Shown: positions 1 to 64,000 of the stretch, piece by piece
Layout: every line of letters begins with the position of its first letter
How positions within the stretch are numbered: the stretch's first letter is position 1
Source of the DNA: Gemmobacter fulvus
GTDB lineage: Bacteria > Pseudomonadota > Alphaproteobacteria > Rhodobacterales > Rhodobacteraceae
Reading direction: 5' to 3'
Assembly (NCBI RefSeq): GCF_018798885.1
Contig: NZ_CP076362.1
Coordinates: 248,001-312,000 of the forward strand
DNA: 64,000 nt
Notes under the pieces: generated by a model
What the model was told of the DNA's origin: nothing
The model's input: the letters and a program-made list of their open reading frames with translations, nothing else
The model's database searches: none
Made by a program: the position numbers and the translations under genes

Positions 1-290
1 TACTGGCTTTCCGCAGCCAAGGAATAGGGACCATACCGCTCCACCTCGTCGCGCAGGGTGCGGATCATCTGGCTGTGGCAGGCATAGCAGCCTTCGCGGA
101 TATAGATATTGCGTCCTGCCAGTTCCAGCGGCGTATAGACGCGCATGTCGGGCACGGTTTCCACCGTCTCGTCGATGGTGAACAGCGGAAGGATTTCCAC
201 CACGCCGCCCACGCTGGCCGCAAGGATGATGGCGACCACAAACCCGACCGAGTGCTTTTCAAGGTTGTAATGTGCTTTGAACAGGGACAT
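1..290 (-). CDS. ccoO: cbb3 cytochrome c oxidase subunit II, CcoO (partial)
   Basis: Membrane-anchored monohaem cytochrome c subunit of the high-affinity cbb3 terminal oxidase, which passes electrons to CcoN. Only the first 96 codons are present because the window edge cuts the C-terminus. After the start ([13 protein letters not shown]) comes one membrane segment ([15 protein letters not shown]), then the conserved FTIDETVE stretch and the haem c motif CYACH. A GGAG-type ribosome binding site lies upstream, and ccoN ends 4 bases before this start. Seen: order ccoN-ccoO and the haem motif. Known: these two subunits form the core of all cbb3 oxidases. ccoQ and ccoP, if present, lie outside the window. 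Confidence 0.93.
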
Positions 291-294
291 CCGC

Positions 295-1920
295 CTACTC
301 CGCCGCTTGGGGGGCAAGGGGCAGATCGCTGGCCGATCCGCGTGCGCCGCGCACCGTCAGCCAGATGTTCACCGCCCCCACACAGATGCCCGCCAGAAAC
401 AGCGCGCCGCCGATCACCCGGGCGATGTAGAAGGGGCGCATCGCCTCCATGCTGTCGATAAAGGAATAGTTCAGCGTGCCGGCGGCATTGTAGGTGCGCC
501 ACATCAGCCCCTGCGTGATGCCCGCGTTCCAAAGCGCGAAGACGTAGGTCAAAAGCCCCGCCAGTGCCAACCAGAAGTGCCACTCCACCAACTTCGGCGA
601 GTGCATCGCCGCGCGACCCCAGATCTGCGGGATGACCGAATAGAACGCGCCGAATGTCACCATCGCCAACCATCCCAGCGCGCCGGAATGGACGTGGCCC
701 ACCGTCCAGTCGGTGTAATGCGACAGCGCGTTGACCGGGCGGATCGCCAGGAACGACCCCTCGAATGTGGACAGGCCATAGAACACCGCGGCCACAAACA
801 TGAAGCGCAGCGTCGCGTCGTCGCGCACCCGGTGCCAGGCGCCGTTCAACGTGGCCAGCGCATTGCCCGCCGATGCCCAGCTCGGCACCAGCAGCATCAC
901 GGAAAACGTCATGCCAAGGTTCTGCACCCAGGTCGGCAGGGCGGTGTAATGCAAGTGGTGAGAACCGACCCACAGGTAGAAGAACGTGATGCCCCAGAAG
1001 CTGATGATCGACAGCCGGTAGGAAAAGATCGGCCGCTGCGCCCTGACCGGCAGGTAGTAATACAGCATCCCCAGAAAGCCCGATGTCATGAAGAACGCCA
1101 CCGCGTTGTGGCCATACCACCATTGCACCATCGCATCCTGCACACCCGAAAAGGCCGAATAGCTTTTCGACCCGGTCCAACTGATCGGCAGGGCGGCGGC
1201 ATTGACGACATGTAACATCGCCACCACAACGATGAAGGCGAGGTAATACCAGTTGGCGACATAGATATGCGGCTCGGCCCGGCGCTTCAGCGTGCGCAGA
1301 TACAGGACGAGATAGACCAGCCAGACGATCACCAGCCAGATATCGGCATACCATTCGGGCTCGGCATATTCCTTGGACTGGGTGACGCCGATGAAATAGC
1401 CCGACACCGCCCAGACCAGGAACAGGTTGTAGCCGATCAGCACGACCCATGGGCTGAGTTGATCCGCAAGTCGCGCCCGACAGGTGCGCTGCATGACGTG
1501 GAAAGACGTGGCGATCAGCGCGTTGCCGCCAAAGGCGAAGATAACACCCGTCGTATGCACGGGGCGCAGACGGCCATAGCTGGACCACGCCTGCGAAAAG
1601 GTTGCCTCGGGCCAGACCATCAGGGCCGCCACCCACAGCCCGATGGCCATGGCAAACACCCCCCAGACCATCGCCAGCACGATGCCTGCCTTGATCGGGT
1701 CGTCGTAATACCGCTGCAGTCGCGCCGGATCGGGAGAGGGTTCCTCCAGCACACCGCCCACGGCGAAGACGAGGGTGATGCCAAGCGCCAGCGCCATGAA
1801 GCCGTGCACGGCAATCGGATCCTGCCTGCCGAGCGCCGCCATGGTCAAGCCCAGAAGAGCCAGACAAATCGCCAGGAACAGGGCGAGATGCCTTTCCGTT
1901 CTGGTCAGTCGCGCGATCAT
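295..1920 (-). CDS. ccoN: cbb3 cytochrome c oxidase subunit I, CcoN
   Basis: Catalytic subunit (541 aa, about 12 membrane segments) of cbb3 oxidase, with low-spin haem b and the haem b3-CuB oxygen-reducing centre. Characteristic stretches are visible: [11 protein letters not shown] (CuB histidine region), [13 protein letters not shown] (two further CuB histidines), [30 protein letters not shown] near the haem ligands, and a C-terminal [17 protein letters not shown] helix. The chosen start, [11 protein letters not shown], overlaps the stop of the upstream regulator as ATGA; the longer reading frame upstream has no family similarity. Translational coupling to an NsrR-like regulator is unusual, since cbb3 operons are more often under FnrL or RegA, and suggests this copy responds to nitric oxide. 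Confidence 0.95.
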
Positions 1921-2342
1921 GCGCTTACCGCCCTTTCCATCGGTGGCAGGGCTACCTCTGCCAGGGTCGAGCGATCCAGGTCTGCCAGAAACGCTGCCTC
2001 GGCCGAGCGCAACCGTGACTTCAGGCGGCAGCAGCCGGTGACGGTGCATGTTCCCCCGGATACCTGAAAACAGTCCACCAGCGGCTGCCCTGCCTCCAGC
2101 AAGCGCACGATGTTGCCAAGCCTGATCTCATGGGCAGGCTTCGCAAGGATTGCCCCTCCGCCGCTGCCGCGCCGGGTGGCGACGATGCCTGCCTGCGCCA
2201 GCGTGGACATGATCTTGGTCAGGTGATGGCGGGATAAGGCAAACTCATCGGCCAGATCGGCGGTCGAAAACGCGCGGTCAGGTTCAGACGCCATCCGCAT
2301 CAGCGCGCGCAGTCCGAAATCGGTGAAGGAGGTCAGGCGCAT
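1917..2342 (-). CDS. nsrR: Rrf2-family, NsrR-type Fe-S transcriptional regulator
   Basis: 141-aa winged-helix repressor of the Rrf2 family. The N-terminus MRLTSFTDFGLRALMRMA and the recognition region LSRHHLTKIMSTLAQAG are typical. Cysteines at 91, 99 and 105 (plus 104) in the order C-X7-C-X5-C-RL match the cluster-binding layout of NsrR, whose Fe-S cluster is damaged by nitric oxide so that repression is lifted. A GGAG ribosome binding site precedes the start. The stop overlaps the ccoN start (ATGA), so regulator and oxidase are co-transcribed. A palindrome resembling an NsrR site lies just upstream. IscR and RirA are alternatives, but the cysteine spacing and LDRSTLAEV tail favour NsrR. Confidence 0.82.
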   Translation of the reverse strand: MRLTSFTDFGLRALMRMASEPDRAFSTADLADEFALSRHHLTKIMSTLAQAGIVATRRGSGGGAILAKPAHEIRLGNIVRLLEAGQPLVDCFQVSGGTCTVTGCCRLKSRLRSAEAAFLADLDRSTLAEVALPPMERAVSA

Positions 2343-2360
2343 CGAGGCTCCGCTTTAATC

Positions 2361-2376
2361 GGTATTTACAATGCAT
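2361..2376 (-). promoter_or_regulatory. Candidate NsrR operator upstream of nsrR-ccoNO
   Basis: The bases GGTATTTACAATGCAT read on the minus strand as ATGCATTG-T-AAATACC, close to the known NsrR consensus of two 8-base half-sites, ATGYATTT and AAATRCAT, around one central base. The centre is about 27 bases upstream of the nsrR start. This would make the operon autoregulated and induced by nitric oxide. The match is by eye; binding is inferred. Confidence 0.5.
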
Positions 2377-2426
2377 ATTAACGGGGTTTACGTTTGGCGC
2401 AAGCCGTGACTCACGGAACGCCCTAC

Positions 2427-2600
2427 ATGACCGCCTCCGATATCCTTCGCAGTGCCCGCCCAGACGTCACCGTCGATCTGATGCGGCGCACGGGGCTGGA
2501 TGACGCCATGCTTGTCCGGCCAAAGAATGAGGTGCTGTTTTTCGCGGTTCGAGCCTGCAGCCTGATCAACCCTGTCGCCGCCACGCTTTCCAGGGAGTAA
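2427..2600 (+). pseudogene. Possible remnant of a group III truncated haemoglobin gene
   Basis: A 57-codon open frame divergent from nsrR. The first 31 residues, ending in MRRTGLDDAMLVR, resemble the start of alphaproteobacterial group III truncated haemoglobins (TGLDEAMLxRLV followed by FYARVR). The match then stops abruptly and the last 26 codons resemble nothing I know, so the globin fold and haem histidine are missing. A globin next to an NsrR regulon would make sense because both concern nitric oxide. Alternatively this is a real but unrecognised 57-aa protein. No strong ribosome binding site is seen. Confidence 0.33.
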
Positions 2601-2605
2601 CGCCG

Positions 2606-3634
2606 ATGATCGCCAACCACCTGCACACCCCTGTCTGCACGCTTCTGGGCTGTGATCTGCCTATCCTGCTCGCTGGCATGGGGGGCGTGGCACGATCAGA
2701 ACTGGTCGCTGCGGTGGCGCAGGCGGGCGGCTACGGCATCTTGGGGATGGTGCGCGAAACTCCGCAGTTGATCGCGCAGGAAATCGCCGCGGTGCGATCT
2801 CGCACCGACCGGCCCTTTGCGGTGAACCTGATCCCGGCGGCCACCGACCCTGCCCTTCTGGATGCCGAACTGGGCATCTGCCTTGATCTTGGGGTGCCTG
2901 CGATGTGCTTTTTCTGGGATGTGGTGCCTGCAGCCGTGGCGCGGGCCAAGGCGGGCGGCTGTCTGGTGCTGCATCAGGTCGGCTCGCTGGACGCGGCCCT
3001 TGCCGCCGAGGCGGCGGGCGCGGATGTGCTGATCGTGCAGGGGGTCGAAGCGGGCGGCCACGTTCATGGCACGGTCTCGGCGCTTGTGCTGGTGGAACAG
3101 GTGGTCCGCGCGGTAAAGCTTCCGGTCATCGCCTCGGGCGGGTTTGCAACCGGGGCAAGCCTGGTCGCCGCGCTGGCACTTGGGGCGCAAGGCATCCATT
3201 GCGGCACGGCCTTTCTGGCCACGGTCGAATCCTTTGCCCATGACGACCACAAGGCCCGCGTTCTGGCAGCGTTGGCCGAAGATACCGTGCATACCGATAT
3301 CTATGCGTTGAACTGGCCGCCCAATACGCCGGTCCGGGTGATCCGCAATTCGGTGATCGAGGGCCTTGGCCCCAATCTTATGGGACAACGGCCTGACCTG
3401 TTGCCACGCGAGGTCATCGCCACCGAGGACGGCCGCCCTCTGCTGCGCTACAGCACCGATTCCCCTCTTCGCACCACGACGGGCAACCTTGAAGCGATGG
3501 CGATCTACGCCGGGCAAAGCGTCTCTCTGATTGACACGCTGCCGACGGCGGCCGGACGCGTGACGGCGATCATGGAAGAGGCGCACAGGGCCCTCGCCCG
3601 TCTGGACACCATGACTAGGGGAGGTGCCGCATGA
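2606..3634 (+). CDS. Nitronate monooxygenase-like FMN oxidoreductase
   Basis: 342-aa TIM-barrel flavoprotein of the nitronate monooxygenase / 2-nitropropane dioxygenase family, which oxidises alkyl nitronates with FMN and oxygen; related members are enoyl-ACP reductases (FabK) or NADH:quinone reductases. Family marks: the N-terminal CDLPILLAGMGG, the phosphate-binding GVEAGGH at about 152-158, and the second phosphate loop VIASGGFATG near 174-183 followed by LALGAQGIHCGTAFLAT. The start overlaps no neighbour; the stop overlaps the next gene as ATGA. Substrate cannot be read from sequence. A second, different family member lies at 39458-40411. Confidence 0.8.
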   Translation: MIANHLHTPVCTLLGCDLPILLAGMGGVARSELVAAVAQAGGYGILGMVRETPQLIAQEIAAVRSRTDRPFAVNLIPAATDPALLDAELGICLDLGVPAMCFFWDVVPAAVARAKAGGCLVLHQVGSLDAALAAEAAGADVLIVQGVEAGGHVHGTVSALVLVEQVVRAVKLPVIASGGFATGASLVAALALGAQGIHCGTAFLATVESFAHDDHKARVLAALAEDTVHTDIYALNWPPNTPVRVIRNSVIEGLGPNLMGQRPDLLPREVIATEDGRPLLRYSTDSPLRTTTGNLEAMAIYAGQSVSLIDTLPTAAGRVTAIMEEAHRALARLDTMTRGGAA

Positions 3635-4314
3635 CCGGCGATGACCATAACGCGCGGGGCTATGCCTCTCCCCCTTGCCTTGCACATGAGATCGACCCTG
3701 CATATTTCGACCCGCTTGCCACCGACGCGGCTCAGACGCGCGACGTGGTGCGCTGGCGCAAGGCCGAGAGGGTGCGCTTGCTGGCCGAACGCGCCGCCCT
3801 GCCGGTTGCAGTCCGACAGGACGCCGCCGCACGGATCATGCCCCATCTGGAAACCGTGATCCGCGCGCGGTTCGGGCGGATCGAGGGTCTGACGATCTCG
3901 GCCTGGTGGCCGATCAAGGCCGAACTGAACCTGCGGCATTGGCTGGTCGATCTTGTCGGGCGGGGTGCGACGGTGGCATTGCCGGTTGTTCTGACTGCGG
4001 GCACCCCATTGGTGTTCCGGCGCTGGACGCCGGATTGTCCTATCGTGCAGGGCATCTGGAAGATCCCCGTCCCTGCCGAAGGGCCCGAGGTGGTGCCGGA
4101 CGTGACCCTGGCACCCGTGGTGGGATGGGATACGGCGGGCTTCCGGCTGGGCTATGGCGGCGGCTACTTCGACCGGACGCTGGCCGCGCTGACACCGCGC
4201 CCCTTCGCGATCGGTATCGGGTTGCAGGCAGCGCAGGTGCAGACGATCTTTCCCCTGCCCCATGATATTGCGATGGATGTGATCGTGACCGAGGCGGGGC
4301 CGCACGCCCCATAA
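3631..4314 (+). CDS. 5-formyltetrahydrofolate cyclo-ligase family protein
   Basis: 227-aa cytosolic protein of the cyclo-ligase family, which converts 5-formyl-THF to 5,10-methenyl-THF using ATP. The hallmark is GFRLGYGGGYFDRTLAAL near the C-terminus, the ATP/phosphate-binding stretch of this fold; a basic WRKAERVRLLAERAAL helix precedes the core. It is longer at the N-terminus than typical cyclo-ligases (about 190 aa). It begins on the ATGA overlap with the flavin oxidoreductase, so both are made from one transcript. A canonical housekeeping copy may exist elsewhere, so this one could be a paralogue with a different folate-like substrate. Confidence 0.8.
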   Translation: MTGDDHNARGYASPPCLAHEIDPAYFDPLATDAAQTRDVVRWRKAERVRLLAERAALPVAVRQDAAARIMPHLETVIRARFGRIEGLTISAWWPIKAELNLRHWLVDLVGRGATVALPVVLTAGTPLVFRRWTPDCPIVQGIWKIPVPAEGPEVVPDVTLAPVVGWDTAGFRLGYGGGYFDRTLAALTPRPFAIGIGLQAAQVQTIFPLPHDIAMDVIVTEAGPHAP

Positions 4315-4835
4315 ACCCCTGGGCTGCGCGGTCCAAACGCCAGAAGACCATGGCGCTCATTCCGAACCCACTATCGCAATGATTGCGCGGACGACAGGTT
4401 TGGAAATGGGGCGAACCATACTGAAATGTCTGGAACGCTCCTGACACGGCTCAATCGGCGCGCCCGTCAAGTCTGAACGCGCGTCGCATGTGTCAGGAAA
4501 CCTGGCCGCTCGGCGCCTTCGCGCCGACTCCAAAGAGAGACTTGGGCCACCCAGATTGCAATTTGGTGTTTGAAAGGCCATATGAGGGGCATGACGATGT
4601 TCAGCTTCCATATGAGGGTCCTGCGGTCGGCAGGAATTCTACTGAACCGCCGGTAGCCCCGGGCGGCCCAAGCCGTTGTGCTTGGCTACGCTTCGGGGAT
4701 TTTTCCGAACAAGCATCTCTCAAAGGATCGCTGCAAAGGCGGGATATCTGTCGGCTGGCCAATGCGCCTTCGACGTGCCGACATCCAGTGATTTGAGACA
4801 CCTCGATTCAGTGGTTTCAAAATTGGGGACACAAC
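4315..4835. other. Intergenic region, no convincing gene
   Basis: 521 bases between the cyclo-ligase gene and the DUF1127 gene. Open frames on both strands (for example 4488-4796 forward) have no family resemblance and no ribosome binding site. The only structure noticed is an 11-base direct repeat, CCATATGAGGG, at 4579-4589 and 4609-4619. Confidence 0.5.
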
Positions 4836-5135
4836 ATGTCTGCTCACATGAAATATCATGCGCCTGATCGCGCAGTCACACGCGCATCCAACTCCCGGTG
4901 GACGAACGTCATTCTGCGAGGGTGGCAAAACGCCATCCAGAACTGGCAACGGCGGAAAATGATCGCGGCTCTGGAAGCCTTGGATGACCGGATTCTCTTG
5001 GACATCGGCATTGATCGCAGCGAGATCAACCGCGTTGTTGATGGGTTCAGCGACGCAGAACTGCGTATGGCTCCGATTGCGCCTGATCCGAACTCCCATG
5101 ACGTGTCATACGCCAACCTCAGGCGGGCTGCGTAA
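4836..5135 (+). CDS. DUF1127 (YjiS-like) protein
   Basis: 99-aa protein with a C-terminal DUF1127 motif at about residues 40-70: WQRRKMIAALEALDDRILLDIGIDRSEINRVV. DUF1127 proteins are small, arginine-rich and often stress-induced; some bind RNA and affect phosphate or carbon metabolism in Agrobacterium and Rhodobacter (CcaF/SrrP-type studies). A GGGGA stretch is placed correctly before the start. It stands alone between two long non-coding stretches, which suggests its own promoter. The N-terminal 35 residues are not conserved in the family as I know it. Confidence 0.75.
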   Translation: MSAHMKYHAPDRAVTRASNSRWTNVILRGWQNAIQNWQRRKMIAALEALDDRILLDIGIDRSEINRVVDGFSDAELRMAPIAPDPNSHDVSYANLRRAA

Positions 5136-5696
5136 AGCGCTCGTTTGAGAACAGCATCGCGCGCCTCCTGATAGGTGCGGCGCGCGCAATGCGGCAAGGC
5201 CCGTTCAGCTGATCTTTGGGAGATGACAAATGATGCTTTGCAGAGCCGACTTCGTAGCGATCTCAGACTTCTTCAGCCCAGCTAAGGCCGACCCGGCGCA
5301 GTGCGAGGCAGGCGTTGGTCGAAGCCGAGGTGCGCGATCCGCTTGGCAGAAGCCATGCCCGTTACGCCGCAGAGCGGGCAGTCGACCGCGTCACTTTCCG
5401 ACCGGTCCAATGCAGGTAGAGAAGATATCACAGAACCGCGCGCATCAGCCCAAGCGAGGGCTCCATAGGGTGCATTTCGGTGCACATCGTCAGTCTGTGT
5501 GCCATTGACTCCTCGGGCCATGATCTGCAGTTTCAACGAATGATAACCATATCTATCCTGTTTCGGATTTTTCTTCAGAACCGCCCCCTGCCCGGGGCGG
5601 TCTGAACAGGCATAGGCTGCGTTACCGCTCCGGGTCCTCCACCTCATCCCAAAACCCTAGTGAAGTGACGGCGGAAGTGCCGTCTGAGGAGGAAGT
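5136..5696. other. Intergenic region with one GC hairpin
   Basis: 561 bases without a convincing gene. One strong hairpin, ACCGCCCC (5580-5587) pairing with GGGGCGGT (5594-5601) over a 6-base loop, has no clear T-run on either side, so terminator function is doubtful. The 92-codon frame at 5230-5508 and the reverse 121-codon frame at 5282-5647 look like chance. Confidence 0.45.
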
Positions 5697-6176
5697 ATGA
5701 ACATTTCCGGACAGCATGAACCTATCGTCGAGTCTTCCGAAGTCCGAAAGGATGGATATGCAGCTTTGTGCCAACTTGCAGTGAGTTGCACTCTGGCCAA
5801 AAGCGACCGCCGTGCCTTGGCGGAACACATTCTACGGGCGGACAAGATTGGTACGGGAGCCTTCGCGATGCTGACGCGATTGCTCAGCCAGAAGCTGCTC
5901 TACGCAACCGTTCTTGATGATGACAAGGTCTGCCCCACTATCGCAGTCGGCGGATCAGGCATCACTTATGCGATCGACGAACTCGAGCCCCAGGACGGAC
6001 AGCTTTTCCACTATGACGAGTACGCACTGGGCCAGAACGGGATTCATGTCGGATCGCTGCTGGGCGCGACACTGATCGGCATGAAGGCGGGTGCCCGTGG
6101 CCCCTTTCTTCAAGCGAACGGAACATTCCGGAGCGTGCACTTGCTCAGTGTCAGGCACTGTTTGCCCGTAGCCTGA
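5697..6176 (+). CDS. Rnk/GreA C-terminal-domain-like protein
   Basis: 159-aa protein. An N-terminal helical region (RALAEHILRADKIGTGAFAMLTRLL) is followed by a beta domain, VGGSGITYAIDELEPQDGQLFHYDEY...HVGSLLGATLIGMKAGA, that matches the FKBP-like domain shared by GreA/GreB and Rnk. An excellent ribosome binding site, GAGGAGGAAG, sets the start. Rnk proteins bind RNA polymerase near the secondary channel and were first described as regulators of nucleoside diphosphate kinase. This copy is divergent: the usual VTYRDxxTG strand is changed and the C-terminal tail is unusual. A clearer paralogue follows 143 bases downstream. Confidence 0.6.
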   Translation: MNISGQHEPIVESSEVRKDGYAALCQLAVSCTLAKSDRRALAEHILRADKIGTGAFAMLTRLLSQKLLYATVLDDDKVCPTIAVGGSGITYAIDELEPQDGQLFHYDEYALGQNGIHVGSLLGATLIGMKAGARGPFLQANGTFRSVHLLSVRHCLPVA

Positions 6177-6319
6177 CATCTCGCACAGCAATTCCGGGGT
6201 CTGCGTCGCCGAGCCCGGAGACTGCCCGCGAGTACAATTCACAAACGGATACATGCCTCGCTTGCAAGATGCTGTTTTGCAATTTCAGCCACTTTCGCAA
6301 CAGTTGAAAAGGAAAAGAT

Positions 6320-6739
6320 ATGACGACGATTCCCAACAGCCCCTCTGCGCGGCTTCCGAAGATCCATCTGGACAAGTCGCTGGTTGGTCGCTTCGAGGCG
6401 CTTGCTTCCGCAATGATGCGGCGCTCTCCGGAAGTCGGCGAGCGCCTGATGGATGAAATCGCGCGCGCGAAACTGGTTGCTCCAGGAAAATTGCGCGACG
6501 ATATCGTGACGATCGGAAGTGAGGTTACCTACCGTGATCTGGGAACGGGCCGGCTGCAGACCGTCTCTGTGGTCTATCCGGAAGATGCTGACATCGACCA
6601 ACATCGCATCTCTGTCCTGACGCCGGTCGGTGTTGCCCTGCTTGGTCTAAGCCCAGGCGCTGCAATCTCCTGGATCACGCGAGACGACGAGACACGTCAA
6701 CTTGAAGTCGTGACGGTCAAGCCTCCGACGACGCAATAG
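6320..6739 (+). CDS. rnk: Nucleoside diphosphate kinase regulator (Rnk-like)
   Basis: 139-aa Rnk-family protein. An N-terminal short helical hairpin (about 20-60) is followed by the GreA/GreB C-terminal fold: IGSEVTYRDLGTGRLQTVSVVYPEDADIDQHRISVLTPVGVALLGLSPGAAISW. These are the expected conserved strands (TYRD, VYPEDAD, RISVLTPVGxALLGLxxG). AAAGGAAAAG precedes the ATG. It probably binds RNA polymerase and modulates transcription. It lies just downstream of a divergent family member in the same direction, which suggests tandem duplication and divergence. Confidence 0.8.
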   Translation: MTTIPNSPSARLPKIHLDKSLVGRFEALASAMMRRSPEVGERLMDEIARAKLVAPGKLRDDIVTIGSEVTYRDLGTGRLQTVSVVYPEDADIDQHRISVLTPVGVALLGLSPGAAISWITRDDETRQLEVVTVKPPTTQ

Positions 6740-6864
6740 CCTCGAACCGCGTGGTTCCGCCGCACCGCTGTCATGCCGTCGCTGAGTTCCCTCAACGCGT
6801 CGCGTGACAAGTGTTGCGGGGACACGATTTATTTCCCGGGCTGAAATTTTATTTCCTTTGCTGA

Positions 6865-8280
<1,416 letters not shown>

Positions 8281-8295
8281 TCCTGCACAGGTCTC

Positions 8296-8814
8296 CTATC
8301 TCGGACCATTCCGATCGGGATAGCTGGTGGTCTTTCGCCTGAACGGCACCATCGAGATCAACCCACCGATCGTGGCAAGGAGCGCGATGCCCGAAGCGGT
8401 GGTGCGGATCTGGTTCCAGACCTGCCAGGGCCTTGAATACTCGGCCCAGATGTGGCGTGCCGCCTCGATGTCCTCCGGCACGGTGACACCGGCAAGCACC
8501 TCGTTCATCGGCACATTGACGATCATGGTCAGCACCATCCCGCAGCACAGGTAGATGACGCCGCCAAGCGAAAAGCCGAGCGCCCCGCTCCGGAAGCCAT
8601 CCCGCAGCAAGAGCCCGCTGGTCAGCAGCAGAGCAAAGGGCGTTCCAAAAAAGGCCGGCGCGAATACCACATTGCGCACCGAGGCGTTCATTGCCTGCAT
8701 CGCTGCGATGGCAACGCGCGGGTCGGCAGCATCCAGCCCCCACATGGTCGAGCAGACCCAAGCGTAAAAGAAGCCGAAGATCGCTCCGCTCAGGAGCATG
8801 GATAGAAAGACCAT
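8296..8814 (-). CDS. DUF1772 (anthrone oxygenase-like) membrane protein
   Basis: 172-aa inner-membrane protein with four predicted membrane segments, of the DUF1772 / anthrone oxygenase-like family. Marks: an N-terminal hydrophobic SGAIFGFFYAWVCSTMWGL, the AMQAMNASVRNVVF segment and the third segment followed by NVPMNEVL, the family signature Asn-x-Pro-x-Asn. Function is unknown in bacteria; some fungal relatives act on polyketides. The reading frame extends 15 codons further upstream, but that start would lie inside the inverted repeat at 8848-8897, so M at 8814 (or a GTG at 8835) is preferred. It diverges from a TetR regulator that very likely controls it. Confidence 0.72.
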   Translation of the reverse strand: MVFLSMLLSGAIFGFFYAWVCSTMWGLDAADPRVAIAAMQAMNASVRNVVFAPAFFGTPFALLLTSGLLLRDGFRSGALGFSLGGVIYLCCGMVLTMIVNVPMNEVLAGVTVPEDIEAARHIWAEYSRPWQVWNQIRTTASGIALLATIGGLISMVPFRRKTTSYPDRNGPR

Positions 8815-8847
8815 TCCCGTGGTTGTGTTACGCACCTTGCGCCTCCA

Positions 8848-8897
8848 ATCCGTACACATCTATACGCATTGTCAAATCCGTATAGATGTGTACGGAT
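8848..8897. promoter_or_regulatory. Perfect 19-bp inverted repeat, likely TetR operator
   Basis: ATCCGTACACATCTATACG at 8848-8866 is the exact reverse complement of 8879-8897, with a 12-base spacer. Each arm is itself an imperfect palindrome (CGTA-N8-TACG), so the site may bind two dimers. It lies between the divergent DUF1772 and TetR genes, where it can close both promoters. Confidence 0.85.
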
Positions 8898-8915
8898 CTT
8901 GTAAAGCCTCGACCG

Positions 8916-9545
8916 ATGATGGACGATCTGACGATGGACGACACGACCCGACAAAGGCGCGAAGCCACGATCCATGCCGCCGCCTATGCATTGCTGGCGC
9001 AGCACGGCTATGGCGGCACGTCGATGCTGCGCATTGCGCGGGCCGCGCAGGCCTCGAACGAGACGCTCTATCGCTGGTATGGTGACAAGGACGGGCTGTT
9101 CACGGCCATGGCACGCGAGAACGCCGCCGATACGCGGCGCCTGCTAGAAAATGCGCTGGAGTGCCATGACGACCCATGGGAAGCGCTTGCCGCCGTGGCG
9201 CCGACCTTCTTGCGGATGATCCTTGGTGACCGGGCGATACTGTTGAACCGTGCGGCTGCCGCAGACCCAACTGGTGCCCTCGGGGCGGCGATCTCGGCGG
9301 GCGGGCGTGAGGAGATCCGGCCGCTGATCTGCCGCCTGATGGAACGGCTTTGCACAGGATCGCACCACGACCCGAATCAAGTCACTGGCTGGTTCCTCGG
9401 AGTGCTTCTGGGCGATTTGCAGGTTCGGCGCATTATTCACGACCAACCCGCCCTGTCCGAGCAGGAAATCGTCCTACGCTGTAACGGCACCTTGGCGACG
9501 CTCAGGCGGCTGACGACCGAAGCATGCGCCAGTAGCGGTCCGTGA
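8916..9545 (+). CDS. TetR/AcrR-family transcriptional regulator
   Basis: 209-aa repressor. The N-terminal helix-turn-helix is seen at about residues 10-55: RQRREATIHAAAYALLAQHGYGGTSMLRIARAAQASNETLYRWYGDKDGLF, a classic TetR signature. The C-terminal ligand domain is of the TetR_C type (AFLRM-like LRMILGDRAILLNRAAAADPTGALGAAI). An ATG at 8886 also opens the frame but lies inside the inverted repeat; 8916 or 8934 is more plausible. It is divergent from the DUF1772 membrane protein and most likely represses it and itself. The inducer is unknown. Confidence 0.85.
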   Translation: MMDDLTMDDTTRQRREATIHAAAYALLAQHGYGGTSMLRIARAAQASNETLYRWYGDKDGLFTAMARENAADTRRLLENALECHDDPWEALAAVAPTFLRMILGDRAILLNRAAAADPTGALGAAISAGGREEIRPLICRLMERLCTGSHHDPNQVTGWFLGVLLGDLQVRRIIHDQPALSEQEIVLRCNGTLATLRRLTTEACASSGP

Positions 9546-9599
9546 GCCGGGGATGTCTGCGGTGGCCCTGCTCCGAGACCGGTGCGCCGCGCGCATCAC

Positions 9600-9885
9600 C
9601 GGCGAAGAGGTTGCCCACTCACTGGATTGGCACCGGATGCGCAGGACAGCGAAACCCTTCGCGGAGAAGGGCCATCGCAGGTGGTCATCGTTCCCTGCGG
9701 CATGTGATGTTCCAAGCGGCCCTAGTCGCGGCACGTCACAACCCGAGCCTGAAATCCTCCGCAGATCTCCTCCGCAAGGCCGAAAAACCGGATAAGGCAT
9801 CATCACCGCTGACGCGAGAAGGCTGGTCACCATCGCCTACGCCCTGTGCAAGAGCCGTCAGAAATGGACCGCCACGACGTCCTGA
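9600..9885 (+). pseudogene. IS110-family transposase remnant (C-terminal end, frameshifted)
   Basis: Pieces of an IS110-type transposase C-terminus appear in two frames. First comes RAIAGGHRSLRHVMFQAALVAARHNPSLKSSADLLRKAEKPDK (about 9660-9795), which matches the conserved IAGGR-xxxRHVxFxAAL and HNP motifs. A frame change then leads to IITADARRLVTIAYALCKSRQKWT and a stop at 9885, matching the usual end of these enzymes. The N-terminal DEDD catalytic domain is absent. It is a dead fragment, and the remaining 160 bases up to 10046 hold nothing recognised. Confidence 0.75.
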
Positions 9886-10046
9886 CAGATACAATTGCTA
9901 ATGTGACATTCGTATTATCCCGCATAGCTGACTATCATGGCTAAGATTTCGCTGCGCACAGGTCGAACGGCTGCTTCAGTCGAGCCACTACTCAGCATGT
10001 GGAGAGTCGACTGCCCGGTATGGGTCGACTTTTCAATGCTTGATCG

Positions 10047-12746
10047 TCAGCGTATTGGCGCCACACAGAAACTGCGGGTCGAGATTGGGTTGTGCCAGCA
10101 GCGGCCATCCGCTTCGATAATCGGATCGTCGATCCTGACTTCGTTCAGGCGCCAGATACCATCCCGGATATAAGTCACGCTGCGGTCGCCATCCGGCCAG
10201 ACATAGACGTTAAGCGCGATCTGCTCGCGCAGCTTCTGCATCTCTGCCGAGGCCTGATAAAAGATGAGGCCGCGGCAGAGCTTGGTCGAGGTCACTTCAC
10301 CGCTCGCGGCCCTGACTTGACAGGTGAACTGGTCAGCGGGCAACTCGCCCGTGCTCCACTCCACCAGCAACTGCGCATTGGCCGCACAAGCCTGCGCGAT
10401 ATTGTCCATGCAGCCCATGTCGAAAGCGCGCGAAGCCTCGGCCAGCACCCGCGGGGGCAACGGATATTCACCCTCCTCTTGGTGCGCGAAAGCCAGCGGT
10501 TGTGTCGGTATCTCGCCCCGCCGGACAGTATCAATCAGCATTGCGCCATAAATCAGGCAGGCCTCGCCATCGGTGGTGGCAACGCGATGATGGAAGCAGC
10601 CGCGCTGATAGGCGGCCAGCGCAAGCGCCGGATCTGCGGGCTGCGCTATCCCGTCGGAAAGCAGATTTCCGGTCAGCTTGCACCCATAGGGTGCCACAGA
10701 CGCGTCGGCGCCATTGCAGGTGAACTCGGCCCACCGCAGGGCCTCGGGCAGGCGCGCCTGTTGTTCCAGTGCCAGTTTTGCAGCGTCATAACAGGCCCAG
10801 GTGTCCTGGTCGTCTCCGCTGGAAATCATCGCCTCACAGGCCATGGCGCGGACCTGCAGCGCGCCTTCCCCATCACCACCTTCCGCCAGAGCATCCGCAA
10901 GCAGACTGCAAGTATTGTCCGCCTCCGCCATTTTGCGCTCGTCCCGGCACCCCATGCGCAGGGCTGCAAGATAGGCCTCGGGGTTGTCGCGGGCGGGGAT
11001 CGTGACACCCTGAGCCTCATACCCGACCTTGCCGTAAATCCGCGCAAGCGGTTCACAGCCCTTGGTATTGGCAAGCGAGCAGGCCTCTTTCAGCATGGCC
11101 ACTACCGTGTTCAGGCCATCCGGTGCCTCCAGCGCGGCATAGAGATAGAGAGCCTGACTGCATTCCTGCGACGATCCTTCCTCCTGGGACAGGCAGGACT
11201 GTGCGAGAGCGTCATATCTTACACGCAAGGCGGGGCGGGCCTCAGGCAGTGTCGCGTCGATGGCCGCGCCAAGGCTTGCGCAGATGCTGTCCTTGCTCTC
11301 CTGCGCGTTACAGAGCGCAATCGCGCGTGTGGTGGCGGCCTGACGCTCGGCCGCTGGCCAGAAATCCGGCAGATTTGACGGGGTGGCACAGGCCTCCGGA
11401 TCGCCCGCGGCGCAGCCGCTGGTCAGGAAGGCGCTGGCCCGGGTCACCCGCGCCAGATCGCGTGCGGCGGGATCGCCATAGGTCAAGAAATCACGGTAGA
11501 GATAATAGGCGGATTTACAGCTGCGCTGATTTGGGTCGCGCGGCCCCTGGGTGCAGATCCCCGCCTCGATGCCCGCAAGTGCAAAACGTTCATCCATGGT
11601 CGGGCCCGTGCCCCGCGCCGCTGTCACCACGCCGAATCCCTCTTCCAAGGACTCACATATCCAGTCGATCCCTTGCTGGCAGGCGGTCAGATTGGCCGCG
11701 AAATTCGACGCAGCCTCGACCAGGGACGGGCTACGATCCGCCGCCGTGTTCCGCGCCAGCAGGATACAGCCGATGCGGTCCTGCGCATCGCAAAGCAGTT
11801 TCGCCAGTTCCGTCGTCACGCTGTCGTCTGCCGCCGTCTCACCCGCAAGCGCATGATCCCGCACAAGCTCTGTCGTATTTTCCTGCCGGTTGATTGCCAG
11901 TTGGCATCCTTCCAAGTCTTTGGCCATGCAGCCCAACAGAGCATAGCGTGTGACCACAGCCGGCCCACGGTCCGGGCCGTCCGGCGCCTCATAGATCAGG
12001 CTGGAAAATGCGGTGCAGGCCGTACCGAGGCCCAGATCGCAGGCCCGTTTCATCCCTGTCGGGTCACCGGCCTGACGGGCCTCGGCCAGCAAGGCGGCAG
12101 CCTCCTGAAACCCGTCGCGCCCCGCTTCGACAAATCCGGCGTCTTCGAAGATCAGAGCCTGGCTGAAATCAGCGCCTGAGGCGCAGGAACTGCCTTTGGG
12201 CAACTGATCGGAAAGGCGGAGTATCCGCTCGCTGGCCCCGGTGCTGAGAAGGCCCAGCACCAGCGCATAGCCCCCCGAATACAGCCGATACCCCGAAGCC
12301 GAGCGGCCAAAGGCAGGCAGGGATACCGCGAGATTGTTCAGCTCCCGAAGCGTATCGGCATGGCCTGCGACAAGGTGGCAGGTGTTCGGTGGGGCAAGAT
12401 AGATCTGGCCGAAACCATCAGCGGTCATGGCCGTCGACGGCGGACAGAAATGGGTAACGTCGGCAGTCTGCAGATACCCCACCGCCCGCTCCAGATCCTT
12501 GCCGGTCGCATAGTCCAAAGCGAACCATGCCGCGCCATCCGGGCCGAAGGTCACGTCGCGCAATGTGACCACTTCCCCCGCCGAAAGGACGCGCGCCTCG
12601 GCCCCGTCTGGCGCACTGTAGATGGGTTGGGCCGTGCAGATATGGCGGGTTTCCAGCGGCTGATGCGGCGGAAGCTCCTGCGCCAGAGCGGGAACGCCGA
12701 ACCCAAACGAGAGCAGGGCAAGGGCAGACAACGTGATCCTGATCAT
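10047..12746 (-). CDS. Large secreted Cys-rich protein with SH3-like and Sel1-like regions
   Basis: 899-aa exported protein. The start at 12746 gives a clean signal peptide, MIRITLSALALLSFGFGVPALAQE; the longer frame upstream has none. Residues about 35-100 look like a bacterial SH3-type domain (AQPIYSAPDGAEARVLSAGEVVTLRDV). The rest carries many short units with paired cysteines, such as MKRACDLGLGTACTAFS, CAAGDPEACA and CSLANTKGCEPLARIYG, like Sel1/Hcp solenoid repeats that bind peptides or cell-wall partners. No catalytic motif is recognised. It has no gene in the same orientation nearby, so the role is unknown. Disulfide bonds in the periplasm are likely. Confidence 0.72.
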   Translation of the reverse strand: MIRITLSALALLSFGFGVPALAQELPPHQPLETRHICTAQPIYSAPDGAEARVLSAGEVVTLRDVTFGPDGAAWFALDYATGKDLERAVGYLQTADVTHFCPPSTAMTADGFGQIYLAPPNTCHLVAGHADTLRELNNLAVSLPAFGRSASGYRLYSGGYALVLGLLSTGASERILRLSDQLPKGSSCASGADFSQALIFEDAGFVEAGRDGFQEAAALLAEARQAGDPTGMKRACDLGLGTACTAFSSLIYEAPDGPDRGPAVVTRYALLGCMAKDLEGCQLAINRQENTTELVRDHALAGETAADDSVTTELAKLLCDAQDRIGCILLARNTAADRSPSLVEAASNFAANLTACQQGIDWICESLEEGFGVVTAARGTGPTMDERFALAGIEAGICTQGPRDPNQRSCKSAYYLYRDFLTYGDPAARDLARVTRASAFLTSGCAAGDPEACATPSNLPDFWPAAERQAATTRAIALCNAQESKDSICASLGAAIDATLPEARPALRVRYDALAQSCLSQEEGSSQECSQALYLYAALEAPDGLNTVVAMLKEACSLANTKGCEPLARIYGKVGYEAQGVTIPARDNPEAYLAALRMGCRDERKMAEADNTCSLLADALAEGGDGEGALQVRAMACEAMISSGDDQDTWACYDAAKLALEQQARLPEALRWAEFTCNGADASVAPYGCKLTGNLLSDGIAQPADPALALAAYQRGCFHHRVATTDGEACLIYGAMLIDTVRRGEIPTQPLAFAHQEEGEYPLPPRVLAEASRAFDMGCMDNIAQACAANAQLLVEWSTGELPADQFTCQVRAASGEVTSTKLCRGLIFYQASAEMQKLREQIALNVYVWPDGDRSVTYIRDGIWRLNEVRIDDPIIEADGRCWHNPISTRSFCVAPIR

Positions 12747-12971
12747 CAAAATTCGCCAATGGTTACGTCTCAGCCCCCCGATCAGAGGCCGCCTGCGGAT
12801 GTCGGGCAGCATGGACCGGAAGCCGACGGGTTCCAAGCATGGAGGTCTGGCTTCTGGCATGATCCTGCCGAATGGGACGAGGGATACGTCCCACCGGAAT
12901 CCGGGGGTGACTGTTCCAGCAGGACATCTGTACTACAGGGGGCGACGAAATCCTGAATGGGGGAAAGTCCT

Positions 12972-13328
12972 ATGAAGAAACTTCTTCTCGTTATCATTGG
13001 TCTGGCACTGCTGGGCCTTGGCGGCTACCGGCAATTTGCCGGGGTGGGCGTCAGCGCCGCAGACCAAGCGCGTTGCGAACAACAGGTCCGTGCGCAAAGC
13101 GGCACCGACGCCGAAGCGCTGGCGCTTTTACTGCCGAAATGCAGCGATGTCGGTATGGTGGCGATGATGGATGCGCAGGCATCGGGCGATGATGCCCAGG
13201 CAGCGGCGCGCCGGATCTCGGAGGCCAGTCAGGGCGACCTGACAGCACATCTCTTCGACTGGGCAATGATCGGCGCGGGTCTGGTCGCATTGGCTGCTGC
13301 TGCGGTCATGAACCGCCGCCGCGCATGA
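12972..13328 (+). CDS. Small membrane protein, unknown function
   Basis: 118-aa protein with a hydrophobic N-terminus (MKKLLLVIIGLALLGLGGY) that is a signal anchor, a central hydrophilic part with two cysteines (ARCEQQV and LPKCSDV) and a C-terminal membrane segment (WAMIGAGLVALAAAAVMNRRRA). The ATG at 12972 has GGGGGAAAG upstream and is preferred to an in-frame ATG five codons earlier. It starts 225 bases from the divergent large Cys-rich protein. I do not recognise the family. The paired cysteines outside the membrane may form a disulfide. Confidence 0.6.
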   Translation: MKKLLLVIIGLALLGLGGYRQFAGVGVSAADQARCEQQVRAQSGTDAEALALLLPKCSDVGMVAMMDAQASGDDAQAAARRISEASQGDLTAHLFDWAMIGAGLVALAAAAVMNRRRA

Positions 13329-13340
13329 TCGGCTGCCGGG

Positions 13341-13631
13341 ATGAAGGTCTCGCGCCGGATAGGGCTGCTGATCCTGATGGTCGTTATCGGGATAGCGCCA
13401 CTCGTTTCGGTGGCCCTCGCCGGGCTGATTGCCGAATCGAACGGCTGCGCGTTGCATGAGGGCTTTGCACAGCCTTGCATCGTGTTCGGGGCCGATATCG
13501 GTGGAGTGCTTTACACGATGGCCGTCATGGGCTGGCTGATGCTGATTTCACTTTTCTTCCTTGGGGGCGGATTGCTGGGGCTGGCATGGGAAGGCATACT
13601 GCTGGTCCTCCGGAGAATGTCGCGGCGCTAG
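13341..13631 (+). CDS. Small membrane protein, unknown function
   Basis: 96-aa protein with two strong membrane segments (GLLILMVVIGIAPLVSVALAGLI and VLYTMAVMGWLMLISLFFLGGGLLGLAW) separated by a short loop with two cysteines (NGCALHEGFAQPCIV). It starts 12 bases after the previous small membrane gene and is probably co-transcribed with it. The basic ends (MKVSRR and LRRMSRR) place both termini in the cytoplasm. No family is recognised. Confidence 0.55.
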   Translation: MKVSRRIGLLILMVVIGIAPLVSVALAGLIAESNGCALHEGFAQPCIVFGADIGGVLYTMAVMGWLMLISLFFLGGGLLGLAWEGILLVLRRMSRR

Positions 13632-13938
13632 AGAAATCCGGAGCTGCGCCTTCATTGCTGCTGCAGCACTACCCGAACAGCAGCTTTCAAGCTTGCTTGG
13701 TTACAGTGTAGCGCGAGGTAGATCGGTGGTTATGGGCTTGAACTGCCTTGGCCGAGCCAGGCTAAGCGACCCATACTTGCCATCCGGGACGCCACTTGCG
13801 GCTTCCCCAGACCGGCCACTCATGTTTGCCGTAGCGATCCAGACCGGGCACAATCGCCGATGCGGACGAAGCGGACATTTACCTCTAGTTCCCCGGCCGT
13901 AAACACGCATTGGCGACGAGGCGGTCCGACCCGTAACC
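13632..13938. other. Intergenic region between convergent genes
   Basis: 307 bases between two convergent transcription units. No gene, repeat or clear terminator was seen. Confidence 0.5.
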
Positions 13939-14700
13939 CTACTGCCGGATACGCCAGCCCGTCCGGAAGATCCACCAGACCGCCGCGAGGCAGGCGGCGG
14001 TGAACAGCAGGATCGCCAGCAGGCTGACCATCACCGGCACGTCTGCGGTGTCGAAGAACGACCAGCGGAAGACCGACATCAGGTACACCACCGGGTTGAA
14101 CAGCGCGAGGCTGCGCCAGATCCCCGGCAGCATATTCACGCTGTAGAAGCTGCCGCCCAAGAAGATCAACGGGGTCAGGACCAGCAGCGGGATCAGTTGC
14201 AGCTGTTGGAAATCCTTCGCCCAGATGCCGATGATGAAGCCGAACAGCGAGAAGCTGAAGCTGGTCAGCACCAGCAGCGCGAACATCGCAACCGGATGCG
14301 CGATCGGCAGGTCGACGAACAGGAACGCCGTGGCGAGGATCACCAGACCGATCAGGACGGATTTCACCGCCGCCGCGCCAACATAGCCGATGACGATCTC
14401 TGCCGTGCCGATGGGCGCGGACAAGAGCTCGTAGATCGTGCCGATGAACTTGGGGAAATGGATCGCGAAGGACGCATTCGCCACTGACTGGGTGATCACC
14501 GTCAGCATGATGAGCCCGGGCACGATGAAAGCGCCATAGGTCACGCCATCCACCGTCTCGATCCGGCTGCCGATGGCGGCGCCGAACACCACGAAATACA
14601 GCGAGGTCGAGATGACCGGAGAGACCAGCGATTCGATGATGGTGCGGTAGAAGCGCGCCATTTCGCGGTTGAAGATCACCCGGATTGCCTGGACGTTCAT
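13939..14700 (-). CDS. ABC-2 type transporter permease
   Basis: 253-aa inner-membrane permease of the ABC-2 (DrrB/NodJ-like) type, about six membrane segments. The N-terminal [34 protein letters not shown] is typical of this family, as is the later [43 protein letters not shown]. It exports an unknown substrate together with the ATPase encoded just upstream; the two genes overlap by ATGA, so stoichiometric synthesis is likely. Family members export polysaccharides, lipids or drugs. Confidence 0.9.
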
Positions 14701-15623
14701 GCCTGCCCCCTGACCAAGCCGACGAAGATGTCTTCGAGGCTGCTTTGCCGTGTCGCGAGGTCAGTGATCTGCAGGCCCGCCGCGCGCATCTCGCCCAGCA
14801 GGGTGACAATCCCGGTACGCTCGCCCTTTGTGTCGTAGGTGTAGGTCACGCTGCGGCCGCCCGGTCCCAACTCCAGCGCGTATCCGCGCAGCGCTTCGGG
14901 CACGACCGTCAGCGGCCCGGCCAGATCGACCTGCAGCTGCTTCTGGCCCATCCGGGTCATCAGCCCGACCTTGTCCTCGACCAGCAGGATCTCGCCCTTG
15001 TTGATCACGCCCACCCGGTCTGCGATCGCCTCGGCCTCTTCGATGTAATGGGTGGTCAGGATGATCGTCACGCCCTGCGCCTTCAGGTCGGCAACGACCG
15101 ACCACATGTCCTTACGCAGTTCGACATCCACGCCGGCAGAGGGTTCATCGAGGAACAGCACCCGGGGCTGGTGCGCCAGCGCCTTGGCGATCAGTACGCG
15201 CCGCTTCATGCCGCCCGACAGCGGCTGGATCGGGCTGTCCTTCTTGTCCCATAGCGATAGTTGCCGCAGCACCTTCTCGACCTGCGCCGGGTCCGCCGCC
15301 TTGCCGAACAGCCCGCGCGAGAAGGAGACCGCGTTGATTACCTTCTCGAACGGCTCCAGCGTGATCTCCTGCGGGACGAGACCGATCAACTCGCGTGCGG
15401 CCCGGAAATCGCGCACGACATCATGCCCGCCGACGGTCACGCTGCCCGAAGTGGGGCGCACGATGCCACAGATGGTCGAGATGAGTGTGGTCTTGCCCGC
15501 GCCGTTGGGGCCGAGCAGTGCGATGATCTCGCCCTCCTCGATCTCCAGATTGACCGACTTGAGCGCCGAGAAGCCTGACTTGTAGGTCTTGGTCAGATCC
15601 CGGACAGATACGATAGTTGGCAT
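14697..15623 (-). CDS. ABC-2 type transporter ATP-binding protein
   Basis: 308-aa ATPase partner of the permease at 13939-14700. Seen in order: Walker [13 protein letters not shown] (about 38-49), Q-loop LVPQE, signature [15 protein letters not shown], Walker [13 protein letters not shown] and switch H in TTHYIEEAE, then a C-terminal extension ending in the SLEDIFV motif usual for DrrA/NodI-type exporters. The start at 15623 follows AGGGGAAG; the reading frame runs another 105 codons upstream without similarity. 335 bases up to the next gene could hold the promoter. Confidence 0.92.
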
Positions 15624-15958
15624 GACTTCCCCTGACCTCCGATGGATTCTTGTATCGCCCCGAAGCGCCTGAGGCCAGCGATCATGGTCCGCATAAGGCT
15701 TGCGGTCCATTGCCGTCGGCCACCTGCCTAGGATACTGCATCGCCGCATTCTCCACAGTCGCGCTTTGGCGGGTGCTGCAGCAAACTCGGAGAAATGTCG
15801 TAGCAATGCGGGACATTGCGGTCGTTGGCCTGACCGCCCCCTGTATGTCAGACCGGATATAGGGAAGCTTAGCGACTCTCGCAATTTTTTTTGCACAGGC
15901 CGGATACAAGCGTGTGTCCCGCCATGAAGTTGGGCCACCAGTCAGGCTGGCGCTCTCA
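15624..15958. other. Intergenic region, promoter of the ABC-2 operon
   Basis: 335 bases without a gene. It lies upstream of the ABC-2 exporter operon and downstream of a LysR gene transcribed the same way. No terminator or operator could be identified with confidence. Confidence 0.4.
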
Positions 15959-16798
15959 CTAGGGCACCTGCAGCACCAGTTCTTCCACTGCATCGGAGAG
16001 CTGCTGGTTCGCGGCGCGGTTGCGTATGAGAACAATATCGAGATTTTCCGGGGCCTTTAACCCAATTGCGCCCGACGGAAGAATGAGCTCCGGAGGAGCC
16101 GACATCCGGCTTACGGCGGCAATGGCAAGTCCCGCCTCGACGATTGTCAGTAAGCCGGCCAGACTGAAGCTTTCATATGTCGCGCGGAAGGGCAAATTGC
16201 TTTGCGCGAGGGCGGCGAGCGTCACGCGGCGCGCTTCGGATCCCGGCTCAAACAGCGCCACCGGGAGTGGCTGTTTCTCAAGCGCGGCCCCATCGCGTGC
16301 CGCAATCCATACCATCGGCTCGCGGCGGATCAACCGGCCGCCAACGCCTTTCGAGCGGGTCACAACCGCGAGATCGACCTCACCCGCTGCGACCAGAGGC
16401 ACGAGCGCAGTAGATTGCGCGCAGAACACCCTGATTTCTGCCTGCGGATAGAGCAACCCGAAGCGCCGAAAAACGGGCGGCAAGAATTGCGAGATGTAGT
16501 CATCCGGCGCACCAACGGTAATCGTGCCCCTGACCCCGGGCCTGCCAAAGCTTTCAGCGGCCTCATCATGCAGGCGCAGGATACGGCGAGCATAGGCCTC
16601 AAGTCTCTCTCCAGCACGGGTCAGCGCCAGATTGCGCGTATCGCGCAGAAAAAGTGTCGCGCCGACCTCTTGCTCCAGCCGCGCGATATGGGTCGAGACT
16701 GTTGCAGGCGAGCGATGCACATGCTGCGCCGCCCGGTTGAAGCTCATGGCATCAACGCAGGCGACGAAGGTGCGAAGCAGGACATGGTCAAGCTGCAT
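15959..16798 (-). CDS. LysR-family transcriptional regulator
   Basis: 279-aa regulator. The N-terminal winged helix is clear: LLRTFVACVDAMSFNRAAQHVHRSPATVSTHIARLEQEVGATLFLRDTRNLALTRAGERL (about residues 7-70). The periplasmic-binding-like effector domain begins at about GTITVGAPDDYISQFLPPVFRRF. It diverges from an EamA-family transporter over a 98-base gap rich in A+T, the usual layout for a LysR protein and its target. It probably activates the transporter in response to the exported compound. Confidence 0.88.
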   Translation of the reverse strand: MQLDHVLLRTFVACVDAMSFNRAAQHVHRSPATVSTHIARLEQEVGATLFLRDTRNLALTRAGERLEAYARRILRLHDEAAESFGRPGVRGTITVGAPDDYISQFLPPVFRRFGLLYPQAEIRVFCAQSTALVPLVAAGEVDLAVVTRSKGVGGRLIRREPMVWIAARDGAALEKQPLPVALFEPGSEARRVTLAALAQSNLPFRATYESFSLAGLLTIVEAGLAIAAVSRMSAPPELILPSGAIGLKAPENLDIVLIRNRAANQQLSDAVEELVLQVP

Positions 16799-16896
16799 CT
16801 ATTTAAGAATCCCAAACAATACCTTTCGATTATATTGATTTACAATTGTTTCGCCAGCGCTATTCCTGATCTGGAACCTATCGTGAGAGGGCAGGA

Positions 16897-17787
16897 ATGA
16901 CACCGCAAAACCAGGGGATTGCAGGAGTCATTATGGCTCAGACGGTGCTGGGCACATTGGGGCTTTGCGTGTTGCAGGCAGCCGCGTCCCCCCTCTCGAT
17001 CGCCTTCTATCGCTGCCTGATCGCGGCGGTTGCGCTGGGGACATATGCGGCTTTGCGCGGCGATCTTGCGGGCCTGTTGCGCCTTCCGAGACGGGTTCTT
17101 TTGCTCGCGATTCTCAGCGGGTTTCTGATGGTCGGGAACTGGGTTCTATTCTTCGAGGCGATCCGCCGGTCTGGGATATCGGTTGCAACCATTGTCTTTC
17201 ATGTGCAGCCCTTTCTGATGGTGCTCGTCAGCGCGCTTTTGTTTCGTGAAAGGCTGCGCTCCATCACATTTCTCTGGTTTGGCCTCGCGCTCATGGGCCT
17301 CGCCTTTGCGACGGGGATCTTCGACCTGTCGGGGGTAGCCGACGGAGAATCACGGATTGACTGGATTGGCATAGGTGCCGCGGTCGCAGCGGCGTTGCTT
17401 TACGCGCTGGTCACGATCATCGCAAAACGGCTGCCGCGCTCCGGGGGATTGCAGCTGACCTTAATCCAGTGCCTCTGCGGCGCCATGGTGCTGACCCCCT
17501 GGCTATCTTTAACCCCGGGAGAGGTGACGGGCGAACAATGGAAATGGTTTGCGATTATTGGTCTCGTCCATACCGGTGGGGTCTATATTCTGCTTTACAA
17601 CGCTTTGCAGAAGCTGCCGATTGCGGTCGCTGCTGTTCTGCTGTTCCTTTATCCGGTCAGCGCCATCATTGTTGATGCCGCCTGGTTCAGACAACCGATT
17701 TCGCTGATGCAGATTGCCGGGTTCCTGTGTGTTCTACTGGCAAGCCTCGGAATTACTCTGAAATGGGGGTTAAGAAAAATCTGCTGA
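16897..17787 (+). CDS. EamA/DMT-family transporter
   Basis: 296-aa inner-membrane protein with ten membrane segments in two EamA repeats (about 10-140 and 150-290). Marks: FYRCLIAAVAL in the first repeat, FFEAIRRSGISVATIVFHVQPFLMVLVSALLFRERL closing the first repeat, and LYNALQKLPIAVAAVLLFLYPVSAIIVDAAWF in the second. Members export amino acids or metabolites, or act as nucleotide-sugar carriers; substrate is not readable. Divergent LysR gene as partner. Confidence 0.87.
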   Translation: MTPQNQGIAGVIMAQTVLGTLGLCVLQAAASPLSIAFYRCLIAAVALGTYAALRGDLAGLLRLPRRVLLLAILSGFLMVGNWVLFFEAIRRSGISVATIVFHVQPFLMVLVSALLFRERLRSITFLWFGLALMGLAFATGIFDLSGVADGESRIDWIGIGAAVAAALLYALVTIIAKRLPRSGGLQLTLIQCLCGAMVLTPWLSLTPGEVTGEQWKWFAIIGLVHTGGVYILLYNALQKLPIAVAAVLLFLYPVSAIIVDAAWFRQPISLMQIAGFLCVLLASLGITLKWGLRKIC

Positions 17788-18186
17788 AGCCGCGCGGCCA
17801 AATGTGCGCTGTGCGCGGCTCGGCACCCTGGGTTTCCATGAGCGATGATTAAGCGTCCGCTTTGGCCTCCGAGCAACATGTTGCGGATCAGCTACCCTGA
17901 GGTTCGACTAGCGCAGTCGAACCGCCGCCCAAGGCAGTCAAGGTCGGCCCTGAGCAGCCGGTCGACCAGTCAGCATGCTGCGTGGCCGCATTCCCGGAAG
18001 CTGCCGTTCGGCCGGCACCGCGGCAAAGCCTGTAGCGATACGGCCCATAGCTGATGGAGCATGTGACGGACGAGATCTATCAGGCGCATTAAGTTCGCGG
18101 CTGGCCGGATGGCTGAGATCCGGCCAGCACCGCCTGCTACAATGGCGAATTTCGGTCACCATACGTTGTGATTTTGACCTCGCCCG
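17788..18186. other. Intergenic region between convergent genes
   Basis: 399 bases between the EamA gene and the convergent LysR gene. A stem of AGCCGCGC (17788-17795) with GCGCGGCT (17813-17820), directly at the stop codon, might help end transcription but lacks a T-run. Nothing else is recognised. Confidence 0.4.
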
Positions 18187-19119
18187 TCAGCGGTGCCGGA
18201 GGGCATCCACCACGACACGGAAGGCTGGCAGACTTTGCCTGCGGCTGGGAAAATAGATGTAATATCCCGAAAACGGCTGCGACCAGTCATCCAGCACGAC
18301 CTGTAGGGTGCCAGCGCGGATCTGGTCGGTGACCATGTCTTCAGGGACATAGGCGATGCCATATCCAAGCAGCGCGGCCTCCACCATTTCGTAGGATCCG
18401 TTGAAGGTCAGTTGGCCATCCACGCGCACGCGCAGCTCCTGGCTGTCCTTCTCGAACTCCCAGGCGTAAAGGCCGCCTGCGGCGACCTGTCTGATGTTGA
18501 TGCAGGTATGGTTGACCAGGTCTTTCGGGTGTTCCGGTATGCCCCGTTTCGCGAGGTAATCCGGTGCGGCCACGGCCACCAGCCGCCAGTCGGGGCCGAT
18601 CCGGACCGCTACCATGTCCTGCTCGACGCTTTCGCCGAGACGAATGCCGGCATCAAAGCCGCCGTCCACGATGTTGCGGAAGGCACTGTCGACGCTGAAC
18701 TCGACATGCAGATCCGGATAATCCTGCAGAACCCGGCCGAGTTTTGGCCAAACGAGCGTGCGCAGCGCATGATCCGAGAGTGTGATCCGGATCCTGCCTG
18801 CAGGTTTGTCCCGATATTCCATGATGGCGGCCATCTCGGCTTCGATCTCGGCAATACGCGGGCTGAGCGACTGCCGCAGGCGCTCACCTGCCTCCGTTGG
18901 CGCAACATTCCGGGTTGTGCGGTTCAGGAGCAGGACACCCATCCGGGTCTCCAGCCGCTTGATCGTATGGCTGAGGGTGGATTGTGAGATCCCGATCCGG
19001 GCGGCCGCGCGCGTGAAGCTGCGCTCTTCGGCCACGACGAGGAACCAGAGCAGATCGTTGAACTGTTCGCGGGCTATTGAACGTCTCCTGAGGCGGGCGA
19101 AAGGCAGGGTTTCGCGCAA
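18187..19119 (-). CDS. LysR-family transcriptional regulator
   Basis: 310-aa regulator with an N-terminal helix-turn-helix (LLWFLVVAEERSFTRAAARIGISQSTLSHTIKRLETRMGVLLLNRTTRNVAPTEAGERL) and a substrate-binding effector domain of the PBP2_CrgA-like subgroup. Homologues typically begin MAREQFNDL. Here that position is an ATA codon (19075-19077) with AGGAG seven bases before it, so either the ATG at 19119 is used, giving a 14-residue extension, or ATA serves as a weak start. Divergent from the MFS/cupin/hydrolase/dehydrogenase operon, which it most likely regulates. Confidence 0.88.
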   Translation of the reverse strand: MRETLPFARLRRRSIAREQFNDLLWFLVVAEERSFTRAAARIGISQSTLSHTIKRLETRMGVLLLNRTTRNVAPTEAGERLRQSLSPRIAEIEAEMAAIMEYRDKPAGRIRITLSDHALRTLVWPKLGRVLQDYPDLHVEFSVDSAFRNIVDGGFDAGIRLGESVEQDMVAVRIGPDWRLVAVAAPDYLAKRGIPEHPKDLVNHTCINIRQVAAGGLYAWEFEKDSQELRVRVDGQLTFNGSYEMVEAALLGYGIAYVPEDMVTDQIRAGTLQVVLDDWSQPFSGYYIYFPSRRQSLPAFRVVVDALRHR

Positions 19120-19235
19120 ATTTATGGCTCAGGTCGATTAATGCAAGCGGATTTACACGGGTAATCTGCGGGGAGCTGCCCTGCTACATGTCGTCGGCAA
19201 CAGACAGAGCCAGAGCGGCGAGGCAGATACCAGGT

Positions 19236-20420
19236 ATGACAGTCAGCACTTTCACCCATGAGGACACGGGCCGGGCAACGCGGCTTGCCGTCCTCTCCAT
19301 GGCGCTTTGCGTGGCGGTGCTGATTGCATCCGAGTTTCTGCCGGTCAGCCTGCTGACCCCGATTGCCGCCGATATGGGGGTGACAGAGGGCCATGCCGGG
19401 CAGGCAATTTCGATCTCGGGGCTGTTTGCGGTCATCACCAGCCTGACCATTGCGCGGGCCACCCGCGGCCTGGACCGTCGACGGTTGCAGCTTGGTCTGA
19501 CGACGCTTCTGGTGGTGTCGGGGGTGATCGTGACCTTCGCGCCGAACTATCCGGTGCTGATGTTCGGTCGGGCTCTGCTTGGTGTTGCGATTGGTGGCTT
19601 CTGGTCGATGTCGACCGCCATCGTTATGCGGCTCTTGCCTGCCGGTCAGGTGCCGCAGGGCCTTGCGGCGCTGAATGCGGGCAACGCGATTGCGGCTACC
19701 GTGGCGGCACCGATGGGCAGCTGGCTGGGCGATCTGATCGGCTGGCGGGGCGCCTTCTTCCTGATTGTGCCGCTGGCACTTCTGGCTCTGCTTTGCCAAT
19801 GGCTTGTCATGCCCTCGCTGCCCGCTGAGGAGAACAACCGGACAGGCGGTCCGTTCGGGCTGCTGGCGCGGGCGGAGGTGTCCACCGGCATGGCAGCGAT
19901 CTTCTTTCTGTTCATGGGGCAGTTCGCGCTGTTCACTTATCTCAGGCCCTTCCTCGAAGGTGTGGCGGGCTTCAGCGTGCCGGAGCTGTCGCTGGTTCTG
20001 CTCCTGATCGGTATTGCCGGGGTGGCCGGGACCTGGGCAATCAGCCGGCTCCTGAAGGTCATGCTTTTCCCGCTGCTTATCGGCATTCCGCTGGCCATGG
20101 CCGGGATCGCGGCGCTGCTGCTGTTCTTCGCACAAAACCAGATCGTGGTCGCACTCCTGCTGCTGTCGTGGGGGCTGTTCGCGACCGCTGCTCCCGTGGG
20201 CTGGGGCACCTGGCTGGCACGCACATTGCACAGGCAGGCTGAACTGGGGGGTGGCCTGCAGGTCGCGGTCATTCAATTGGCCATAATGTCAGGCGCTGCC
20301 ATCGGTGGGCTGATCTTCGATGCCTTTGGCTGGGCCGCCGATTTCATCCTCGCCGCAGCCCTGCTGCTGGCCGCCTCGGTTGCCGCACTTCTGGCGGCGC
20401 GCATCGGACGGAGGACATGA
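19236..20420 (+). CDS. MFS transporter (DHA1, YdhP/AraJ-like)
   Basis: 394-aa, 12-segment major facilitator of the drug:H+ antiporter 1 type. Seen: LSMALCVAVLIASEFLPVSLLTPIAADMGVTEGHAGQAIS (segment 1 and loop), MFGRALLGVAIGGFWSMSTAIVMRL (segment 4), and GNAIAATVAAPMGSWLGDLIGWRGAFFLI (antiporter motif C region). It exports small molecules such as drugs or sugars. An in-frame ATG at 19188 is possible, but 19236 fits family length better. The stop overlaps the next gene (ATGA). First gene of a five-gene operon. Confidence 0.87.
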   Translation: MTVSTFTHEDTGRATRLAVLSMALCVAVLIASEFLPVSLLTPIAADMGVTEGHAGQAISISGLFAVITSLTIARATRGLDRRRLQLGLTTLLVVSGVIVTFAPNYPVLMFGRALLGVAIGGFWSMSTAIVMRLLPAGQVPQGLAALNAGNAIAATVAAPMGSWLGDLIGWRGAFFLIVPLALLALLCQWLVMPSLPAEENNRTGGPFGLLARAEVSTGMAAIFFLFMGQFALFTYLRPFLEGVAGFSVPELSLVLLLIGIAGVAGTWAISRLLKVMLFPLLIGIPLAMAGIAALLLFFAQNQIVVALLLLSWGLFATAAPVGWGTWLARTLHRQAELGGGLQVAVIQLAIMSGAAIGGLIFDAFGWAADFILAAALLLAASVAALLAARIGRRT

Positions 20421-20845
20421 TGAACCGACGCCATCTGCTTGCCGGTGCCGCCCTTCTCTGGCCCGCCCTCGTCCATGCCCAAAGGAGCGCCCCGATGCGC
20501 CTGCGCTGCCGCTTTGCCGATCAGGATTTCAGCTGTCTGATGGAGGATAACGCCACGAGCCGCGACCTGATCTCGCTTCTGCCGTTGGACCTGGTGATCG
20601 AGGATTTCTCGGGCAATGAGAAACTGGCCCACCTGCCGCGCCGCCTTGATGAGACCGGGCGGCAGCCGATCACGGCAGAGGCCCCGGGCGATCTGTGCTA
20701 TTTCCGGGGCTGGGGCAATCTGGCGTTTTTCCATGCTGACTACACCTATCGCGACGATCTGATCCTGTTGGGCCGGATCGAAGGCGGGGTGGCACCGCTT
20801 CTCGTCAGGGGCAAGCATCCGCTGCACCTGAGCCTCGTTTCCTGA
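20417..20845 (+). CDS. Cyclophilin-like fold protein with signal peptide
   Basis: 142-aa exported protein. N-terminus [21 protein letters not shown] is a signal peptide, Tat-like but with only NRR. The mature part, [49 protein letters not shown]...[34 protein letters not shown], matches the cyclophilin-like domain family common in LysR-linked operons. Function is unknown; the fold may bind a small ligand rather than isomerise prolines. GGAGG precedes the ATG, which overlaps the stop of the transporter gene. Confidence 0.75.
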
Positions 20846-20857
20846 AAGGAGACCATC

Positions 20858-21253
20858 ATGGACATCTTTCGCGCAGGCCACATGCCGTCTCGCAAGGGGC
20901 CAGCGGACTGGTTCACCGGGCAGGTCCGGATTGATGCCCTGTTCAACCCCGCCGCCCCTGATCGGGTCCAGGGGGCCAGCGTCACCTTTGAACCCGGCGC
21001 CCGCACCGCCTGGCACACGCATCCGCTGGGCCAGACGCTGATCGTGACGGCGGGCATCGGTCGGGTGCAGCACGAAGGTGGTGCGATTGACGAGATCCGC
21101 CCCGGGGATGTGGTCTGGTTCGCCCCGGGCGAGCGTCACTGGCACGGCGCCGGGCCGGACACTGCCATGACCCATATCGCGATCCAGGAGGTGCTGGACG
21201 GCAAGGTGGTCGACTGGCTCGAACATGTGACTGACGCCGAATACGGCGGCTGA
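20858..21253 (+). CDS. Cupin-domain protein (YhhW/carboxymuconolactone-associated type)
   Basis: 131-aa single-domain cupin. Metal-binding motif 1 is seen as [24 protein letters not shown] (H, H, Q/E positions) and motif 2 as [20 protein letters not shown]. It opens with [11 protein letters not shown], typical for cupins that accompany alcohol dehydrogenases and flavodoxins in proteobacterial LysR operons. Likely a small metal-dependent enzyme in the cytoplasm; substrate unknown. AAAGGAGA precedes the ATG. Co-transcribed with neighbours. Confidence 0.83.
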
Positions 21254-21361
21254 TCTCCGAGAACCCTGACCTTTCCGACGAATGAGGCCGCCCGAAGTCA
21301 CGGGCGGTCAACACCCCCGCATTGCCCATAATAACCCCCATAATAGCCCACGGAGATGATG

Positions 21362-22447
21362 ATGACAGAAGACCAGAATATGAATGCAGCCGATCAGTCC
21401 GCCGCCGGTATCGACCGCCGCCGCCTGCTGCAACTGGGCGGCATCAGCCTTGCGGCGCTTGGTGCAACCGGGCTTGCCGCCCCTGCGCACGCCGAAGACA
21501 CGGGTTGGGACAAGACCTTCCCGAAGAGCGATGCGGTTGAACACCGGAAAGTTTCATTCACCAACCGCTATGGCATCGCCCTTTCAGGTGATCTTTACCT
21601 TCCGAAAGATGCCGCTGGCCCCCTGCCCGCGCTCGCGGTGGCCGGCCCCTTCGGCGCGGTGAAAGAGCAATCTGCCGGGCTCTATGCCCAGACCATGGCG
21701 GAGCGCGGTTATGTGAGCCTCGCCTTCGATCCCTCTTTCGTTGGCGAAAGTGGCGGCCCCGGGTATCCGGTCGCCTCACCCGACATCAACACCGAAGATT
21801 TCAGCGCCGCCGTTGATCATCTCGGCCAGCAGACTTTGGTCGACCGCAACCGGATCGGCGTGATCGGTATCTGTGGCTTTGCCGGTATGGCGCTGAATGC
21901 TGCCGCTTCGGACACAAGGATCCGGGCGGTGGCGACCACCAGCATGTATGACATGTCGCGCGTCATGGCGCGGGGCTATAATGACAGCACCACCCCGGAG
22001 CAGCGCGCAGCGGCTCTGGAACAGATGAGCCAGCAACGCTGGGCGGATGCCGAGAATGGCAACCCGGCGCTCGCCGGTGGCCTGCCTGACACGCTGGACG
22101 GCGTCGACAACCCGGTCGTGCAGATGTATTTCGAATATTACAAGACGGATCGCGGCTTCCATCTGCGCTCGGTCAACTCGACGACCGGTTGGACGGTGAC
22201 CAGCGCCATGTCCTTCATGAATATGCCGCTTCTGACCTATATCGCTGAGATCACGCCGCGTCCGGTATTGCTGATTGCTGGTGAGAACGCCCATTCGCGT
22301 TACTTCAGCGAGGATGCTTTCGCCGCCGCTGCTGAACCAAAGGAGCTGATGATCATCGACGGGGCCGATCACGTCGATCTTTATGACCAGACCGACATCA
22401 TTCCCTTCGACAGGCTGCAAGCCTTCTTCGGGCAGCATCTGGCCTGA
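21362..22447 (+). CDS. Tat-exported alpha/beta hydrolase with Cys nucleophile
   Basis: 361-aa hydrolase of the DLH/YcjY-like group. A twin-arginine signal is seen (DRRRLLQLGGISLAALGATGLAAPAHAE), so it acts in the periplasm after folding. The nucleophile elbow reads GVIGICGFAG, with cysteine where most esterases have serine, as in dienelactone hydrolases. The acid and base are likely Asp in RPVLLIAGENAHS and His in IDGADHVDLYD. Three ATGs lie in a row (21356, 21359, 21362); the last has the best spacing from CGGAG. Member of the LysR-linked operon. Confidence 0.82.
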   Translation: MTEDQNMNAADQSAAGIDRRRLLQLGGISLAALGATGLAAPAHAEDTGWDKTFPKSDAVEHRKVSFTNRYGIALSGDLYLPKDAAGPLPALAVAGPFGAVKEQSAGLYAQTMAERGYVSLAFDPSFVGESGGPGYPVASPDINTEDFSAAVDHLGQQTLVDRNRIGVIGICGFAGMALNAAASDTRIRAVATTSMYDMSRVMARGYNDSTTPEQRAAALEQMSQQRWADAENGNPALAGGLPDTLDGVDNPVVQMYFEYYKTDRGFHLRSVNSTTGWTVTSAMSFMNMPLLTYIAEITPRPVLLIAGENAHSRYFSEDAFAAAAEPKELMIIDGADHVDLYDQTDIIPFDRLQAFFGQHLA

Positions 22448-22551
22448 TCCCGCCCCGCCCCGTCTGGGGTGAAGGCGGAACATCCCGAAATCCGGGCGTC
22501 GCGGCAAACAGGGGTCGCAGCGCCGCATTCAATCCTGAAAGGAGACCAGAC

Positions 22552-23595
22552 ATGGTCGTGAAAGCCTATGGTGCCGCGGCAGGCGATAAGCCGGTGGCCC
22601 CCCTCAACATCACCCGCCGCGCGCACGGCGCGCATGATGTGCAGATCGAGATCCTCTATTGCGGCATCTGCCATTCCGACCTGCATCAGGCGCGGGGCGA
22701 ATGGGCGGGCACGCTTTACCCCTGCGTTCCCGGTCATGAGATCGTGGGCCGCGTGGCGGCTGTCGGCGGTCATGTCACCAGCCACAAGCCCGGCGATCTG
22801 GTCGGTGTCGGCTGCGTCGTCGACAGCTGCCAGCATTGCGCCGAATGCGATGACGGGTTCGAAAATTACTGCAACGGCATGATCGGCACCTATAATGCGC
22901 CCACGCCCGACGCGCCCGGCCATACCCTTGGCGGCTATTCGCAAGAGGTGGTGGTGCATGAACGCTATGTGCTGAAGATCACCCACCCCGAGGACCAACT
23001 GGCCGCCGTCGCTCCGCTGCTGTGCGCCGGGATCACCACCTACTCGCCGCTGCGCCACTGGAATGTGGGGCCGGGCAAGAAAGTCGGCGTAGTGGGCATC
23101 GGTGGCCTCGGCCATATGGGCATCAAGCTGGCTCATGCGATGGGTGCGCATGTGGTGGCCTTCACCACATCGGAAGGCAAGCGCGCGGATGCCAAGGCGC
23201 TTGGCGCGGATGAGGTGGTCGTCTCGCGCAATGCGAAAGAGATGGCAGCCCAGGCCGCCAGCCTCGATTTCATCCTGAACACGGTCGCCGCGCCGCATGA
23301 TCTGGATGCGTTCCTCGCGCTGCTGAAACGCGACGGCACCATGGTGCTGGTCGGCGCGCCGGCAAGCCCGCACCCTTCGCCCAATGTGTTCAACTTCATC
23401 ATGCGCCGCCGCAGCCTCGCGGGTTCGATGATCGGCGGCATTCCGGAAACCCAGGAGATGCTAGATTTCTGCGCCAAGCATGGGATCACATCGGAGATCG
23501 AAATGATCCGTGCCGATGAGATCGAACCAGCCTATGAGCGGATGCTGAAGGGCGACGTGAAATACCGCTTCGTCATGGATATAGCCACGATGTAA
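22552..23595 (+). CDS. Zinc-dependent NAD(P) alcohol dehydrogenase (YahK/AdhA-like)
   Basis: 347-aa medium-chain dehydrogenase. Catalytic zinc ligands: CGICHSDLH (Cys) and GHEIVGRV (His-Glu), plus a later Cys. Structural zinc: CQHCAECDDGFENYC. Cofactor fold: VGVVGIGGLGHMGIKLAHAMGAHVVAF. These fit the cinnamyl-alcohol-dehydrogenase-like, broad aldehyde reductases such as E. coli YahK, which prefer NADPH. GGAGA precedes the ATG. It ends the LysR-linked operon and a terminator-like hairpin follows. Confidence 0.92.
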   Translation: MVVKAYGAAAGDKPVAPLNITRRAHGAHDVQIEILYCGICHSDLHQARGEWAGTLYPCVPGHEIVGRVAAVGGHVTSHKPGDLVGVGCVVDSCQHCAECDDGFENYCNGMIGTYNAPTPDAPGHTLGGYSQEVVVHERYVLKITHPEDQLAAVAPLLCAGITTYSPLRHWNVGPGKKVGVVGIGGLGHMGIKLAHAMGAHVVAFTTSEGKRADAKALGADEVVVSRNAKEMAAQAASLDFILNTVAAPHDLDAFLALLKRDGTMVLVGAPASPHPSPNVFNFIMRRRSLAGSMIGGIPETQEMLDFCAKHGITSEIEMIRADEIEPAYERMLKGDVKYRFVMDIATM

Positions 23596-23597
23596 TC

Positions 23598-23637
23598 ATT
23601 TCTTGCCCGGCGTTCTGCTGGGCGAGAAATTATTTGT
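23598..23637 (+). terminator. Terminator after the alcohol dehydrogenase gene
   Basis: ATTTCTTGCCC (23598-23608) pairs with GGGCGAGAAAT (23620-23630) with one T-G wobble, loop of 11, followed by TATTTGTT. It lies 3 bases after the stop codon of the last gene of the operon. Confidence 0.6.
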
Positions 23638-24177
23638 TGAGGCATGCGATAGGAGCACAAGGTCTCGCGCCCCGGTGTGTTGTTGGGTAATATCCACTTA
23701 TCAAGAGGTGGGCGGCAGAGTGTGATCGCGACAGCGGCCCATACCGGTCATTCGGCTGAGATTGTTACCGCAGTGTTGCATAAACCAAAGCAGCCGCTCG
23801 AAGCATGAAGCAGCATTCAGCGTTCAGGCGCGGACAGGGCCCGCAGTTAGGTGACTTCCCGCCATATCCAAAAAGGATTGGCTCAAGTCACGTGGTCTAT
23901 CCACTTCGGACATCGCTCAACACGCTGGCCGGCACAACGACATCCGACCCAGTCAAGCGACGCATGTGACATGGCTGATCGTTTGCGGCCAGAAACATTT
24001 CTTCGGCGAGATCGGTCCAGTTCAGTGCCATCGGCGTTGCTCTGCTCTCCAACTGTGAACCGCCCGTAGAAGGAGCTTTTGGGGAACCAAAAAATTGACC
24101 ACCGGGTGCTAGTCGCAGTTAGGTAAAGTTCACTGGCAGATCAGCGCAACCAACTGGAAAGACTGGATCGCGCAGTG
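23638..24177. other. Intergenic region, no recognised gene
   Basis: About 540 bases after the terminator. A 72-codon frame at 23851-24069 has no known family and no ribosome binding site. Nothing else was recognised. Confidence 0.45.
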
Positions 24178-24654
24178 CTAACTTTGATCGAGGGGCAGCT
24201 CGGTTGTCGCCTTGATCTGGCGCAGGACAAAACTGGTCGATGCCGTCCGAACAATGCCAAGTGACAAGAGGTGCCGCATTAAAAATGTTTCCAACCCCTC
24301 GGCGTCTGCGGCGACGACCTTAACCATGTAGTCGAAGCTCCCAGTGACGCGTGCACATTCCATGACTTGGGGATTGCCCTGAACGAAAGCATCAAAGCGG
24401 CTCACTGTCGGCTCGGTGTGGTCAGTCAGTGAAACCTGGACGTAGGCCAAGACAGTCAGACCCAGTTTGTGCCGGTCCAGCAGTGCAACATGACTGGCGA
24501 TGACCCCCAGATCTTCAAGCCGCTTTATCCTGCGCCAGGCGGGTGAGGACGTAAGGCCAGACGTCTCGGCCAGATCTTGCGTCGAGGCACGACCATTGCG
24601 CTGTAGGGCACGTAGCAGACGACAGTCAGCGTCTGATAGATCAACTTTGGGCAT
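24178..24654 (-). CDS. Lrp/AsnC-family transcriptional regulator
   Basis: 158-aa regulator. N-terminal helix-turn-helix at about 5-60: LSDADCRLLRALQRNGRASTQDLAETSGLTSSPAWRRIKRLEDLGVI. The RAM ligand domain follows: VLAYVQVSL...VMECARVTGSFDYMVKVVAADAEGLETFLMRHL. The start at 24654 is the family-typical MPKVDLSD; 57 upstream codons are ignored. It diverges from phhA over 120 bases and probably controls phhAB in response to phenylalanine or tyrosine, as other Lrp-type regulators do for their neighbouring catabolic genes. Confidence 0.9.
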   Translation of the reverse strand: MPKVDLSDADCRLLRALQRNGRASTQDLAETSGLTSSPAWRRIKRLEDLGVIASHVALLDRHKLGLTVLAYVQVSLTDHTEPTVSRFDAFVQGNPQVMECARVTGSFDYMVKVVAADAEGLETFLMRHLLSLGIVRTASTSFVLRQIKATTELPLDQS

Positions 24655-24774
24655 AAAATTCCAAGAAACTGGGAAAATGTGGAATCTGATTTCCACATGA
24701 TGCGGGACGATGGTCATTCCGACAAGAATTTTCTGCAAGAACCGGCAATGCTCGTGAATGCAATGGAGGGACAG

Positions 24775-25563
24775 ATGCTCAAGACCTCGACTTACAATGC
24801 CATGCCCCCAGATGAGACGGGTCATGTGCCCTATTCGCGTGAAGAGGATGGCGTATGGCGCGATCTGATGGCGCGACAGATGCCTGCTGTTCAGGCACGC
24901 ATGGCAGCGCCCTACCTTGAAGGGTTAAAGCGGCTCTCCATGCCCGCTGACCGGGTGGCGCAATGCAACGAGATTTCGGCCAGCCTGACAAAGGCCACCG
25001 GTTGGAGGGTAGAGCCGGTCCCGGCCCTGATAGGATTCGGCCGCTTCTTCGGGCTGTTGGCCGAAAAGTGCTTTCCGGCTGCTTCCTTCATCCGGCGGCG
25101 CGAACATTTCGATTACATAGAAGAGCCTGATATTTTTCACGAGATTTTTGGCCACACGCCGCTGCTGACCGACCCTCGTTTTGCCGCTTTCAGTCAAGCG
25201 ATCGGCGAGGCGGGGCTGAGGGCAGAGAAGGTAGACTACGCCTGGCTGATACGGCTTTACTGGTTCACCATCGAATTCGGGCTGACCCGCGAAGCGGGCG
25301 TCCTGAAGGGGCTCGGGTCTGGTCTTGCTTCGTCCATTGCAGAACTGAATTGGGCAACCAGTGGTCAGCCGGAACTCAGGCCCTTTGACGTGCTGGACAT
25401 CCTTCGCACACCTTACCGCATAGACATCCTGCAGCCTGTCTATTTCGTCATCGACGATCTGGACTTGCTGTTCACCGCTGCGCGCCGCGATCTGCTGGCC
25501 GATGTGGCGCAAGCCCGTAGCCTAGGTCTACATGCCCCGAAATATCCCGCAAAGGTGGCTTGA
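24775..25563 (+). CDS. phhA: Phenylalanine 4-monooxygenase
   Basis: 262-aa monomeric bacterial phenylalanine hydroxylase: phenylalanine + tetrahydrobiopterin (or tetrahydromonapterin) + O2 to tyrosine. The non-haem iron site is complete: His-Glu-x-x-x-His in DIFHEIFGHTPLLTDPRFAAF and the glutamate in YWFTIEFGL. The start at 24775 has GGAGGG seven bases ahead; the frame extends 32 codons upstream without similarity. The stop is directly followed by the phhB start (TGAATG), so both are translated together, and PhhB regenerates the cofactor. Confidence 0.94.
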   Translation: MLKTSTYNAMPPDETGHVPYSREEDGVWRDLMARQMPAVQARMAAPYLEGLKRLSMPADRVAQCNEISASLTKATGWRVEPVPALIGFGRFFGLLAEKCFPAASFIRRREHFDYIEEPDIFHEIFGHTPLLTDPRFAAFSQAIGEAGLRAEKVDYAWLIRLYWFTIEFGLTREAGVLKGLGSGLASSIAELNWATSGQPELRPFDVLDILRTPYRIDILQPVYFVIDDLDLLFTAARRDLLADVAQARSLGLHAPKYPAKVA

Positions 25564-25893
25564 ATGAGTGTCTGCGATCTGACCAACCGCGATTGCGGGC
25601 CCTGCAAGGGCGAAGGAACCACGCTTGGCGATCCCGCCGAGCTGATGGTGTCGCTTCATGCCGACTGGCGGCTGGATGGCACTCGGCTTTTGCGTCGCTA
25701 TGCCTTCAAGGGCTTTGCCAAGGCCGTTCAGATGGCAAATCTTGCCGCTTGGTTGGGTGAGCGCTTGGGGCATCATCCTGATGTCAGCTTTGGTTGGGGC
25801 TGGTGCGAAGTGGCCTTCACCAGCCACGAACTCGGCGGCTTGACCGAAAATGATTTCATTGCTGCCGCCAGGTTGGATTCGATCACCGACTGA
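25564..25893 (+). CDS. phhB: Pterin-4a-carbinolamine dehydratase
   Basis: 109-aa DCoH-fold protein that dehydrates 4a-hydroxytetrahydropterin so the cofactor of PhhA can be recycled. The core motif HHPDVSFGWGWCEVAFTSHELGGLTENDFIAAARLD contains the active-site histidines and the conserved GGLTxxDF. An N-terminal CDLTNRDCGPCKGEG-type cysteine segment is shared with several alphaproteobacterial members. The start abuts the phhA stop. Expression is likely driven from the phhA promoter. Confidence 0.93.
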   Translation: MSVCDLTNRDCGPCKGEGTTLGDPAELMVSLHADWRLDGTRLLRRYAFKGFAKAVQMANLAAWLGERLGHHPDVSFGWGWCEVAFTSHELGGLTENDFIAAARLDSITD

Positions 25894-25975
25894 ATACGAC
25901 ATGTTCTGACGCAAATTTACTGGACATGGATGTCCAGTTGGCGCGAAACTGTCTGAAATGAGGCGGAGGATTCCA

Positions 25976-28366
25976 ATGAAAGCGCAGTATCGGGCGGTGG
26001 TGATCGGCGGCGGTGTGGTGGGGGCCTCGGTGCTTTATCACCTTGCGAAATTCGGCTGGTCCGATGTGGCGCTGATCGAACGGGCGGAACTGACCGCCGG
26101 CTCGACATGGCACGCCGCAGCGGGTTTTCACGCGCTGAATGCCGATCCGAATATCGCGGCACTGCAAGATTACACCATTCGGCTTTACCCCGAGATCGAG
26201 GCCGAAAGCGGCCAGTCATGCGGGTTGCATATGACCGGCGGCGTTACCTTTGCCAGTAATCCTGACCGGTGGGAGTGGTTACAGTCGGCTTGGGCGGTGT
26301 TTCAGGCCATTGGCATCGAAACCTCGCGCCTTGTGACGCCGGACGAGATTGCGGCGATGAACCCCTTGCTGGACATGACCGGCATCAAGGGCGGCTTGCA
26401 TGACGTAGCCGAGGGCTATCTTGACCCGAACGGCACGACCCACGCCTATGCCAAGGCGGCGCAGAAACGCGGCGCGGATGTGATTTTGCGCAACCGTGTG
26501 CTGGCGATCACCCCGCGCGCCACGGGTGGCTTTGACATCGATACCGAACAAGGCCGCATCTTTGCCGAGCATGTGGTGAACGCAGGCGGGCTGTGGGCGA
26601 AACAGGTGGGGCATATGGTCGGTCTTGATCTGCCGGTGACACCGATGGAGCATCACTATCTGGTCACCGAGACCATCCCTGAAGTGGCGGCCCTTTCGCA
26701 CGAGTTGCCCGTGACGGTTGATCTGGACGGCTTTTCTTACGCGCGGCAAGAGGCCAAGGGCTATCTGCTGGGCGTCTATGAGCAAAACCCGCGCCACTAG
26801 CAGATGGACGGCGCGCCGTGGGATTACGGGATGGAGCTGATCCCCGAAGATGTGGACCGTATCGCGCCGGAACTTGAGGTCGCCTTCGCGCGCTACCCGG
26901 CGCTGGCCAAGACCGGCATCAAGCGGTGGATCAACGGCGCTTTCACCTTTACCCCCGATGGTAACCCGCTGGTCGGGCCGGTGGGTCCGCGCGGCTATTG
27001 GGTGGCTTGTGGCGTGATGGCAGGGTTCAGCCAAGGCGGCGGCGTGGGCAAGGCGTTGGCAGAATGGATGATCCATGGCGCGACCGAGCAGGACGTCTAC
27101 GGCATGGACGTTGCCCGCTATGGCGCCTTCCATTCCAACCGCGAATATCTGAAGGCGACGACAGGCCAGTTCTATTCCCGCCGCTTTGTGATGACCTTTC
27201 CGAATGAACAACTTCCCGCCGCGCGTCCGCTGAAAACCACGCCCGCCCATACCGAGATGACCGATGCAGGTTGTCGGTGGGGCGTGTCCTGGGGTCTGGA
27301 GGTGCCGCTTTACTTCGCGCCCTCGAAGGATTTCGCCGAACCCGGCACCCTGAAACGATCCACCGCCTTTCCGGTGATCGCCGCCGAGGCGCTGGCCGTG
27401 CGCGATGCCGCCGGTTTGCTCGATATTTCAGGCTTTGCGCGGTATGAGGTATCGGGTCCGCAGGCAGAGGCTTGGCTGGACACGCTTTTGGCCTGCAAAC
27501 TGCCCGCCGCGGGCCGTGCGCGGATTGCGCCGATGCTGGCCGAGGATGGTCGGTTGAAGGGCGATCTGACCGTGTTCAACTGGGGCGACGGGCGGTATTG
27601 GCTGATGGGGTCGTATTACCTTCGCAGCTTCCATCTGCGCTGGTTTGCCGATCATGCCCTGGCGGGGGCTGTGGTGCGCGATCTGTCGGATGACTGGCTG
27701 GGTTTCTCGGTTCAAGGCCCTAATGCACGTGCGGTGATCGAAACACTGACCGGCCCACTGTCGCTACCTATGATGGGCTGCGCCGAGGTGGATGTGGGCC
27801 TGACCCGCACCCGCATTGCCCGGCTGTCACTGTCGGGCGAGCTGGCCTATGAAATTAACGTCCCCGCCGCCTATCACGCCACCCTGCGCCGTCAGTTGCT
27901 GCAGGCAGGCGCCGGGTTTGGCCTGCGCGAGATCGGCTTTGCCGGCATGTTGTCGCTGCGGCTGGAGAAATCCATCGGCATCTGGAACGCCGAATACGGG
28001 CAGGGCTACACCCCCGCCATGACCGGCCTTGACCGTTGGGTCGCGGGCAAACCCGCCTTCATCGGGCGCGACGCCTTCATTGCCGCGCCGCCGCCCGCGC
28101 GCAAGCTGGTGATGCTTCGGGTCGATGCCGATGGGGCTGATGCTTCGGGGTTTGAACCGGTCTGGCAGAATGGTGTGAAGGTGGGCTTTACCACCTCGGG
28201 CGGCTATGGCCACCGGGTTGGGGCGAGCCTTGCCTTGGCGCAGGTGCGCGCCGATCTGGCCGAGGTTGGCACTGCGCTCACCGTCCATGTGGTTGGCCGC
28301 GAACGGGGGGCCACGGTGATACCGCTGTCGCCCTATGATTCAACCGGTGAAAGGATGCGCGCATGA
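25976..28366 (+). pseudogene. Dimethylglycine/sarcosine dehydrogenase-like FAD-GcvT gene interrupted by an in-frame amber stop
   Basis: About 797 codons. The FAD domain starts at 25976 (AVVIGGGVVGASVLYHLAKFGW; GGCGGAGG ribosome binding site). Codon 275 is TAG (26798-26800), and the same frame continues at once with QMDGAPWDYGMELIPEDVDRI through the FAD domain into a C-terminal aminomethyltransferase (GcvT) domain ending at 28366. Relatives have Trp here (NPRHW-x-x-GAPWDYG), so one G-to-A change (TGG to TAG) explains it. The family oxidatively removes N-methyl groups and loads the carbon on THF. As read, only a 274-aa fragment and perhaps an internally started 520-aa fragment (26804) are made. 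Recent mutation or sequencing error are both possible, because the remaining sequence shows no decay. Confidence 0.88.
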
Positions 28367-29883
28367 CCGAGGCGCCTCGCCGCCGCCGTGACCGTAGCCC
28401 TGCGCCCAGCCGCGCAGGCTATGGCCATCTGCGCCACCCCTTTGCCCCGCAAGGCGCGTTTTCCGACGACGAAATCGCCAACATGCACGACACCGCCCTG
28501 AAGGTGCTGGAAAATCTGGGCATCCGAATCCTGCTGCCCGAAGCCCGCGATATCCTGCGGGCAGGCGGTGCCTTAGTGGATGATGACACCCAAATGGTCC
28601 GCATTGGGCGCGACATCGTGACGGCGGCCCTTAACACCGCGCCACGTTCGATCCGCCTGCGCGCCGCCGATCCCGCGCATGAACAGATGTTCGAGCCGGG
28701 CGCCGCTCTGTTCATGGCGGGGTCAGGCTGCCCCAATGTGACCGACGCTTTGCGCGGCCGTCGTCCGGGCAGCCGGGAAAGCTTTGTCGAAACCTTGCGC
28801 CTGCAGCAAAGTTTTGATGTCATCCATATGCACGGACCATCCGCCGAGCCGCAGGATGTGCCGATCCACCAGCGCCACTATGCGCTGATGCAGGATCAAT
28901 TGACCAACTGCACCAAACCTCTGTTCGTCTATGCCCGTGGACGCGGGCAGGTTGAACAATCGTTCGAAATGATCCGGCTGGCGCATGGGCTGGATGAGGC
29001 AGGCTTTAACGACGGTGTCTGGGCCACGACGGTCATCAATTCCAACTCGCCCCGCCAACTGGATATTCCAATGGCGCGTGGGATCATCGATTTTGCTCGC
29101 GCCGGACAAATGACTCTGATTACGCCCTTCTGCCTTGCGGGGGCCATGGCACCGGTGACCGTGGCGGGGGCGCTGGTCCTGCAACATGCCGAGGCGCTGG
29201 CGGGCATCACCTTGGCACAATTGGCCCGCCCCGGCGCGCCGGTTGCCTATGGCGGGTTTTCGTCGAACGTCGACATGAAGTCTGGCTCTCCGGCCTTCGG
29301 GACACCCGAACATATCCGCGCAAACTTGGGCTCTGGCCAGCTGGCGCGTCACATCGGCCTGCCCTGGCGCTCGGCCACCGGCGCGGCCTCGAACACCGCC
29401 GACGCCCAAGGCGCCACCGAAACCGTCAACGCACTGTGGGCGGCGATGCTGGCGCAGGCAACCGTCACCGTCCATGCGGCGGGCTGGCTGGAGGGCGGTC
29501 TATCCTTTGGCTATGAGAAATTCATTCTGGACGTCGAAGCGTTGCAGACCCTTGCCGAACTGTGCCGCCCCGCCGCAGCAGACACCGCAGCCTTGGCCTA
29601 TGACGCAATAGCCGAGGTAGCCCCCGGTGGGCATTTCTTTGCCGCACAACACACGATGGAACGCTATCAGACGGCTTTCTACGCGCCACTTGTTGCAGAC
29701 CTGACGAACCACGGACTTTGGGTGGAAAACGGCGCATTGCGTGCCGATCAGCGGGCTACAGTCCTGTGGCAGAAGGCGTTGGCTGACTACACGCCCCCCG
29801 CCGCCTGCATCGGGATCGCTGACCGCCTTGCCCCTTATGTCGCGCGGGCGATAGAAGCAGGCGGCATGCCACCCGAGGATTGA
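28363..29883 (+). CDS. Trimethylamine methyltransferase (MttB)-family protein, non-pyrrolysine type
   Basis: 506-aa TIM-barrel methyltransferase of the MttB superfamily. Typical: the N-terminal ALKVLENLGIRILLPEARDILRAGGA, central LVYARGRGQVEQSFEMI and GAMAPVTVAGALVLQHAEALAG, and LPWRSATGAASNTADAQGATETVNALWAAML. No in-frame amber codon is present, so it belongs to the non-pyrrolysine branch (MtgB-like), which demethylates quaternary amines such as glycine betaine or proline betaine onto a corrinoid. The start overlaps the upstream gene (ATGA), linking it to the N-demethylating FAD-GcvT protein. No corrinoid protein is encoded next to it. Confidence 0.87.
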   Translation: MTEAPRRRRDRSPAPSRAGYGHLRHPFAPQGAFSDDEIANMHDTALKVLENLGIRILLPEARDILRAGGALVDDDTQMVRIGRDIVTAALNTAPRSIRLRAADPAHEQMFEPGAALFMAGSGCPNVTDALRGRRPGSRESFVETLRLQQSFDVIHMHGPSAEPQDVPIHQRHYALMQDQLTNCTKPLFVYARGRGQVEQSFEMIRLAHGLDEAGFNDGVWATTVINSNSPRQLDIPMARGIIDFARAGQMTLITPFCLAGAMAPVTVAGALVLQHAEALAGITLAQLARPGAPVAYGGFSSNVDMKSGSPAFGTPEHIRANLGSGQLARHIGLPWRSATGAASNTADAQGATETVNALWAAMLAQATVTVHAAGWLEGGLSFGYEKFILDVEALQTLAELCRPAAADTAALAYDAIAEVAPGGHFFAAQHTMERYQTAFYAPLVADLTNHGLWVENGALRADQRATVLWQKALADYTPPAACIGIADRLAPYVARAIEAGGMPPED

Positions 29884-29888
29884 CCGCA

Positions 29889-30512
29889 ATGGCCGAAGCG
29901 CCCGTAAGCACCACCCGTGACGACTGGATCAACGCCGCCCTGACGATCCTGATCGAAAAGGGCGCCGGCGAGGTGAAAATCCTGGCGCTGGCCGAGCGAC
30001 TGGGCTGTTCTCGGTCAAACTTCTACTGGTTCTTCAAGGACCGTGACGCGCTTCTTGCCGAACTTCTGGCGCGTTGGCAGTCCAAGAACACCGCCGCGAT
30101 CGTCGATCGGGCCACGCGCCCTGCAACAAGGATTTCGCAAGGCGTTCTAAACATCTTCGACTGTTGGGCAGACGCGAAGCTATTCGATGCAAGGCTGGAT
30201 TTTGCCATGCGTGAATGGGCGCGCCGGTCGGATGCTGTCGCTGAAGAGGTCGCAAATGCCGACACCCTTCGTCTGCAGGCAATCGCCGCACTCTTCGCCC
30301 GCTTTGGAGCCAACCCGACGCAAGCCATCGTCCGCGCCCGGACACTCTATTTCATGCAACTCGGTTACTACGCGGTCGAAATCCAGGAAACTGCTCAGGA
30401 ACGCATGGCCTTGCTGCCGGATTACATCGAGGCCTTTTGTGGCGAGACGCCGGATCCAGAGGATACGCGCAAGTTCAAGCTGCGCATTTTTGGTGATGGC
30501 CCACACGTGTAA
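29889..30512 (+). CDS. TetR/AcrR-family transcriptional regulator
   Basis: 207-aa regulator. N-terminal helix-turn-helix: DDWINAALTILIEKGAGEVKILALAERLGCSRSNFYWFFKDRDALLAELLARW. The C-terminal domain (TRISQGVLNIFDCWADAKLFDARLDFAMREWARRS) is of the type found in regulators of methylated-amine genes. A GAGGATTGACCGC leader gives an ATG at 29889, five bases after the methyltransferase stop; a TTG at 29880 overlapping that stop is an alternative. Last gene of the FAD-GcvT/MttB operon and presumably its repressor. Confidence 0.88.
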   Translation: MAEAPVSTTRDDWINAALTILIEKGAGEVKILALAERLGCSRSNFYWFFKDRDALLAELLARWQSKNTAAIVDRATRPATRISQGVLNIFDCWADAKLFDARLDFAMREWARRSDAVAEEVANADTLRLQAIAALFARFGANPTQAIVRARTLYFMQLGYYAVEIQETAQERMALLPDYIEAFCGETPDPEDTRKFKLRIFGDGPHV

Positions 30513-30519
30513 GTCCGGC

Positions 30520-30928
30520 TGGTCATTCCCTTGCCCGTTTGGGAATCCGAACCTATCCGGTTCACCCCGCCGGAATGTGCGGTGTTGGACGCAGGTATCG
30601 CGATCTTCAATCTGCCGCCCGAACGGGTTGCCGAAGCCTTCGCCATCAAGACGAGCTATCCGAAGCTCTCGGCCAATGACTGTTTCTGCCTCGTCACTAC
30701 AGGATGTCTTGATCACACAATCTTGGTGACCGGTTACGGACTGCAGCGCAGCGTGGCGGCGGATGACGGCCGCCGTGTGCATGGGCGCTCTGGGTGATCG
30801 ATAAACTCAAGCGATTGGCGCGATGCGGCGGCGACATCTTGGCGGCGGCGGTAGAATTCTTGTGTGACGATCCGACGGTGCGGCCTCGTTCAGCGCAACT
30901 GGCGCGGTGGCTTGCTCGGTTCCGGTGA
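30520..30928 (+). pseudogene. PIN-domain (VapC-like) gene remnant with frameshift
   Basis: Two adjacent frames together read as the C-terminal two thirds of a PIN-domain protein. The first (30531-30784) contains AEAFAIKTSYPKLSANDCFCLVTTGCLDHTILVTG with the acidic PIN residues, up to RRVHG. A one-base loss in the G-run at about 30783-30785 moves the frame to ALWVIDKLKRLARCGGDILAAAVEFLCDDPTV and a stop at 30928. The N-terminal part with the first catalytic aspartate is missing. PIN proteins are usually toxin RNases. No antitoxin gene is next to it, so it is a dead fragment at the edge of the mobile-element region. Confidence 0.6.
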
Positions 30929-31034
30929 GATTGGCGCTGCCGCTCTATGCGGGCTGCGCAAATGGCAGCGTCCTTGTTTTTCTGCGATCACCATGCCGCA
31001 TTGCCGCATGACGGCTTTCCGCCCACCACGTCGA

Positions 31035-32858
31035 TCACCACTCCCAGTCCGTTTTAGCTTGGCGATCAATTCGGTCTGGCAAACTTCGCTCAGCGTGCCG
31101 TGCCTCTTTGAGCGTCAGCCCGAACGCCACATGCGACTTTGCCGCCGAGACGACTGCCCGCGCGATCCACTTCCGCTGGTCCGCATCCTCGAAATCACCA
31201 GTCAGCGCATCCGTCCGCCCGCTGGCGAGCTCAGCCACAATCCCTTTGCCATACCGCTGCCGCAGCTCATCGGTGAACTGCTCCACATGGGCATCTCCCC
31301 GGAACTCGACCTTGCCATCCGCTTGCATGATACGGCCCATCGACCCGAGGGCGCGCAGCAACCGCGCATTGTCCGGCACCACCTCGTGCGCGCGGGCATG
31401 CTCAATCAACTTGGCCGCCGCTTGATAGAAGCCTTCGAGATCACCCACGACCGTCCGGCTTTGATCCGGGGTGCGAAGGTCGGCACGCCGCCGCCCGGAC
31501 AGGGTTGCCAAGTCACTGCGCACCCAGTGGCGTTCTTCCCAGGCATTGGCGGCACCGGTTTCCAGCCGCTCGGCCACCCGGTCACCGCTGAGACCCAAGC
31601 CCACCGCTTTGCCGACAATGTCCGATTTCAGCCGATCCGTGGCCCCTGGCTGCAGATCAAAAGCCTCCCTTCCCTGTATCAGCCGGTCACCTTCAAGACC
31701 CGTTGCGTAAAGTTTGGTCTGTGGCAGCATCTGCAACAGCTGCGCCCCACGAGCGTCGCCCAACCCCTTGGCGATGTCGATGGCATAGCCATAAAGCTCG
31801 TCCCGCATATCCTTGCGCTCAGCGACAGGCATCTTCCGGATCTTGCCCTCGGCATCTGCCATCCAGCCGCTGAAATGCCGGTCCAGATCGGCCCGCTCCG
31901 CTGTCGCCACATCACCCGGAAACGGCTGCAACACCCCACCCCGCCGCAGGGCCTCTTCCGCCCTGGCGATCTTCTCGCCAATCTCCGGCAGACCCGTCAG
32001 GGCCGCCACATGTTGCAAGCTGCGCATCGCATCCGCCGTGCGCGCCATTGTGACCAAGGCATCCTCCAGAGCCTTGCCCTCGCGCGGCCGTTCCCCGGGC
32101 GCTCGGCCTTCAACGCGGGCCCGTTCGATTTCTGCGCGCGACGGCCCATAAGTCAGCAAGCCGCGCTCGGCCCGCGAGGTGGCATCGAGAAACACGCCCT
32201 CCTCGGCCGCGATCGCCACCATGCGCGCCTTCATGACCTCCAGGTTGAAGGCATGCTCCTTGGCCATGTAGAACCAGCTGTCCTTCACCGTGCCCCGGTT
32301 GTTGACGACCATGTGGACATGCGGATGCGCCTTGTCGCTGTGCAGGGCCGCGACATAGGCCCAGACATCATCCTGATGCGCGCCCGACTGGAACATCTCG
32401 AAGGCCCAGGCCTCGGCGATCAGCTTTGCCTTCTCCGGTCGCACATGCGACGGGAAGCTCATCAGCAGATGGGTGGTGTGGCCGTTCTTGGGCGCGCCAC
32501 GCCAGTCCTCGACCCAGTCCCCCACAATTTCGTTGCGCTCGTCCTTCGTCAGCCCCTTGGCGTCGGCATCCAGCACGACCCCGTTGCCGAAGATCGAGGC
32601 CGACTTCGAAAACAGATAGTCCATCTGCGCCGCCAGCTCTTTGGCGTTGGCCGTCCCGCCCTTGCCGATCTTCTTGAGCACCGCCGCGCTTGAGCCCAGC
32701 GAGAACCGCCACAGCTGGCTGGCCCGGCTCGAAAAGCTGAACCCGTGTTTGGGCGCGGCGTTGCCCGCCTTCACCCCGCCCCGCTGAGGCCGCAGGACGT
32801 TGATCTCGCCGAGAACAGCCTCTGCCAACCCGACGGGACGCGATCCAAGCTTAACCAC
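31035..32858 (-). CDS. Relaxase / mobilization nuclease-domain protein
   Basis: 607-aa relaxase that would nick one strand at an origin of transfer and lead it into a recipient. Seen: GSASIFGNG-type N-terminal region, KNGHTTHLLMSFPSHVRPEKAK, and the metal-binding HPHVHMVVNN (His-x-His-x-His pattern) at about residues 205-220. The C-terminal 350 residues are helical and unrecognised. The GTG at 32858 is chosen because GGAGGG lies eight bases upstream and it overlaps the stop of a small upstream gene; the frame also extends 40 codons further. Its presence marks plasmid- or ICE-derived DNA. No coupling protein or type IV secretion genes are in the window. Confidence 0.82.
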   Translation of the reverse strand: MVKLGSRPVGLAEAVLGEINVLRPQRGGVKAGNAAPKHGFSFSSRASQLWRFSLGSSAAVLKKIGKGGTANAKELAAQMDYLFSKSASIFGNGVVLDADAKGLTKDERNEIVGDWVEDWRGAPKNGHTTHLLMSFPSHVRPEKAKLIAEAWAFEMFQSGAHQDDVWAYVAALHSDKAHPHVHMVVNNRGTVKDSWFYMAKEHAFNLEVMKARMVAIAAEEGVFLDATSRAERGLLTYGPSRAEIERARVEGRAPGERPREGKALEDALVTMARTADAMRSLQHVAALTGLPEIGEKIARAEEALRRGGVLQPFPGDVATAERADLDRHFSGWMADAEGKIRKMPVAERKDMRDELYGYAIDIAKGLGDARGAQLLQMLPQTKLYATGLEGDRLIQGREAFDLQPGATDRLKSDIVGKAVGLGLSGDRVAERLETGAANAWEERHWVRSDLATLSGRRRADLRTPDQSRTVVGDLEGFYQAAAKLIEHARAHEVVPDNARLLRALGSMGRIMQADGKVEFRGDAHVEQFTDELRQRYGKGIVAELASGRTDALTGDFEDADQRKWIARAVVSAAKSHVAFGLTLKEARHAERSLPDRIDRQAKTDWEW

Positions 32859-33054
32859 GGCGCGCGCCCTCCTGAGGTTCCGCAAACTTGCGGAACAGCG
32901 CCACAGCTTGCCGACGGCATCCGGCGCCTTGCTGCGCTGCAGGGTCAGCAATTCCATTGCCAACTCCCGCCAAGACATTGGGCTGCGACTTCAGTCGCGC
33001 TTTGCGAGGCTCTGATTTTACCACCAACTTCCGCCACCGATTATTTGTAGACAT
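32851..33054 (-). CDS. Small basic protein coupled to the relaxase
   Basis: 67-aa protein, MSTNNRWRKLVVKSEPRKARLKSQ at the start, rich in Arg and Lys. Its stop codon overlaps the GTG start of the relaxase (GTGGTTAA), which is typical of translational coupling, and AGGA lies nine bases before its ATG. Position just ahead of a relaxase suggests a relaxosome accessory (MobC-like role), but no MobC motif is seen. It could also be a chance frame lying over the N-terminal coding of a longer relaxase. Confidence 0.42.
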   Translation of the reverse strand: MSTNNRWRKLVVKSEPRKARLKSQPNVLAGVGNGIADPAAQQGAGCRRQAVALFRKFAEPQEGARRG

Positions 33055-33589
33055 ATCGCATTTCCTGCCACTCTTCCTTACCCCTTCCTACACCTCCCTT
33101 TCAAGCACAACCTCTGCGATGTTTATTCCCTTTCAGATTGCACCGTCTTGCGTAAATCCCCCGCCACTGAATGCGTTTCGCTGATCGCGCAATACACAAG
33201 GTTAACCAGGGACGGCGCACCCCGAGCCACGTGGCCAGAGGTGGGTTTTCCTTGTGAATATGGACTTAAAGCCTTGTTTGTTTAACGTGCGGAGCCTCGC
33301 GTTCAGCGTTCAGTGTCCGGAGAAAGGATGTGTGGGATGCGTTTTATGGCATCAGGGATATGTGTTCAGGATTGTGCTTTGCGAGACACGCCTTACGTGA
33401 TCAGATAAAAGACATACGCATTCAGCAATCAGACAAAAAATTAAAGAGGCACACCTTGCGCAATAAGATTTGCGTGATCCGGTTTCCGATACCCGCAATG
33501 TGCGTTCAGATCAAAGTGATGTGAATTAATATAAACGAACCATGCGATCCGCATTGTGAGAAATCCAAACGGTGAGGTGAGGAAGGTAG
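33055..33589. other. AT-richer region with degenerate repeats, candidate oriT or origin-like segment
   Basis: About 535 bases without a gene, upstream of the relaxase and clearly richer in A+T (especially 33240-33560) than the rest of the window. Related short motifs recur: TTACGTGATC at 33393-33402, TTGCGTGATC at 33470-33479, the pair ATCAGATAAAAG and ATCAGACAAAAA, and several GTTCAG. Upstream of a relaxase this could be an origin of transfer or an iteron array, but no perfect repeat set or nic site is recognised. Confidence 0.35.
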
Positions 33590-34030
33590 TATAAGTTCCG
33601 AAACAGGATGCCCTCGGCGAGCGGGATGTCGCGGCCTTCTGCGAAGCGCGACAGCGGCGGGACCAGCAGGCGCTCCTGGGCAACGGCCGACCAGTCGCGC
33701 AGCGCATCTTCCAGAAGCTTGTCGGTCTTAGATATCCCGAGCGCCTTGTGGCGGCCTCGCGCCCAAGTGTCGAGCAGGATCTCTGCCGACTGTCGGCCTT
33801 TATCCGCGCCGAGGAAGAAGCAACGGTGGAAGCGGACGACGTCCTTGGCATTCGCGGGGCGGCAGAGACGCTGCCGCTGGTTTCATCGACGGTCCAAGAA
33901 CCTGCGAAATCTGCGCCATGCGCCTCGCGAGCATAGATCACGGTCTCAAACTGCGCGTCGGACAGCAAGCCATCGCACCGAACGGCAGCGCGCCGCGTGG
34001 GGCGGAAGGTGGGTTTGGGCGACATAACGG
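33590..34030 (-). pseudogene. Strawberry-notch-type plasmid helicase remnant
   Basis: Minus-strand fragments match the N-terminal ATPase part of the large strawberry-notch-like helicases found on Rhodobacterales and sphingomonad plasmids. One is GLLSDAQFETVIYAREAHGADFAGSWTVDET. After a frame change near 33855 comes DVVRFHRCFFLGADKGRQSAEILLDTWARGRHKALGISKTDKLLEDALRDWSAVAQERLLVPPLSRFAEGRDIPLAEGILF. The expected Walker A GDGTGAGKGRQ is shortened to GADKGRQ, which would destroy ATP binding. The other thousand or so residues are absent. Clearly dead; source of the match is family memory, not a search. Confidence 0.65.
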
Positions 34031-34104
34031 AAGCGCTGACCACCGAACTGCCACTGGAGCAGGGCTAGCAAAGCCCGAACGACCACGGGCGCAGGGCAAC
34101 CCGG

Positions 34105-35016
34105 TCACGGGCTCGGTACGGAGTCCAGCGCACGGATGCACTCGACAAAGGCGCGCACGCGGCGGTTCTCGCGGTTGGCGGGGCTGAAATAGGTGTAAAG
34201 ATAGTTTGGCGGCGGCATGTAGCCGGTCAGCACCTCCTGAATATCCGCCACGGTGGCAAGCTCGCGGCACATGCTCTCGGTCAGATAACCAAGGCCCAGC
34301 CCGGCCCCAACCAGCCGCATCGCCGTCGAGAAGGCCGCGACGGTCATCTTGCCCGGCGGTTCGAGTTCGATGATCCGGCTGTTGATGGCAAATTCCCACC
34401 GATAGGGCTGTTCCTGCCCCGGAAGATGGCGGCGGATACAGTGATGCGCCATCACATCCTTGGGCACCTCGGGGCGGCCATGCCGCTCCAGATAGGCCCG
34501 CGTCGCGACGACCCGCCAGTTGACGGGTTGCGGAATCCGGGCGGCCAGCATGTCGCTCTGAATATACTCGCCCAGCCGGATGCCCATGTCGAAGCCCTCG
34601 GCCAGCAGGTCGGGGCGTCCCTCGCGAATTTCGGCATGGACCGCAACGCCGGGATGGCGGGCCGCGAACAGTTCCAACGCCGGATCCAGCACGGTTTCCA
34701 GTGCCAGCGCCTGCACACAGATCCGCAAGGTGCCCCCCAGTTCGGCGCGGCGGTCCTGCAGATCCTTCAGCGTTTCCTCCAGACCTTCGGCCAAGGGACC
34801 AAGACGTTCCAGCAGCAGCAACCCGGCTGATGTCAGCTCCACCCGCCGCGTTGTCCGGTGAAACAGCTTGGAGGCAAGCCGCTCTTCCAACTGCCGGACC
34901 GTGGCCCCGACCGCCACCGAACTGACCCCAAGCCCTTGTGCGGCCTTTCGGAAGTTCTTCGTCCTGGCCACGGCAAGGAACTCTGGCAGGCCTTTGAACA
35001 GGTCGCGCTCTGTCAT
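34105..35016 (-). CDS. LysR-family transcriptional regulator
   Basis: 303-aa regulator. N-terminal winged helix at about 7-66: LFKGLPEFLAVARTKNFRKAAQGLGVSSVAVGATVRQLEERLASKLFHRTTRRVELTSAGLLLL. The effector domain, with GTLRICVQALALETVLDPALELFAARHPGVAV, is of the CrgA-like subgroup. It diverges from the class III aminotransferase gene over about 100 A+T-rich bases, which suggests control of the aminotransferase/dehydrogenase operon. It also marks the return to ordinary sequence after the mobile-element scar. Confidence 0.9.
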   Translation of the reverse strand: MTERDLFKGLPEFLAVARTKNFRKAAQGLGVSSVAVGATVRQLEERLASKLFHRTTRRVELTSAGLLLLERLGPLAEGLEETLKDLQDRRAELGGTLRICVQALALETVLDPALELFAARHPGVAVHAEIREGRPDLLAEGFDMGIRLGEYIQSDMLAARIPQPVNWRVVATRAYLERHGRPEVPKDVMAHHCIRRHLPGQEQPYRWEFAINSRIIELEPPGKMTVAAFSTAMRLVGAGLGLGYLTESMCRELATVADIQEVLTGYMPPPNYLYTYFSPANRENRRVRAFVECIRALDSVPSP

Positions 35017-35119
35017 TGATTGATAACCTCAGCTTTCCACTGATGTTAGAAAGTATCGGATTGTTGATCAATGATATTCGCTGTCTCATGGGATCAGAAC
35101 CGCACAAGGGATCAGGATC

Positions 35120-36487
35120 ATGCTTTCCAACTCGCTCCGCGACCGCGACATTGCAAGTCAACTTCACCCGCAGACCAACCTGTCGCTGCATGAAAAGACC
35201 GGGCCGGTTGTGATGGCATCGGGTCAGGGGGTCGAGATCACCGACACCAACGGAAAGACCTATATCGAGGGCATGTCCGGCCTGTGGTGCACCGCCCTCG
35301 GGCTCAGCGAATCCCGGCTGGCCGAGGCCGCGACCCGGCAGATGGGGGTGCTGCCCTATTACCAGAACTTCGCCCATCGCGCGACCGAGCCGGGGATTCA
35401 GCTGGCCGAAACGCTGCTGGAGATCGCGCCGGTGCCAATGTCCAAGGTGCTGTTCCAATCCTCGGGGTCCGAGGCGAATGACACCGCGATCAAGCTGGTC
35501 TGGTATCACTTTGCCGCGCAGGGCCGCCCGGAAAAACGCAAGATCATCGGCCGCAACCGTGGGTATCACGGCACCTCCATCGCCTCGGCCTCCATCACCG
35601 GCCTGCCGCATCTGCACCGCGATTTTCACCTGCCGCTGCCGAATTTCCTGCATGTGACCTGCCCGCATTTCTATCGCGAGGGGAAACCGGACGAGACGGA
35701 GGAACAATTCTCGACCCGTCTGGCCAATGAACTGGACGCGCTGATCATCGCCGAGGGGCCGGACACGGTTGCCGCCTTCTTTGCCGAACCGGCAATGGGC
35801 ACGGGTGGTGCGGTCATGCCCCCCAAAGGTTATTTCGAGAAGATCCAGAAGGTGCTGAAAAAGCACGAGGTTCTGCTGATCGCGGATGAGGTCATCACCG
35901 GCTTTGGCCGAACCGGCAACTGGTGGGGCTGTCAGACCTTCGGGGTTGAGCCCGACATGATCACCTGCGCCAAGGCGCTGACCGCCGCCTATATGCCGCT
36001 GTCGGCGTTGCTGATTTCCGAGCCGGTCTATCAGTCGATGAAAGCGCAGTCTGAAAAGATCGGCGTCTTCGGTCATGGCTATACCTATGGCGCGCATCCG
36101 GTTGCCTGCGCCGTCGCAAACGAGGCGCTGCGCATCTACGAAGAGGATGGCATCATCGCAGGTGTCGCCGCCAAGGGCGCACAGCTGGGCGGGTTGCTGA
36201 CCCCGCTGGCCGATCATCCGCTGGTGGGCGAGGTGCGCGGCACCGGCCTGATGTGGGGGATCGAGATTGTGGCCGACAAGGTGACGCGCGCGCCCTTCGA
36301 TCCGGCCCGCGCCATCCCCGCCAAGGTGCAGGAGGCCGCCTTCGCGCAGGGTCTGGTCTGCCGCGCGCTCGGCTCGGCCATCGCCATCGCCCCGCCGCTC
36401 GTGATCCGCCCCGACCAGATCGACGCCGTCCACAAGCGGTTCTCGACCGCGCTGGACCAGATCGCAGACGAGCTGGGCATCCTGTGA
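35120..36487 (+). CDS. Class III PLP-dependent aminotransferase (omega-amine type)
   Basis: 455-aa aminotransferase. Features: N-terminal RDIASQLHPQTNLSLHEKTGPVVMASGQGVEITDTNGKTYIEGMSGLWC, cofactor phosphate loop FQSSGSEANDTAIKLVW, PLP-stacking GYHGTS, the PLP-aspartate in LIADEVITGFGRTG, and the Schiff-base lysine in ITCAKALTAAYMPLSA. These are marks of the omega-amino acid / diamine:pyruvate group that includes SpuC-like putrescine aminotransferases. It is followed 43 bases later by a semialdehyde dehydrogenase, so an amine-to-aldehyde-to-acid route is likely. The exact amine is not readable. Confidence 0.9.
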   Translation: MLSNSLRDRDIASQLHPQTNLSLHEKTGPVVMASGQGVEITDTNGKTYIEGMSGLWCTALGLSESRLAEAATRQMGVLPYYQNFAHRATEPGIQLAETLLEIAPVPMSKVLFQSSGSEANDTAIKLVWYHFAAQGRPEKRKIIGRNRGYHGTSIASASITGLPHLHRDFHLPLPNFLHVTCPHFYREGKPDETEEQFSTRLANELDALIIAEGPDTVAAFFAEPAMGTGGAVMPPKGYFEKIQKVLKKHEVLLIADEVITGFGRTGNWWGCQTFGVEPDMITCAKALTAAYMPLSALLISEPVYQSMKAQSEKIGVFGHGYTYGAHPVACAVANEALRIYEEDGIIAGVAAKGAQLGGLLTPLADHPLVGEVRGTGLMWGIEIVADKVTRAPFDPARAIPAKVQEAAFAQGLVCRALGSAIAIAPPLVIRPDQIDAVHKRFSTALDQIADELGIL

Positions 36488-36530
36488 TGACCCGCAGCCT
36501 TTACCCTTCCACGACCGCAGGAGCCCGTAC

Positions 36531-37973
36531 ATGACCCAGGCCGCCCCCCTTTATATTGCCGGTGAATGGCTGCAATCGGGCCGCGACAGTTCCGCCGTGC
36601 CCGACCCATCGGGCCTGCCGGATGCCGGGCGCGTCACCCATGCAACCCTCGCCGATCTGGACCGCGCCGCCGAAGCCGCGGCGGATGCCTTCCGTGGCTG
36701 GTCGCGCATGTCGGCATATGACCGATCCACCCTTCTGCGCCGCGCCGCCGATCTGCTGCGCGACCGCGCGGATCCGATTGCCCGGCTTATGGTGCGTGAA
36801 CAGGGCAAGCCGCTGGCAGAAGCGCGGGGCGAAGTGATCGGCGCGGCGGATCATATTGACTGGGCGGCAGAAGAGGGCCGCAGGCTTTATGGCCGGATGA
36901 TCCCCGCCCGTATGCCGGGTGTGCTGCAAATCGCGCGAAAGGAGGCCATCGGCCCGGTCGCCGGTTTCTCGCCCTGGAACTTCCCGGTCAGCCAGGCCGT
37001 CCGCAAGATTGCGGGCGCGCTTGGGGCCGGCTGCACCATCGTTGTGAAATGCCCCGAGGAAACGCCCTATTCCTGTGTGGAGCTGGTGCGCTGCTTTGCC
37101 GATGCGGGCCTGCCTGCCGGTGTCGTCAATCTGGTCTTTGGCCAGCCTGCACAGATCTCTGAACATCTGATCCCTCATCCGGGCATCCGCATGATCTCAT
37201 TCACCGGCTCGGTCCCGGTCGGGCGGCAACTGGGTGCCTTGGCAGCAGCGCGGGTGAAGCGCGCAACGCTGGAACTCGGCGGCCATTCGCCGTTCATTGT
37301 GTGCGAAGATGCCGATGTGGAGGCTGCAATCAAGCTGGCGGCGGGGCTGAAGTTTCGCAACGCGGGTCAGGTTTGCGCCGCACCGTCACGTTTCTATGTC
37401 CACGAGGCGCTTTATGATGCGTTTGTCGACGGGCTGGTCACCGCCGCCAAGGCCATCAAGATTGGCAACGGCTTCGAGCCGGGCGTGACCATGGGTCCGC
37501 TGGCCAACCCGCGCCGCCTGACCGCGATGGAGCGGTTCGTGGCCGATGCCACCCTGCGGGGCGGAAAACTGCGCGCCGGGGGGCGGCGTCATGGCAGCGC
37601 GGGCAATTTCTTCGAACCGACGGTGCTCACCGATGTGCCGGATGACGCCGCGCTGATGCTGGAAGAGCCCTTTGGCCCGATCGCCCCGGTCAGCGCGTTT
37701 TCATCGCTGGACAGTGCTATCCAACAGGCCAATGCCCTGCCCTTCGGGCTGGCGGCCTTTGCCTTCACCCGCAACTTCGCCACCGCCGAGAAGCTGTCAA
37801 CAGAGTTGGAGAGCGGCATGATTTCGATCAATCATTTCGGCATCGCGGCCCCGGAAACGCCTTTTGGCGGCATGAAGGAAAGCGGCTATGGCTCCGAAGG
37901 CGGCACCGAGGGGATGGAGGCCTTCGTGACCACCAAGTTCACCAGCGTCCTGGGGCTTGGCGCCGCCTCCTGA
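36531..37973 (+). CDS. NAD(P)-dependent succinate-semialdehyde dehydrogenase-type enzyme
   Basis: 480-aa aldehyde dehydrogenase. Seen: GPVAGFSPWNFPVSQAVRKIAGALGAGCTIVVKCPEETP (cofactor and catalytic Asn), SFTGSVPVGRQL, catalytic glutamate in LELGGHSPFIV, catalytic cysteine in NAGQVCAAPSRFYV, and the C-terminal NHFGIAAPETPFGGMKESGYGSEGG typical of GabD-type enzymes. Likely oxidises succinic or another amino-derived semialdehyde produced by the preceding aminotransferase. GCAGGAG precedes the ATG. Confidence 0.92.
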   Translation: MTQAAPLYIAGEWLQSGRDSSAVPDPSGLPDAGRVTHATLADLDRAAEAAADAFRGWSRMSAYDRSTLLRRAADLLRDRADPIARLMVREQGKPLAEARGEVIGAADHIDWAAEEGRRLYGRMIPARMPGVLQIARKEAIGPVAGFSPWNFPVSQAVRKIAGALGAGCTIVVKCPEETPYSCVELVRCFADAGLPAGVVNLVFGQPAQISEHLIPHPGIRMISFTGSVPVGRQLGALAAARVKRATLELGGHSPFIVCEDADVEAAIKLAAGLKFRNAGQVCAAPSRFYVHEALYDAFVDGLVTAAKAIKIGNGFEPGVTMGPLANPRRLTAMERFVADATLRGGKLRAGGRRHGSAGNFFEPTVLTDVPDDAALMLEEPFGPIAPVSAFSSLDSAIQQANALPFGLAAFAFTRNFATAEKLSTELESGMISINHFGIAAPETPFGGMKESGYGSEGGTEGMEAFVTTKFTSVLGLGAAS

Positions 37974-37984
37974 GGGGGACCGGA

Positions 37985-38788
37985 ATGGGCCAGCAACTGC
38001 ATTTCGACGCGGATCCTCCGTCGCGCAAACCCACACTTTTGCTGGTGCATGGGCTTCTCAGCAGCCGGAACCACTGGTTGCCGAACCTGCCGGCGCTCCG
38101 GCGGGTTTTCCGCACGGTCAGGGTTGATCTGCCGGGGCATGGGCTTTCCCCTGCCCGGCCATCCCCCGATCAACTGCACCCAGATCATCTGGTTCAGGCG
38201 CTGGACAGCATCCGGCAGCGGCTGGGCCTGACCAACTGGGCGCTGTGTGGCCAGAGCTTTGGTGCCGGTCTCACCCTGCGCTATGCCCTGCAATGGCCCG
38301 AACGGGTGCCGTTTCATATCTTTACCAATGCCACCGTCGCCGTGTCGGACATGACCCCCGCGCAGGTGCTGAGCCATTGGACCACGCGCCTGCCAAGGTT
38401 GAAATCGGGCCAGCCCGACGCCTTGCTGCAGGAACCCGTGCATCCCAGCCATGCCCGCTTCTGGCCTGCGGAGCTGCGCGACCGGCTGGCACAAGATGCG
38501 GCGGGCATGGATCCGCTGGCCTATGCCGCGCTGATCGAGCATGGCCTTGCCCATCTGCCATTGGGCCGCACTCTCGCCCACCTGCGCCCGCCAGGCTTGC
38601 TGGTCAACGGGCAGCACGAACGCCGGTTCCAGCCGCTGCGCACCACACTGCCCGCTATGATACCCTGTCTGCATATTGTGGATCTGCCGGGAGGCCATTC
38701 GATCAACATCGACAATGCGGCAGGATTTGATGCCGCCGTTCTGAAGTTCGCGTCTGAACATCTGGGCTTCCCGGACGAAAGCCAGTAG
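37985..38788 (+). CDS. Alpha/beta-fold hydrolase
   Basis: 267-aa soluble hydrolase. The oxyanion stretch LLLVHGLLSSRNHWLPNLPAL, the nucleophile elbow LCGQSFGAGL (Ser), and the terminal histidine in DLPGGHSINIDNAAGFDAAV are all in place; the acid may be in LLVNGQHERRF. GAGGGGGACC lies just before the ATG, 11 bases after the dehydrogenase stop, so it belongs to the same operon. It may cleave an ester or lactone feeding the amine route; substrate unknown. Confidence 0.85.
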   Translation: MGQQLHFDADPPSRKPTLLLVHGLLSSRNHWLPNLPALRRVFRTVRVDLPGHGLSPARPSPDQLHPDHLVQALDSIRQRLGLTNWALCGQSFGAGLTLRYALQWPERVPFHIFTNATVAVSDMTPAQVLSHWTTRLPRLKSGQPDALLQEPVHPSHARFWPAELRDRLAQDAAGMDPLAYAALIEHGLAHLPLGRTLAHLRPPGLLVNGQHERRFQPLRTTLPAMIPCLHIVDLPGGHSINIDNAAGFDAAVLKFASEHLGFPDESQ

Positions 38789-38795
38789 GTTACCG

Positions 38796-38815
38796 TTACA
38801 ACGATCTGGTTGTGA
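38796..38815 (+). promoter_or_regulatory. Candidate operator of the MarR regulator
   Basis: TTACAAC and GTTGTGA form a near-perfect inverted repeat (one mismatch) with a 6-base spacer, 33 bases before the MarR start. Size and place suit an autoregulatory MarR dimer site. A related dyad occurs at 41700-41731. Confidence 0.45.
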
Positions 38816-38848
38816 TCTTTAACGTTCTGATATTCAGGTGTAGGACAG

Positions 38849-39394
38849 ATGGACAAGGCAACACGGCTTGACGGCATCGGCGACAAGAACGGCGACATCC
38901 GCCACCTGTTTACCTATAATCTGCAACGGCTTGCCGGTGTGTCCAGCCGCATCGCCATGCTGACAATCCGGCCTGAATTCCAGATCAACACCCTGGATTG
39001 GCGGGCGATGGCCGTGCTGGACTTTCTGGGCGTGGCCACCTTGCAGGTGCTGGCCCGGCGCGCGGGCGTGCAGAAAAGCCAGATGAGCCGCACGGTCGCG
39101 GCGCTGGAGGCGAATGGCATGATCCAGCGTGAAGACAACCCCCGCGACAAGCGCAGCGTTCACCTGAGGCTGACGCCCAAGGGCAAGGATCTTGTGCAGG
39201 CCATTCTGGAAGCCTCGCGCGAACGGAACCGCGCGATGCTGAGCCAGCTTTCCGACGCGGAAAGGTTGCAACTGATGGCGCTGCTGGACAAAGTCACCAT
39301 CGGATCGCTGAACTATCTGAAACAGTTGAAAGGCCATGAGGAGGGCGACGAACCACCCTCCCCCGAAACCGCCTTTGAAACAGAAGTGTTTTAG
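38849..39394 (+). CDS. MarR-family transcriptional regulator
   Basis: 181-aa regulator. Core: LDWRAMAVLDFLGVATLQVLARRAGVQKSQMSRTVAALEANGMIQREDNPRDKRSVHLRLTPKGKDLVQAIL, a complete winged helix with the conserved wing Asp-x-Arg (about residues 90-105). N-terminal 30 residues and the acidic tail EEGDEPPSPETAFETEVF are variable. It is separated by 60 bases, containing an inverted repeat, from the hydrolase gene, so it may have its own promoter. It may govern the amine operon to the left and/or the long operon to the right. Confidence 0.9.
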   Translation: MDKATRLDGIGDKNGDIRHLFTYNLQRLAGVSSRIAMLTIRPEFQINTLDWRAMAVLDFLGVATLQVLARRAGVQKSQMSRTVAALEANGMIQREDNPRDKRSVHLRLTPKGKDLVQAILEASRERNRAMLSQLSDAERLQLMALLDKVTIGSLNYLKQLKGHEEGDEPPSPETAFETEVF

Positions 39395-39419
39395 GCTGGA
39401 TAAGCTGCACGGAACATCC

Positions 39420-39444
39420 GCAGGGCAGACCCACGCTGCCCTGC
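39420..39444. other. Hairpin between convergent genes
   Basis: GCAGGGCAG (39420-39428) pairs perfectly with CTGCCCTGC (39436-39444) over a 7-base loop. It lies between the MarR gene and the convergent nitronate monooxygenase gene. There is no T-run on either side, so terminator use is uncertain. Confidence 0.5.
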
Positions 39445-39457
39445 CCCGCGCAAGGCC

Positions 39458-40411
39458 CTAGCGCGGCAGAGCTGCGACGATCGCCCGATATTCCCGGGCA
39501 ATCTCGAACACGATGTCGGCGGCGGGCTGGATCCGCTGCACCAGACCGGCAGACTGCCCGGCCTCAAGCTTGCCGCGCTGAACATCGCCATCCAGCGCCG
39601 CCATCTTCAGGGTCGATGCGGTGAACAGGCTGCGGCGGTCATCTTCGGGCGCATTGGCGGTTTCCAGTGCAGTCATGCGTTCGGTGAACTCATTGGCAAT
39701 GGCGCGGATGAGGCCCAGCCCGCGCCCGACAGTGCGGGTATCGGCGATCCCCGCCGCGACAACCGCCTGTTTATACCCCTGTGCCAGCCCGGCTTCGGGC
39801 GTCGCCATGAAGCGGGTGCCGAAATTCGCCGCCCCTGCCCCCAGCGCCAGCGCCGCCGCCAGCCCGGCCCCATCGGCGAACCCGCCCGAGGCGATGACCG
39901 GCAGACGCCCGTCCATCGCCCGGACCACCGCCCGCGTCAGAACCAGAGTCGAGACCAATGCCTCGGGCGGATGGCCCCCGGCCTCGCCCCCCACGACGAT
40001 CAGCCCGTCAACGCCCTTGTTCGCCGCACTCAGCGCATGGGCTTCGCTTGCGACGACATGCAGGCAGATTGTGCCGAGCGCCTTGAAGCGTTTCAGATAC
40101 TTGTCCGGCCCGCCTTGCGAGGCGATCAGGATCGGCACCCGCTTTTGCTCCAGCAGGTCGAGGATCTCTTCAGAGCCCTTGCGATACAGCGGCATGTTGA
40201 CGGCAAACGGCTTGTCGCTGCCCGCACGCAGGGTATCTATGGCCTCGGCCAGGGCTGCGGGATACATCGGCCCCGCGGCAATCACGCCCAGACCCCCGGC
40301 CCGGCTGACCGCCAGCGGCAGCGCCGCATTCGACGAGGCCCAGGACATCCCCGCCTGCAGGATCGGCAGGTCGATCCCCAGAAGCCGCGTGACAGAGGTT
40401 TCAATCCGCAT
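39458..40411 (-). CDS. Nitronate monooxygenase-family flavoprotein
   Basis: 317-aa FMN TIM-barrel enzyme. N-terminus TRLLGIDLPILQAGMSWASSNAALPLAVSRAGGLGVIAAG, phosphate-binding VVGGEAGGHP and VIASGGFADGAGLAAALALGAGAANFGTRFMAT. The start at 40411 is family-typical; the frame extends 20 codons upstream. Different from the copy at 2606-3634 (low identity). In clusters with CoA enzymes such proteins can act as 2-enoyl-CoA or nitronate oxidoreductases, but no substrate is readable. A terminator-like hairpin separates it from the gene upstream on the same strand, so it is transcribed separately. Confidence 0.82.
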   Translation of the reverse strand: MRIETSVTRLLGIDLPILQAGMSWASSNAALPLAVSRAGGLGVIAAGPMYPAALAEAIDTLRAGSDKPFAVNMPLYRKGSEEILDLLEQKRVPILIASQGGPDKYLKRFKALGTICLHVVASEAHALSAANKGVDGLIVVGGEAGGHPPEALVSTLVLTRAVVRAMDGRLPVIASGGFADGAGLAAALALGAGAANFGTRFMATPEAGLAQGYKQAVVAAGIADTRTVGRGLGLIRAIANEFTERMTALETANAPEDDRRSLFTASTLKMAALDGDVQRGKLEAGQSAGLVQRIQPAADIVFEIAREYRAIVAALPR

Positions 40412-40435
40412 TCCGTAATTCCTTGATCTTGCCGA

Positions 40436-40465
40436 CAGTAAAACGCGGCCCGCATTGGGGCCGCG
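40436..40465 (-). terminator. Terminator after the substrate-binding protein gene
   Basis: On the minus strand CGCGGCCC pairs with GGGCCGCG (40444-40451 and 40458-40465, 6-base loop) and is followed by TTTTAC. It lies 12 bases past the stop of the binding-protein gene and ends the long operon that starts at 50857. Confidence 0.72.
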
Positions 40466-40477
40466 CTTCAAGAGCGT

Positions 40478-41524
40478 TCAGTTCGAGACGCCGGACCAGG
40501 TGTTGAACCGGACGGTCAGGTCTTCCAGATTGTCCTGCCAGAATTCGCGCGCCGCCTCTGATCCAAGAAACAGCGCGGTGTCCAGATTGTCGCCTGCGGG
40601 CAACATCGGCACCCGTGCGGCATCCACCAGATCCATCGCAGCAGGCACCGTCGGCCCATAGGCGAAGCGGTTCGAAAAATCGGCCTGGCGCTGCGCATCC
40701 GACGCATAGGCGATCAGCTCATGCGCCAGATCGGGATAGGGCGTGCCGGCCGGAATGACCCAGGCATCGGCATCATAGAGGGTGTTTTCCCACAGGATCC
40801 CCAGCGGACGCCCTTCGTCCAGCGCGGCAGAGATGCGACCGTTATAGGCCAGCGCCATGGTGACATCGCCCGAAACCAGCCACTCGGCCGGCTGCGCGCC
40901 CGAGTTCCACCACTGAATGCTGCTCTTGATCGTGTCGAGCTTGGCAAAGGCGCGGTCCACCCCCTCTGGCGTCGCCAGCACCGTATAGACATCCGCAGGG
41001 GCAACCCCATCGGCCATCAGCGCGAATTCAAGATTGATCTTGGGGCCACGGCGCATGCCGCGCTTGCCCGGCCAGGTCTGCAGGTCGAAGAAATTCGCCA
41101 CGGTGGTCGGCGCCGTCCCGATGGTGCTTTCGTTGAAGGCCATCACCACAGACCAGATCACGGTGCCGACGCCACATTCGGACACAGCTGCGTCGTAGAA
41201 GCTGTCTTTCGGCCCGATCTTCGTCCAGTCGATGGGCATGAAGATGCCCTCTTCACAGCCGCGCACCAGTTCGGCCGTTTCGACCTGCACCACATCCCAC
41301 GGAATGACGCCGGTATCCTGCATCGCCTTGAAGGGTGCCCAGCCGCCATCATAGACATCATCCAGAACCCGGATGCCCTTTTCGGTGCCAAAAGGCGTGA
41401 ACATGATGTCGCGCTTTGCATCCTGCACCGCGCCGCCCCATGCGGTGACGGTCAGATCCCGGCTCTGCGCCGCCACGGGTGAGGCCAGCAATGTGGCAAG
41501 CCCAATTGCAAGAAGTTTCCTCAT
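40478..41524 (-). CDS. Polyamine-type ABC transporter substrate-binding protein (PotD-like)
   Basis: 348-aa periplasmic binding protein with signal peptide MRKLLAIGLATLLASPVAAQS. The fold begins RDLTVTAWGGAVQDAKRDIMFTPFGTEKGIRVLDDVYDGG, matching the PotD/PotF branch that binds polyamines, opines, quaternary or sulfonium compounds. It is the last gene of the importer, separated from the permease by 214 bases containing an 8-bp dyad, a layout that often raises the level of the binding protein. The ligand cannot be read; a DMSP-like or polyamine-like cation is possible. Confidence 0.87.
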   Translation of the reverse strand: MRKLLAIGLATLLASPVAAQSRDLTVTAWGGAVQDAKRDIMFTPFGTEKGIRVLDDVYDGGWAPFKAMQDTGVIPWDVVQVETAELVRGCEEGIFMPIDWTKIGPKDSFYDAAVSECGVGTVIWSVVMAFNESTIGTAPTTVANFFDLQTWPGKRGMRRGPKINLEFALMADGVAPADVYTVLATPEGVDRAFAKLDTIKSSIQWWNSGAQPAEWLVSGDVTMALAYNGRISAALDEGRPLGILWENTLYDADAWVIPAGTPYPDLAHELIAYASDAQRQADFSNRFAYGPTVPAAMDLVDAARVPMLPAGDNLDTALFLGSEAAREFWQDNLEDLTVRFNTWSGVSN

Positions 41525-41699
41525 GATATTTCCCTGTTGTTGGTGATTATCCGATTGTTGGTGCTGGCCTGACAGCGCGCAGCCGACACAGAAAAATCGT
41601 TGTCCTTCTGTGGCATCGCCCGGATCGCTGCGGTTTCAGAGGCGCTTGCCACAAGATCCCGCAGTGATTCCCAGCCTGTTCAGGTTACGTTTAATTAGG

Positions 41700-41731
41700 T
41701 GATGTTGTAAACTATATTGTAGTCAACATCA
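41700..41731 (-). repeat. 8-bp inverted repeat between permease and binding-protein genes
   Basis: TGATGTTG (41700-41707) and CAACATCA (41724-41731) are exact complements with a 16-base spacer. The pair starts 8 bases past the permease stop. It could be an intercistronic stem-loop or an operator; the core TTACAAC on the minus strand is shared with the site before the MarR gene. Confidence 0.55.
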
Positions 41732-41738
41732 TCAAATA

Positions 41739-42539
41739 TCATCGCAGGATCTGGTTGCGCGCGGCCCGGCTTCGCAGCACCTCATAGGCGGCCAGCAGAC
41801 CGACCGTGAACACGATCACCAAGGTCGAAATCGCGATGATCGAGGGGTCAAGCTGCTCGCGCAGGCCCGAGAAAAGCTGCCGTGGCAGGGTGAACTGCGC
41901 GGGCGAGGCAATGAACAGCGCGATGATGACCTCATCAAACGAGGTCATGAAGGCAAACAGCGCGCCCGAGATCACCCCCGGTGCCACCAGCGGCAGAATG
42001 ACCGACAGGAACGTGGTCACAGGCCGCGCGCCGAGGCTGGAGGACGCCAGCACCAGCCGCCTGTCAAACCCGCGCAAAGCGGCGCTGACGGTAATCACCA
42101 CATAGGGCGCACCGATGGCGGCATGTGCCAGGATCATCCCGGTGAATGTGCCGCTCAGCCCCATGCGCGCGAACATGAAATAGATGCCAAGCGCCACAAT
42201 CACCATCGGCACGATCAGCGGCGAGATCAGGATGCCAATGATGATGCCCCGGCCCGGAAAATTGGCGATGGTCAGCCCGTAGGCCGCCAGCGTGCCCAGC
42301 GTGGTCGCAATCGCCGTTGCGCCCAAAGCAATGATCAGGCTGTTCTTGACCGCTGCAAGCCAGGGCGTCGGCTGCAACACCGTCTCGTACCAGCGCAGCG
42401 ACAGGCCCGGCAGCGGATAGCTGAGAAAGCTGCCGGAACTGAACGACAAGGGCATGATGATCGCAATCGGAACGACCAGAAACAGGCAGACCAGAAGGGT
42501 GAAGACGGTCAGCACAATCGGGTTTTTCGGGGGGTTCAT
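41739..42539 (-). CDS. Polyamine-type ABC transporter permease (PotC-like)
   Basis: 266-aa inner-membrane permease with six segments. Seen: IIALGATAIATTLGTLAAYGL, the EAA-type loop ASSSLGARPVTTFLSVILPLVAPGVISGALFAFMTSFDEVIIALFI, which contacts the ATPase. It partners the PotB-like permease immediately upstream (9-base gap) and the PotA-like ATPase. Start ATG follows GAGGTCG. Part of the long minus-strand operon. Confidence 0.9.
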   Translation of the reverse strand: MNPPKNPIVLTVFTLLVCLFLVVPIAIIMPLSFSSGSFLSYPLPGLSLRWYETVLQPTPWLAAVKNSLIIALGATAIATTLGTLAAYGLTIANFPGRGIIIGILISPLIVPMVIVALGIYFMFARMGLSGTFTGMILAHAAIGAPYVVITVSAALRGFDRRLVLASSSLGARPVTTFLSVILPLVAPGVISGALFAFMTSFDEVIIALFIASPAQFTLPRQLFSGLREQLDPSIIAISTLVIVFTVGLLAAYEVLRSRAARNQILR

Positions 42540-42548
42540 ATCGACCTC

Positions 42549-43766
42549 TCAGACGGTGAAGCCGCGGGCGCCGAACGCCTTGCGGAACACGACATAGACG
42601 ACAATGGTGGTCAGCAGCAGCAGACCCGCCGCAGCGCTGGCCATGCCCCAATTGCCGAGATTCAGCGCAAATTGTGTGATCAGATAGCTCAGCATCTGGT
42701 CTTGCGCGCCCCCGACCAGCGCGGGGGTGATGTAGTAGCCAAGCGCAAGAATGAAGACCAGCAGCGCCCCCGCACTGACACCGGGCAGCGATTGCGGCAG
42801 ATAGACCGTTCGGAAGGCCGCAAATGGCCGCGCCCCCAGCGACATAGCCGCCATCACATGCGCCGCCGGAATGGTGCGCATCGCGTTGTAGGTCGGCAGC
42901 ACCACGAAGGGCAGCAGCACATGCACCATCGCGATATAGACGCCCAGCCTGTTGAAGATCAGCTCCAGTGGCGCGTCAATCAGACCTGCCTTCAGCAAGA
43001 AGCTGTTCACCATGCCCTCGCGCTGCAACAGCGTCATCCATGCCGCCGTCCGCACCAGAACCGAGATCCAGAACGGCAACAGCACGCAGGCCAGCACGAT
43101 CCGCGCGGTGACTGGCCGGGCATGGGCCGCGAAATAGGCAACCGGATAGCCGATCACGATGCAGAGCAAGGTCACCGACAGGCTGATGACCAGCGTGCGT
43201 TTCAGGTAATCCAGATACAGCGCCTGATCGGGAGGAACCGCAGCGATCACGCCGCCCTGATCGCGCCGCAGGTCCAGCACCGCCAGCAGATACCGCGCGG
43301 TGTAAGGGGTGGCGGTGGCTTGCAGATGCACCCAACGCTCGGTCTCGGCCCAAGCCGGGTCCAGATCGGTCAGCGCTTGCAGATAGGGCGGCTGCATCTC
43401 GCCCGCCTCGCGCGCCGCGCGCATCATCACGCTGCGCATGCCGGGCTGTTCCTCGTTGATGCGGGTGGCGGCGGCGGCAATGGTCTTTGCAGCATAGGCC
43501 CCGGCGATTTCCGGAACCATGATGGCGGCCATGTCCTCGGTCGGGGGGCTGGTGCCGTCCCAGTTCAGCAGCATGGCAGAGGTCTGCGGCAAGGCGTTGC
43601 TGACATCCGGGCTGGCGATGGATTTGGTCAGCGTCGTGGCGATGGGGGCGACAAAGACCACGCCGAGAAATGCCAGCAGCGGCAGCACCATCAGAAAGGC
43701 GGTCAACTGCCGCCCACGTTCGGCCCGCCGCATTGCGCGGCGCAGGTCAGGCTGCGGTGCGCTCAT
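42549..43766 (-). CDS. Polyamine-type ABC transporter permease (PotB-like, with long insert)
   Basis: 405-aa permease; longer than usual (about 290-310) because a hydrophilic insert of about 100 residues (roughly 45-170, from SPDVSNALPQTSAM) lies between membrane segments 1 and 2, on the periplasmic side. This insert is known in a subgroup of opine/polyamine permeases. The EAA loop is AMSLGARPFAAFRTVYLPQSLPGVSAGALLVFILALGYYITPALVGG. The start overlaps the ATPase stop (ATGA). Confidence 0.88.
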   Translation of the reverse strand: MSAPQPDLRRAMRRAERGRQLTAFLMVLPLLAFLGVVFVAPIATTLTKSIASPDVSNALPQTSAMLLNWDGTSPPTEDMAAIMVPEIAGAYAAKTIAAAATRINEEQPGMRSVMMRAAREAGEMQPPYLQALTDLDPAWAETERWVHLQATATPYTARYLLAVLDLRRDQGGVIAAVPPDQALYLDYLKRTLVISLSVTLLCIVIGYPVAYFAAHARPVTARIVLACVLLPFWISVLVRTAAWMTLLQREGMVNSFLLKAGLIDAPLELIFNRLGVYIAMVHVLLPFVVLPTYNAMRTIPAAHVMAAMSLGARPFAAFRTVYLPQSLPGVSAGALLVFILALGYYITPALVGGAQDQMLSYLITQFALNLGNWGMASAAAGLLLLTTIVVYVVFRKAFGARGFTV

Positions 43767-44878
43767 TTCCCCTCCTCCCGGTCCAGAACCCGGGCGCGTT
43801 CGCGCGGCCAGCTCAGGTCGATGGCGGTGCCGGGTTCAAAGCGGTCGGTGCGTTCCAGACTGCTGCGGGCGGTGATGCCCTTGCAGCCCGCGACCTCGAC
43901 CTCATACCGCAGATGGTCGCCATGATAGATCAGCGTGCGCACCACGCCGCGCACCGCGCCGAGGCCGCCCTGACCATCGGCAGCCAGCGCAAGACGCTCG
44001 GGGCGAACCGCCAGATTGACGGTCTGGCAGATCACCGCATTCAGCACGTTCAGGCCCTGAACCTCGGTCCCGCAGGACAGGCGGACCCGGGCGAAAGCGC
44101 CCTCCACCGCTGTAACCTTGCCGTGGAAGTTGTTGATCTCGCCAATAAAGTTGCCAACGAAGGAACAGTTCGGCTCTTCATAGATCTCCTGCGGTGTGCC
44201 GATTTGCAGGATGGTGCCGCGGTTGAATACGGCGATGCGGTTCGACATGGTCAGCGCCTCGGACTGATCATGGGTCACATAGACGACCGTCATGCCCAGT
44301 TCTTCGTGCAGGCGCTTGATCTCGATCTGCATATGCTCGCGCAGCTGTTTGTCCAGCGCGCCCAGCGGTTCGTCCATCAGAACCACATCGGGTTCGCTGA
44401 CCAGCGCGCGCGCCAGTGCGATCCGCTGCTGCTGACCGCCCGAAAGCTGGGTCGGCAGGCGGCTGGCGAATTTTCCCATATGAACCTTTTCCAGCGCCGT
44501 TTCGACCCGGCGATCAATATCGCCCTTCGGGATGCGGCGCTGTTTCAGCGGATAGGCGATGTTTTGCGCCACCGTCATATGCGGAAACAGCGCATAGCTT
44601 TGAAACACCACGCCCATGTTGCGCTTGTAGGCCGGGGTGCGGTCCAGCCGCTTGCCCGCAAGGTGGATTTCGCCGCCGGTCGGGTTTTCAAACCCGGCCA
44701 GCATCATCAGCAGCGTCGTCTTGCCCGACCCCGAGGGGCCCAGCAGCGTCACGAATTCGCCGCGCTGAATGGACAGTGACAGGCCGTCGACGACATTGCT
44801 CGCGCCGTCATAGGTCTTTGAAATATCTCGGAATTCGACAAAGGGGGCAGACAGGGTCTGCGTCTGTTGGGCTACCAT
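43763..44878 (-). CDS. Polyamine-type ABC transporter ATP-binding protein (PotA-like)
   Basis: 371-aa ATPase with TOBE domain. Walker A GPSGSGKTTLLMML, Q-loop VFQSYALFPHMTV, signature LSGGQQQRIALARAL, Walker B VVLMDEPLGALD, switch VTHDQSEALTM, then a C-terminal TOBE region (GEINNFHGKVTAVEGAFARVRLSCG...NLAVRPERLAL). ATG at 44878 follows GAGGAC. First transporter gene, 51 bases after the cupin gene of the same operon; overlaps the next gene by ATGA. Probably serves uptake of the compound degraded by the upstream enzymes. Confidence 0.92.
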   Translation of the reverse strand: MVAQQTQTLSAPFVEFRDISKTYDGASNVVDGLSLSIQRGEFVTLLGPSGSGKTTLLMMLAGFENPTGGEIHLAGKRLDRTPAYKRNMGVVFQSYALFPHMTVAQNIAYPLKQRRIPKGDIDRRVETALEKVHMGKFASRLPTQLSGGQQQRIALARALVSEPDVVLMDEPLGALDKQLREHMQIEIKRLHEELGMTVVYVTHDQSEALTMSNRIAVFNRGTILQIGTPQEIYEEPNCSFVGNFIGEINNFHGKVTAVEGAFARVRLSCGTEVQGLNVLNAVICQTVNLAVRPERLALAADGQGGLGAVRGVVRTLIYHGDHLRYEVEVAGCKGITARSSLERTDRFEPGTAIDLSWPRERARVLDREEGK

Positions 44879-44929
44879 GATGTCCTCGGCATGTTGGGAG
44901 ACGCGCCGTTGGGCCGGCGCTGATGTCAT

Positions 44930-45613
44930 TCAGGGCTTGGGTTCGCTAAAGCGCGACGGCGCGCGGATATCGCCGCGCCACATCGACAAGGCTAAGAGGG
45001 TCTCATCCCCGGTCCGCATGGCATGGGGCTGCATTTCATGGTGCAGAAGGAAGGCTCCGGGCGGGCGTGGGGCAAAGGGCGTGTCGTCCACCGCCCAATC
45101 CGCCGTGCCCGCGAGCACCAGATACAGCTCGCGCGCCGGGTGTTCATGCAGCGGATACAGCGTCTGTGGCCCGACGATCACCAACCCCAGCGTGACCTGA
45201 TCCGACGCTTGCACCCCGTCCGGGCCGACCAGATCACAAAAGCCGAAGCGGTCATACAGCCGGGCGTCGCTGTTGCGGTATTTGTTGCGCCACCACAGCC
45301 CCCCGGCCAGCGCCGCCACCGTGCTTGCCAGATGCTGCAACGGCCCCGGTGCCACGGTTTGCAGGGCTGGGTGCAGGAACCGCACCGCAGGCAGTTCGTG
45401 CGCCTGCGGATTGCAGATGGGTGCGGTGACACCGGCCAGCAGCCGCGCCATTTCCGCGCATTCTGCCGCGACCTCGGGCGGGCTGTTGCGCGCGGCGTCA
45501 GAGGTCAGCAGGACCCGCGTCGCGTCGCAAAAAGCCGCCACATCGGCAGGCCAATCGCCCTGCGTCACCAACCCTGCGGCGCCACCCGCGCCTTGCGCCG
45601 GATCCCGGGTCAT
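44930..45613 (-). CDS. DMSP-lyase-family cupin (DddL/DddQ-like)
   Basis: 227-aa cupin. The C-terminal half carries the family pattern LGLVIVGPQTLYPLHEHPARELYLVLAGTADWAVDD with H156, H158, E162 and Y164, and H197 in PHAMRTGDETLLALSMWRGD, the residues that bind metal and start beta-elimination in DddQ/DddL. These enzymes cleave dimethylsulfoniopropionate to dimethyl sulfide and acrylate. The N-terminal 100 residues are helical, as in DddQ. Neighbours are a CoA ligase, CoA-transferase and hydratases, which could handle acrylate, but several family members are not DMSP lyases, so the substrate is open. It overlaps the ligase gene (ATGA). Confidence 0.75.
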   Translation of the reverse strand: MTRDPAQGAGGAAGLVTQGDWPADVAAFCDATRVLLTSDAARNSPPEVAAECAEMARLLAGVTAPICNPQAHELPAVRFLHPALQTVAPGPLQHLASTVAALAGGLWWRNKYRNSDARLYDRFGFCDLVGPDGVQASDQVTLGLVIVGPQTLYPLHEHPARELYLVLAGTADWAVDDTPFAPRPPGAFLLHHEMQPHAMRTGDETLLALSMWRGDIRAPSRFSEPKP

Positions 45614-47232
45614 TGCACCGTCTCCGCTGTGTGCAGCAGTGCGATGGCATGTTCTGCCAGCCGGGTCTTTTGCACCTTGGCGCTGGCGGTCATGCCGATG
45701 TCGTCAAAACTGTCGACGATCCACAGGTGGCGCGGTACCTTGAAACCCGCCATTTCTTCCTTGCTCCAGGCCAACAGGGTGGCGGGATCGGTGGTTGTCT
45801 GCGCGTTCAGAACGACGAAGGCAGCGCAGACCTCGACCAGCCGCGCGTCGGGGACGCCCACGACCTGCGCCTGCTTGACCGCCGGGTGGCGGTGCAGGAT
45901 GTTCTCGACCTCTTCGGGCGAGACGTTCTCGCCACCGACACGGACGATGTTTTTCAACCGGCCCACAAACTCCAGCCGGCCCTCACCGTCCATCCGGCCC
46001 AGATCGCCGGTCAGCAGCCAGCCGTCTGCGGTCAGCGTCTCGGCGGTGCGCTCGGGCATCTCGAAATAGCCCGGCATCACCGACCAGCCCCGCACGCGGA
46101 TCTCGCCAACTTCGCCCGTGGGCAGCACCGCCCCGCAGGCCGGATCGGTGACGACCACCTCAAGCCCCGGCTGTGGCGACATCAGCCCTTTGAAACGCTG
46201 CTCCATCGGCTCCCACCAGGCCGATTGCGCGACATTGGGCGAGGCTTCGGACAGACCATACCCCGACACAACTTCGGTCGCGCCCAGTTCCAGCGCCACG
46301 CGGCGCAGAGCGGTTTCGGCCCCCGCCACCCAGGCCCCGCGCAGGCACAGCTTGCGCGCGGGCCGGTCGGGATGGTTCAGCAGCATCAGCGCCATGGTGT
46401 CATTGCCCGAAAAATGCGTGCAACGCTCCGCTTCCATCAGGCGCAGGGCCTCGGCGGGTTCAAACCGCCGCATGGTGACCAGCGTGGTCAGGTTCTGCAA
46501 ACAGGACAGGATCGACAGCGTGGTGCCCGCAACGTGAAAGAACGGCCGCGCCGAATGGAAACGGTCGCCACAGCGCAGCCCCATCCGCTGACCCGACACG
46601 AAGCCGTTCGCCAGCATCGCGCCCTGCCGCAGCATCACCCCCTTGGGAAAGGCCGTGGTGCCCGAGGTATACTGGATCAGCATCATATCATCGGCGCAGG
46701 CCAGAGCGCCCGGATCGGCCCCCGCCCCGGCCATGAAATCATCCCAGGATCCGCAGGTCGCCGGCACTGTGTCGCCGTCAACCACGACCGTGTGCAGATC
46801 GGGCAAGGCGGCGTCCGGCAGGCCATGATCCAGCCCCGGCGCAATCCGCCGCAGCAAGGCGATGAAATCCGACGACAGCAGCCGGTCGGCGGTGAACAAC
46901 CGCGTCACCCGCGACTGGCGCAGGGCATAGGCAATCTCCTCGGATTTGAGCCGGGTGTTCACCGGAACCGACACCGCGCCCAGCGTGCCAAGTGCCAGAA
47001 ACAGCGTCAGGAACCGGGTGCCATTGCCCAGACAGATGCCGACATGGTCGCCACGCCTGACCCCCGCCACCGCCAGTGCGGCACGCACCCGCGCCACTTC
47101 GGCATCAAGCTCTGCAAAGGTCAGGCGGCCATCGGGAGCGACAATCGCCTCGACCGTGGGGGCCAGGCTGCGCGCGCGGCGCAGGGCCTCGGCCACTGTC
47201 ACCGGGCAGAGGGTTGCGGGATCAAAGTTCAT
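45610..47232 (-). CDS. AMP-dependent acyl-CoA synthetase (FadD/MenE-like)
   Basis: 540-aa adenylate-forming enzyme: acid + ATP + CoA to acyl-CoA. Seen in order: MLIQYTSGTTAFPKGVMLRQGA (ATP loop), VSGYGLSEASPNVAQ, LLTGDLGRMDGEGRLEFVGRLKNIVRVGGENVSPEEVENILHRHP (hinge and core motif), and a C-terminal lysine in TASAKVQKTRL. The start at 47232 overlaps the hydratase stop as ATGA; 50 upstream codons have no similarity. Chain length preference cannot be read. It probably activates an acid made in this operon. Confidence 0.9.
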   Translation of the reverse strand: MNFDPATLCPVTVAEALRRARSLAPTVEAIVAPDGRLTFAELDAEVARVRAALAVAGVRRGDHVGICLGNGTRFLTLFLALGTLGAVSVPVNTRLKSEEIAYALRQSRVTRLFTADRLLSSDFIALLRRIAPGLDHGLPDAALPDLHTVVVDGDTVPATCGSWDDFMAGAGADPGALACADDMMLIQYTSGTTAFPKGVMLRQGAMLANGFVSGQRMGLRCGDRFHSARPFFHVAGTTLSILSCLQNLTTLVTMRRFEPAEALRLMEAERCTHFSGNDTMALMLLNHPDRPARKLCLRGAWVAGAETALRRVALELGATEVVSGYGLSEASPNVAQSAWWEPMEQRFKGLMSPQPGLEVVVTDPACGAVLPTGEVGEIRVRGWSVMPGYFEMPERTAETLTADGWLLTGDLGRMDGEGRLEFVGRLKNIVRVGGENVSPEEVENILHRHPAVKQAQVVGVPDARLVEVCAAFVVLNAQTTTDPATLLAWSKEEMAGFKVPRHLWIVDSFDDIGMTASAKVQKTRLAEHAIALLHTAETVQ

Positions 47233-48005
47233 GCCCCTGCCTCCTTCTTGCCCGACCCGACGATCCCGGAAAAGCGGGCGACGCCGCCGCGCCAATCGCT
47301 TTGTTGCAGGTTGCGTTCGATGGCCGACATCTCGATGGCGATGCCGCTTGCCAGATCGGTGCGGCTGCCCTGATCCACGCAATGTTTGGTCAGGCGCATT
47401 GCCAGCGCGGGCGCTGCCAGAATACGGTCAACCACCGCCTCGACTTCACTGGCCAGCGACGCGGAGGGGACCAGCCGCGCGACGAGGCCAAGCGCCAGCG
47501 CCTCATCCGCCGCCATGACGCGGCCCGTATACAAAAGTTCCTTGGCACGACCGACGCCGATGGCCCGTTGCAGCCGCTGCGTCGCGCCGACCGTGCCCCA
47601 TTGGGGTTCAGGAAACCGGAAGCTTGCCGCATCGGAGGCGATAATGAAATCACAGCTCATCGCGATTTCCCCGCCTGATCCCACCAAAGCACCCTGCACG
47701 ACGCAGACCACAGGCACGGCACAAGCCGCAATGCAATCATAGGCCCGGAACGAGGCACGGCGACGGGCCATCACCCAGGCTTCATCCCGGCCCTCGCGTT
47801 CCTTCATGTCGGCCCCGGCGCAGAACACCGGCCCCTCGGCCGACAGCACGACAATGGCGATCTCGGGCGTGCGCGCGATGGTGTCAAAGGCGGTGATCAG
47901 CTCTTTGCACATCTGCAAATTCAGCGCGTTCCGGGCTGCGGGCCGCGACAGGATCACATCGGCGCGCCGGTCGGACAGGCGCAGGGTCACAAGGGGGTGG
48001 CTCAC
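47229..48005 (-). CDS. Enoyl-CoA hydratase/isomerase-family protein
   Basis: 258-aa crotonase. Seen: RPAARNALNLQMCKELITAFD, oxyanion loop FCAGADMKEREGRD, and the second loop GALVGSGGEIAMSCDFIIASDAASFRFPEPQWGTVGATQRLQRAIG. One of the two usual catalytic glutamates is present (G-S-G-G-E), so hydration or isomerisation is plausible. It overlaps both neighbours by ATGA. With the second hydratase at 49189-49917 it may handle a different step on the same CoA thioester. Confidence 0.87.
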   Translation of the reverse strand: MSHPLVTLRLSDRRADVILSRPAARNALNLQMCKELITAFDTIARTPEIAIVVLSAEGPVFCAGADMKEREGRDEAWVMARRRASFRAYDCIAACAVPVVCVVQGALVGSGGEIAMSCDFIIASDAASFRFPEPQWGTVGATQRLQRAIGVGRAKELLYTGRVMAADEALALGLVARLVPSASLASEVEAVVDRILAAPALAMRLTKHCVDQGSRTDLASGIAIEMSAIERNLQQSDWRGGVARFSGIVGSGKKEAGA

Positions 48006-49192
48006 GCTACGGCTCCTTTGCGGAAAAGTGCGTCGATTTCATCTTCGGTCAGGTCCAGCTCCTTCGACAGGATCTGGCGCGAATGTTCGCCCAGCTGTGG
48101 CGGGGGGGAAAACCGCGCCGCGTCCCAGCCAGACAGAAGCGCCGGATTGCGCAGACCGGGCGTCGCGCCCCGGCCCGGCACATCGAAATGGTCAATCATC
48201 TCGCGCGCCTGCGTATGCGGATCGTTCAGGATTTCGGGCACGGTGTTCACCTCGCCCGCCGGGACACCACGCGCGCGCAGGGCCTCGGCCAGTTCTGCGC
48301 GGTCGCGTGCGGCAATAGCCTCCCGCAGCGCGGCCTCCACCGCATCACGGCGACGGACGCGGTGACGGTTCCGGGCCAGTTCGGCATCGGCCAGCAGGGC
48401 ATCCAGGCCCAGTTCGGCACAAAGCGGTTCCCAATGCTGGTCCGAGGCGCTGATGAACAGCCAGCCGCCATCGCGGCAGGCATAGGCGGCGCTTGGCACC
48501 CGGCCCAGATGCCCGGTGCCGGTGCGGGTCGGCGTCTCGCCCAAGGCAAAATACCGCGCGGCAGGCAGCCCCAGCAGACTGACCTGCACATCCATCATCG
48601 ACAGATCGACATGGGTTCCCCGCCCCGACTGCGCCCGCCCCATCAGCCCGGTCAGCACCGAAATCGCAATCCACAGCCCCGAGGTCAGATCGGCAAAGGG
48701 CAACCCCACCTTGGCAGGCGGGCCGTCCGGCTGGCCCGTCAGGTCAATCGCCCCCGACAGCGCCTGAAAGATCGTGTCATAGCCCTTGCGGTTGCGGTAA
48801 GGCCCGCTCTGCCCGAACCCGGTGTTCGAGACATAGACCAACCCCGGATTGACCGCCGACAGCGCGGCGTAATCCAGACCGTATTTCGCCATTTCACCGG
48901 GCAGGAAATTTTCGACCACCACATCGGTTCCGGCGGCCAGATCGAAAGCCAGCTTGCGGCCCTCGGGCGATTTCAGATCCAGCGCGATGGACCGTTTGCC
49001 GCGATTGAAGGCGCTGTAATAGGCGCTGGGGCCATCCTGAAAATGCGGCTCGAAGGTGCGGCTTTCGTCGCCGGTGCCGGGACGTTCGACCTTGGTCACC
49101 TCGGCGCCATAGTCGGCGAGGATCTGCGTGGCCATCGGCCCCGCCAGCACGCGCGAGAAATCCAGCACGCGGATGCCATCAAGCGGCCTCAT
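48002..49192 (-). CDS. CaiB/BaiF-type (class III) CoA-transferase
   Basis: 396-aa family III CoA-transferase. N-terminus MRPLDGIRVLDFSRVLAGPMATQILADYGAEVTKVERPGTGDESR is classical; the catalytic aspartate lies in THVDLSMMDVQVSLL (about residue 200). These enzymes move CoA between acids (carnitine, oxalate, succinate and others); DddD, a DMSP enzyme, carries two such domains, but here there is one. It overlaps neighbouring genes on both sides by ATGA. Confidence 0.92.
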   Translation of the reverse strand: MRPLDGIRVLDFSRVLAGPMATQILADYGAEVTKVERPGTGDESRTFEPHFQDGPSAYYSAFNRGKRSIALDLKSPEGRKLAFDLAAGTDVVVENFLPGEMAKYGLDYAALSAVNPGLVYVSNTGFGQSGPYRNRKGYDTIFQALSGAIDLTGQPDGPPAKVGLPFADLTSGLWIAISVLTGLMGRAQSGRGTHVDLSMMDVQVSLLGLPAARYFALGETPTRTGTGHLGRVPSAAYACRDGGWLFISASDQHWEPLCAELGLDALLADAELARNRHRVRRRDAVEAALREAIAARDRAELAEALRARGVPAGEVNTVPEILNDPHTQAREMIDHFDVPGRGATPGLRNPALLSGWDAARFSPPPQLGEHSRQILSKELDLTEDEIDALFRKGAVA

Positions 49193-49917
49193 GGCTTCGG
49201 CTCCCGGAACGAGCGCATCATGGCGTTCACGTCGCGCCCGACCTGCATCGCCGCCTCGGTCGGCAGGTCTGACACGCGATAAAATAGCTGCTTGGCGGCC
49301 CGCATGGCGCGCGGTTCGGCGGCGGCCCAGGCCTCGGCGATGGTGAGGGCCTCGGCCAGCGGGTCGTCTGCGATGCGGTTGGCCAGCCCCAGCGCCAGCG
49401 CCTCATCCGCGCCGATCAGGCGGCCAAGGCTGATCATCTCGAACGCCTGTTTACGGCCCAGCCCGCGCACCAGCCCGGTCATCACCAGCGCCGGAACAAT
49501 GGAGTGCTTGACCTCGGGGTAGCCGAATTTCAGGTCACGACCCACCACCGTCATGTCACAGCCGATCGCCAACCCCGCGCCACCGCCCACCGCCGGGCCC
49601 TGCGCCGCCGCAACAACCGGCTTGGAAATCTGGCTCATCACCATCTGCACCCGGCAGGTCAGATCGGCGCGTTTGATGACCGCATCGGATTGGTCGGGCG
49701 TCAGATGCCGGAACTCTGCCAGATCCGCCCCGGCGCAGAAGGCGCGCCCTGCCCCGGCCAGAACCACCGCGCGAATGTGTGTCGCGGCGTCGGCCTCCAG
49801 CATCGCGTCCAGCACGCCCTGCGTCAGCGCGGTGTTCAGCGCATTCATCTTCTCGGGGCGGTTCAGTGTCAGGATGCGCACCGCGCCACGGTCTTCTTTC
49901 AGGACCAGATTTTCCAC
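49189..49917 (-). CDS. Enoyl-CoA hydratase/isomerase-family protein
   Basis: 242-aa crotonase. Seen: RPEKMNALNTALTQGVLDAM, oxyanion loop FCAGADLAEFRHLT and GPAVGGGAGLAIGCDMTVVGRDLKFGYPEVKHSIVPALVM. In the second loop the first glutamate is replaced (GGGAGLA), so this copy may be an isomerase or hydrolase rather than a hydratase. GTG at 49917 follows GGAGAC and sits next to the stop of the lyase gene; the longer frame from 49947 is less likely. Confidence 0.85.
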   Translation of the reverse strand: MENLVLKEDRGAVRILTLNRPEKMNALNTALTQGVLDAMLEADAATHIRAVVLAGAGRAFCAGADLAEFRHLTPDQSDAVIKRADLTCRVQMVMSQISKPVVAAAQGPAVGGGAGLAIGCDMTVVGRDLKFGYPEVKHSIVPALVMTGLVRGLGRKQAFEMISLGRLIGADEALALGLANRIADDPLAEALTIAEAWAAAEPRAMRAAKQLFYRVSDLPTEAAMQVGRDVNAMMRSFREPKP

Positions 49918-49918
49918 G

Positions 49919-50857
49919 TCAGACTGTCTCCGCTTGCATGGGTGCAAAGGCCCCGGCCCGCGCCACCCGGCTGTTCAGGTTTCTGCCAAGCGCCGCCTCG
50001 CAGGCGGCTGACGCTTGCATCATCAGATCAAGGTCGATTCCGTGGTTCAGATTTTCACGATCCAGCAGCGCGACCAAATCCTCGGTTGCAACATTGCCAG
50101 TTTCGCCCTGCCCGTAGGAAATCTGCCGGGGATGGCCACCGACCCCCCCCATGGCGCTGTCGAAATCGACGCAGTCGGCCTCAAGCGCGGCCATGCAATT
50201 GGCGATACCTGCGCCACGGGTGTCGTGGAAATGTGCCACCGGCACGATGCCCGGCACCTCTGCGGCCAACCGCCGGAACAGATGCCGCACCCGCGCGGGC
50301 GAAGCGCTGCCAACCGTGTCGCCCACCGCCAGCAGCGCCGCGCCCAGGTCGGCGAAACGCGCCGCATCCTCGATGACACGGCCGGGGTCAACCTCGCCTT
50401 CGAACGGGCAGCCAAGCGCCATCGAGATCACGCCGACCAGCCGGACCCTGCCGCGCGCCAGAGCCGCCATCTGTTCGACCCGTTGCCATTGTTCGGCCCG
50501 CGTGGTCCGAAGGTTGCGCGCCGTATGGCTTTCGGTGGCCGAGACCAGCAGGCTCAGTTCATTCGCGCCATGCCCCGCCGCCTGATCGGCCAGCGCCCGA
50601 TCCACCGCACGCTGATTGGGACAGGTGGCCTTGTACCAGACGCCAGCCCGACGCGGCATCTGCCGCAGCAGATCGCTCGCATCGGCAAAGGCCGGAACCT
50701 GACCGGGGTGGCTATAGCTGGTCGCTTCGATGCGGGGGAATCCTGCGGCGGCGAACAGGCCGATCAGCCGGGCCTTGGTGCCGGTATCCGGCACCTGATC
50801 CTCGTGCTGCAACCCGTCCCGCGCAAAGCATTCGCAGATGGTGAGTCTTGCGCTCAT
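49919..50857 (-). CDS. HMG-CoA lyase-like DRE-TIM metallolyase with altered active-site loop
   Basis: 312-aa aldolase-type barrel. Metal site intact: CECFARDGLQHED (Asp), and HFHDTRGAG (two His). ATG at 50857 has GGAGGGA ahead and is the first gene of the long operon. The loop that carries the catalytic cysteine in HMG-CoA lyases (GGCPYA-x-GASGN) reads GGHPRQISYGQGETGNVATEDL here, with His for Cys and extra residues. So it likely acts on a different 3-hydroxy-acid CoA ester or condenses rather than cleaves. It works with the hydratases and CoA-transferase encoded next. Confidence 0.82.
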   Translation of the reverse strand: MSARLTICECFARDGLQHEDQVPDTGTKARLIGLFAAAGFPRIEATSYSHPGQVPAFADASDLLRQMPRRAGVWYKATCPNQRAVDRALADQAAGHGANELSLLVSATESHTARNLRTTRAEQWQRVEQMAALARGRVRLVGVISMALGCPFEGEVDPGRVIEDAARFADLGAALLAVGDTVGSASPARVRHLFRRLAAEVPGIVPVAHFHDTRGAGIANCMAALEADCVDFDSAMGGVGGHPRQISYGQGETGNVATEDLVALLDRENLNHGIDLDLMMQASAACEAALGRNLNSRVARAGAFAPMQAETV

Positions 50858-51017
50858 CTGATCTCCCTCCATATAGTTAATTCTTGCAACAATATTGATG
50901 CTTGAGTCAACCTAAATTTGACGAGGAGGCGATATCTGTTCTGCACCTCTGCCCACCAGACTAGACCAGGCCCGGCTTCAGGTGGTGGCGGTGATGTGCC
51001 GGATATTGCGATCTGCA

Positions 51018-51049
51018 CGCGGCAAAGCCGCCCGCGATGACGGGCGGCT
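51018..51049 (-). terminator. Terminator after the BetA-like dehydrogenase gene
   Basis: AGCCGCCCG (51026-51034) and CGGGCGGCT (51041-51049) pair perfectly over a 6-base loop. On the minus strand the stem ends in a short T-run (GGCTTTG). It lies about 80 bases past the dehydrogenase stop and isolates that operon from the next one. Confidence 0.58.
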
Positions 51050-51126
51050 CTATCCGAGACGCGACAGGATCTTGATCAGGTTCGGCGGGCCGAGGGGCGG
51101 TGCGCCAGTCCAGACGACAAGCCCCT

Positions 51127-52812
51127 CTATCTGTCCAGCCGCCGCAGCGGCGCAGCGCTGCGCTGGCTGACGCCGGTGCCCGGCGCGATGCCGACGGCGG
51201 CATTCGAGGGCGCCAGCAGCGGGCGGCCCCGGATCATGTCGGCGCCGCGTTCGGCCAGCATGATGGTGGGGGCATTGAGGTTGGCATTGGGTTCGGTCGG
51301 AAACACCGAACTGTCGATCACCCGCAGGCCGTCAAGCCCACGCACGCGCAATTCACTGTCCACCACCGCCAGCGCATCTTCGCCCATCCGGCAGGTGCCG
51401 CAGGGGTGATAGGTGCTTTCCATGGTCTGCCGCACGAAAGCGTCGATCTCTTCATCGCTCTGCACCTCGGGGCCGGGGGCGATTTCTGTCGCGCGATACC
51501 GGTCCATCGCGGGCTGGGCGATGATTTCACGGGTCAGGCGCAGGCAGCGGCGAAAGCCCTCGCGGTCTTCCTCGCGGTCAAGGTAGTTGAACAGGATATC
51601 GGGATGGTCATTCGGATCCCCGCTGCGCAGCCGGACATGGCCGCGGCTCTTGGGTTTGTTCGGTCCGGTCAGCACCATGAAACCATGGCCTTTCAGCGGC
51701 TTCTTGCCATCATAGCGCATGGCGGCGGGCAGGAAGTGGAACTGGATGTCGGGCCAGGCCAGCGCCGCGTCAGAGCGGATGAAGCCACCCGCCTCGAAAT
51801 GGTTGCTCACCCCCAGCCCCCGTTTGAACAGCAGCCATTCGACCCCGATCAGGAATTTGCTGAACAGGCCCATCTTGCCGTTCAGGGTGATCGGCTCCTT
51901 GCAGGCATATTGGATATAGACCTCGGAATGGTCTTGCAGGTTTTCACCCACGCCGGGCAGATCATGCAGCACCGCGACACCCGCCTGTTGCAGCACCGCC
52001 CCCGGCCCGATGCCAGAGCGTTGCAGCAGATGCGGCGAGCCGATGGGGCCGGCCGACACAATGACCTCGCGGTTGCAATGGGCGATCTGGCGCGTGCCGT
52101 CAGCCTCATATTCCACCCCGATGGCGCGTTTTCCCTCCAGCAGGATACGGCGGGTCATGGCGTGGGTGATGACCGTGAGGTTCGGGCGGTGCATCGCCGG
52201 GCGCAGATAGGCATTGGCGGTGGACCAGCGCACCCCGTCCTTCACCGTCATGTGCATCGCGCCGAAGCCTTCCTGCATATGGCCGTTGGGATCGTCGGTC
52301 TTGATGTAACCGGCCTGATGCCCGGCCTCGACGAAAGCGCCGTAGAGCGGGTTCTTCATCCTGTTGCCCGCATTGGTGGCCAGCGGTCCGTCAGCGCCGC
52401 GATAGCTGTCGCCGCCCTCGGCCCAGGTTTCGGCGCGCTGGAAATAGGGCAGGCAATGAGCATAGCCCCAGCCCCGCGCACCCTGCTCCTCCCATTCGTC
52501 GAAATCATGGGCGTGGCCGCGCATATAGACCAGACCGTTGATCGAGGACGACCCACCCAGCACCTTGCCGCGCGGACAATGGATGCGGCGGCCATCAAGG
52601 CCCGGTTCGGGCAGGGTTTCATATTTCCAGTTGTATTTCGTGCCATTCATCGGGATCGACAGCGCCGTGGGCATCTGGATGAAGATGCTGCGGTCACTGC
52701 CGCCGAATTCCAGCACCAGCACCGACACCATCGGGTCTTCGCTGAGCCGGTTCGCCAGAACACAGCCAGCCGAGCCCGCGCCAATGATGATGTAATCGAA
52801 CGTGTCCGGCAT
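51127..52812 (-). CDS. Choline dehydrogenase-like GMC oxidoreductase (BetA/DddA type)
   Basis: 561-aa FAD enzyme. ADP-binding motif [23 protein letters not shown] at the start, GMC signature 1 [27 protein letters not shown], signature 2 [18 protein letters not shown], catalytic-histidine region [12 protein letters not shown], and C-terminal [17 protein letters not shown]. Family members oxidise choline to betaine (BetA) or 3-hydroxypropionate to the semialdehyde (DddA of the DMSP route). Neighbours do not include betB, so choline is not certain. Last gene of the ureohydrolase-NCS1 operon. Confidence 0.92.
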
Positions 52813-52845
52813 GGGCGTGCTCCTGATCTGTCATGGGGTAGAGGG

Positions 52846-52869
52846 GGGGAAGGCACGCGGGCCTTCCCC
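52846..52869 (-). repeat. Intercistronic hairpin
   Basis: GGGGAAGGC (52846-52854) pairs with GCCTTCCCC (52861-52869), 6-base loop, between the permease stop and the dehydrogenase start. No T-run follows, so it more likely stabilises mRNA ends than ends transcription. Confidence 0.5.
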
Positions 52870-52881
52870 GGTAGCGGTGCG

Positions 52882-54306
52882 TCAGGCCCTGGGGTAGGCA
52901 CCCCAGCCGGCGGCGCGGGCAAAGGCCTTGGTCAGCCCGAAATGGACCAGACCGGCGGCAAGGCAGGACGGGATCGACGCGGTGAGATATTTGAACACCG
53001 CGGCGCTTTCGAGGGTTTGCGGGTTGAAGATCCAGACATAGACCACGAAGCCCACCGCCAGCGCGCAGAGCCCGATCGGGTTGAACCCGCCAAGGAACCG
53101 GTAGGGCGAACGGTCATCGGGCGCATGCAGGCCACGCAGGTCAAGCTTCTGGCGGCGCAGGAAGAAATAGTCGGCGATGCCGATACCCGCCAGCGCACTG
53201 TTCAGCGCCGAGGTCCAGACCAGAAAGATGAAGAAGCCGTCATACATGCCGGGAAAGAACAGCACGAGGATCAGCGGGATCACACAGAACAGCCCGAGGA
53301 TCACCTCCCAGCGCAGCTTGCGCAGACCCTCGGTGCCGACCTGACGCAGCCCGACAATCGAGGTGTAGAGGATATTGGCCATCGAGGTGATATTGGCGAA
53401 GGCAACGAAGCCAAGCGCAATCAGGCCGACGGCCAGCCCGCCGATCTGGGTCATCCAGATGGTGGGATCACTTTGGCCAAGCGCGACGGCGGCCAGCAGG
53501 CCGACGATCTCGCCCAGGGCGGCGGCGCCGAAGATGCCGAGGATATTGGGCCAGAAGGCGGTGCGTTCCGTCTTGGTCAGCCGCCCGAGATTGCCGATAT
53601 AAGGCCACCAGGAAAACCCGGCGGCGAGGTTGACCTCGATGGCGATGATGAAGTTCAGGGTGCTATCCTCGAACGGCGGCGCGAGGGCCGGCATCGCCAT
53701 CAGATCAGCAAAGCTGTGCTTGCTGAGCAGCAGATAGAGCATCCAGACCATCAGCACCGCCAAGGCGGGCGACACCACCATGTTGAAGATCTTGATCGAG
53801 GTCGGGCCCCTGGCCACGATGAACCAGGTCAGCAGGATCGCACCAAGGGCGGCAATCGTCATTTTCACGCCAGTGGGCGAGGCTTCGGTGCTGCCGACAA
53901 TGGCGGTCAGCCCGTCGATGGAGCGGCCGAACATCATCGCCAGCACCGCAAGCCAGCCCATGGTCAGGAACACCACCGCCAGCACATAGACGAGGCGGCT
54001 GCCATGGGTGCCGAACTGGCTGCGCAGGGCGATGAACTGCTCGATGCCGTATTTTCCGGCAGGCGCGCAGGTGGCAAGCGCGGTCAGCACCACGCCGATG
54101 ATATTGCCGATGACGATGGCGGCGATGCCTTCCTTCGGGCCGACGAAAAGCCCGACCGCGCCGCCGATCAGAAAGGCCCAGGTGGCAATCGCCAGTGCGG
54201 CATTGGCATAGGAGAACTCCCAGAAGCCCCAGAGCCGTTCGGCGGGCAGCAAGGGCGCATCGCCACGTTCCGCCGCAGCCCGGAAATCTGCTGTGATTTT
54301 GGCCAT
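52882..54306 (-). CDS. NCS1-family permease
   Basis: 474-aa, 12-segment symporter of the nucleobase:cation NCS1 family. N-terminal PLLPAERLWGFWEFSYANAALAIATWAFLIGG corresponds to segment 1; GKYGIEQFIALRSQFGTHGSRLVYVLAVVFLTMGWLAVLAMMFGRS to segment 3; FSWWPYIGNLGRLTKTERTAFWPNILGIFGAAALGEIVGLLA to segments 6-8. Substrates in the family include cytosine, purines, allantoin and hydantoins, so a guanidino or ureido compound fits its neighbours. ATG at 54306 lies one base past the stop of a 56-aa membrane protein. Confidence 0.88.
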   Translation of the reverse strand: MAKITADFRAAAERGDAPLLPAERLWGFWEFSYANAALAIATWAFLIGGAVGLFVGPKEGIAAIVIGNIIGVVLTALATCAPAGKYGIEQFIALRSQFGTHGSRLVYVLAVVFLTMGWLAVLAMMFGRSIDGLTAIVGSTEASPTGVKMTIAALGAILLTWFIVARGPTSIKIFNMVVSPALAVLMVWMLYLLLSKHSFADLMAMPALAPPFEDSTLNFIIAIEVNLAAGFSWWPYIGNLGRLTKTERTAFWPNILGIFGAAALGEIVGLLAAVALGQSDPTIWMTQIGGLAVGLIALGFVAFANITSMANILYTSIVGLRQVGTEGLRKLRWEVILGLFCVIPLILVLFFPGMYDGFFIFLVWTSALNSALAGIGIADYFFLRRQKLDLRGLHAPDDRSPYRFLGGFNPIGLCALAVGFVVYVWIFNPQTLESAAVFKYLTASIPSCLAAGLVHFGLTKAFARAAGWGAYPRA

Positions 54307-54307
54307 C

Positions 54308-54478
54308 TCAGTGCCCCCAGACCCAGAAGCCGACAACCAGCAGGGCTGTCAGCAGGACGATCGCAAGGTAATCGACAGCGCCCATCCGCCCCTCCCAGGC
54401 GGCACGGGCGTCGAGATCATCGTAATGGCTGGCGCGGCGTTCGATCTCGCGTTGCCAGGCCTCATCTGTCCGGTCCAT
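54308..54478 (-). CDS. Single-pass small membrane protein preceding the NCS1 permease
   Basis: 56-aa protein: a charged N-terminal part (TDEAWQREIERRASHYDDLDARAAWEGRMG) and one C-terminal membrane segment (VDYLAIVLLTALLVVGFWVWG). A strong ribosome binding site, GGGAGGA, sits eight bases before the ATG, and the NCS1 start follows after one base, so the two are translated as a pair. I do not recognise the family. The arrangement suggests a small transporter subunit or stabiliser. Confidence 0.62.
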   Translation of the reverse strand: MDRTDEAWQREIERRASHYDDLDARAAWEGRMGAVDYLAIVLLTALLVVGFWVWGH

Positions 54479-54556
54479 CTTTATCCTCCCTTTGCGCCAC
54501 GTTTTCCGCGGTCGGCCTTGATTGCAGCGGCGGCAGGCCATGCAGGCCTGCCGGGG

Positions 54557-55447
54557 TCATCGCACCGTGACCGGCGCGGTGAAGTAGGGCAGCTGGTCGA
54601 TGCGCGGCGACCATGCGCCGCTGGCGATGACGTGCAGAACATGGGCGGCGATGTCCTCCATCGGGGCGAACCAGACGTCGCCCCGCGCCACCAGCCCGGC
54701 CAGAAACTCATGCCAGACATGCCAGCGCGCCAGCCGCCCGGTGGCGAAAGGATGCACCACCGGCACCCACAGCCCGCCATAGGCATAACTCGCCTCGAAC
54801 TCCTGCGCGAAGGTGGCCAGCCCCTGTTCGGGCGCGCGGATCGGCATCATGTAATCCAGATCCATCGACTGCACATATTGCGGCCAGTCATCCAGACCCC
54901 AATGCGACGGCAGCTCGACCAGCCGCCCCATGGCGCTGTGCAGCAGATAGGGTTGATCGTCCCCCATCAGCGAGGCGTCATAGGTAAAGCCGCGCGCCAC
55001 CAGCAGATCGGCAGAGCGGTGCGAGAAGTTGTAGAGCGGCGCACGCCAGCCACGCGGGCGCTGGCCGGTGGCGCGCAGGATCACCTCGCTGGCGCGGTCG
55101 AGCCAGTATTCCTCCTGCGCATCGTCCAGCTCGCGCGGATGTTCATGCAGATAGCCGTGATGCGCGATCTCATGCCCGCCCTTGAGAATGGTCTCGATGG
55201 CGGCGGGATATCGCTCGATGCACCAGGCCGGGATGAAGAAGGTCTGCTTGATGCCGAGAGCAGCGAAGCTGTCGACGATGCGTGGAATCGCGACTTTCGG
55301 GCCATATTGCAGCATCGAGATCGCGGCGACACGCGAGTGGCCGTCGGTCGGATGGCCGATATGGATCAGGCTGTCGGCATCCATGTCGAAGGTGACACAG
55401 GCGGCGCAGCGCGCGCCATTGGGCCAGGGGATCGGATTGCGGATCAT
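54557..55447 (-). CDS. Polysaccharide deacetylase-fold amidohydrolase (PuuE-like)
   Basis: 296-aa NodB-fold protein. CVTFDMDADS carries the catalytic and metal aspartates, GGHEIAHHGYLHEHP the two metal histidines, WRAPLYNFS and a C-terminal VPVVHPFATGR the remaining motifs. The lack of a signal peptide and the length point to the cytosolic branch that includes PuuE allantoinase and other C-N hydrolases acting on small amides. Start at 55447 overlaps the SDR stop (ATGA). Downstream of the ureohydrolase and SDR genes, it probably opens an amide or ring in the same route. Confidence 0.85.
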   Translation of the reverse strand: MIRNPIPWPNGARCAACVTFDMDADSLIHIGHPTDGHSRVAAISMLQYGPKVAIPRIVDSFAALGIKQTFFIPAWCIERYPAAIETILKGGHEIAHHGYLHEHPRELDDAQEEYWLDRASEVILRATGQRPRGWRAPLYNFSHRSADLLVARGFTYDASLMGDDQPYLLHSAMGRLVELPSHWGLDDWPQYVQSMDLDYMMPIRAPEQGLATFAQEFEASYAYGGLWVPVVHPFATGRLARWHVWHEFLAGLVARGDVWFAPMEDIAAHVLHVIASGAWSPRIDQLPYFTAPVTVR

Positions 55448-56172
55448 GGCATGATGCTCCCGCCATTGGTGCCAAGGCCCTGGCCGGTGATGTAGGCGCC
55501 GCCCGGCCCGCCAAGAAACAGCGCCAGATGGGCCACTTCTGCGGGTTGGCCAAACCGGGCGAGCGGGATGGCAAGTTCCTTTTCGCGCCATTCGGGGCTC
55601 ATATGCGCGGCCCCCAGCATCTCGGTGTCGATCGGGCCGGGGCAGATGGCGTTGACGAGGATCGTGGGGGCGAATTCCTTGGCCCAGGAGCGCGTCAGGC
55701 CCAGCACCCCGTGTTTCGAGGCGACATAGGGCGAGAAGGTTTCGCGCCCGTAATAGGCCATGTCCGAGGCGATCAGGATGACGCGGCCCGATCCCGCCTT
55801 GTGCATCAGCCCGATTGCGGCCTGCCCGACCAGAAAGCTGCCACGCAGGTTGACGGCAATCACCCGGTCGAAATCTGCCACCGGGGTCTCCAGCAGTGGC
55901 GCTTCGTGGATGATACCGGCGCAGTGGATCAGGATATCGAGCCCGCCAAACGCCGCCTCCACCTGTTGAACCATGCCGGTAACGGCGCTGCTGTCGGCAA
56001 CATCGCAACCGCATGACAGCACGTCTGCGGCCCCGGCGGCGCGCGCCTGTTGCGCCGTGGCCTCGGGCGCGCAGAGATCGGCCAGCGCGAGCCTTGCGCC
56101 GCTGCCCGCATAGGCCAGCGCACAGGCCGCCCCGATGCCGCGACCGGCGCCGGTGATCAGAACCCGGGTCAT
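55444..56172 (-). CDS. SDR-family oxidoreductase
   Basis: 242-aa short-chain dehydrogenase. Cofactor motif TRVLITGAGRGIGAACALAYAG (TGxxxGIG), NAG-type region LIHCAGIIHEAPLL, catalytic serine in LIASDMAYYG, Tyr-x-x-x-Lys in PYVASKHGVLGLTRSW, and a C-terminal GxxYITGQGLGTNGG. NAD(P)-dependent oxidation of an alcohol. Overlaps by ATGA with both neighbours. NCAG instead of NNAG is a minor oddity. Confidence 0.9.
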   Translation of the reverse strand: MTRVLITGAGRGIGAACALAYAGSGARLALADLCAPEATAQQARAAGAADVLSCGCDVADSSAVTGMVQQVEAAFGGLDILIHCAGIIHEAPLLETPVADFDRVIAVNLRGSFLVGQAAIGLMHKAGSGRVILIASDMAYYGRETFSPYVASKHGVLGLTRSWAKEFAPTILVNAICPGPIDTEMLGAAHMSPEWREKELAIPLARFGQPAEVAHLALFLGGPGGAYITGQGLGTNGGSIMP

Positions 56173-56951
56173 GCCATCACCTCGCCCCGGTCCAGCATCA
56201 TCGCCTGCCCGGTGATGTCGCGCGCGGCATCCGAGGCGAGAAACAGATAGAGCGGCACCATGTCCTCGGGCTCCAGCAGGCCCGGCAGAACCTGCGCGCC
56301 GGTGATTTCGGCCAGAAGATCGGCTTCGCTGCGCCCGGTGCTGAGCGACATTTTCCGCAGCGACAGCATTGCCGCCTCGGTGCGCACCCAGCCGGGACAA
56401 ACCGCATTCACCCGGATGCCTTTCGGGCCAAGCTCTTTCGCCATCACCCGGGTAAAGCCCAGATTGGCGTGTTTCGAGGCGATATAGGCGGCGAATTCGG
56501 CCACCGCCACCCGGCTCCAGATCGAGGCGGTCAGGATGATGCGGCCCCCTTGCGCCATTTTCGGCACCGCATGGCGGGTGACGTAGAAGGTGCCATTGGT
56601 GTTGATGTCGGTGATGCGGCGAAAGGTATCCTCGACCGCATCATCGGCATCGAGCAGCGGGGTGATCCGTTCCAGCCCGGCATTGTTCACCAGCACGTCG
56701 ATCCGGCCCATTCCGGCCAAAGCGGCCTTGACGGCGGCGCTGTCGGTGATGTCGCATTCCAGCGCGGCACAGGCGCGCCCGGATTCCGCCGTGATGCGGG
56801 CGGCGGCCTGATGGATGCCGCTGCCGCTGGACAGGATGGTGACCGCAGCCCCGGCAGCGGCAAAGCCCCGGGCGACTGCATGGCCGATGCCCCGGCTTGC
56901 GCCGGTGACAAGCACGGTTTCTCCGGTAAAATCGAAACTGGCGCGGGCCAT
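56169..56951 (-). CDS. SDR-family oxidoreductase
   Basis: 260-aa short-chain dehydrogenase. TVLVTGASRGIGHAVARGFAAAGAAV, DVLVNNAGLERITPL, serine in ILTASIWSRVAV, Tyr-x-x-x-Lys in YIASKHANLGFTRVMAKELGPKGIRVNAVCPGWVRTEAAM. Only distant similarity to the second SDR, so it is not a recent duplicate. Begins 3 bases after the ureohydrolase stop (gap 56952-56954). Likely a second oxidation step on the carbon skeleton left after urea or ammonia is removed. Confidence 0.9.
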   Translation of the reverse strand: MARASFDFTGETVLVTGASRGIGHAVARGFAAAGAAVTILSSGSGIHQAAARITAESGRACAALECDITDSAAVKAALAGMGRIDVLVNNAGLERITPLLDADDAVEDTFRRITDINTNGTFYVTRHAVPKMAQGGRIILTASIWSRVAVAEFAAYIASKHANLGFTRVMAKELGPKGIRVNAVCPGWVRTEAAMLSLRKMSLSTGRSEADLLAEITGAQVLPGLLEPEDMVPLYLFLASDAARDITGQAMMLDRGEVMA

Positions 56952-56954
56952 GGC

Positions 56955-57926
56955 TCAGCCCTCCCGCGCGTGCATGACACGACCGATCAGGTTCATCAGC
57001 ACCTGCGCGGCAAGGATCGTGGTGGTGCCGGTGTGATCGTAATCCGGCGCGACCTCGACCAGATCAATGCCGACGATGGTGCCGCGCCTGGCCAGACCCG
57101 CCAGCAGTTCCAGCACCTCGTAATAGATGAACCCGCCATGCGACGGCGTGCCGGTGCCGGGCGCAATCGACGGGTCGAAGCCGTCGATGTCGATGGTGAC
57201 GTAATACCGGGCCGCCGCCGGAATCCGGGCCAGCACCGCCTCGACCCCAAGCGCGCGGATCTGGCGCACCGAAAGGATGTCCGAGCCCATGTCGCGCGCC
57301 GCGGCATAGCCGTCTTTCGCGGTGGACGAGACATTGCGGATGCCAAGCTGCGTCAGGCCGCTGACATAGGGCTTTTCCGCTGCGCGCCGCATCGGGTTGC
57401 CGTGACCATGGCGCACGCCGTGACGGACATCGACAAAATCCAGATGCGCGTCGAATTGCACGATATGGATCGGACCATTGCGGGCGCAGTCTTCGGCAAA
57501 GGCATTGACGCAGGGAATATTGATCGAGTGATCGCCGCCCAGCACAACCGGCAGCGCCCCGGCAGCCAGGATCTTGCGCACGCCATGTTCGATATTGGCA
57601 TGGCTGGTTTCGGTGTCGGTATGCACGATATCGGCATCGCCTAGGTCAACCATACGCACCTTGTCTGCCGGCAGATAGGTCACGTCATCTTCATGGTCAT
57701 AGGCCCCGCCATGGCCGAAGGAAAACAGCGTGGAGGCCTCGCGGATGCCGCGCGGCCCAAACCGCGCGCCCGAGCGCCATTGCGTGCCGAAATCGAACGG
57801 CGCCCCGAGAATCGCCACATCGGCATCAATGCGGTCCCAGTCCGGCTGATACGGGCTTTTGCCGAAGGTGCAGATGCCGACAAACGGCAGGTTCAGGCGC
57901 CCACTATCATAAGAATTCTCGGCCAT
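56955..57926 (-). CDS. Agmatinase-family ureohydrolase
   Basis: 323-aa binuclear metal hydrolase. Metal ligands: GGDHSINIP, QFDAHLDFVD and DIDGFDPSIAPGTG (His-Asp-His and Asp-x-Asp). Family members split agmatine, guanidinobutyrate, guanidinopropionate or similar compounds into urea and an amine. The loop RHGVRHGHGNPMRRA differs from the classical agmatinase loop, so a guanidino acid is as likely as agmatine. Start at 57926 follows AAGGACGG; an upstream in-frame ATG (57950) is weaker. First gene of the operon; a divergent LysR gene lies 97 bases away. Confidence 0.88.
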   Translation of the reverse strand: MAENSYDSGRLNLPFVGICTFGKSPYQPDWDRIDADVAILGAPFDFGTQWRSGARFGPRGIREASTLFSFGHGGAYDHEDDVTYLPADKVRMVDLGDADIVHTDTETSHANIEHGVRKILAAGALPVVLGGDHSINIPCVNAFAEDCARNGPIHIVQFDAHLDFVDVRHGVRHGHGNPMRRAAEKPYVSGLTQLGIRNVSSTAKDGYAAARDMGSDILSVRQIRALGVEAVLARIPAAARYYVTIDIDGFDPSIAPGTGTPSHGGFIYYEVLELLAGLARRGTIVGIDLVEVAPDYDHTGTTTILAAQVLMNLIGRVMHAREG

Positions 57927-58023
57927 GGCCCGTCCTTTGCTTGAAAACACGGCAAAGTAGGCCCGCGACCCATGGATTAAAAAATATCTATGTTTTGATG
58001 TTTACTTATGGTTTCATCAATGT

Positions 58024-58956
58024 ATGCCAGAGACCAGCCAAACCATCCGCCCGCGCCGCACCTCCCTCGGGGATGTGGATCTGCGGCTGCTGCGGGTCTT
58101 TGTCGAAATCGTGCGCTGCAACGGCTTTTCGGCAGCGCAATCCAGCCTTGGCATGAATCAGGCGACAATCTCGGCCCATATGCGGCACCTTGAGGAACGG
58201 CTTGCCGTGCGGCTGTGCGAGCGGGGCCGCAGCGGCTTCTTCATGACGGAAGAGGGGAAAAAGATCCATTCGGCCGCGCTTGACCTGTTTGGCTCCATCG
58301 AACGGTTTCAGGGCGCGGTGGGCGATGCGCAGGGCGAGCTGACGGGCCGGCTGACCTTCGGCACGGTCGATGCCATGGTGTCAAACCGGACGCTCGATCT
58401 TCAGGCCGCGATCGGTGCCTTTGCGCGCCTCGCCCCCAAGGTGCATCTCGACATTGATGTCGCCGCGCCACAGGCGCTGTCGCAGGGTATCCTGAGCGGT
58501 CGCTATCAGATCGTGCTGATGCCCGCGCAGACGCATTTTCCGCAGATGCGCGCGGTCGATGTCTTTCTGGAACGGCAGAACCTCTATTGTGGCCGCAACC
58601 ATCCGCTGGGCGCGGTGGCGGATTGCGACATCACGCCGGAACTGCTGGCCATGCAAGCCTTTGCAGGGCGATCCTATATGCCGCGCGCGCCCATCTGCGG
58701 TGTGGATTTCCGCTGGAGCGCGGTGACAGCCCATATGGAAAGCACGCTGCTGCTGCTGTTGTCCGGGGCCTATATCGGCTTTTTGCCCGATCACTATGCC
58801 GCCCCGGCGTTGCACAGCGGCGCCTTGCGGGCGCTGGATCCCGGACGGTTCACCTTCGAGGACACGTTCCAGATTGTCTATTCCAGAGAAAGACCCACGC
58901 GGGCGGTGGAGCTTCTGGTCAGCAGCATTTCGCGCCCGCAACCGGCGATGGCATGA
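58024..58956 (+). CDS. LysR-family transcriptional regulator
   Basis: 310-aa regulator. Helix-turn-helix at about 17-75: VDLRLLRVFVEIVRCNGFSAAQSSLGMNQATISAHMRHLEERLAVRLCERGRSGFFMTEEGKKI. The effector domain carries GELTGRLTFGTVDAM. Divergent from the ureohydrolase operon across an A+T-rich gap with LysR-style half-sites, so it probably activates that operon on the intact substrate. Confidence 0.88.
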   Translation: MPETSQTIRPRRTSLGDVDLRLLRVFVEIVRCNGFSAAQSSLGMNQATISAHMRHLEERLAVRLCERGRSGFFMTEEGKKIHSAALDLFGSIERFQGAVGDAQGELTGRLTFGTVDAMVSNRTLDLQAAIGAFARLAPKVHLDIDVAAPQALSQGILSGRYQIVLMPAQTHFPQMRAVDVFLERQNLYCGRNHPLGAVADCDITPELLAMQAFAGRSYMPRAPICGVDFRWSAVTAHMESTLLLLLSGAYIGFLPDHYAAPALHSGALRALDPGRFTFEDTFQIVYSRERPTRAVELLVSSISRPQPAMA

Positions 58957-59224
58957 CCAGCCCTATGGCTCATCGGGCTCATGCCAAACCGCATCCGCGC
59001 GCCGATGTCGGTGACCAGCGGCTGAAAAAATCGGGGGTGTTGCACCATGCCTCACGTTTCACCTGAGCGCCCCTTCACCGAACGTCACAGCCGGACCATG
59101 GCCCGCCCACCACGGGAAAGCCCGCATGGGGGGCGCGTGGCAGATACATCCGGCCTGTTTGATCAAGAGCAAGGAACACGCGCACCCGTCCTGTATGCTC
59201 GCAGGATCACTTCCGGGGGGCGCG

Positions 59225-60568
59225 ATGCCGGGCAAACATCTTTCACGCTGGACATTGGCATGGTTCGGATCGGCGCTGCTGTTCCTGCTGGCGGCCTGTG
59301 GCCTTGCCTTGCTGGGGGCCGCAGGGCCACAGGACTGGTCGCGCGGGGCCGGGCTGGCGGTGGTGCATCTTTTTACGCTGGGATGGCTGTGCCATGTCAT
59401 GCTGGGCGCGTTGATCCAGTTCGTGCCGGTGTTGGCCGCCCGCCCGCTGGCACTGCCCATGCTGGCGCTGCCGGCCCTGATCGCGGCCTCTGCGGGCACG
59501 GTGGATCTGGCTTTGGGGTTTCTGTTCCTTGACGGGCATGACGCGCTGCGCCCGCTTTTCCTCATCGCGCCATTCGCAACCGGCCTTGGCTTCACGCTCG
59601 TCGCGCTGATGGTGGCTGCCACGCTGCTGACCCACGCCACTCTGCGGCTGGCCGAGGTCAGACTGGTGCTCCTCGCGCTCTTCGCACTCGCCGGGCTTTG
59701 GCTGAGCGGCACGCTCATGGTGCTGACCCTGTCGGGCACCGCTATGGTGCTCGATCTGGCGGTGACAAGGCCGCTTCATATTCTGCTGGGCGTTGGTGGC
59801 TGGCTGAGCCTTGCCGCCTTCGGGGTCAGCTACAAGCTTTTCGCGATGTTCCTGCTGGCCCCTGAAAAGATCAGCCGGCTGCGCGATGCGATATTCCTGA
59901 CGGCGATGCTTGGGGTGACAATCCTGCTCACGGCGCTGCTTTTGCTGCTGACCGAGCGGTCGACGGCTTGGGCGATGGGTGTCACCCTCGGGCTGATCCC
60001 TGTCATCGCGCTTCTGTATCTGTCCGAAATCACCCGGATCTGGCAGAGCCGCCGCCGTGCTGCGCCCGAAGGGAACATGCTCTGGAGCCGCGTGGCCCTG
60101 GCCTTTCTCGGCCTTGCCGTGCTTCTGGCACTGCCGGGCTGGTTCATCGGCGGGGTCTGGGCCGAGGCGGCAATCTTTCTGGCACTGGTGGGCTGGCTGT
60201 CGACACTGACCCTTGCACAGATGGTCAAGATCGTAAGCTTCCTGACATGGATCCAGATTTTCGCCCCGCGGATCGGACGCCGGCCGGTGCCGCTGGTGCA
60301 GAAGCTGAGCAATGCACAGGCGGTGGCTTTCTGCCTCGCGCTCTGGTCTGCCGGTGCGGTTACGGGATGTGTTGCGCTGCTGCTGGCAAGTTCTGCGGGC
60401 TTCCGGCTTGCGGTTGCCCTGCTGACCCTTGCCGCGCTCGGGCTTGTTCGCGAACTGATCGCAATCCGGCATCTGTCGCACCTTGCCGCGCAGGAACGCC
60501 CCGCCACCCTGCCCCATCTTATCCTGCCCCTCACGCAGCCCCTCCAGCCCGTAGAGTTCCGATCATGA
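59225..60568 (+). CDS. Polytopic membrane protein of the nitrite-respiration cluster
   Basis: 447-aa protein with about 12 membrane segments. The second segment, VVHLFTLGWLCHVMLGALIQFVPVLA, has the HLFTLGWL-x-M/H-LGA pattern of NnrS-like and haem-copper-subunit-I-like proteins, so it may bind haem or copper. It is found next to DUF2249, DUF59 and nirK genes in other denitrifiers, but its function is unknown. Start at 59225 gives a clean N-terminus; ATG at 59195 or 59126 are alternatives. Overlaps the next gene by ATGA. Confidence 0.72.
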   Translation: MPGKHLSRWTLAWFGSALLFLLAACGLALLGAAGPQDWSRGAGLAVVHLFTLGWLCHVMLGALIQFVPVLAARPLALPMLALPALIAASAGTVDLALGFLFLDGHDALRPLFLIAPFATGLGFTLVALMVAATLLTHATLRLAEVRLVLLALFALAGLWLSGTLMVLTLSGTAMVLDLAVTRPLHILLGVGGWLSLAAFGVSYKLFAMFLLAPEKISRLRDAIFLTAMLGVTILLTALLLLLTERSTAWAMGVTLGLIPVIALLYLSEITRIWQSRRRAAPEGNMLWSRVALAFLGLAVLLALPGWFIGGVWAEAAIFLALVGWLSTLTLAQMVKIVSFLTWIQIFAPRIGRRPVPLVQKLSNAQAVAFCLALWSAGAVTGCVALLLASSAGFRLAVALLTLAALGLVRELIAIRHLSHLAAQERPATLPHLILPLTQPLQPVEFRS

Positions 60569-61092
60569 CACAGCCCACCCCTCTTGAGCTTGACGTTCGC
60601 CCGATCATCCGGCGGGGCGAAGAACCTTTTGGTGCCATCATGGCTGCGGCAGATGCGCTGACGCCCGGTCAGGCCTTGCGCCTGCTGGCCCCGTTCCGGC
60701 CCGCGCCGCTGTTCAACGTGATGGCCAATCGCGGGTTTGCCTGCCGCGACCGACAGCGCGATGATGGGGTCTGGGAGGTGGTTTTCACTCCCACGCCCGG
60801 TGCCGAAACGGAAACCGGAATGGCCCATGGCTCTGCCCCCGGCGCGGCCTTCTGGCCCGATCCGGTGCGCGAGCTTGACCTGATCGGTCTGGCCCCGCCC
60901 GAGCCCATGGTGCGGATCCTTGAAGAGGTCACATTGCTTGCGCCGGGCGATGTGCTGTTCGCACTTCTTGACCGCGAGCCGATGTTCCTGTTCCCCGAAC
61001 TGGCACAACGCGGCCATGAATGGGCGGGAAATTTCGCACGCTCGGGAGAGGCTTACCGGCTGCTGGTCCGGGCTGGGGCACAGGATGACTGA
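60565..61092 (+). CDS. DUF2249 domain protein (two repeats)
   Basis: 175-aa cytosolic protein containing two DUF2249 units, residues about 5-75 (ELDVRPIIRRGEEPFGAIMAAADALTPGQALRLLAPFRPAPLFNVMANRGF) and 100-170 (ELDLIGLAPPEPMVRILEEVTLLAPGDVLFALLDREPMFLFPELAQRGHEW). TusA-like fold without the sulfur-carrying cysteine. Regularly found with hemerythrins and nitrite/nitric oxide genes; function unknown. Both ends overlap neighbours, so it is made with the membrane protein and the DUF59 protein. Confidence 0.8.
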   Translation: MTQPTPLELDVRPIIRRGEEPFGAIMAAADALTPGQALRLLAPFRPAPLFNVMANRGFACRDRQRDDGVWEVVFTPTPGAETETGMAHGSAPGAAFWPDPVRELDLIGLAPPEPMVRILEEVTLLAPGDVLFALLDREPMFLFPELAQRGHEWAGNFARSGEAYRLLVRAGAQDD

Positions 61093-61369
61093 ACCCGTTC
61101 CGGATATTCACCAGGCATTGCGTGGTGTGCTCGACCCCGAAACCGGGCGCGACCTGATCGCCATGGGCCTGATCTATGAGACGCGGTTTGAGACAGGCAC
61201 CGCCCATGTCCGCATGACCACCACCACACGCGGCTGCCCGTTGACCGAGATGCTGCGGCTGGGGGTCGAGGCGGCATTGCTTGCGGTGCCCGGCATCGCG
61301 GCAGCCGAAGTCACCCTGACGTGGGAGCCGCTCTGGACCCCCGACCGCATGGAACCGCTGCCGATGTGA
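61085..61369 (+). CDS. DUF59/MIP18-family iron-sulfur assembly protein (PaaD-like)
   Basis: 94-aa protein of the MIP18 family: IHQALRGVLDPETGRDLIAMGLIYETRF, TTTTRGCPLTEMLRLGVEAALLAVPGIAAAEVTLTWEPLWTPDRM. The single cysteine in TTRGCP is the one that contributes to Fe-S cluster assembly in SufT/PaaD proteins. Its start codon lies within the last codons of the DUF2249 gene (8-base overlap). It may help mature a metalloprotein of nitrite respiration. Confidence 0.85.
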   Translation: MTEPVPDIHQALRGVLDPETGRDLIAMGLIYETRFETGTAHVRMTTTTRGCPLTEMLRLGVEAALLAVPGIAAAEVTLTWEPLWTPDRMEPLPM

Positions 61370-61375
61370 CCGCCG

Positions 61376-61399
61376 AAAGGGCAGCGCCGGTGGCCCTTT
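61376..61399. other. Hairpin between convergent genes
   Basis: AAAGGGC (61376-61382) and GCCCTTT (61393-61399) can pair in either direction between the DUF59 gene and the convergent nnrS gene. Weak bidirectional terminator candidate without T-run. Confidence 0.4.
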
Positions 61400-61420
61400 G
61401 CTGGTGGCGGCAGCATCCGG

Positions 61421-62626
61421 TCAGGCGCTGTCTGCGCGCGGCTTGCGCCGCATCCGCAGCAGCATCCCGCCGTATTCCGCAATGAACAGCGTGAAGGCAA
61501 GACTCCAGAGCGCGCCCGAAGCGGTCATCAGCCAGGGCCAGCCTGCCAGATCGGCCAGAGGTCGCGCGAGCGCCGCCGCAAACAGGCACAGATAGGACAG
61601 CACTGTCCAGCCCGAGGCCGTCAGCGGCCGCCCGGTATGGCCGCGCGTGGCGCGTGTCATCACTGCCAGCATCATGGTGGCAATCACGCCAACCGTCAGC
61701 ACATGCAGCGCCGAGACCTGAAGGATGCGCCCCTCCGCCGCGAGTGCGATGGCCAAAAACCCCAGCGGAACAAAAGCATAGGCCAGATGCAGCACCAAGA
61801 GCAGCCATTCTGCCCGCACCGCCCACCCACGCCAGCGCGCCAGCCGCGCCGCATTCAGCCCCGCCGCGACCAGCGCCATCGGCGCGATCAGCCGTTCTCC
61901 GGGCAGGGCAACCCATGCTGCCAGCGCCAGGGCCGAGAAGAGGATCACCCCCATGTCAAACCGGTTATAGGCCACAGGCATCGGCCCCTGACCGTGCTGG
62001 TTCAACCAGTTGCGGGTAAAGCTGGGAAGGATGCGCCCGCCGATGATCATCACCAGCACCACATATCCCGCCACCGCGCCGCGCAGCCAGATCTGCGGCG
62101 TGCCGCCAAGCGCCACCGCAAGGTGGAAGCCGAGACTACCAAGGCTGATGGCAAAGACCCCGGCCAGCACTTTCACGTCACCCCATTTGCCGCCCCGGAT
62201 GATCTCGCGCAGGCAAAGCGCAAGAAAGACCGGCAGGAACGCGGCATCAAGCATCGAGGCGATGGGCACCCCCGTCAGCGCCGCCGCCGCCATGGCGACC
62301 CGGCCAGCAAACCAGAGAGAGACCAGCCAGATCAGTGGCGCACCCGAGACCGGCAGGCTGCCGGTCCAGTTCGGGATGGCAGTCAGCAGGAACCCCGCCA
62401 GCACGGCGGGGGCAAAGCCGAAGATCATCTCATGCGCATGCCACAGCGGCGCGCCAAAATCACCGCCCAGCGGCAGGCCAAGCGCAAGCGTTGCGATCCA
62501 CAGGATCATGGTCAGGACCGCCCATATCGCGCCACCGAGGAAGAACGGCCGGAAGCCGTAGGACCAGAGCGCCGCACCATCCGCTTTCAGGCCGCGCGGG
62601 ATACGGGGGCGTTTTGATTCGGTCAT
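61421..62626 (-). CDS. nnrS: NnrS-family haem-copper membrane protein
   Basis: 401-aa, 12-segment membrane protein. Family features: ALWSYGFRPFFLGGAIWAVLTM, PLWHAHEMIFGFAPAVLAGFLLTAIPNWTG (His-x-x-Glu-Met), MIIGGRILPSFTRNWLNQHG and VSALHVLTVGVIATMMLAVMTRATRGHTGR, where the histidines may bind haem or copper. NnrS protects cells from nitric oxide stress and was first found with nirK in Rhodobacter sphaeroides 2.4.3. ATG at 62626 follows AAGGAG; 28 upstream codons are ignored. Divergent from nirK with a shared FNR/NNR-type box between them. Confidence 0.92.
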   Translation of the reverse strand: MTESKRPRIPRGLKADGAALWSYGFRPFFLGGAIWAVLTMILWIATLALGLPLGGDFGAPLWHAHEMIFGFAPAVLAGFLLTAIPNWTGSLPVSGAPLIWLVSLWFAGRVAMAAAALTGVPIASMLDAAFLPVFLALCLREIIRGGKWGDVKVLAGVFAISLGSLGFHLAVALGGTPQIWLRGAVAGYVVLVMIIGGRILPSFTRNWLNQHGQGPMPVAYNRFDMGVILFSALALAAWVALPGERLIAPMALVAAGLNAARLARWRGWAVRAEWLLLVLHLAYAFVPLGFLAIALAAEGRILQVSALHVLTVGVIATMMLAVMTRATRGHTGRPLTASGWTVLSYLCLFAAALARPLADLAGWPWLMTASGALWSLAFTLFIAEYGGMLLRMRRKPRADSA

Positions 62627-62733
62627 GACGGCGGCTCCTTGGTCAGATCGTCTGGGTTCACCCCAGCGATAGAGCGGAAATCTCTCTGCTCTTTGCGCTG
62701 CCGCAAGCAAGGGGGCCTTTCGCCTGACCCAGC

Positions 62734-62747
62734 TTGATCCGGGTCAA
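62734..62747. promoter_or_regulatory. FNR/NNR-type box between nnrS and nirK
   Basis: TTGATCCGGGTCAA is a near-perfect FNR-family dyad (TTGAT-N4-[AG]TCAA), 88 bases ahead of the nirK start and 108 ahead of nnrS. NNR/NnrR/DNR proteins bind such sites and switch on nirK and nnrS when nitric oxide is present and oxygen low. Confidence 0.83.
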
Positions 62748-62834
62748 CGAAGGCCCGTGCCGAATGGCACAGTATTGCCGCAACCGGACAAGATCCGGCC
62801 CAAAAATCAGAGACATGCGTGAAAGGAACCTGCC

Positions 62835-63959
62835 ATGCCCTCCCTCCCCGTCAGCCGCCGCACCCTTCTTGCCGGTGCCGCCATCGCCGGAGCCATGACG
62901 CAGATCCGCCAGGCTGCGGCAGAGACCCAGAAGGTGCTGACCCCGGCAAGTGCGACCGACATCGCCAGCCTGCCGCGCGTCAAGGTGCAACTGGTCGACC
63001 CACCCTTTGTTCATGCCCATGAACAGGTGGCCACCGGCGGCCCCAAGATCGTCGAATTCGAGATGACCATCGTCGAGAAGAAGATCACCCTTGATGCCGA
63101 TGGCGCGACCTATTGGGCCTCGACCTTCAATGGCACGGTGCCGGGCCCGCTGATGGTGGTGCATGAAGGCGATTATGTCGAACTCACGCTGATCAACCCC
63201 GACACCAACGAGCTGATGCACAATATCGACTTCCACAGCTCCACCGGCGCGCTTGGCGGCGGCGGGCTGACCCAGGTGAACCCGGGCGAAAAGACGATCC
63301 TGCGCTGGAAGGCGACCAAACCCGGCGTTTTCGTCTATCACTGCGCCCCTCCGGGCATGGTGGCCTGGCATGTGGTGTCGGGGATGAATGGCGTGATCAT
63401 GGTGCTGCCGCGCGACGGGCTGAAAGGGCGCGATGGCGAGGCCGTGACCTATGACAAGGTATATTACATCGGCGAGCAGGATTTCTATGTGCCGCGCGAC
63501 GCGGCTGGGGCCTGGAAGACCTATGACAGCCCCGGCGAAAGCTATGAGGATACGCTGGCCGTCATGCGGACGCTGACGCCGACGCATGTGGTGTTCAACG
63601 GTGCCGTGGGTGCCCTGACGGGCGACAACGCGATGACGGCGAAAGTCGGCGAGACGGTGGCCTTCATCCATGGTCAGGCGAACCGCGACACCCGGCCCCA
63701 CCTGATCGGCGGCCATGGCGATTATGTCTGGGCCACCGGCAAGTTCAACAACCCGCCCGAGCGGGGGCTGGAGACATGGTTCATCCCCGGAGGCACAGCC
63801 GGTCTGATGGTCTACACCTTCGAGCAGCCGGGCATCTATGCCTATGTGAACCACAATCTGATCGAGGCCTTTGAACTCGGCGCCGCAGCGCATGTGGTGG
63901 TGGAGGGCGCGTGGAACGACGATCTGATGACGCAGGTTCTGGCGCCAAGCCCGATCTGA
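62835..63959 (+). CDS. nirK: Copper-containing nitrite reductase
   Basis: 374-aa periplasmic NirK (nitrite to nitric oxide). Tat signal [24 protein letters not shown]. Type 1 copper: H129, C170, H179, M184; type 2 copper: H134, H169 and a C-terminal His; catalytic D132 (MHNIDFH at 128-134, [19 protein letters not shown] from 168). All positions are offset by the same 34 residues from the standard class I numbering, so nothing is missing. The FNR/NNR-type box upstream indicates regulation by low oxygen and nitric oxide. Whether nirV follows is outside the window. Confidence 0.96.
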
Positions 63960-64000
63960 TCAGCACCCTTTGAACGCCCCGCTCTGGCGGAAGAGATCCG

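Follow-up and report, generated by a model that had tools for sequence, protein, structure and literature searches.

What does a cupin of the DMSP-lyase family do in a set of CoA-ester genes that carries its own ABC importer? This question is raised by a stretch of 64,000 nucleotides from Gemmobacter fulvus (contig NZ_CP076362.1), hereafter the window, in which a first-pass annotation had read ten genes as one linear pathway for an imported onium compound cleaved by the cupin. On reanalysis, the observation itself was confirmed and the reading was partly supported. The window gene set is a composite, consisting of a core plus an exchangeable front part, and the cupin seems to be such a front part, not central to the pathway. 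Judged from its sequence, the lyase appears to be an unusual relative of HMG-CoA lyase, in a gene set rarely seen.

Gene content and layout of the locus

All ten genes were confirmed: each is an open frame of the minus strand, they follow the order claimed, and each has a Pfam score far above chance. They are listed below with their neighbors; G082 and G121 are two other records that carry the lyase.

49919..50872, minus: HMGL-type DRE-TIM lyase (HMGL-H); Pfam HMGL-like 115.9 bits; second ATG start at 50857
49189..49917, minus: crotonase 1 (enoyl-CoA hydratase/isomerase); ECH_1 146 bits
48002..49192, minus: family III CoA-transferase; CoA_transf_3 414.7 bits
47229..48005, minus: crotonase 2; ECH_1 157.2 bits
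45610..47232, minus: AMP-forming acyl-CoA ligase; AMP-binding 225.2 bits
44930..45613, minus: DMSP-lyase-family cupin, accessory module; DMSP_lyase PF16867 94.3 bits (cut-off 27)
43763..44929, minus: PotA-type ATPase, importer module type G; ABC_tran 134.6 bits plus TOBE_2; 61% to G082
42549..43766, minus: PotB-type permease, 405 aa; BPD_transp_1 46.8 bits; 59% to G082
41739..42539, minus: PotC-type permease; BPD_transp_1 49.4 bits; 66% to G082
40478..41524, minus: solute-binding protein, nearest GABA-binding types; SBP_bac_8 134.3 bits
40439..40470, minus: hairpin (candidate terminator) 3′ of the binding-protein gene; 13-pair RNA stem
39458..40411, minus: FabK/NMO-type protein, sixth core gene; Pfam NMO 168.9
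38849..39394, plus: MarR-type regulator; Pfam MarR; match in 9/14 other records
37985..38788, plus: alpha/beta hydrolase; Abhydrolase_1 77.7 bits; in the position of importer S and an HDAC-like gene in G121
36531..37973, plus: semialdehyde-type aldehyde dehydrogenase; best PDB match alpha-ketoglutaric semialdehyde dehydrogenase, 560 bits
35120..36487, plus: class III omega-transaminase; Aminotran_3 301.5 bits
34105..35016, minus: LysR-type regulator, divergent from the transaminase, likely part of the set; NCBIfam LysR-type models; LysR-like gene in the same place in G121 (by eye)
51127..52812, minus: BetA-type GMC oxidoreductase, possible part of the set; betA 777.5 bits, above the cut-off of 732.1

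Most junctions had been described as ATGA; a 4-base overlap was found at five of the nine, four of them ATGA and one GTGA. The remaining four measure +1, 0, +9 and +214, and since the +214 gap precedes the binding-protein gene, this gene is less tightly coupled. As to the closing terminator, a hairpin is present 3′ of the binding-protein gene (fold of 40425–40485, −25.8 kcal/mol, z −2.67), but it is unlisted by the consensus terminator scan. Moreover, the end of the unit had been placed too early, as the FabK-like gene on the same strand belongs to the common unit, and the gene set was incomplete, as the plus-strand transaminase, aldehyde dehydrogenase and MarR genes (35120–39394) belong with the ten genes. 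GMC relatives of the BetA-type gene, at 37–41% identity, occur in four of the 14 other records. Neither Rfam families nor tRNA genes were matched in the window, and composition left no clear trace of the cupin–importer block, with a GC content of 0.62–0.68 versus 0.66–0.68 in the core genes.

The best NCBIfam model of the CoA-transferase was succinate--glutarate CoA-transferase, at 332 bits below its cut-off of 750. For the FabK-like protein, FabK was the best PDB match (210 bits versus 137 bits for the PA1024 NMO), and a plain nitronate monooxygenase was rejected because FabK structures are closer; with a FabK model score of 247 against a cut-off of 453, it is not FabK proper either. For IpdC, a FabK relative, a role in double-bond formation during acyl-CoA breakdown has been proposed (PMC5380842, available text).

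A core gene set with exchangeable neighbors

The sample comprised the window and 14 other records with a lyase orthologue, from alpha- and betaproteobacteria and Rhodococcus, and record-matrix counts were made with tblastn. The lyase and both crotonases were found in 15/15 records, with identities to the window of 50–84% for crotonase 1 and 48–77% for crotonase 2 in the other 14. The AMP-forming ligase and the FabK-like protein were present in 12/15 records, that is, each in 11 of the 14 others, and the remaining three carried an acyl-CoA dehydrogenase, an NDP-forming-type CoA ligase and MmgE/PrpD instead; the two sets never occurred together (0/15). Identity of the CoA-transferase was 52–83% in 11 of the other records and 33–37% in those three.

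None of the 14 other records showed the ten-gene order of the window. The cupin was found in only two of the 15 core records, the window and G082, whose cupins are 44–54% identical, depending on method, and 13/15 had no cupin in the stretch examined. Further, the ligase and FabK-like genes adjoin in 9/11 other records, while in the window they are separated by 5.2 kb, with the cupin and PotABCD block interposed between them. These findings do not support a linear pathway that hinges on the cupin, a reading that had also overlooked the transaminase and dehydrogenase that accompany the importers. Both of the latter were found in 9/15 records, each with PotABC-type genes, which occurred in 0 of the 6 records without them. 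The transaminase showed 54–86% identity to the window in eight other records, and all seven plasmid records having it at ≥60% (at least 60%) also carry the lyase. The aldehyde dehydrogenase showed 55–85% identity in seven other records, and the motifs VRK(I/V) and xRNAGQVC were found in 8/9 of these enzymes; that of G082 is divergent (36%), has phenylacetaldehyde/betaine-aldehyde-type matches and lacks the Arg motifs, so the term semialdehyde may fail for G082.

An exchange of neighbors is seen in G121, which has a syntenic chassis of 77–86% identity but is cupin-free and carries a different importer and an HDAC-like amidohydrolase. The transaminase and the aldehyde dehydrogenase of the window match those of a cupin-free chassis at 86% and 85% identity. 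Together with G121, six other records have the other importer, and an HDAC-like or Amidohydro_3 amidohydrolase was found in 6/7; in Polaromonas importer S was present and the amidohydrolase was not found. In G082, the cupin is flanked by an APH-type kinase and a second class III transaminase-type gene, and the PotABC genes lie ~12.5 kb from the binding-protein gene. The chassis is patchily distributed and has probably spread between lineages. The claim that this is an undescribed catabolic system, CoA-based and equipped with its own importer, held, in that no description of the gene set was found in the literature searched, which covered part of the publications. For marine, rhizosphere and soil bacteria, the set offers a testable catabolic chassis with exchangeable heads for uptake and release, not encountered in that literature.

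Residue patterns of the lyase, the cupin and the binding protein

HMGL-H resembles HMG-CoA lyase (2cw6) in sequence family (171.7 bits), in its HMGL-like domain and in the kept metal-site motifs, RDGLQ, HxHD and Asn. Unlike that enzyme, all 15 lyases have GG(V/I/T)GGHP versus GGCP in human HMG-CoA lyase, so that a His, plus a four-residue insert, replaces the Cys that we take to be the catalytic residue. HMGL-H is a subfamily that carries the annotation of HMG-CoA lyase but lacks that enzyme's Cys, and the proposal that the substrate is hydrated and then split by the lyase is retained as a conjecture.

As claimed, the cupin genuinely belongs to the DMSP-lyase cupin family, with a PF16867 score far above the cut-off and an intact active site. 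All six DddQ residues (Tyr120, His123, His125, Glu129, Tyr131 and His163; PMC4437653, available text) are kept (YHHEYH). As the same six occur in 70/77 aligned family rows, rhizobial rows included, they are a family trait and not a marker of DMSP cleavage, and the intact site was rejected as evidence of it. The cupin differs from DddQ/DddL in having HPARELY versus HQAEELY in 4la2 and HPAEEIY in 5cu1. In a quick tree, in which many deep branches are unresolved and DddW/DddK/DddY rows were left out, it forms its own two-member clade with the G082 cupin (SH-aLRT 99), apart from DddQ, 5cu1 and annotated DddL rows; comparison with characterised enzymes thus upheld the family, but the clade holds no characterised row. 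A search of contigs with the cupin returned a single locus, and family members elsewhere lie near betaine-type genes. A riboflavin pathway (PMC12746152) was considered as a parallel and rejected, since the cupin there lies in a different context and the text has no words starting with "CoA". Sequence alone is insufficient to count cupins of the "DMSP lyase family" as DMS producers.

The importer differs from DmpXWV and DddT of DMSP systems, as these are described in the available text of PMC10030565 and PMC8163506. In support of the first reading, the binding protein lies closer to GABA binders than to PotD of E. coli: its best solved relative is a GABA sensor domain at 188 bits, versus 22.8 for PotD, and it scored 27.1 and 21.6 bits with the PotD and PotF models (cut-offs 582 and 636). 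However, the polyamine-labelled chains 4eq7 (144 bits) and 8jv1 (139.5) are also relatives. By sequence comparison, Trp9, Arg205, Asp228 and Tyr264 of the GABA site of Pf622, the closest solved relative (PMC12999171, in part), are kept, while Thr13, Phe100, Phe102 and Trp202 are replaced, and the likeness is one of sequence. Other GABA/5-aminovalerate binders, P. aeruginosa PA4985, PA0602 and AgtB, are likened by their description in the available parts of PMC12999171 and PMC11113362. Arg205, a carboxylate-type Arg, was found in 12/12 aligned binding proteins, and Asp228 in all five near a cupin versus 0/7 from five cupin-free core clusters. For the G121-type binding protein, which has no Asp228, a preference for N-acyl acids is predicted. 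Polyamine uptake by the window importer seems somewhat unlikely. With only two cupin clusters known, the cupin–importer pairing rests on 2/2 versus 0/7. For the binding protein of the RAC02 type S importer, the nearest PDB matches are 4i1d (246 bits) and MotA, an opine protein (218), versus 44 for E. coli PotD.

A candidate pathway and its alternatives

Based on gene content, co-occurrence, module exchange and residue patterns, we slightly lean towards an undescribed pathway from amine via semialdehyde, dicarboxylate and CoA ester to acetyl-CoA plus an oxo acid, combined with a module for uptake and release that is open to exchange; the chemistry of the pathway is deduced from families and co-occurrence. 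The ABC importer would take up a zwitterion bearing both a carboxylate and a cationic group, from which the cupin, by a beta-elimination assisted by metal and Tyr like that of DddQ, would free a compound usable by the chassis. The class III transaminase would convert a primary omega-amino acid to a semialdehyde, which the semialdehyde-type dehydrogenase would oxidize to a dicarboxylic acid, activated in turn by the CoA-transferase or the ligase. The FabK-like protein may then form the alpha,beta double bond, standing in for the acyl-CoA dehydrogenase of the three relatives, the crotonases would hydrate the unsaturated CoA ester, and HMGL-H would split the 3-hydroxyacyl-CoA in a retro-aldol manner into acetyl-CoA and an oxo acid. 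This preference derives from the 15-record matrix, the G121 chassis with another importer, the 5.2 kb ligase–FabK gap, the Arg205/Asp228 pattern, the cupin residues, the His for Cys in 15/15 and the IpdC precedent (PMC5380842, in part). Against it, the model leaves the kinase and second transaminase-type gene around the G082 cupin unexplained and includes no step for the alpha/beta hydrolase, a free ammonium group would require no cupin, and Polaromonas without the amidohydrolase, the polyamine-labelled relatives of the binding protein, the divergent G082 dehydrogenase, the distance between PotABC and binding-protein genes in G082 and the small number of cupin clusters also count.

The linear onium pathway, in which an imported sulfonium or ammonium acid is cleaved by the cupin and the unsaturated acid product passes to ligase, hydratase and lyase, would agree with the intact cupin site, the zwitterion-type residues of the binding protein, the cupin relatives near betaine-type genes, the adjoining BetA-type GMC gene and the betaine-aldehyde-type matches in G082. 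We nevertheless regard it as unlikely, given that the 13 cupin-free core stretches include some beside TRAP, TctA/TctC or MFS genes and that it has no role for a transaminase and dehydrogenase so alike in a cupin-free chassis. That the cupin is instead an independent DMSP lyase, in the operon by chance and feeding nothing into it, would fit both its absence from most core stretches and a block that separates two usually adjoining core genes; we find this quite improbable, as two divergent clusters both link the cupin clade, importer type and core. Least credible, and very improbable, is a leucine/HMG-CoA-type pathway with an ordinary HMG-CoA lyase: the PRK05692 hydroxymethylglutaryl-CoA lyase model scored 246.1 bits at a cut-off of 246 and RDGLQ, HxHD and Asn are kept, but the Cys-to-His change and insert are universal in the sample and no carboxylase family was found among the window genes run against Pfam or NCBIfam. 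Schemes for carnitine, 5-aminovalerate/glutarate, cytokinin side chains and levulinate were weighed as further options.

A special case of the amine-to-oxo-acid pathway, to which we also assign a low probability, is a C5-dicarboxylate route of the itaconate/methylsuccinate kind, in which a crotonase would hydrate a mesaconyl-type CoA ester to citramalyl-CoA, HMGL-H would act as citramalyl-CoA lyase yielding pyruvate and acetyl-CoA, and the amine would be a methyl-GABA. Chloroflexus has an R-citramalyl-CoA lyase of the HMGL family, which favors this route, while we know of no natural methyl-GABA conjugate, which counts against it. The three relatives join the core with MmgE/PrpD, an acyl-CoA dehydrogenase and a family III CoA-transferase, as does the methylsuccinate cluster (PMC12290011), but their CoA-transferases are the ones least like that of the window, and the first two genes, present in 3/15 records, are absent from window positions 28001–60000. 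As far as the available text of that source describes the Cupriavidus/Pseudomonas cluster, the window shares its logic of CoA-transferase, desaturation, hydration and lyase, but differs in its HMGL-type lyase, crotonases, FabK-like protein, amine front end and ABC importer.

Returning to the amine-to-oxo-acid pathway, a more specific version, which we put forward tentatively as a minority possibility, is a new CoA pathway of aldolytic type that relies on a subfamily of HMG-CoA lyase lacking the Cys; the cupin would cut a C–N or C–S bond of the imported zwitterion and unmask the amine for the transaminase, the role that the amidohydrolase would have in the sister clusters. As candidate zwitterions for such a non-DMSP cupin we propose N-carboxyalkyl, quaternary or sulfonium omega-amino acids. 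In a bolder variant, the lyase substrates might be 3-hydroxy onium acids, e.g. gonyol, the bacterial breakdown route of which is left open in the available text of PMC7221440. Binding protein, cupin and lyase together make a concrete system for learning what such cupins do. If the non-DMSP reading of the cupin is true, it would help to explain why cupins of this family occur in groups of stachydrine- and betaine-type genes in soil bacteria, which presumably meet little DMSP.

The gene run in the window

In the window (G000:C2:248001-312000, genome size 4.68 Mb), gene calls, Pfam and a junction check confirmed the ten genes that the first-pass annotation had described. The lyase frame has two possible ATG starts, of which 50857, previously taken as the end of the run, is the second; the longer frame, which reaches 50872, was used here.

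40478..41524 (-), binding protein
44930..45613 (-), cupin of the DMSP-lyase family (PF16867)
up to 50872, HMGL-like lyase, longer frame

Directly upstream of the lyase is a co-directional series (51127-57926), a candidate for ureide or guanidine catabolism: a gene like agmatinase (Arginase family), two SDR genes, and genes for a polysaccharide deacetylase, an NCS1 permease and a BetA-type protein.

A CoA core with and without a proposed amine front end

Among the best 40 of 267 matches to the lyase in plasmids, ten records showed 56-74% identity and the others about 40% or less; eight of the ten were fetched, and two Shinella near-duplicates were left out. In genomes the lyase was rare (E <= 1e-80), with at least 6/248 in the window's own family, 2/151 in the family of the sampled genome G943, 2/398 in the phylum sample, and 1/385 and 1/11 in the class and genus samples, where the own genome was the only one among those scored; all are lower bounds, because only 5 to 17 first-look candidates were scored per genome. 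Counting the plasmid pLA6 of a Paracoccaceae strain and G239, from the sample of the window's family, as one gave 15 records including the window. The plasmid location of 8 of the other 14 reflects the search place, as they came from the plasmid collection.

The presence matrix comes from tblastn searches of window positions 28001-60000 and of the stretches fetched, and absence refers to these regions alone; the G121 contig stops just beyond the lyase, and that of G1236 spans 15.8 kb. Genes of the fetched stretches were identified with an in-house ORF caller, BLAST and selected Pfam checks, with roles assigned by family; several Polaromonas genes are split in the ORF calls. The lyase and crotonases 1 and 2 were found in all 15 records, and the CoA-transferase (>=52% identity), ligase and FabK-like gene in 12. 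G1236, G217 and G050 instead carry an acyl-CoA dehydrogenase, an NDP-forming-type CoA ligase and MmgE/PrpD (assigned by Pfam in G217 and for the dehydrogenase and MmgE/PrpD of G1236, otherwise by identity). Since the FabK-like/ligase set and this alternative set occur together in 0/15 records, the FabK-like protein is suggested to perform the desaturation step, for which IpdC, 30% identical to FabK, is a precedent (PMC5380842).

Transaminase and ALDH genes were present in nine records (transaminase identity 54-86% in the others), all of which have PotABC-type genes, and the seven plasmid records with transaminases at >=60% all fall within the ten lyase carriers. No PotABC was found by tblastn in the fetched stretches of the remaining six, among which are TRAP genes in pLA6 (where the 36% PotA match is to an ATPase with an SsuB or TauB annotation), a TctC receptor in Cupriavidus, TctA in G217 with an 89% relative in G050, and an MFS gene in Rhodococcus. 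A simple reading would be that the CoA core is entered at the acid, the importer, transaminase and ALDH serving as an amine front end.

All 15 lyases have GG(V/I/T)GGHP and a four-residue insert where human HMG-CoA lyase has GGCP, whose Cys is catalytic, and keep RDGLQ, HxH(D/N) and Asn where covered (those of Rhodococcus and Polaromonas are fragments in the ORF calls). The nearest solved relative of the CoA-transferase is an unassigned CaiB/BaiF protein, the named ones including formyl-CoA and succinate--hydroxymethylglutarate CoA-transferases. For the ALDH, the PDB search returned alpha-ketoglutaric and succinic semialdehyde dehydrogenases as best solved relatives. Eight of the nine ALDHs, the window's included, form one group (55-85% to the window's) and keep both Arg motifs that bind the carboxylate in human SSADH (R213 and R334). 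The exception, G082 (36%), resembles phenylacetaldehyde and betaine-aldehyde enzymes, which argues against one semialdehyde model covering the two cupin clusters.

Exchange of importer modules

The G121 locus carries a transaminase (86%), ALDH (85%), MarR (84%) and, by eye, a LysR-like gene, and on the opposite strand the FabK-like gene (84%), ligase (80%), crotonase 2 (77%), CoA-transferase (83%), crotonase 1 (84%) and lyase (84%); judged by these identities, it is the window's chassis. The interval from ALDH to MarR contains an alpha/beta hydrolase alone in the window; in G121 it contains a different binding protein, PotABC genes at 60-66% identity to those of rhizobia, and a gene of HDAC-like type (Pfam Hist_deacetyl), and no cupin was found there. 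In the window, the 5.2 kb cupin-PotA-B-C-D block separates the ligase and FabK-like genes, which lie at most ~12 bases apart in nine of the 11 other records with both, the exceptions being Cupriavidus and Polaromonas. The cupin was found in 2/2 records with the window-type importer (importer G; window and G082), in 0/7 with the G121-type (importer S) and in 0/6 without an importer. Among the importer S records, five have the HDAC-like gene and G943 an Amidohydro_3 gene; neither was found in Polaromonas. G082 has its PotABC genes and its binding-protein gene some 12.5 kb apart (L075 and L033).

Among solved relatives of the window's binding protein, Pf622, a GABA sensor domain, scored highest (188 and 186 bits). 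Next came 4i1d (148), for which no ligand is named, 4eq7 (144), which the PDB labels as polyamine and which is presumably the GABA protein Atu2422, an agropine permease (142) and 8jv1 (139.5), with a spermidine/putrescine label; the score of E. coli PotD was 22.8 bits. From the GABA site (W9, T13, F100, position 102, W202, R205, D228 and Y264; PMC12999171), W9, R205, D228 and Y264 are kept in the window and G082 proteins. R205 is kept in 12/12 aligned binding proteins, S. chiapasense being outside this alignment. D228, which bonds the amino group (PMC12999171), is kept in the five near a cupin (window, G082 and cupin loci L002, L035 and L044) and lost in seven from five cupin-free core clusters, and likewise in G121 as read by eye. 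P. aeruginosa proteins of the same kind bind GABA and 5-aminovalerate (PMC11113362). We infer that importer G would take up a zwitterion and importer S a carboxylate lacking a free cation; an N-acyl amino acid would be an example, in keeping with the amidohydrolase that accompanies importer S.

The cupin family and a predicted pathway

All six DddQ residues (Tyr120, His123, His125, Glu129, Tyr131 and His163; PMC4437653) are kept in the window cupin, as in 70/77 aligned rows. A quick tree joins it to the cupin of G082 (SH-aLRT 99), apart from the clades that contain DddQ, 5cu1 and an annotated DddL. Across 61 cupin loci (L002 plus 60 of those found in 165/394 family genomes), the lyase lay within 8 kb of the cupin only in G082 (L033), a related binding protein occurred at 4 and an enolase-superfamily gene at 12.

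Among the loci L120, L121, L122 and L123, three plasmid-borne rhizobial cupins directly follow an NADH:flavin oxidoreductase gene, presumably StcD-like, with P5CR-like genes nearby and a ring-hydroxylating-dioxygenase or SRPBCC gene at two; we regard these neighbourhoods as stachydrine-type. The Burkholderia cupin adjoins glycine-betaine ABC genes. DddQ-side cupins adjoin enolase-superfamily (mandelate-racemase-type), Rieske oxygenase and DAO-GCV_T genes (L113 by Pfam; L096, L104 and L051 by eye), a betaine-type cluster that makes it doubtful whether DMSP is their natural substrate. Parts of the family thus show an onium/betaine association, but this association does not imply DMSP.

The predicted pathway, assembled from gene families and co-occurrence, would start with zwitterion uptake and release by the cupin, followed by transamination, oxidation to a dicarboxylic acid, CoA activation, desaturation, hydration and retro-aldol cleavage to acetyl-CoA and an oxo acid. 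Within the literature consulted, the closest described logic is that of the methylsuccinate/itaconate cluster (PMC12290011); in three records, members of its MmgE/PrpD and dehydrogenase families are found next to the core. Gonyol, whose bacterial route is left open in PMC7221440, would suit the retro-aldol step, but is unlikely as the main substrate because the core's hosts are from soil and rhizosphere.

Other cupin neighbourhoods were also observed. In three of four members of a second clade (L002:2462-10552, L035 and L044), a LysR-like gene lies nearby, as do PotDABC-type genes that share these GABA-site residues, the CoA core being absent. Cupins of another branch (L037:8651-10229 and L040:8538-10165) adjoin an MTAP-like gene of the phosphorylase superfamily (by Pfam in L037) and a gene that by eye resembles adenine phosphoribosyltransferase, which may point to a sulfur-nucleoside link. 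The G082 cupin (L033:8565-11617) is flanked by genes of the APH kinase and class III transaminase types, each of which matches the kinase/aminotransferase fusion PRK06148; could this pair be a kinase and phospho-lyase for an amino alcohol?
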